A stretch of 25,486 nt of DNA, taken from a virus. Of the stretch, positions 1 through 25,486 are shown piece after piece. Location of the stretch: positions 1 to 25,486 of IMG/VR virus record IMGVR_UViG_3300030104_007254. One strand, written 5' to 3'. The translations under genes were made by a program, and so were the position numbers. How positions within the stretch are numbered: the stretch's first letter is position 1; each line of letters starts with the position of its first letter. The notes under the pieces were generated by a model, which was given only the letters and a program-made list of their open reading frames with translations, was not told where the DNA came from and ran no database searches.

Positions 1-1
1 T

Positions 2-3000
2 AAATCTAAATTAAATTATATAAATTCTAGACCTGAATTAAAAGCTCAATATGAAAAAATCTTAATATCAAATTCTGATGAGTTCGGTAATTTATTAGTA
101 GATATGGATACTATACTAAATCAAGTAAACATACCTATAGGAGTATTAAACAGAATAAAAAATGCTGGAGATCAAGCAGGTAGGGTATCTTATTGGTCTA
201 ATGTTCCTTTAGTAGCAGGTTCTAACTTAGTTCAGTTTTCTAAGACATTTAATACTAGTTATAGAATAGGCCAAAAACTTTCTTCTACAGGGTTTAAAGT
301 AAACCCATTAAGAGGAATTCGGTTTACTACTAAAGCAGGAAAAAGAACTGCTAAAGCTATGGCAGATAATGTTAGCAAATTTGAAAAAGTAGTTGGTTGG
401 GGAATGGTAGGAAGTAAAGGATTTCTTACAGAATCTTTTGAAGAATTTAGTCAAGGAGTATTTGAAAAAGGATACAGTGATTATTTTTCTGCACCTTTTA
501 CAGATAGCTCTATAAAAAGAACTAAAGATTTTTTAACTACAATGACTAACTCTGCTAGAAATTATTATAATTCTGTAGAGGGTCAAGATAGTATTTGGTT
601 AGGAGGTTTAGCAGGTATGTTTGGTATTCCTTTATATATTAGAACAAATACAGAAACAGGTAAGTTAGAAAGAGGTTGGCAATGGTATGGTGGTGCATAT
701 GAAGAAATAAAAGAAACTAAAGAAAGAATTGCACAAGATCGAGCCGCTGCAGAATATTATAATGCTAATTCAATAAATCCTATTGCTAAAAATAATTTTG
801 AAAATTATATTAGAGAACAACAATTTCAAGAAGAAGCAAATACAGCTTTAGAAAAAGGAGATAGGTTTGAATATGAAAATGCTAGACATAAATCTACTTT
901 TAGTTTAGTTAATAACAGAATTAAAAACGGAATAGAAGATACTTTATTTGAAGACTTAGACGTATTAAATGAAATGGATCTTAAAACTTTTAATGACAAT
1001 TTTGCTTTTAAAGGGTATGAATATACTGAAGAAAGTAAAAGAGAGGCTATTAATGATAGTCGTCAGAGAATAGAAAGAGTCATAAAAGCTTCTAAAAAAG
1101 TAGATAATATTTTTGCAGATAAACAAGTTGCTGTAGATAGATTATTTAATAAAGAATTCAAAGAAGCACAGGATCCCGATAATTTATTAGAAGGAGTAAA
1201 AGACCAACTAAAGTTTTTATATTCTAGTGTTATAGATTATAAACAAAGAGAAGATTCTTTATCTAAAAAAGTTACTGAACTTACTAGTGGCCTTATCAAT
1301 CCTAAACAATTTGATAAAATTCTTGCTAAGTATTCAGGTACTAAAGAAAAAGAAATAGACTTTGTAAATAATGCTCGTGAATTTTATAATGAAACTTTAG
1401 CAGAATTTAAACAAGAAAATCCTATAGATTATGCTACTAATGAAGTAGAGTTAAAAGAAATTCTAAAAGATTTAATAGATATTAAGCTTAAAAAGGCAAA
1501 AGCAGCCGAAGCTTATTCTACTTTATTTAAGAAGAAAGGCATGGTTAATTTCGCAAATATGTATCAGGATTTGAGAAATAAAAAAGCTGAAGAATTAAGT
1601 GAGCAAATAAAAGCAGAAAACGAAACTAAAGTCGAGACAGCTAAAGGACCTGCTGCTATAACAAAATCACAACTAGATACTAGTAACACAACTACAGGAA
1701 ACCCAGTAGTAACTGCTAAAACAAATGAAGAAGTAGAGAAAATTATTCAAGATGTTGCAGAGCTTAGAAAAACTGGAGAAGACATTACTTCTGACTATGT
1801 AATAGATCAATTACAAAAATCACCTGCTTTTACTTTACAAGTATTAGATGCTTTAGGAACTGATGCTTTAGGAGCTACCACAATTGATGAGTTGGCAGAA
1901 TTTATTTACAGTGGAGAATATTCTAAGTTAGAAGGGCAGTTAAAAAAAGTTTTTAATACTTTACTTAATCAGTACTCAGCAGTAAATCAATCCTCCTCAC
2001 AAACTAGTAATACTAATGAGGAGCCTTCTCCAACTGTTGAACAAGCTCAAAGTTTAGCAAGTAAATATTCTTTAAAAGCAGCAGCAAGATCTGATGCTAG
2101 GATTTTTGACACCATGCCCGTTACTCCTGTTTCTATTATGATAAATAGTCAACATAAGCAGTTGGGTAAAAATTCCGTTACAGGTAAATATGAGCCAGTA
2201 AGAAAATCTGATGGAACTTTTGAAAACGGTAGATATGCAAATACTAAAGGAAATAAACAACCAGGCAAGCAGAATGTAGATATAGAATTACTCTTGTCTC
2301 CTGAATTTCTAAATAATGAAATGCTTCAAAAAGAAAATGTTCAAGTTACTTTTAGACCAAGTGAAACTAATGATTATGCTCAACAAGATCCTTATCAAAG
2401 AGTTATAGAAGTATTATATGAAGGTAAAGTAGTTGGCGAACTTCCTGGTTGGGAAAATGGTAGACCTCAACAATTAAAAAATCTTAGAGAAGCTCTTTCA
2501 AAACAATTTGCAGATGAATCAGTAGAAGGAGAAGTAGGTGGATTTTTAGGATATAAATCTACAATTGCACAAAAAGAATTTGTAAAAATACCAATAACAA
2601 AAGAACGTTGGGAAAATGAAGAATCTTTACAACAAAAAGAAGATTGGTTATTACAAGTATTATCTCCTGAACAATATGATGAGTTTGGATCTTATTATGA
2701 ACTCAGTGAATCTAAATGGGAAGATTTACCTGATGAGGCAACTTCTAATATGGCTGAAACTGTTGAAAAAGTAATATCTCCAGAAACATTAACAAAAGAA
2801 ATTTACGATGAATTTGTAGATTCAGGAATAGTTTCTGACACAGTTTTAAATAATATAATAGAAAAAATTAAAAAAGGAGAGCAGCTTAATGATATGGAGC
2901 AAGCTGTTTCTATGGAATATGGAGCAGAGATAGAAGAAAAACTTAAAGCAGATGCTAAAAAAGAAAGTTTACCTTCTACTATATCTAGTACTATTTATGA

Positions 3001-4909
3001 ACTAGATCCTAATATAACAGAAGAAAAAATTAAATCTATTTACGATAACTATGTAAGCTTAATGAATAGAGCTCGTGAAGGAATGGCTGTAGATTTTGAT
3101 ACATTTAAAAGTTTATTAAATACTTATCAAGTATTTAATTTAGGAGATAGTTACATTTTTGGCCAATATGATACTACTACAGGAACGTTTATAACACGAA
3201 TAAACAGTTCTCCAAACAGTAAAACATTATTAGCAGAAGTTATTCCGCAAATATCAGAAAGTGGTTTAGATGTAATATCTTTTGTACCAAAAGATTATGC
3301 AGATAAATTAAAAAGAAGCGGTTATACTATTTCTAAACAAGGCTTTAAATATAATTTTAAAGGAGAAGAAATGATTAAGTATGCGGCTGCATCTAATTCT
3401 GAAGTGTTTAATAAATTATTCAACCAACCTGCTGATAAAATTAAATCTAGAATTATAGAGGAGTTTAGTGAAGGTGTTCCTTTAAAATACAATGCTGTTA
3501 AAATTGATTCTAACGATATTGAAACCGCTTCAAAAGAAGCTGCTCCTATATTAGAAAAGTATTTAAGTAAGTTTGGTATTGCTGTAAAAGATATCAATGA
3601 AATAAAAGAAAAATTAAATATTGATGAAGCAGGTTTTGCAGACATTCTTTCTAAAATTGCATATGTAGAAGATAAAAAAGATCTGCCTCCTGTAGCAGGA
3701 GAATTTATTGCTTACATGATGCAATATAATCCTTTAGTAAAAAATATTATTAAAGAGCTTGCAGGAATAGAAAAAGATTCTGAATACAAAAAGTTAGATA
3801 AAGCTAAATATTTTAAAGTTGTAGGAGAGCTTATTGCAGATGACCTTCAAAATAAATTAGAAGGTAAGTATGACCAATCACTAATAGACAAGATTAAAGC
3901 ATTGATTAAAAAGTTCTTAGAAACTTTAAAAGCAATACCAGTAGATCTTATTAATCAGAACATTAGTGCTATAACAAACAATGTACTTCAACAAAATGAA
4001 AAATTAATTACAGCTAGTTTATATAAACCTGGGGCATTTGGGCAACCAACTTCATTAGTGAGTATTGCAGAAGCATTAAAGCAAGATGAGTTTGGTAAAA
4101 GTATTATAGAAAACATGAGCCCAGATTTTATTCTTACAGGATCTACAGCTTTATCGGAACAAGGAACAGTGCTTCGTCCTGACGAAAACCCACTCCATGA
4201 TATTGATTTTATAAGCCCGTTTAATAGAATTGAAACTCAAAAAAGATTTAGAGAAAAATACCCAAATGCGCAAAAAGTAAGATATATAGACGGGGATGGA
4301 TACTCTACAGATACTTTTTTAATAGCGCCAGAAGGATACGAAGTAGCTAATTATGTAGATAAAACTTATAAAGCTACAGACGGAACTGAAAGAATAGTTA
4401 TACAGTCTTATGATATAATAGATTCTAAAACTAAAAAGAAAAAAGGTAGTTATAAACTAGAAGCTCAAGAACAAAAAGATGGAGACGGTATTGTTAAACT
4501 TACTGATGACGGACAACCTATAACAAAAAATGTAGAAGTTTCTAAAGGAGTAGAAGGAAAAGTAATAGACTTTTTTAGTTACGAAAACTATTCAGAAAAA
4601 AATAAATTAGAACCTTTCTCTTATACAGACGAAGAAGGAAATGAAATTAGATTAGCAAATTGGAAAGATATTTTTAAAGCTAAATTAGATTTTGCTAGAT
4701 ATAAAGATATATGGGATTACAATAGATTTATTCCTACTGAAAATGTAGAAACAATATCTAAAGCTCAAGAAACTACTAGTCCAAAAACAGAAGTAGAACA
4801 AAGTGCTAGAGAAAAAGTAATAGATAAAAACTTTAAAAGTATTATAAAACAACTTACTGCTAATCCTACTATGCAAGGAAACGCATTTATAGGAAAAGAA
4901 AAATGTTAA
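2..4909 (+). CDS. Giant virion-type protein with C-terminal nucleotidyltransferase-like domain (5' end outside window)
   Basis: The frame is open to the left edge: 34 in-frame codons precede the first ATG at 104, so the true start lies upstream. Numbering here is from that Met. Residues about 200-500 are rich in E/K and probably helical or coiled coil. S/T/N-rich linkers lie near 510-540 and 625-645. A possible worn-out zincin module spans about 1195-1270, with GEFIA at 1199-1203 and E1242. The C-terminus resembles a Pol-beta-type nucleotidyltransferase: G1346-S1347, then D1366-x-D1368, a possible third carboxylate D1489, and near the end a helix with spaced K, R, KD and D residues as in AbiEii-type enzymes. 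The last residue is Cys. Being upstream of the RNA polymerase giant, it is probably a co-packaged or ejected virion protein; that role is inferred. The gene itself is certain, the NTase call moderate, the zincin call weak. Confidence 0.85.
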   Translation, partial: KSKLNYINSRPELKAQYEKILISNSDEFGNLLVDMDTILNQVNIPIGVLNRIKNAGDQAGRVSYWSNVPLVAGSNLVQFSKTFNTSYRIGQKLSSTGFKVNPLRGIRFTTKAGKRTAKAMADNVSKFEKVVGWGMVGSKGFLTESFEEFSQGVFEKGYSDYFSAPFTDSSIKRTKDFLTTMTNSARNYYNSVEGQDSIWLGGLAGMFGIPLYIRTNTETGKLERGWQWYGGAYEEIKETKERIAQDRAAAEYYNANSINPIAKNNFENYIREQQFQEEANTALEKGDRFEYENARHKSTFSLVNNRIKNGIEDTLFEDLDVLNEMDLKTFNDNFAFKGYEYTEESKREAINDSRQRIERVIKASKKVDNIFADKQVAVDRLFNKEFKEAQDPDNLLEGVKDQLKFLYSSVIDYKQREDSLSKKVTELTSGLINPKQFDKILAKYSGTKEKEIDFVNNAREFYNETLAEFKQENPIDYATNEVELKEILKDLIDIKLKKAKAAEAYSTLFKKKGMVNFANMYQDLRNKKAEELSEQIKAENETKVETAKGPAAITKSQLDTSNTTTGNPVVTAKTNEEVEKIIQDVAELRKTGEDITSDYVIDQLQKSPAFTLQVLDALGTDALGATTIDELAEFIYSGEYSKLEGQLKKVFNTLLNQYSAVNQSSSQTSNTNEEPSPTVEQAQSLASKYSLKAAARSDARIFDTMPVTPVSIMINSQHKQLGKNSVTGKYEPVRKSDGTFENGRYANTKGNKQPGKQNVDIELLLSPEFLNNEMLQKENVQVTFRPSETNDYAQQDPYQRVIEVLYEGKVVGELPGWENGRPQQLKNLREALSKQFADESVEGEVGGFLGYKSTIAQKEFVKIPITKERWENEESLQQKEDWLLQVLSPEQYDEFGSYYELSESKWEDLPDEATSNMAETVEKVISPETLTKEIYDEFVDSGIVSDTVLNNIIEKIKKGEQLNDMEQAVSMEYGAEIEEKLKADAKKESLPSTISSTIYELDPNITEEKIKSIYDNYVSLMNRAREGMAVDFDTFKSLLNTYQVFNLGDSYIFGQYDTTTGTFITRINSSPNSKTLLAEVIPQISESGLDVISFVPKDYADKLKRSGYTISKQGFKYNFKGEEMIKYAAASNSEVFNKLFNQPADKIKSRIIEEFSEGVPLKYNAVKIDSNDIETASKEAAPILEKYLSKFGIAVKDINEIKEKLNIDEAGFADILSKIAYVEDKKDLPPVAGEFIAYMMQYNPLVKNIIKELAGIEKDSEYKKLDKAKYFKVVGELIADDLQNKLEGKYDQSLIDKIKALIKKFLETLKAIPVDLINQNISAITNNVLQQNEKLITASLYKPGAFGQPTSLVSIAEALKQDEFGKSIIENMSPDFILTGSTALSEQGTVLRPDENPLHDIDFISPFNRIETQKRFREKYPNAQKVRYIDGDGYSTDTFLIAPEGYEVANYVDKTYKATDGTERIVIQSYDIIDSKTKKKKGSYKLEAQEQKDGDGIVKLTDDGQPITKNVEVSKGVEGKVIDFFSYENYSEKNKLEPFSYTDEEGNEIRLANWKDIFKAKLDFARYKDIWDYNRFIPTENVETISKAQETTSPKTEVEQSAREKVIDKNFKSIIKQLTANPTMQGNAFIGKEKC
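4100..4720 (+). other. Nucleotidyltransferase-like domain in giant 1
   Basis: The domain has GS at 1346-1347, DxD at 1366-1368, a possible third Asp at 1489 in a KVIDFF context, and a terminal helix ending in KDIWDY. These match the order hG[GS]...D[DE]h[DE]h...hDh of Pol-beta-like nucleotidyltransferases, and the tail resembles the K...R.KD..D helix of the AbiEii/MNT class. About 120 residues separate the DxD from the third Asp, longer than in minimal members and suggesting an insertion. The substrate cannot be told from sequence. Confidence 0.55.
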
Positions 4910-4918
4910 TTAAAATCC

Positions 4919-4938
4919 TTAAATTTGATAAAATTTAA
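4919..4938 (+). promoter_or_regulatory. A/T-only stem-loop just before the giant 2 start codon
   Basis: TTAAATTT and AAATTTAA form a perfect 8-bp inverted repeat around the loop GATA. It ends 3 nt before the ATG at 4942, inside the 32-nt gap between giants 1 and 2. As RNA it could hide the start region; as DNA it could be an operator. In an AT-rich genome chance cannot be excluded. No Shine-Dalgarno sequence is present. Confidence 0.35.
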
Positions 4939-4941
4939 TCA

Positions 4942-7900
4942 ATGGCTTGTGAATATTGGTATGACGGTAAATTCAGAACAGAAGAAGAATTTAAATCTAT
5001 TTTAGAAAACGGATTATTAGATCAATTAATTCGTGATAAAACAGTTTCTTTAGCTGCATTTGAAATTGATCCTACTAAAATTAAAAATGGTGTTGCAAAA
5101 GAACCTGTCTCTTTAAGAGTTCTTAGAAAAATCGACAGTAATATCAATAATAAAGTTGATCCTGATTCGGGACAACATATATTTCAAAATCCTTTAAAAG
5201 CTATTGAAGACTTTAATAAGCAACAAAAAAATAAAAAGAAAGGTTTAAAGTTAAAGTTTGCTATTAAAGTAAAAGATAAGATTTATACTGGAGAAGGTAA
5301 AGAGAATTTAGCTTTAGCTCAAGAACTTAATGATACTGCAAAAAGAAAAGGTGGTCTAAACGTAGCAGATTCTTTACAAGAAGGAGCTGTATATATGTTA
5401 GTACCTTCCTCTTATGGTATGTACCCAATTAAACTTTTTACTAATAAAGTAGAAGACACTGAGTTAAAAGGTGATTTAAAAAAGATGCTCTTAGAATTAA
5501 AAAAAGGGGATCAAAAAATGGTAGACTCAGTAAATGATTTTTTCTTAAAAAATTTTTACAGGCTAACTGCAAAAGATAAGAAGTCTTCAGGTGTAGTATA
5601 TGACAGTAAAAAAGATATTTTTTATATAACTAGATTTAGTCCAGAAGCAAAACAATTTGTTACTAAAGAATTTAAAACAGTAGATGATGCTTTTAATTTT
5701 TTAGGAAATTTATTATACAGAATAGACTATACTAAAATTAATAAAGGCGATTACAATATTAAAGTTGCAGAAAATAAAGCTGTAAAAACAGATGTTTTTG
5801 TAGAAGGAGGTAGTTTCTTTCATTCTCCTTCTTTAGTCATACAAGCCTATACAATGAGCGACGAAGACGTAAAGAACCAACAAAAGGTTCTTGAACTTTT
5901 TGTTCCTACTGAAAAACTTAATGCTTCAGAAGTTACTAGCCAAGAAGCTAATAAAAATAAAACAAATAAATCGGGAGAAACACAAGGTCCTTTATTTAAT
6001 GCCCCAGTAACAAGTTTAAAAGAACTAGCAGAAAAAGAAAAAACTGAAGAAAGAAAAATTACATATACTCCTAAAGGAAAGACTCCACAAACTTATACTA
6101 TAGATGCTACTGGAGACACTCCTAAAATTTTTAACAGTAAAGGAAAAGAAGTTTTTAAAAAAGACTCAGGAGATCGTAGAGCTATCTTTGCTAAGTTAGC
6201 TGTTGAGGAAGGAAGAGGTTCTGTAATAAATTATCAAGGAAATAAATATATAGTTTCTGATAAAAATAAAGATATATTTTCAGTAACTACTAAAAAAATA
6301 ATGAAGTGGGGTCCTGAAAACGGAAATAGAAAAGCTATTCTAGATCTTTATGAAAAGAAAAAACAAACACCTGTAGAAACAAAGTCTGAGCAAAAATTAC
6401 CCCCAGGGCTAGAACAAATTGCTAAAGAGCAGCCTGATGTAACACAAGATTTAGCTAGCATTATTCCAGGAGCTGTTTCAGAAACTCCTATTACTTATGA
6501 AGATTCTAGTACTGATTGGGATCAGTTTAATGATTTAGCAGGAGGCGAAGAAGATTTTAATAGAAGTACGCCCAATGACGGTAAAAAGAGAGCTAAAGAT
6601 TTAGATAAAAAAATTCAAGCTTTTGGTTGGACTAAACAACAAGAAATTGATTGGCTTATAGATATGTTAGGAGATGCTTTCTTAAAAGGAACACAAGGAA
6701 AGCAAAGAGCTATTAAGATGTTTGATAGTTTTGATAAATTAAAAAAATATTTACCTCAAGAATCTTACGAACAGCTACTAGAAGCTAGAAAAAATGGAGA
6801 AGAACTTTATGGGTTATTTACTAATGCAGCTGTATTAATATCTCAAAACGCTCCTGCAGGAGTAATATTTCACGAAGCTTTCCATGTAGTATTTAATCTT
6901 GTACTTCCTTTAGATAAAAGAATAGATTTAATCTATGAAGCTTTTGAAAAATATAAAGATGAGTTACCTAATATAGATACAGGTAAAAAAGATGCTGACG
7001 GTAATCCTATTATGAGGCTACCTACTTTTTTAGAAGTAGAAGAACTTCTTGCAGATAAATTCATGGACTATACTATTTCTTTAGAAAAAAGTAAAACAGG
7101 TATAGAAGGATTAGACAAGACCTTTAAAGGAATGAATAGAATGATAAAAACTTTCTTTTCTCCTGACGGTGTTTCTATAGACGGTATTTTTATGGACATA
7201 AACTTAGGAAGATATGTAAACCAAGTACAGTTTAAAGATACGGTTCTTTCTAGATCTATTCGACAAAAAAGTGATGCTTCTGAAGAAGCTACTAATCCGC
7301 AAAAAAAATACTTAGACCCTCTTGCTGAAAAAGATGCTTTAGAGTATACAACAGTTTTGTTTGATGAAGCAATAGAAATAGCTAATAAAAAATTAGATCC
7401 AGAAGGTACACGTAATTTAAGCAATACAGAAATTATTAGAGAATTTGGTTTTGATGGAATCTTAGCGCTTATAGTTACTAGAGGTACTAACGAATATTTA
7501 AAGAATAAAAATTTACCTGCTGACAAGCAAAAAGTTAATCCTGAAAATCAAAAATTATTTTTAGATGTCTTGACCAACAATCAACAATCTTTAGATCTAG
7601 ATTTTTATAAAGAAAAAAAAATATTACGTTTTAAATCTGTAAATGATTTTGTAAGAAGATTTGGTATATACCTACAAAGAAAAGGCATTTATATAAAATT
7701 AGATGGAAGTAATGAAGTAACTAATACTATAGATAGTACTGATTACTCCGAGATAGATTCTTTATCAGAATTAGAATCAGGAGAAGAGACTAGTGATAGT
7801 GTAGCTATGAGAGCTAATGTAGAGATTGATCCTAGAGAATCTATGAGTGAAAAGCTTAAAAATCTTTTTGCTACTTTTCCTAGATATAAATCTGCTAGAA

Positions 7901-10900
7901 AAAATTCAGCTACAATAATAAATAGATTTGGGGTAACTGCTAAAGAAGACCCAGGTAAAATATTTAATTTTTTAATTAAGAAAATATCTGATAGTTATAG
8001 ACTAAAAGATATGGAAGAAAAAATTGCAAAAATAGATAAGCCGTGGGTAAGGCTTTTACAAGAAGCAGTAGAAAATGATCCTAACATTAAAACATTATTA
8101 TGGGCAAATATAGGCTCTAAAAATTATGCTACTTATGTAGCTATGCGAGAAGATAACGGTAACTATAATAACTTTACTTCTAACAGAAAAAAAGTAAATG
8201 ATATTATTAAAGAAGATTTAATTTCTAATTTCTTAGTTACTGATAATCCTGCTTTTTTAAAAGAAAATAATAAAGTTGATTTTGATAAATTAAATATTGA
8301 ATATATTACTTCTCAAAATGCAGACTTTAAAAATATGATGATTTATTTTAGGAGCGCAGATCAATCTACAAATACAGTCGCTTTAAAAAATGATGAATCT
8401 TTTTGGAAAGATATCGCACTAAGAGAAGAATTTTTTGAAGATGTGGTAAAGCCTTTAAATAATATAGGTATAAAAATTACTACAGATGAATTGTTAAGTC
8501 TTCTAGATATAAACGAAAGTGGTGAAGCTCTTCAAAACAAGGCTAAACAAATAGATGATATATTAACTACATTTGGAGCAGTTCTTGATGTATTAGAAAC
8601 AGGTGAAAATATATTTACTACTTCTATACCTACAGCAGAAAGATCAAGAGATAGTAGAAAAGATGCAAGAACTTTATTAGAATCTTTAGCACAAGTATTA
8701 GAACCTATTTTAACTCGTGAAGTTGTTTCTTCTTTTGTTGGTATTGGAGGAAAGGCAAAATACAATTTAATTAATTCTGCACATTTAAATAAAGAAATAG
8801 ATAAGCTTACTAATCCTGAAAGGTTTGAAGAGTATTTAGAAGAAATAGCAGAAGATCCTTTTATGTCTCAGCTACCTATAATAAAAGATCTTCAAGATGA
8901 TTCTTTAGGTTTACAAAGAGTATTGCGAGACGGTAATAGTAAAACAAGAAATAAAGGTTCATTTATTTTTGATGGGTTTACTAGAAAAGGTAAATCAAGA
9001 AGTGTCGATTATTCTAGTATGTCTGATATAGAATTAGCAGCTACAGATATGGCATTTTTTAATAGAGATGGGGCTAAAGACGCTGCTAGTTTTAGACTAT
9101 CTATGCCTTCTGATTCACCCACTGTTTTTTATATTGACGGGATTAAACTTTCTAAAGAAGAGATTCTCGATAAAATATTACAAACCGCTAAAGCAGAAGC
9201 AGCTAGAATAGGTTTAGTAAATAATTTATCAGAAGATTCTAAACTTACTTTTGTAAAAAATTATTTTAATAAGGGAAGAGAGTTTCAAGTTTTAACTTTT
9301 TTAAATAGTACTTTTGAAGATTCTAACGGTAATACTGTAGATCTTAAAAAAGCTTTTAATGAAGAAGCTGCTAAAGAAAGAATTGAAGAATTTTTTAATA
9401 GTGATATTACTACAAATGAATTTTTTAAATCACAGATAAAAAAGTTTATTCGTAAGGGAATTATTAAAAATGTTAATTCGGAAACAGGGGTAATAGAATT
9501 TTCAGAAGGAATTATTGATTCAGAGATTAAAGATAAAACAGCTTTCTTTAAAGACTATTTATTAAATCATTTTTATTATAATACTCAATTTAATTCTATT
9601 TTTAACAGAGATGCTGCTTTTTATAAAGACGCTACTGATCAACAAAAAAGAGGTAAGCAGCAAGTTAGTCCTGGAATATACCCTGCTATAGAAGGAACAT
9701 ATCGTGCGATGATTATTAAAGATGGTATTGCTTCTACTAGAAATACTCTTATTAATTACTTCTTTACAAAGATAGATGAGTCTGATACTATGACAGATTC
9801 TGAAAAAGAAGCTCTTAAAATTGTTTGGACAGCAAGAAGTCAAGAAGCTTTAGAAAAAGATCCTTCAAAATATAAAGGAAATAATATTTCTGATGGTGCT
9901 ACACTTGTAAGTATAGAACATAGAAGAAAATTTTTAGATGGTTTAGGAAGACTGGGAGAAGCAGAAAAAAGAGCATTAGATAATATAGAAAAAGGTATAG
10001 AAAGTATAGAAGATTTAATGCTTATTAATTCTCCTACAAAACCAGAAAAACCTTTTGATGTAAGTAGTTATATATTAGAAGGAGTAGAAATTCCTTTTCA
10101 AGCTAAAAATGCAGAAGTAGTTTTAACTCCTTCTTTAGCACTTAAAAAAGATTCTTCAGGACAATATATAAATCCAAAATTAGCAGCTGCTTATATGGAT
10201 ATGAATGGTCCTACTAAAAAATACGATGTTCTTTATTTTGATTCTGCTATTAAAGTAGGAGCATTAGGAGTAGCTATAAATGAAAAAGGTAATGTAGAAT
10301 TTGCAGATTATATTTACGACAGTGAAACTAATACATATAAACTTTCTCATGATAGTATCATAAACACTCCTTCAGGATTTTTAGAATTAAATTGGGCGGA
10401 CCTTAGACTACAGCAAGAAACACCAGAACATTATTCTGACGATAGATCTAATTTTGGTACACAATTGCGGAACCTTGTACTTTCTGATATTAAATTAGAA
10501 GAAGATTATGACGTTGGTGATACTATTATGACTGGTAGTGAAATAGTCCAAATGTATCAAGAATTAGTAGTACAAAACCTAAAAGAATCTTTTGAAGAAG
10601 TACGTAGAGATTTTGAAGATAAAGACGGAAATATTAATTATGATTTTTTAGTTAAAAAACTAAAAGAAGAAATTATTAATAGAGAAATGGGTAATGAGTA
10701 TTTAGAAGCTCTAGCGCCTGTACAAGAAGTTTTAGGAAATAATGGAAGTAAAACTGCTTTGCCTTTATACCATCCATTAATTTCTTATAAGATGGAATCT
10801 CTTATGAATTCTTTCTTTAAAAATAGGATTACAAAACAAAAAATTAAAGGAGGCCAGTTAGTAAATGCTCCTTCTTGGGGATTCTCAGAACAGTTAGAAA

Positions 10901-13900
10901 TTATAGAAGACCCAGACACAGGAGGTATTATTTTTGAAGCACTTATTCCTTGGACATCTAGAAAATTATTCCCTACGAATAAGGATGGAGAAATAGATAT
11001 AGATGCTATAAGAGAACATGCTCCTGAACTTTTAGATATTGTAGCAAACAGAATTCCGACGGAAGATAAATATTCCATGTTCTCTATTAGAGTAAAAGGC
11101 TTTACTCCTCAATCTATGGGAGGAGTTATTATAATGCCGCCAGAAGCACTTACTATATCAGGGTTTGACTTTGATATTGATAAGTTATTTTTTATGGCCA
11201 GAGAGTTTAATATTGATCAAAAAGGTAATCCTAAAGTGATCAAGTTTTATGATACAGAAATTAAAGAAGACATAAATGAAGTAGCTAAAAATATATTTTC
11301 TAGTTTCAGAGATTTTAAAAGATTTTTATACAAAACTAATTTTGCAGAAGAATATATAGAAGGTCTTTTAGAACTTAAAAGACAAGGTATAGATGTTATA
11401 AATGATGCTAGACAAGGTAAAGAAGATACTTTTAATTCTAAAGAGCATAAACAAATTATGCTAAAAATAGGAAAATTAAAGCTTGCTAGAAAAAATTCAG
11501 ATAACCAAGGAGCAATAGATAAGTATACAGAAGATATTGATGAGTTATACGCAACTATGGAAGAAAACTATGCTCCTTTTAATGAAGAAATTGCTTTAGT
11601 AGATAAAACTAATTTAGCAGTTATTGATGAAATAGCTCAAAAAATTGAAGAAGGAATAGAAAACGGAACTTTTAATGTTGTAGATTTTAATGGTAAAAGA
11701 GCTAGAAATAATCAATTAATAACCCTTATAGAAAGCATACTAAGAAGTAGGCATACTGTTGATTCTATAGTGCAAGTTGCAGATACTGCTCCTTTAATAG
11801 ATAAAGGAAATCAAATAGTATTGTTTAAAGCAGGTTTGAAAAAAGAAGCTAGAACTCTTAAAGGAGAAGCTCTTAAAGCTAGGGCAGAACAAATTAAATC
11901 AGAAGACCAAAATATAAATTATCCATCTACTCAATTAGATTTCTTTAGAGCTAACATGGATGGTAAAAAACTTATTGGCCCTTTTGCAAACCATAACACG
12001 CATCACGCAAAAGCACAGTATACTAATTTAAGATTACGCGAACCTATTTTTATTAATGGAAAATTTTATCAACGTCTTAATTTACCAGAAGTAGACGGAG
12101 TTAGGATCTCTAGAACTTTAGCAACTAACTTAGCAGCTATTGTGGATAACACAAAACAACCTGTAGCAAATCCTTTAAACATGAACGGATTTACTATTGA
12201 TGTGATTGCTTTTCAAAACAGATTGGGAGTGCCTCAAGACTTTACATATGCTCTTTTGAATCAACCTGCTATGATTGAGCTTACTCAAAAATATTTTAAT
12301 GAGCAAGGATCTTTAAGTGAGGAAAAGCAAATTAATGAGTTTAAAAAAGAATTAAGAGATAAACTTGTAGAAAAATTAAAAGAAGAAGGTATTAAAGACG
12401 GAGATGCTGTTTTAAAAAAATTAGAAGATATAGTTTTAACTACCCAAGTATTGGAAGATAACATATATCCTGGTGATTCTTTAGAACATCTTTATATACA
12501 AATGCAGGCAATACAATTTTTTACAGCTCAAAAAGAAATTGCTTTAGAACTTTCTAGAGGAGTGCAAGCAGGTAAAGTAGATACTCAAGGAGTAGGACCT
12601 AGTTCTGCTAACAACTTTGTTTTGTTAGAAAAACAAAAGTTAATCAACGACGCAGAAATAGAAGAAACTTCTATGATTGAAGGACTTGATCAAATCTTTA
12701 TGCCTAGATTATCTGGACAAATAATGATTCCTGCATTTAATGAATATGGCATTAGGCTTCCTTCTAACATAATGAATAAAATATTCCCTGCTTACGGTAC
12801 AGTAGAAACTATGGAAGAAGGGAATAATGATACTGTATACTCTGCTTTAGGCCATATTAAAAGAAAGATGGGGGCTAATAAAAGATCAGGAGTTCTTACA
12901 GAAAAAGAAACCAGCATGGTAGATATGCAATTTATGAATTTTGTATCAAGTGCTTTTCCTTTCTTTAAGTATTCAGAAAATAAAGATATGATTCTTAATT
13001 TTCCTAATGAATTTAGAGATTTTAAAAACTCTTTGCCAGAAGATTCTCCATTAAAATTACTATTCGATCAAATATATATAGTACAACCCGATGGGTATTC
13101 TTTAATACCTAGGTTAGAATATTATAATACAGGTAAAAATTCTATAGACCATTATTTTGTAAGACAAACTTGGGAAAGGATGTTATTAGATTCTAATCCT
13201 AAAATAAAAGATTTTGCTCTTAAAATGATTAAGTATACTTATTTTGCTAATGGATTAGGATACGGAGCTAAATCGTTTAGTAATTTGATCCCTGTTAAAT
13301 TTTATACAGATGATTATCAATTAAAAAATAACATAGTAGATAGTCAAGGAAATACTTTTAATCAGTTTTTACAACAGTCACTTTATTCTAATAAGTTTGA
13401 AAAAGGAATTAGTTTATTTGCTAAAAGATTTTATGATCAGTTTTATAGAAATTTTGCAAACTCTCAAGGTTTTGTTAAAAGTGTTAGGATTAAAAAACAA
13501 GTTATTACTGAAAATCAACTTGCAAATTTAAGTCCTTTAGAAAGAACTAGATTAGAAACACTTACTGCAGCTAACAGTAAAGAAGGAGCAGTAAAAACAA
13601 GTAACGGAAATTTAGTACTTAACAGAAGAAAACATGGAGATTTACTTACTAGATATAATGATGGTTTTCCTGTAGAATATATTAAAGTATTTAGGCCTTC
13701 TAGATATTCTGATTTTGGAAATAAAATACCTGATGCTTATAGAGTAGATATATATAAGTTAGATAAAAATTCTATATCTCAAGGAATACAAAATCCAAAT
13801 GCTTATGAAGGAAGAGAAGGATTAGATACTTGGACATATACTCCAGTAAGTAACTTAGGATTAGATAATATTTCATTAGAATTTAATTTTGCAGAAGATA

Positions 13901-15093
13901 TAGAAAATACTGCTTTAGCTCTTGCTCCTGATATTAGAAAACAATCTGCTATAGATACTATTAAAAATGGACAAATGACTGCAGAAGAAGCGCAAGCTTT
14001 AATGGAAATGGAAGCTATGAATACTACAGTTCCTATTCAAAGTTTAAGTTCTCTGACAAATAGTACAGAGCAAAAAATAGAAAAAAGCTATGAAAAAGGA
14101 TTAAAAGCTTTGCAATCTGTTAATAAAAACAAAGATAATATTGAGCTTAGTGCTGACGAAGAATTTTATGTACACAAAACTAAAAAAGATGAAAACGGCA
14201 AGCCCATACAATATGAAAGAGTAACTAGCTTTATTACTGGTGGAAAGAAAATACCAGATACTCCTTTAATTAATTCAGCTACTACTATAGGAACTAAAGT
14301 AGATGAATTTATTAGAGACTTTTTTGAAATGGATTATTTTTTGTTTGATTTTATTGACGAATACGTAGAAAAATATGATTTTGCTCCTAAAGAAGATTTA
14401 ATAAATCTTATTAATAAACTTAATAGCATAAAAGAAGTAATGGACAAAAGAGGAGAAGAAGTTTTTGCTAACGATATGTTGCTTGCAGTAGAAAATTTCC
14501 AAGGTACAGGTAGAAACGTAGCAGGAACTGTTGATCTTATTAGTGTAGACAAAAAAGGAGTTATTAGAATATATGATGTTAAAACTATGAGAGGCAATCA
14601 ATTTACTAATACTCATAGTTCAGGAATAAATAAAGGTAAATCTAAATATTATCATAGATATTCAGAAACAGAGCTTTCTAATGCAGAAAAACATCAGAGA
14701 CAACTTTCTATGTATGCTTTATTGTTAGAAGAATCTGAAGGAGTAGTTACTGATAATATAGGAGTAATTCCTTTTGAAATTGCTTACGAACCAGGAGATA
14801 CTACTACTAGTACAATAGTACCTCTTTCAGGAGTTCCTTTTAATAAATTGGAGTTAGAAGAAATAATAACTGAAGAAGTAACAAAGAATCCATTAGCAGG
14901 ATTAGCAGGTATTGATTCAGCAACTACTGATAATGTTGCTAAAATGGCCGCTACTCCTTATAGCAGATTTTTAGAAGCTTTTAATACTTTGAGCGAATCA
15001 AAAAGAAAAGCTAACTTTATTACAGAAGACGAGTTTAATAAGCTTAATTCTGAAGAACAAAAAGAAGCTTTACTACAAATAAAAAAATGTTAA
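4942..15093 (+). CDS. Giant protein: zincin metalloprotease, crAss-like virion RNA polymerase and PD-(D/E)XK nuclease
   Basis: This 3,383-aa multidomain protein has three recognisable parts. First, a zincin-type metalloprotease motif HEAFH (644-648) with a likely third ligand in EVEELLAD (E700/E701). Second, a single-chain RNA polymerase core: TKQKIKGG at 1964-1971, NRIPT at 2036-2040 and the Mg-binding loop D2076-F-D2078-I-D2080, matching the DFDID loop of the phi14:2-type virion RNAP and analogous to NRxPT and DFDGD of beta-prime. Third, a C-terminal RecB-like PD-(D/E)XK nuclease with D3198, D3212-V-K3214 and Q3254-x3-Y3258. The first ~500 residues are unassigned, with a low-complexity linker near 335-350. 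The start at 4942 follows an A/T-rich gap without Shine-Dalgarno. In studied crAss-like phages this polymerase is packaged and transcribes early genes after injection; that role here is inferred. It is much longer than the phi14:2 homologue, about 2,200 aa as I recall. Confidence 0.93.
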   Translation: MACEYWYDGKFRTEEEFKSILENGLLDQLIRDKTVSLAAFEIDPTKIKNGVAKEPVSLRVLRKIDSNINNKVDPDSGQHIFQNPLKAIEDFNKQQKNKKKGLKLKFAIKVKDKIYTGEGKENLALAQELNDTAKRKGGLNVADSLQEGAVYMLVPSSYGMYPIKLFTNKVEDTELKGDLKKMLLELKKGDQKMVDSVNDFFLKNFYRLTAKDKKSSGVVYDSKKDIFYITRFSPEAKQFVTKEFKTVDDAFNFLGNLLYRIDYTKINKGDYNIKVAENKAVKTDVFVEGGSFFHSPSLVIQAYTMSDEDVKNQQKVLELFVPTEKLNASEVTSQEANKNKTNKSGETQGPLFNAPVTSLKELAEKEKTEERKITYTPKGKTPQTYTIDATGDTPKIFNSKGKEVFKKDSGDRRAIFAKLAVEEGRGSVINYQGNKYIVSDKNKDIFSVTTKKIMKWGPENGNRKAILDLYEKKKQTPVETKSEQKLPPGLEQIAKEQPDVTQDLASIIPGAVSETPITYEDSSTDWDQFNDLAGGEEDFNRSTPNDGKKRAKDLDKKIQAFGWTKQQEIDWLIDMLGDAFLKGTQGKQRAIKMFDSFDKLKKYLPQESYEQLLEARKNGEELYGLFTNAAVLISQNAPAGVIFHEAFHVVFNLVLPLDKRIDLIYEAFEKYKDELPNIDTGKKDADGNPIMRLPTFLEVEELLADKFMDYTISLEKSKTGIEGLDKTFKGMNRMIKTFFSPDGVSIDGIFMDINLGRYVNQVQFKDTVLSRSIRQKSDASEEATNPQKKYLDPLAEKDALEYTTVLFDEAIEIANKKLDPEGTRNLSNTEIIREFGFDGILALIVTRGTNEYLKNKNLPADKQKVNPENQKLFLDVLTNNQQSLDLDFYKEKKILRFKSVNDFVRRFGIYLQRKGIYIKLDGSNEVTNTIDSTDYSEIDSLSELESGEETSDSVAMRANVEIDPRESMSEKLKNLFATFPRYKSARKNSATIINRFGVTAKEDPGKIFNFLIKKISDSYRLKDMEEKIAKIDKPWVRLLQEAVENDPNIKTLLWANIGSKNYATYVAMREDNGNYNNFTSNRKKVNDIIKEDLISNFLVTDNPAFLKENNKVDFDKLNIEYITSQNADFKNMMIYFRSADQSTNTVALKNDESFWKDIALREEFFEDVVKPLNNIGIKITTDELLSLLDINESGEALQNKAKQIDDILTTFGAVLDVLETGENIFTTSIPTAERSRDSRKDARTLLESLAQVLEPILTREVVSSFVGIGGKAKYNLINSAHLNKEIDKLTNPERFEEYLEEIAEDPFMSQLPIIKDLQDDSLGLQRVLRDGNSKTRNKGSFIFDGFTRKGKSRSVDYSSMSDIELAATDMAFFNRDGAKDAASFRLSMPSDSPTVFYIDGIKLSKEEILDKILQTAKAEAARIGLVNNLSEDSKLTFVKNYFNKGREFQVLTFLNSTFEDSNGNTVDLKKAFNEEAAKERIEEFFNSDITTNEFFKSQIKKFIRKGIIKNVNSETGVIEFSEGIIDSEIKDKTAFFKDYLLNHFYYNTQFNSIFNRDAAFYKDATDQQKRGKQQVSPGIYPAIEGTYRAMIIKDGIASTRNTLINYFFTKIDESDTMTDSEKEALKIVWTARSQEALEKDPSKYKGNNISDGATLVSIEHRRKFLDGLGRLGEAEKRALDNIEKGIESIEDLMLINSPTKPEKPFDVSSYILEGVEIPFQAKNAEVVLTPSLALKKDSSGQYINPKLAAAYMDMNGPTKKYDVLYFDSAIKVGALGVAINEKGNVEFADYIYDSETNTYKLSHDSIINTPSGFLELNWADLRLQQETPEHYSDDRSNFGTQLRNLVLSDIKLEEDYDVGDTIMTGSEIVQMYQELVVQNLKESFEEVRRDFEDKDGNINYDFLVKKLKEEIINREMGNEYLEALAPVQEVLGNNGSKTALPLYHPLISYKMESLMNSFFKNRITKQKIKGGQLVNAPSWGFSEQLEIIEDPDTGGIIFEALIPWTSRKLFPTNKDGEIDIDAIREHAPELLDIVANRIPTEDKYSMFSIRVKGFTPQSMGGVIIMPPEALTISGFDFDIDKLFFMAREFNIDQKGNPKVIKFYDTEIKEDINEVAKNIFSSFRDFKRFLYKTNFAEEYIEGLLELKRQGIDVINDARQGKEDTFNSKEHKQIMLKIGKLKLARKNSDNQGAIDKYTEDIDELYATMEENYAPFNEEIALVDKTNLAVIDEIAQKIEEGIENGTFNVVDFNGKRARNNQLITLIESILRSRHTVDSIVQVADTAPLIDKGNQIVLFKAGLKKEARTLKGEALKARAEQIKSEDQNINYPSTQLDFFRANMDGKKLIGPFANHNTHHAKAQYTNLRLREPIFINGKFYQRLNLPEVDGVRISRTLATNLAAIVDNTKQPVANPLNMNGFTIDVIAFQNRLGVPQDFTYALLNQPAMIELTQKYFNEQGSLSEEKQINEFKKELRDKLVEKLKEEGIKDGDAVLKKLEDIVLTTQVLEDNIYPGDSLEHLYIQMQAIQFFTAQKEIALELSRGVQAGKVDTQGVGPSSANNFVLLEKQKLINDAEIEETSMIEGLDQIFMPRLSGQIMIPAFNEYGIRLPSNIMNKIFPAYGTVETMEEGNNDTVYSALGHIKRKMGANKRSGVLTEKETSMVDMQFMNFVSSAFPFFKYSENKDMILNFPNEFRDFKNSLPEDSPLKLLFDQIYIVQPDGYSLIPRLEYYNTGKNSIDHYFVRQTWERMLLDSNPKIKDFALKMIKYTYFANGLGYGAKSFSNLIPVKFYTDDYQLKNNIVDSQGNTFNQFLQQSLYSNKFEKGISLFAKRFYDQFYRNFANSQGFVKSVRIKKQVITENQLANLSPLERTRLETLTAANSKEGAVKTSNGNLVLNRRKHGDLLTRYNDGFPVEYIKVFRPSRYSDFGNKIPDAYRVDIYKLDKNSISQGIQNPNAYEGREGLDTWTYTPVSNLGLDNISLEFNFAEDIENTALALAPDIRKQSAIDTIKNGQMTAEEAQALMEMEAMNTTVPIQSLSSLTNSTEQKIEKSYEKGLKALQSVNKNKDNIELSADEEFYVHKTKKDENGKPIQYERVTSFITGGKKIPDTPLINSATTIGTKVDEFIRDFFEMDYFLFDFIDEYVEKYDFAPKEDLINLINKLNSIKEVMDKRGEEVFANDMLLAVENFQGTGRNVAGTVDLISVDKKGVIRIYDVKTMRGNQFTNTHSSGINKGKSKYYHRYSETELSNAEKHQRQLSMYALLLEESEGVVTDNIGVIPFEIAYEPGDTTTSTIVPLSGVPFNKLELEEIITEEVTKNPLAGLAGIDSATTDNVAKMAATPYSRFLEAFNTLSESKRKANFITEDEFNKLNSEEQKEALLQIKKC
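6820..7200 (+). other. Zincin metalloprotease domain (intact HExxH) in giant 2
   Basis: The motif H644-E-A-F-H648 sits in a hydrophobic helix context. It is followed about 52 residues later by EVEELLAD, where E700 or E701 would be the third zinc ligand, and then by another helix. This order is typical of gluzincin-like phage metalloproteases. Possible jobs are maturation of giant virion proteins or cleavage of host proteins after delivery; neither can be decided from sequence. Confidence 0.7.
10750..11230 (+). other. RNA polymerase catalytic core in giant 2 (NRIPT ... DFDID)
   Basis: Three blocks occur in beta-prime-like order: a basic TKQKIKGG stretch (1964-1971) in the place of the beta-prime segment before the barrel, NRIPT (2036-2040), and the metal-binding loop DFDID (2076-2080) after a PPEALTISGF segment. 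The Gly of the cellular DFDGD is replaced by Ile, as described for the crAss-like virion polymerase family. Bridge helix and trigger loop could not be placed with confidence. Confidence 0.88.
14220..14750 (+). other. PD-(D/E)XK nuclease domain at the C-terminus of giant 2
   Basis: A segment ATTIGTKVDEFI resembles the helix-1 motif of RecB-like nucleases. It is followed by GTVDLI (D3198), IYDVKT (D3212, K3214) and RQLSMY (Q3254, Y3258). This is the complete order of active-site elements of the RecB/Cas4/lambda-exonuclease group. It sits in frame with the polymerase, so the nuclease would travel with it unless cleaved off. Confidence 0.78.
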
Positions 15094-15094
15094 T

Positions 15095-18000
15095 ATGCAT
15101 TGTATAAATATAAACCATCCTGATTATAAATTTCTTTTAGAGAACTCTGGGCAATCTCCAGTTGCTTTAAAAGCAAAAATATCTATATGGATGAATAAAT
15201 ATGGTACAGATAATTTTCCTACACTATCTCAGTTAAATTTAGGAACAGATTTAATGTATCAAACTCCTAATGGAAGAGCTTTTGCAGAACAAGCAAAAAG
15301 AATATTTTTTGATGATGTATATGGCAAAGATCCAAAAACACTTAATGTTGAAATCATTAATAAAAAGCTTCAACAAATTTCTAGTAGAATAGGAGATGTT
15401 CCTTGGAATCTTAGAATGAGTAGAAAAGGTAATTATTATATTGCAGGTTATAAGAATATGCCTGTAACAATGGATGATTATTTTTCTCCATATGCACAAG
15501 GATTTTTTAGACAGCTACGATCTCAATCTACTGAAGGAAAAATAGAAAAGCTTGACAAAAAATTATTAAGTTGGGCTCGTAAACATGGTATTTCTGTAGA
15601 AGCAATGAAATCTGTTATGGAAAAGTTTCCTAATAGATATGAAAAATCTGCTTTAGGTGTAGCCGATTTTGCTAAAAATTTAATAGCAATTGCAGATGGG
15701 GCTAAGATAGATACTATGGCAGAAGAAGTAGCGCATTTTGCTGTAGAAATGTTGGTAGAACAAAAAAATTCTAACATACTTAATGCTATTAATAAAGTAT
15801 CAGAAACAAATACTTATTCTGAAGTTCAAAGAGAATATAAAGGAATATATAAAAAAGAAATTGATTTTAGAAAAGAAGCTCTTGGTAAATTAATTGCGGC
15901 AGAAATAGTTACTCAGTTTCAGTTAACAGAAAAAATGGCAAGTAGATCTGGTTTATGGCAAGGTATTAAAAAAGCTATAACAGATTTCTTTAATTTTATA
16001 GGCAGTAAACTTCGTAAAAAAACAGCTGCAAGAATAGAACTTAATTCTGCTATAGTTCCTTTAGCAAAATCAATTTTAGCAGAAGAGTCTTTAGGAAAAC
16101 TTGGGGCTAATAAATTTACTAAAAAAGATATTAAATATCAAAAAGAAGAAACGTCTAAAAAAAATAACATACCCGATAGTTCTATAAGTGCTAAAGAAAA
16201 ATTCTTAACAGATGCTGTTAAAAATTTAGAAAGTAGGATAGACGCATTACAAACTTCTAATAAAGGAGATCTTGTAAATAAACTAAAAAGAGAAATAAAA
16301 AGTCTTACTGAGCAAATTGAAAAACAGCAATTAGATTTAGGTATTGCTTCTTTTGTTTCGCTTGCAGAAAAAGAAATAGATGCATTATTAGAGACTATGA
16401 ATAATAGTATAGATAATGGTACTCCTATTAGCGAAAATAACATGGAACTTATTAGAGGATTTAATGAGATGTATAACGGCCTTTTTACAGGAATTACTGC
16501 TGATTTTATTAATGCAGGATTATCTAAAGAAGAGCGAGAAGAATTGTCTACTAATTTTGATAATGTAGGAAGTAAATTAAATAGATCTATTAGTTTAGCT
16601 TTTAAAATTACTGATGACCAATCAATTAATACTGCTGAAGCGGGCAACACAGATGCTTACGGAAATAAAATAGACCCAAACCAAGACAGCGAAGAACTTG
16701 TTAAAACTGCTAATTACGACAGAGTAAATGTTTGGAGATTTAATGCAGGTAATTTTAAATATGCAGATTCAGTTGCTATCACTACTGCTTTAAAATTAAT
16801 TAACGATCAAGTAGGTAAAGTCAAAAGATTTGCTGTAAGACTAGCTAACAATATACTTAAAAGTCAAGAATCTTTTATGCTTAAATATAAGCAAGAAGAC
16901 TTAGTAGAAAAAGATTCAAATGGAAAACTAACCCATAACTTTATTAGAAAATATAATATGACAGAATATTATGGAAAACTTAATGAAGTTAAAAAAGAAA
17001 TTGCAGAAGAATTAGGCTATGAAAATGAAAAAGGAGAAATTTCTTACGCAGCTATTCCTTTTGATCAATTGTCTTCAGAAGAAAGAAAGTATAAAAAAGA
17101 AAGATTAGCAAGATTTTTTAAAGAAAATAGTAAGATAACATATGAGCAAGAAGAATCAGGAAATGTTATAGAAGTAAGAGTTCCAAATGACACATATCTT
17201 AATAAAGATTTTGAAAGATTAATGGCAGATCCTGTGTTTAAAAATCATTATGATTTAATTATTAAAACAAAACTAGAAGCGCTTCAATTATTGCCTACAA
17301 AATATAGAACTGAGAGGAATTTATATTTGCTTCCTGGTGTTATGAAAAGTTTTTTAGATACTTTATCTAATAGAGATATCAGTGTTATGAAAAGATTAGG
17401 ACAGCTTACTGAAAAAGCTTTCTTTGTAGATGCAGATGACACACAATTTGGTCAATTAAATTTACTTAATAATAAAATGGTTCCTATCCATTTTACAGGT
17501 AAGATAGACGATTTAAGTACTCTTTCCTATGATATAGGAAGAACAATAGTATTGTTTGCAGAAATGGCAAAAAACTTTCAAGAGATGAGTAGTATTGCAG
17601 GAAAAATGCAAGGATTACAGTCTACTTTAGGAAGAAGAGAGTATATAGATAAAGGAGTTAAGAAAACTTCTACAGAAACAAGAGAGTATAAAGCTTTAGA
17701 ACATTTAATAGACACTAATCTTTTTGGAATAGAAAGAGATGCTATAGGTGTAGAAATTACTACAGATAGTAAAATAGGTAAAGCTATTCCTAGTTTAGTA
17801 GGAAAAGAGTTTTCTTGGACTAAATTTTCTCAAGCAATTGCAGGCTGGATTAGAAATAACAACCTTGCTTTTAATTTTGTATCATCTACTGCAGGTTGGT
17901 TTAAAGGATCTATAGATAAATTTATAGAAGAGCATACAGGATTATATACAAATCATGATAGCGCTCTTTATGCTAAAAAAGAATTTTTAGAAAATATAGG

Positions 18001-19315
18001 ACAAATATTATCACAAACAGGAAAAATAAAACAAACTAATAAGTTACATCTAATATTACAAGAGAATGAAGTAGCAAAATTAGATGTTATGTTATATGAA
18101 ACTGGTAAAAGCAGAGCTGCTAGAAAGCTTCTTACAAAAGATATAGCATATACTACTTTTTCTGTAGCAGATTACGGCATTAAAGGAAGAACGGCAATAG
18201 GCATATATGATAACCATAGATTATACAAAGGCCAATATTTAACTAGAGCTCAGTATTTAGCAAAAACTGCTTCTGAACAAAATGTAAAAAATGATGGTGT
18301 TCATGAAAAAAATATGAAAGAAGATTGGAAAAATCTTAGAGAAAAAAGTTTATACAATTCATATGAAGTAGTTGATGGCATTTTACAAGTTAAAAAAGAG
18401 TTTCAGCCTTATGTAACAGAAGCACTATTAAATTCTGTTAGAGGAAAAATTCAACATGTTGCTAGTACTCTTGACGGTGTGTTAGGAAATATTGATAAAG
18501 GAGCATTATCTAGACAAATATTAGGAGATTTTTTATTAATGCATAGAGGTTGGGTAGTTCAATTAATAGATACAAGATTTAGAAAACAAAGTTATAATAA
18601 ACTATCTGGAGAAGAAGAATTAGGAAATTATAGAGCATCTTTAGGATATTTAAAAGATATTTTTGTAAACGATCAAGGTTTTGGATTTGCTCCATTCGCT
18701 GCTTACAGTAAATTAAATTCTGTAAGAAAAAGAGGAGTTATAAAAAGCGTAATGGATCTTGGTTTTCTAGTCGTGGCTTCTATAATGGCAGCCGCTGTAA
18801 ACTTAAAAGCAGATGAAGAACCAGATGACTGGATGATGCAGCTTATGGCATATCAAATGAATAGAATTCTTTTAGAGCAAAATGCTGCTTGGTCAATAGG
18901 AGAATTTGTAGAAATGGTTGATGAACCAATAGCAGGATCTAGACATTTTAAAGAATGGGCAGACATTTGGGGATATTTTAGTAATGAGGAGATTGAAAGA
19001 GGAATGTATAAAGGTAAGTCTAAATGGCAAAAAAAATGGATGAAATTTACTCCTATTAAAAACTTATATGAATTACAATATCCTGATGAAAAAAATAAGT
19101 TTATTAAAACAGTTGTTAAGTCTGCATTATATGAAAATTTATCAGATGATGATAAAATGGGGTTAACAGATATATTCTTTAATTGGTTGTTGCCTTATAA
19201 TGATGCTAATTATTGGGAAAATCTTAGTCAAGATGAACGGGATGATATTTTATCAGATTTAATAGACGAAGCTGCTCAAGAACAAAATGGCGAATATAAT
19301 AGATTTAATGGGTAA
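15095..19315 (+). CDS. Giant virion-type protein with damaged zincin module and hydrophobic helix
   Basis: This 1,406-aa protein starts 1 nt after the giant 2 stop (TAA-T-ATG), so translation is probably coupled. The N-terminus (1-50) has a helical segment ending in FPTLSQL. Residues about 190-310 look like a zincin whose motif reads E210-E-V-A-H214 instead of HExxH; a possible third ligand is E261 and a following helix ends near DFFNFIGSKL. A likely coiled coil spans about 368-440. The remainder is helical and unassigned. A hydrophobic segment around 1220-1237 (LGFLVVASIMAAAV) may insert in a membrane, followed by an acidic and Trp-rich tail. Its place after the virion polymerase suggests another packaged or ejected protein; this is inference. 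I cannot name a catalytic activity for it. Confidence 0.88.
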   Translation: MHCININHPDYKFLLENSGQSPVALKAKISIWMNKYGTDNFPTLSQLNLGTDLMYQTPNGRAFAEQAKRIFFDDVYGKDPKTLNVEIINKKLQQISSRIGDVPWNLRMSRKGNYYIAGYKNMPVTMDDYFSPYAQGFFRQLRSQSTEGKIEKLDKKLLSWARKHGISVEAMKSVMEKFPNRYEKSALGVADFAKNLIAIADGAKIDTMAEEVAHFAVEMLVEQKNSNILNAINKVSETNTYSEVQREYKGIYKKEIDFRKEALGKLIAAEIVTQFQLTEKMASRSGLWQGIKKAITDFFNFIGSKLRKKTAARIELNSAIVPLAKSILAEESLGKLGANKFTKKDIKYQKEETSKKNNIPDSSISAKEKFLTDAVKNLESRIDALQTSNKGDLVNKLKREIKSLTEQIEKQQLDLGIASFVSLAEKEIDALLETMNNSIDNGTPISENNMELIRGFNEMYNGLFTGITADFINAGLSKEEREELSTNFDNVGSKLNRSISLAFKITDDQSINTAEAGNTDAYGNKIDPNQDSEELVKTANYDRVNVWRFNAGNFKYADSVAITTALKLINDQVGKVKRFAVRLANNILKSQESFMLKYKQEDLVEKDSNGKLTHNFIRKYNMTEYYGKLNEVKKEIAEELGYENEKGEISYAAIPFDQLSSEERKYKKERLARFFKENSKITYEQEESGNVIEVRVPNDTYLNKDFERLMADPVFKNHYDLIIKTKLEALQLLPTKYRTERNLYLLPGVMKSFLDTLSNRDISVMKRLGQLTEKAFFVDADDTQFGQLNLLNNKMVPIHFTGKIDDLSTLSYDIGRTIVLFAEMAKNFQEMSSIAGKMQGLQSTLGRREYIDKGVKKTSTETREYKALEHLIDTNLFGIERDAIGVEITTDSKIGKAIPSLVGKEFSWTKFSQAIAGWIRNNNLAFNFVSSTAGWFKGSIDKFIEEHTGLYTNHDSALYAKKEFLENIGQILSQTGKIKQTNKLHLILQENEVAKLDVMLYETGKSRAARKLLTKDIAYTTFSVADYGIKGRTAIGIYDNHRLYKGQYLTRAQYLAKTASEQNVKNDGVHEKNMKEDWKNLREKSLYNSYEVVDGILQVKKEFQPYVTEALLNSVRGKIQHVASTLDGVLGNIDKGALSRQILGDFLLMHRGWVVQLIDTRFRKQSYNKLSGEEELGNYRASLGYLKDIFVNDQGFGFAPFAAYSKLNSVRKRGVIKSVMDLGFLVVASIMAAAVNLKADEEPDDWMMQLMAYQMNRILLEQNAAWSIGEFVEMVDEPIAGSRHFKEWADIWGYFSNEEIERGMYKGKSKWQKKWMKFTPIKNLYELQYPDEKNKFIKTVVKSALYENLSDDDKMGLTDIFFNWLLPYNDANYWENLSQDERDDILSDLIDEAAQEQNGEYNRFNG
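15660..16020 (+). other. Degenerate zincin-like module in giant 3
   Basis: EEVAH (210-214) occupies the HExxH position with the first zinc ligand changed to Glu. E261 in RKEALGKLIAAE is the possible third ligand, and an IKKAITDFFNFI helix follows. Order and spacing resemble the intact module of giant 2 (Glu-to-Glu distance about 50 here against 56 there). It is probably catalytically impaired and may serve as a structural or binding domain. Confidence 0.45.
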
Positions 19316-19333
19316 AAACGCCAAATTTTTTTT
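19288..19333 (+). terminator. Possible weak Rho-independent terminator after the giant genes
   Basis: TGGCG (19288-19292) can pair with CGCCA (19319-19323) across a 26-nt loop that contains the giant 3 stop codon. A run of eight T follows at 19326-19333. The stem is only 5 bp and the loop long, so efficient termination is doubtful. The T-run is the strongest part of the signal. Confidence 0.3.
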
Positions 19334-19349
19334 AATAGCTTTTAATTCG

Positions 19350-19357
19350 TATCTTAC
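19350..19357 (+). promoter_or_regulatory. Possible Bacteroidota-type -7 element ahead of the metallophosphoesterase
   Basis: TATCTTAC resembles the TAnnTTTG -7 box of Bacteroidota promoters in six of eight positions, counting the two free ones. It lies 23 nt before the ATG at 19381, in the 65-nt gap after giant 3. No clear TTTG -33 box is seen at the expected distance, only the T-run, so this is tentative. Confidence 0.22.
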
Positions 19358-19380
19358 ACAGCGAGAGTTAAAAAATCAAT

Positions 19381-20274
19381 ATGAAACTTATAGAACACGC
19401 TAATAATATCCACGAATTAAAACTTGAGGGTAACAAAGCACGCATTGCAATGTTTTCAGATATTCATTGGGATAATCCTAAATGTGATTGGAAACTATTA
19501 AAAAAAGATTTAGATTACTGTGTAAAAGAATCTATTCCTATTCACATTAACGGAGATATGTTTTGTCTTATGCAAGGCCGTGGTGATAACAGAAAAAATA
19601 AATCTGATATACGCCCAGAACATAACAATTCTAAATACTTAGACAGTATTGTAGAAACAGCAGTAGATTGGTGGTCACCCTATTCTCATTTACTTACAGT
19701 TATAGGCTACGGAAACCATGAAACAGCTATTATCAAATTTCAAGAAACAGATATACTAGCTAGATTTGTAAAACTTCTTAATCTAAAAAACCACACTAAC
19801 GTAATGACTGGTGGATATGGTGGTTGGTTTGTAGTAAATCAAATAGTAAGAGCTAAAAAGAATTCAAGAGATTGTACAAGATCTATTAAAATAAAATATT
19901 TTCACGGATCAGGTGGAGGTGGTGTAGTAACAAAAGGAGCTCTTAACCTCACTAGAGCATTAGAAATGTATGAAGACTTTGATGTATTTACTATGGGTCA
20001 TATACATGAAAACGCTGCTAGAAATGATGTAAGAGATGTTTGCACACAAGGTGGCAGTGCATATAGACATGTACAAAAACAACTCCATATGATGATTACA
20101 GGAACGTACAAAGAAGAATATGGATCAGGCAGTAAAGGGTGGCACGTAGAACGTGGCGCACCCGTTAAACCAACAGGAGGTCGTATTTTAACTATACAAT
20201 ACAAACGTAGTTGTACTAAAGAAAAAGGAGATTTTCATTTATGTCAAGTAGATTCTTGTAAATTTCCTTTATAA
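19381..20274 (+). CDS. Calcineurin-like metallophosphoesterase
   Basis: This 297-aa protein carries the full metal-binding set of the calcineurin-like phosphoesterase superfamily in order: D27-I-H29, G58-D59, G111-N-H-E114, H175 and G206-H-I-H209. These residues bind two metals and hydrolyse phosphomono- or diesters. Family members include the Mre11/SbcD nucleases and nucleotide phosphatases; no capping or DNA-binding extension is visible, so the substrate is unknown. A Gly-rich stretch after H175 and a Cys-containing tail are specific to this protein. The start follows AAAAAATCAAT with no Shine-Dalgarno. It is the last plus-strand gene, 65 nt after giant 3, and its stop overlaps the convergent 82-aa gene by 6 nt. 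A cytoplasmic role in phage or host nucleic acid metabolism is likely but inferred. Confidence 0.9.
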   Translation: MKLIEHANNIHELKLEGNKARIAMFSDIHWDNPKCDWKLLKKDLDYCVKESIPIHINGDMFCLMQGRGDNRKNKSDIRPEHNNSKYLDSIVETAVDWWSPYSHLLTVIGYGNHETAIIKFQETDILARFVKLLNLKNHTNVMTGGYGGWFVVNQIVRAKKNSRDCTRSIKIKYFHGSGGGGVVTKGALNLTRALEMYEDFDVFTMGHIHENAARNDVRDVCTQGGSAYRHVQKQLHMMITGTYKEEYGSGSKGWHVERGAPVKPTGGRILTIQYKRSCTKEKGDFHLCQVDSCKFPL

Positions 20275-20517
20275 AGAATTTCTATACTTTAATCCATTTT
20301 GTAGTACTCGCAATGCTTGTATTTGCAACATAATTTCTTTTTTATTTGTTTGATTTTCGAATAAAGATTTTAAACGAATTATTTCTGCCTCTACATCTTT
20401 AAGGCCTTCTTTGCTTTTTCTATTAATTAATTTTTCTAAAGCAAAATTACGAGCATGGTGCTCTCCTTTTATTACTAAATCAATGTTTGTGTCGGGTACG
20501 TTTCTGTCTTCTGCCAT
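20269..20517 (-). CDS. Small unknown protein, last gene of the minus-strand cluster
   Basis: This 82-aa protein starts 9 nt after the stop of the radical SAM gene, so the two are probably co-transcribed. The start is preceded by TTAAAAACAA, a 10-mer also found before the RusA-like gene and a plausible A-rich initiation signal. From about residue 27 on the sequence is helical and charged, with alternating K/E and Leu/Ile that could form a short coiled coil. No signal peptide or membrane segment is seen. I do not recognise the family. The gene overlaps the convergent metallophosphoesterase gene by 6 nt at their stops. Confidence 0.7.
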   Translation of the reverse strand: MAEDRNVPDTNIDLVIKGEHHARNFALEKLINRKSKEGLKDVEAEIIRLKSLFENQTNKKEIMLQIQALRVLQNGLKYRNSL

Positions 20518-20526
20518 AGTTTGTTT

Positions 20527-21390
20527 TTAAAAGATGTATCTAATTTTGTTCCACGGTATTATTTCGTCGTGGAGTGCAATAAATTGCTGAATGAATTTCT
20601 TCTTTAAAGATAGTTTATATCTTACATTTTCACCACCATATTGCGATATTTTATTTTCTTGAATTTCAGGCATCCATAATACCTTTTCTGCTTCTGAATG
20701 ATCTTTAAGATTAGCTATATGTTTTTTATAGTTATGGGTCAAAAAGATAACTTCTGCGAGCACTTCGTCTTTGTAGTCGACATAATCATTAACCATCTCA
20801 AATAACTCTCTGTAATCAGCTCGCCATCCTTTGTATACTATAACAGGACTAAAGTTTATGTGCACATCATAACCTGCGTCAATGAATGCATCTATAGCTT
20901 TAATTCTGTCAATAATTTTAGAAGTACCTGGCTCATGTATATCAGATAATTTTTGAGGCATTAAGCTGTATCTGATTCTAATTTTCTTTTTAGAGTCATA
21001 ATCTATAAGATTAGGATTTACATACTTTGTAGCAAATGAACCCATTGCTATCGGATGATTTTTAAAGAAATCAAATATCTTACGCCAGTCATAGAATCTA
21101 GCATGTAATGCAAAATCTTCATTGCAGCTAATATCATAAGTAGTCAATACAGGGTGTGTTTGGTTAGGTTTGTCAACAGGAGTAAAGTAAACGTGATTGT
21201 TTATAGCTGTAAGAATGTCTCCTATATTCTCTGCTACATCTAAACCTTTAGGTTTGTGTCGTTTCATATAACAGTAACTACAGTTATATAAACAGCCGTA
21301 GCCAAAGCTAGGACTAATAAAATCTGTGGATCTGCCAGAAGGGCGGATCAACATAGACTTTCTTTTAATTTTTTTAAGAACTTTTGCCAT
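20527..21390 (-). CDS. Radical SAM protein of the spore photoproduct lyase (SPL) family
   Basis: This 287-aa protein has the radical SAM 4Fe-4S motif C33-x3-C37-x2-C40 in the form GCLYNCSYCY, characteristic of the SPL-like group. Further SPL-like blocks follow in order: a Cys in YDISCNED (C89), in the place of the Bacillus SPL H-donor Cys in its CTSD segment; GSFATKY; RYSL; EPGTSKIIDRIKAIDAFIDAGY; SPVI; a WRADYRELFE block; and a C-terminal YGGENVRYK...KIRYIF block. SPL uses S-adenosylmethionine to split the spore photoproduct thymine dimer in UV-damaged spore DNA. The protein is shorter than Bacillus SPL (about 340 aa), mainly at the N-terminus. A DNA repair or other radical reaction is plausible, but the substrate is unknown, since Bacteroidota do not sporulate. 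The start follows ACAAAAA directly after a terminator-like hairpin. Family call strong, function open. Confidence 0.87.
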   Translation of the reverse strand: MAKVLKKIKRKSMLIRPSGRSTDFISPSFGYGCLYNCSYCYMKRHKPKGLDVAENIGDILTAINNHVYFTPVDKPNQTHPVLTTYDISCNEDFALHARFYDWRKIFDFFKNHPIAMGSFATKYVNPNLIDYDSKKKIRIRYSLMPQKLSDIHEPGTSKIIDRIKAIDAFIDAGYDVHINFSPVIVYKGWRADYRELFEMVNDYVDYKDEVLAEVIFLTHNYKKHIANLKDHSEAEKVLWMPEIQENKISQYGGENVRYKLSLKKKFIQQFIALHDEIIPWNKIRYIF

Positions 21391-21396
21391 TTTTTG

Positions 21397-21427
21397 TAAA
21401 TAAAAAGGGCCCGCGTTAACGAGCCCT
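21397..21427 (-). terminator. Rho-independent terminator (minus strand) between the 203-aa gene and the SPL-like gene
   Basis: Read on the minus strand, AGGGC (21427-21423) pairs with GCCCT (21410-21406), with a small inner CG:CG pairing and an apical loop containing GTTAA. The tract TTTTTATTT follows at once. The GC-rich stem stands out in this AT-rich sequence. It lies 39 nt past the 203-aa gene stop and ends about 6 nt before the SPL-like ATG, so SPL expression would need read-through or a promoter inside the gap. Confidence 0.7.
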
Positions 21428-21428
21428 C

Positions 21429-21443
21429 AGATTAATATAATCT
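21429..21443. repeat. Inverted repeat AGATTA-ATA-TAATCT
   Basis: A perfect 6-bp inverted repeat with a 3-nt spacer lies directly beside the terminator hairpin. It could be a small operator or a weak RNA stem. On the minus strand, TTGATT and TATTAA with a 17-nt spacer overlap this region and weakly resemble a sigma70-type promoter, although Bacteroidota use different promoter boxes. Confidence 0.35.
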
Positions 21444-21460
21444 AAACTGCACCCAATCAA

Positions 21461-21483
21461 GGGGACTATCCAAAGAAGTCCCC
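21461..21483 (-). repeat. Hairpin over the stop codon of the 203-aa gene
   Basis: GGGGACT (21461-21467) and AGTCCCC (21477-21483) form a perfect 7-bp stem with a 9-nt loop. The hairpin covers the last codons and the TAG stop of the 203-aa gene. No T-tract follows on either strand, so it is not a classical terminator; it may protect the 3' end of the mRNA or form part of a larger fold with the two inverted repeats next to it. Confidence 0.5.
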
Positions 21484-22077
21484 TGTTGGTGTTAATTTTG
21501 AATTTGTTGTATAATTAGAAATTACTTCATTTGTTAATATTTCTGTTGTATTGTTTATAATAGGCCATACTTCTTGATCATATAAATGAGCAGGTGACCC
21601 AGGATTACTAAGACGGTCTTCCCAACTTTCTTTAAGAACAATTGCCTTATTTAATATAAGAGGCAGTGTGTAAGATTTCCCTGAAAAGTAATGGTTAGCA
21701 AGAATAAGCTTTTTACCATTAGCAGTAACTTCAGAGTATTTACCGTTTATAATTAAATTAAAGTCGTTATTATAGTCTGTAGGAATACTAAATATAAATA
21801 CAGTGCATTCTTTAATATCATAGTCATCTACAAAATTAGGAAATGCTTGTACAGTTGTATAAAATTTATCAAAATCTGTATCTCTATATCCGCGAGCTAG
21901 TACATAAATATAATTTTCTTCTTCGTATTTACTGATTGTATCATTTTTTAGATAAGCATTAAGGAATCTAGACTTATGTTTAAGTCGACCCCAGCTATCT
22001 TGTATATGACAATCAAACAAAGACTTTGGTACGTTTAGTAGCGGAAACAAAAATGTTGCAGTTTTTGTAAATTTCAT
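21466..22077 (-). CDS. Unknown 203-aa phage protein with IP-x-DY ... GKYS motif
   Basis: The ATG follows the TAG stop of the nuclease gene with no gap (TAG-ATG), so translation is almost certainly coupled. The protein looks soluble, mixed alpha/beta, without signal peptide or membrane segment. A block FSIPTDYNNDFNLIINGKYS (96-115) resembles small phage proteins of unknown function that share an IP...D...GKYS pattern; I know no assigned role for them. The tail after about residue 185 is Asn/Thr-rich. The gene uses TAG as its stop, which lies in a strong hairpin, and a terminator follows, so it probably ends the upstream transcription unit. Its place behind RusA-like and RecB-like genes suggests a part in recombination or replication, by context only. 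Confidence 0.75.
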   Translation of the reverse strand: MKFTKTATFLFPLLNVPKSLFDCHIQDSWGRLKHKSRFLNAYLKNDTISKYEEENYIYVLARGYRDTDFDKFYTTVQAFPNFVDDYDIKECTVFIFSIPTDYNNDFNLIINGKYSEVTANGKKLILANHYFSGKSYTLPLILNKAIVLKESWEDRLSNPGSPAHLYDQEVWPIINNTTEILTNEVISNYTTNSKLTPTGDFFG

Positions 22078-23148
22078 CTATAGTCGTATTGTAGTTTTAC
22101 CTTTAGTATCGTATTCCATTGGATAATCCCAAGCATCATATTCAGTAGCATATTTAAAGCGTTTGATTGCTTGGTAAAAACCTTCTAGGTTTTCTTTAAT
22201 TTTAGGAACTTTATCTACATTACCGTATAAACCTGTATTAATAACTTCTTTACTTATTTCAAACACCATAGGAGGGTTTTTCAAGAAAGTCTCCACTACA
22301 ATATACAACATAGGTTTAAAACTATATCCTTCGTGATAATAACTTTTAAGTCTATCATCATAAGATTTATCTCTAGTCAAACCTAAACTATATACAGCTG
22401 CCTGAAAGTCGTATCTAAAATGCCAGAAACTATTTTCAAAGTTAAGAACAGATTTACTAGTAGTTTTGAAGTCAATCGGAGTTATAGTTTTTTCTTCATG
22501 ATTAACTATAATTCTATCTAACTCGCCTTTAAACTCTAAATGTTCATATTCAAACACAACTACGTGTTTATCTATGATTTCTATATTAGGGTCGTCAGAT
22601 TTCTTTTGACAATATTTACTAGTATGCTTATCAGATCTAAGAGCCATAACACAGTTAACTGCTTTAGCATATTCAGACTCTGTAATTATAGTCTTGGTCC
22701 CACATTTTTTAAGAATATCAAAATACTTAGAACCTTGTTCTATAATTTTATTAACTCTTGTTTCATCTTTCCATCTAGGTTGGTAGAGCTCATAATTACA
22801 ATGATTTAGTATTTCTTCTGGATAGTCTTCTAAATTTGTAGGAGAATCCTCAACAGATGCATCGTATAATTTATCTTCAGCAATAGCAGATTCATATATT
22901 CCCTTAACTATTTTAGCAATAGTCTCAGACACTCCTGTATCATCAGGTATAACCGCATACTTCTTATCAAAAGCTTCTTTAGACTCGGTCAACATCATAT
23001 CTACTAGTGAGCCAAACACAAAATGTTGCTCACTAGATTCTACTCTTGCTTCTTGTCTTTCTTTTGCCTCGACATATGCTTTAGGACTAATCAATATTTG
23101 TTTTAAAGTGCTTTGATTAAGAGCACTAATTGTTTTATAATCTATCAT
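22078..23148 (-). CDS. RecB/Cas4-like PD-(D/E)XK nuclease
   Basis: This 356-aa protein has the active-site order of RecB-type exonucleases: a helix-1 block HFVFGSLVDMML (42-53), G-E-L-D211, I-D226-F-K228 and Q249-x3-Y253. Such proteins cut DNA with Mg2+, often as 5'-3' exonucleases that prepare ends for recombination; related phage proteins are annotated as exodeoxyribonuclease VIII-like or Cas4-like. I see no four-Cys cluster typical of Cas4 (Cys are few and scattered), so an iron-sulfur cluster is unlikely. The ATG overlaps the TGA of the RusA-like gene (ATGA) and the TAG stop abuts the ATG of the 203-aa gene, so the three form a tightly coupled operon segment. A role in phage recombination or replication is probable. 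Confidence 0.85.
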   Translation of the reverse strand: MIDYKTISALNQSTLKQILISPKAYVEAKERQEARVESSEQHFVFGSLVDMMLTESKEAFDKKYAVIPDDTGVSETIAKIVKGIYESAIAEDKLYDASVEDSPTNLEDYPEEILNHCNYELYQPRWKDETRVNKIIEQGSKYFDILKKCGTKTIITESEYAKAVNCVMALRSDKHTSKYCQKKSDDPNIEIIDKHVVVFEYEHLEFKGELDRIIVNHEEKTITPIDFKTTSKSVLNFENSFWHFRYDFQAAVYSLGLTRDKSYDDRLKSYYHEGYSFKPMLYIVVETFLKNPPMVFEISKEVINTGLYGNVDKVPKIKENLEGFYQAIKRFKYATEYDAWDYPMEYDTKGKTTIRL

Positions 23149-23642
23149 CTTCTCTTGATTGTTTTTATTTTATAAACTAATTTTCTGTTTCTTAGATTAC
23201 TTACAGGAACAAATTCATATTGAGTTCGTCGTAAGAATTCAACAGTGTCGTCAGGAAGTATACCTTTCTTTATTAATACATCGTCCAAGCACTTTATCCA
23301 TATCAAAGCTAGATTACCTATATCCCAATTTGGTTTATAGTTATCTGCTGGCGGATTCCAACTCGTCTTTCTTTTTCCTGTTTTCTTATCTTTTATCATT
23401 TTCATAACTCCATAATTTACGGGTGCATATACTGTTAACTTTGTTTCAACGGGGGTATCTATACTTAGATTATCGGGAATATGTTTTTCAATAAATCCGT
23501 GCATGGCAGCTACAAGAGCTGCCCTAGTTGTATAGTGCACAGACGCATGAATTTTATTATATCCGATCTTTACCCAATTGTTTTTACTAACAGGTATATG
23601 CGTTATGAATTCAGGAAATTCTAATTTAATTTCACTTACCAT
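23145..23642 (-). CDS. RusA-like Holliday junction resolvase
   Basis: This 165-aa protein matches the RusA pattern in its second half: W-D107-I-G-N110, then CLD120-D121-VL, then LPD131-D132-TVEFL, which parallel the PDxDN, DAL and DD blocks of RusA. RusA dimers cut Holliday junctions symmetrically with Mg2+. The second Asp of the PDxDN block appears to be Gly109, so the metal site may be rearranged. The start at 23642 is preceded by TTAAAAACAA instead of a Shine-Dalgarno site. It lies 15 nt after the 392-aa gene and shares ATGA with the nuclease gene. It is probably used to resolve branched DNA in replication or packaging. Confidence 0.8.
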   Translation of the reverse strand: MVSEIKLEFPEFITHIPVSKNNWVKIGYNKIHASVHYTTRAALVAAMHGFIEKHIPDNLSIDTPVETKLTVYAPVNYGVMKMIKDKKTGKRKTSWNPPADNYKPNWDIGNLALIWIKCLDDVLIKKGILPDDTVEFLRRTQYEFVPVSNLRNRKLVYKIKTIKRR

Positions 23643-23657
23643 AGCGCTTGTTTTTAA

Positions 23658-24836
23658 TTATTCGACCCAATTAAATTCTTCGGGCTTTACTTCTTTTTCT
23701 TCTTCTATTTGTTCTTCTATTACTTCTGGAACATAGTCTTCTTTAACAGTTTTAATATAATTTTGATTTAACATTTTCGCCAACTTATCACTAAGAGTAA
23801 CTTGTTTAACTTCAAAATGCTCACTAGAATGATAGAAATCATCTGTATATCTATTAAGAACATACTTCAGAGCATCTAATGTAACAACATCTTTTTCTAT
23901 TAAAGAATCAATTATAGTTTGAGAACTGTTACTATTTAAATAGTTAAGATTTTTATCTAAGAAATCTACTAACGACTTAAAATTAACATGTCTTTTAGTA
24001 CTACAATCATTTATTTTATGTCCATAATCAGTAAATAGTATTTCTATATACATAAGAGATTCAATGTAATTACAATTAGCCATAATTTCCATAGCTAATA
24101 TATGATTGTCAGTGTCCTTACTTTCAAACATACTAGATAATTGTTGAAATACTTCTTCAGTAATAGTTATAGAATCATCAGCATTTATATGGCTAATTAA
24201 ACATTTATAATCGTATACTTTATCAAGATTACTCATTATATGTCGCCAATTATCTTCGTGTTCTAGATCTACATAATTCGCGTAACTATTGCGGCTTCCA
24301 ACGTTAGGTATTATTTTATTAACACCATTAAAAAGACTACAACTTCTATTTTCAATATGATATTTAGTACCATTATCAACATTTATTTGTTCGTCGCCAG
24401 GCAGATCTTTGATAACATCTGTTATATCTTCAACTTCATCTGAGTCTAATTCTTCTTTTGCTAATAATTCAACAAATTGAACTAACTGGTTTTTACTAAC
24501 AGTATGAAGCCAAGTACTTTTTACCATTTTTTGAAAAGTAGTATCCACAAATATGTGAGTTGCTTTTGTAATATCATTAGTAGTTTTTGCATAATTATTT
24601 AATAGCAAATCTCTTAACTTTATTCTAGGAATATTACATCCAACACCTATATATAAAACGTCTCCTGGACTAGGAGAGTATTCTTTTTTAATAGGTAATT
24701 TAGGAATATCAGCAGGTTCATATTCTAGTTTTGTAACTGCTTTATTTTTGTAGAAGTAGGCAGCATCTACTTCTTGAGTTCTGCTATTTGAAGAATACGA
24801 TCTACGTATTTCAAGTGCATAGGATAAATCTAACAT
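23658..24836 (-). CDS. Unknown 392-aa protein with acidic C-terminal tail
   Basis: I do not recognise this protein. It is soluble-looking, without signal peptide or membrane segment. The segment around 66-100 (GCNIPRIKLRDLL ... ATHIFVDTTF) has a faint likeness to a BRCT-type beta-alpha-beta unit, but this is too weak for a call. The middle is helical, with several Asp/Asn-rich loops, and the last 25 residues are strongly acidic, ending in EEFNWVE, which may bind a partner protein. It starts 6 nt after the AAA+ ATPase gene and is followed 15 nt later by the RusA-like gene, so it belongs to the same operon. Phage MoxR-like ATPases often have a partner gene next door, and this may be one. Confidence 0.8.
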   Translation of the reverse strand: MLDLSYALEIRRSYSSNSRTQEVDAAYFYKNKAVTKLEYEPADIPKLPIKKEYSPSPGDVLYIGVGCNIPRIKLRDLLLNNYAKTTNDITKATHIFVDTTFQKMVKSTWLHTVSKNQLVQFVELLAKEELDSDEVEDITDVIKDLPGDEQINVDNGTKYHIENRSCSLFNGVNKIIPNVGSRNSYANYVDLEHEDNWRHIMSNLDKVYDYKCLISHINADDSITITEEVFQQLSSMFESKDTDNHILAMEIMANCNYIESLMYIEILFTDYGHKINDCSTKRHVNFKSLVDFLDKNLNYLNSNSSQTIIDSLIEKDVVTLDALKYVLNRYTDDFYHSSEHFEVKQVTLSDKLAKMLNQNYIKTVKEDYVPEVIEEQIEEEKEVKPEEFNWVE

Positions 24837-24842
24837 ATTTTA

Positions 24843-25486
24843 TTATTTAGTACTCATTTGTAAAACATTTTGATTCAACATCATCTTAGCAAACTTAGGT
24901 TTGTTACCACCTAATAATTCTTTGACGATATAATATTTAAGATCGTCAGTGAATGCGTCATATTTAGTTGTTAAATCAATTAATCTTTTGTTCATTGCGT
25001 CGTTTATAGGATTTGTTTGAGCAAATACTAAGCAATGATTTATTAATCTAGTGGCTAATACACTAGCGATATCTGCACGATATGTATCGTTAACTCCTAT
25101 ACATTCTCTTGTTTCTCTAATTAAATCTGAATCATCTAAAGTCAACAATTGTTTAGGTGTTAGAATTTTATCTAGTTTATTATTAATAAACATAACAAAC
25201 ATAGCACCCGCATCAGGTCCAATAGAACCATCGCCAATCATCTGAATAAGAGGGAGCTCTTTCTCAAAATCTTTTATAGAGCTTATAGAGTTAAAGAATG
25301 TAGTAACAGATCTAGGATTTACATCTGTGGTAATTACTTCAGGATGCATTAATAAGAAATTAATACAACGACCATCTATACCAACGTTCTCTGCCCAACG
25401 AGCCCATACAGGACCGTCAAACTTAGTGTCTATAGATATAAATCTAGTCTTTTGTGCATTATCTAGACTAGTAACATTATAGTCAC
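24843..25486 (-). CDS. C-terminal part of a probable MoxR-like AAA+ ATPase (5' end outside window)
   Basis: The frame stays open upstream to the right edge, through about 45 codons before the ATG at 25349, so that Met is internal. The sequence includes DGPVWARWAENVGID, RCINFLLMHPE, NPRSVTTFFNSIS and GDGSIGPDAGAMFVMF. This pattern, W..WA...Ihp.v..Fl..~pe, then PRs...., then a G.vG.eag..F block, is typical of the C-terminal lid of phage MoxR/CobS-like AAA+ ATPases. Walker A and B motifs would lie outside the window, so the catalytic part is not seen. Such ATPases remodel protein complexes, often with an adjacent partner. It is the first visible gene of the minus-strand operon. The family call is moderate. 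Confidence 0.68.
   Translation of the reverse strand, partial: DYNVTSLDNAQKTRFISIDTKFDGPVWARWAENVGIDGRCINFLLMHPEVITTDVNPRSVTTFFNSISSIKDFEKELPLIQMIGDGSIGPDAGAMFVMFINNKLDKILTPKQLLTLDDSDLIRETRECIGVNDTYRADIASVLATRLINHCLVFAQTNPINDAMNKRLIDLTTKYDAFTDDLKYYIVKELLGGNKPKFAKMMLNQNVLQMSTK

Follow-up and report, generated by a model that had tools for sequence, protein, structure and literature searches.

The window, by which we mean the whole stretch of DNA that was analysed, is a virus record of 25.5 kb. It carries a gene for a radical SAM protein of the spore photoproduct lyase (SPL) family, which lies between a metallophosphoesterase gene on the + strand and a run of exonuclease VIII-like and RusA-like genes on the - strand (Table 1). 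An ORF of 82 aa separates the metallophosphoesterase gene from the SPL gene. Ahead of the RNA polymerase-like ORF lie two very large ORFs of 1601 and 3383 aa (window positions 104-15093, + strand). The 24-nt block found just upstream of the SPL gene, GCAGTTTAGATTATATTAATCTGA, was identical in the seven closest relatives among the matches listed (L002-L008) and did not occur a second time within the window, while the hairpin that follows the block varied in sequence with its pairing kept. The block may be a promoter or a processing element.

Table 1. Features of the window around the SPL-family gene.
Feature	Position	Strand	Basis
1406-aa homologue of crAss001 protein annotated 'putative RNA-polymerase subunit'	15095..19315	+	protein match
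Metallophosphoesterase (matches PHROG described as DNA repair exonuclease)	19381..20274	+	profile matches
SPL-family radical SAM protein, 287 aa	20527..21390	-	Pfam, NCBIfam and PDB searches, predicted fold
Codon of C89, predicted H-atom donor (= C141 Bs / C140 Gt)	21124..21126	-	alignments
[4Fe-4S] motif C33-x3-C37-x2-C40, codons 33-41, including relay tyrosines Y39 and Y41	21268..21294	-	sequence alignment; roles from PMC3742179
24-nt block followed by terminator-like hairpin, just upstream of SPL gene, between 203-aa gene and SPL gene	21405..21450	-	comparison of relatives
203-aa protein, function unassigned, upstream neighbour	21466..22077	-	ORF, Pfam
PD-(D/E)XK / exonuclease VIII-like nuclease, same strand as SPL gene	22078..23148	-	profile matches
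RusA-like protein (weak match)	23145..23642	-	profile matches

The preliminary description had placed an SPL homologue here, with the cluster motif CxxxCxxC (C33, C37, C40) and a further cysteine, C89, in 'ISCNED', and the ORF, its coordinates and both motifs were found as described. The protein matched the Pfam SPL family (PF20903) with 87.7 bits (9.3e-25), above the gathering cut-off of 27 bits. The NCBIfam family TIGR03886, 'spore photoproduct lyase family protein', gave 316.5 bits (2e-94; equivalog cut-off 437.55), and the true SPL family, TIGR04070, gave 86.1 bits (equivalog cut-off 400 bits), so that both equivalog scores stayed below their cut-offs. Geobacillus SPL was recovered from the PDB at 2e-13 with the single sequence and at 7e-19 with a profile. 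Judged by these searches, the SPL match of the phage ORF is far above chance. In the phage protein the match begins at about profile position 61, and the ~60 N-terminal positions that precede it in the TIGR03886 and SPL profiles have no counterpart.

An AlphaFold2 model built from 24 homologues (pLDDT 86, pTM 0.87) was compared with known structures. The six best Foldseek matches of the predicted model in the PDB were all Geobacillus SPL (E 5e-20 to 3e-18, TM 0.83-0.86), and the next was DesII at 4e-4. VIA-align gave SPL a Z of 28.8 over 277 of the 287 residues, followed by RlmN as the next family with a Z of 14.8; SkfB, SuiB and viperin were weaker fold matches. At the level of a predicted model, the SPL fold of the phage protein and its membership in the SPL superfamily were thereby confirmed. 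A characterised non-repair radical SAM family as the closest homologue had been named beforehand as the outcome that would speak against an SPL, and no such family matched better.

C89 of the phage protein falls within 'YDISCNED' and lay over the H-donor cysteine of SPL in both alignments with 4fhc, the single-sequence and the profile one. The earlier proposal that C89 is the equivalent of the Bacillus SPL donor thus agrees with these alignments and with that of the predicted fold; they pair it with C140 (Gt) and C141 (Bs), the residue that donates an H atom to the thymine allylic radical (PMC3742179, PMC5368176). In the same proposal the spacing from the last cluster cysteine had been put at about 49 residues here and about 44 in Bacillus; the C40-C89 spacing is indeed 49, and the C98-C141 spacing of B. 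subtilis SPL is 43 by the numbering of PMC3742179. Y39 and Y41 were aligned by sequence with Y97 and Y99 of B. subtilis SPL, where Y99 and Y97 help to return the radical towards SAM (PMC3742179, PMC5368176).

Exactly four cysteines, C33, C37, C40 and C89, were invariant among 106 distinct phage-type proteins (C89 in 106/106), as were Y39 and Y41. The four align with SplB and with 4fhc, which gives the phage type the four-cysteine signature of SPL; B. subtilis SPL has four conserved cysteines (PMC3742179). Retrieval bias as the cause of the invariance of C89 was ruled out, because 105 of the 106 proteins contain a retrieval seed peptide other than the C89 peptide and all 105 keep C89. When the phage type was compared with SplB and with a second SPL-like subfamily from bacteria, 24 positions, S88-C89 among them, were invariant in all three. 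The median dN/dS of 65 pairs was 0.08, which indicates strong purifying selection on the gene.

As compared to SplB of Bacillus and Geobacillus (TIGR04070; PDB 4FHC/4FHD), the phage protein shares the fold, the CX3CX2C motif, the relay tyrosines and the aligned H-donor cysteine, but is only ~20% identical and is devoid of ~60 N-terminal residues and of SplA or any sporulation context. The closest named family is TIGR03886, whose members on Deinococcus, Methylobacterium, Roseomonas, Aureimonas, Nonomuraea, Kitasatospora and Streptomyces replicons are 39-43% identical to the phage protein and have motifs such as SLMP, LTHN and a C-terminal RYxF in common with it. In contrast to the phage type, these bacterial proteins have a longer N-terminus and carry Glu at the donor column, in all 17 that were examined (L098-L102, L111-L116, L120 and L131-L135, which include five sampled Pseudomonadota genomes). 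Their only other conserved cysteine, at the column of phage N281 near the C-terminus, was present in 15 of the 17. The view that many SPL-like proteins have no equivalent of the donor cysteine is therefore borne out by the closest bacterial subfamily, and the retention of C89 is informative because that family has Glu at this site. Ordinary membership of the phage protein in TIGR03886 was rejected, since its score is below the cut-off and its donor-site residue is different.

Cysteine at the donor column was found in SplB and in the second SPL-like subfamily (Granulicella, Gloeothece and a second Roseomonas gene). The latter resembles the phage protein in its donor cysteine (FEASCYTD type) and both tyrosines, but is only ~23% identical to it and groups with SplB. 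Several genomes have one Glu-type and one Cys-type SPL-like gene, and on a Roseomonas plasmid (L114, 2299-4420) the two lie in overlapping tandem. Two near-identical chromosomal copies from Bacteroidota (L088, L122) have the donor cysteine, the short N-terminus and the PWN C-terminus of the phage type, whereas their cluster motif is two residues longer, CX3CX4C (CLGGCRDSYC). This type of protein is 47-48% identical to two IMG/VR loci that were retrieved with it. The tree had a branch supported at 100/100, with SplB and the second subfamily on one side and the phage type, the Glu clade and L088/L122 on the other. Members of the Glu clade formed one group (95/85), while the phage group was less firm (62/95). 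On the simplest reading, the phage lineage would have kept the ancestral donor cysteine and the Glu clade would have changed it. A displaced H-donor cysteine has a precedent in SPL of C. acetobutylicum, where the conserved C74 faces the pocket from the opposite side (PMC5368176); a similar role for the C-terminal cysteine of the Glu clade is a speculation.

Two scans of IMG/VR gave at least 593 and at least 552 confirmed relatives, in overlapping sets. One copy per locus was present in all 121 phage-type loci that were inspected, three of which came from MAG contigs. The gene is thus widespread in uncultured phages, in hundreds of them, of which at least some are crAss-like; the majority of the SPL-carrying contigs are fragments. 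Among INPHARED phage records there were no close relatives and only two weak matches, both from human-gut phage contigs (L136, L137). These are distant radical SAM proteins (24-25% identical) that carry Tyr in the donor column and probably represent another radical SAM family. A scan with the Deinococcus protein confirmed no viral relatives of its Glu form, and none was confirmed among viral contigs for a Kordia-MAG protein. In the literature searched, of which coverage was incomplete, no paper was found that describes an SPL from viromes or crAss-like phages.

The 1406-aa protein of the window matched crAss001 and other crAss-like phages, with Cellulophaga phages among the matches, and by this marker the window phage is assigned to the crAss-like phages. 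When 25 long SPL contigs were searched with the same RNA polymerase-like marker, 6 matched, so the idea that all of them are crAss-like by this marker was not upheld. A wider crAss-related membership of the SPL-carrying phages is nevertheless likely, because the crAss-like phages cr108_1 and cr111_1 were among the nearest isolates to PolA of one marker-negative contig. Bacteroidota, as the hosts generally given for crAss-like phages, are the putative hosts here.

A replication or recombination family was present within 4 kb of the SPL gene in 90 of the 114 loci with enough neighbours, the families being DnaB-like helicase, primase, PolA, SF2 helicase, Holliday-junction resolvase, Sak4, 5' exonuclease and metallophosphoesterase. 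Within this broadly shared array the gene occupied varying slots, such as between DnaB and Sak4, between a small Zn-ribbon-like gene and VWA, next to RIIA or next to the SF2 helicase gene. From so many different slots it follows that the gene was moved or gained repeatedly, yet stayed in the replication module.

An SPL in the phage of a non-sporulating host had initially been taken to suggest a different lesion, tightly packed capsid DNA as the substrate or a new radical reaction. By itself, an SPL outside sporulators is no anomaly, because numerous bacteria that do not sporulate have relatives, and for some of these there is evidence that DNA damage regulates the gene (PMC3323433, PMC12029717). 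UVC induces an SPL-family gene in Curtobacterium, a non-sporulator (PMC12029717), LexA sites are predicted for splB homologues in alpha- and beta-proteobacteria (PMC3323433), and splB homologues are present in desert Deinococcus and absent from D. radiodurans (PMC3314630). Among the bacterial relatives we found genes adjoining dinB and a uracil-DNA glycosylase gene, one next to a cryptochrome/photolyase-family gene, one next to a DEAD/DEAH helicase gene with a DUF790 gene, and one two genes away from a DdrO-type regulator. Desiccation pushes DNA towards the A-form and UV-irradiated dry DNA yields spore photoproduct (SP) (PMC12029717), which is the closest published support found for SP outside spores. 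For SP formation in capsid DNA no evidence was found in the literature searched, and likewise no biochemistry of the phage-type SPL lineage.

We consider it reasonably likely that the gene product is a working DNA photolesion lyase of the SPL kind, carried by the phage and reversing SP or a near relative of it in incoming virion DNA. SPL-type chemistry is well supported by the aligned residues and the predicted fold, and since all known radical-handling residues of SPL are in place, the SPL-carrying phages probably repair their own sun-damaged genomes with this SPL-like enzyme. The [4Fe-4S] cluster on C33/C37/C40 would cleave SAM, and the resulting 5'-deoxyadenosyl radical would abstract H6 of a covalently linked thymine dimer, of which SP (5-thyminyl-5,6-dihydrothymine) is the most likely one; the dimer bond would then break. 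C89 would return an H atom to the thymine allylic radical, and Y41, aided by Y39, would hand the radical back so that SAM is regenerated. Expression from the replication module would probably fall early in infection, and the enzyme would reverse directly and without light, either ahead of replication or in its course, the UV dimers that arrive with the tightly condensed genome of the virion. We infer, in this scheme, catalytic activity, the substrate, lesion formation in virion DNA and early expression. SP itself appears the most likely substrate, because the full set of SP-cleaving residues is kept. Against the SPL reading stand the low identity to true SPL (~20%), a score of 86 as against 400 bits, and the missing ~60 N-terminal residues; moreover, Glu takes the place of the donor Cys in the bacterial subfamily that is nearest among the named ones, so a shift of substrate or chemistry may have occurred within this branch.

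The same Cys/Tyr relay might instead reverse another DNA lesion, for example a dimer that is mixed (T/C) or contains U, or some other base adduct, the SP label being inherited from spores. The relatives in non-sporulating organisms, several of them tolerant to UV or desiccation (PMC12029717, PMC3314630), would fit this, as would the distance of the family from SPL and the difference between phage virions in water and spores. The complete SPL catalytic set is conserved, however, and SPL of B. subtilis binds and cleaves SP, not cyclobutane dimers, as PMC12029717 relates from a reference cited there; we regard another lesion as unlikely, though worth keeping in mind. The catalytic set has, to our knowledge, SP as its sole substrate.

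Base modification is frequent in phages, and the protein might instead modify DNA, for instance by chemistry at the thymine methyl group that protects phage DNA. RlmN, the next fold family, is a radical SAM RNA methyltransferase, and the altered donor site of the sister clade points to a chemistry that can shift. The SPL match is far stronger than that to RlmN, though, and the donor cysteine and both relay tyrosines are retained; the neighbours scanned were mostly replication or recombination enzymes or unknowns, with no recognised base-hypermodification gene among them. Base modification, which the preliminary description had also raised, gained no support, and we hold it to be quite improbable. 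Radical SAM folds are versatile, as the weaker matches to SkfB, SuiB and viperin illustrate, so that the likeness to SPL could be merely ancestral in an enzyme acting on a protein or small molecule; but the conserved residues are specific to SPL, the gene was found repeatedly among replication genes and the scanned neighbours included no biosynthetic genes, which makes the chance of this slighter still. Both base modification and non-DNA chemistry are less likely than direct reversal of a UV dimer.

The phage SPL-like enzyme is a compact relative of SPL, with which bacterial spores reverse UV damage in their DNA. The broader proposition, that a large lineage of uncultured crAss-related phages reverses UV dimers formed in capsid-packed DNA and that SP is a relevant lesion of virions, is put forward tentatively, as somewhat less probable than its opposite. 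If it is true, many phages would own a dark, direct-reversal repair by SPL chemistry, and SP, hitherto associated with dry DNA and spores, would also be a biologically relevant lesion in virions. The SP yield of tightly packed virion DNA under sunlight would then become a directly testable question. The Cys of the phage type and the Glu with a C-terminal Cys of the bacterial type offer a natural pair for studying how a radical relay is rewired.
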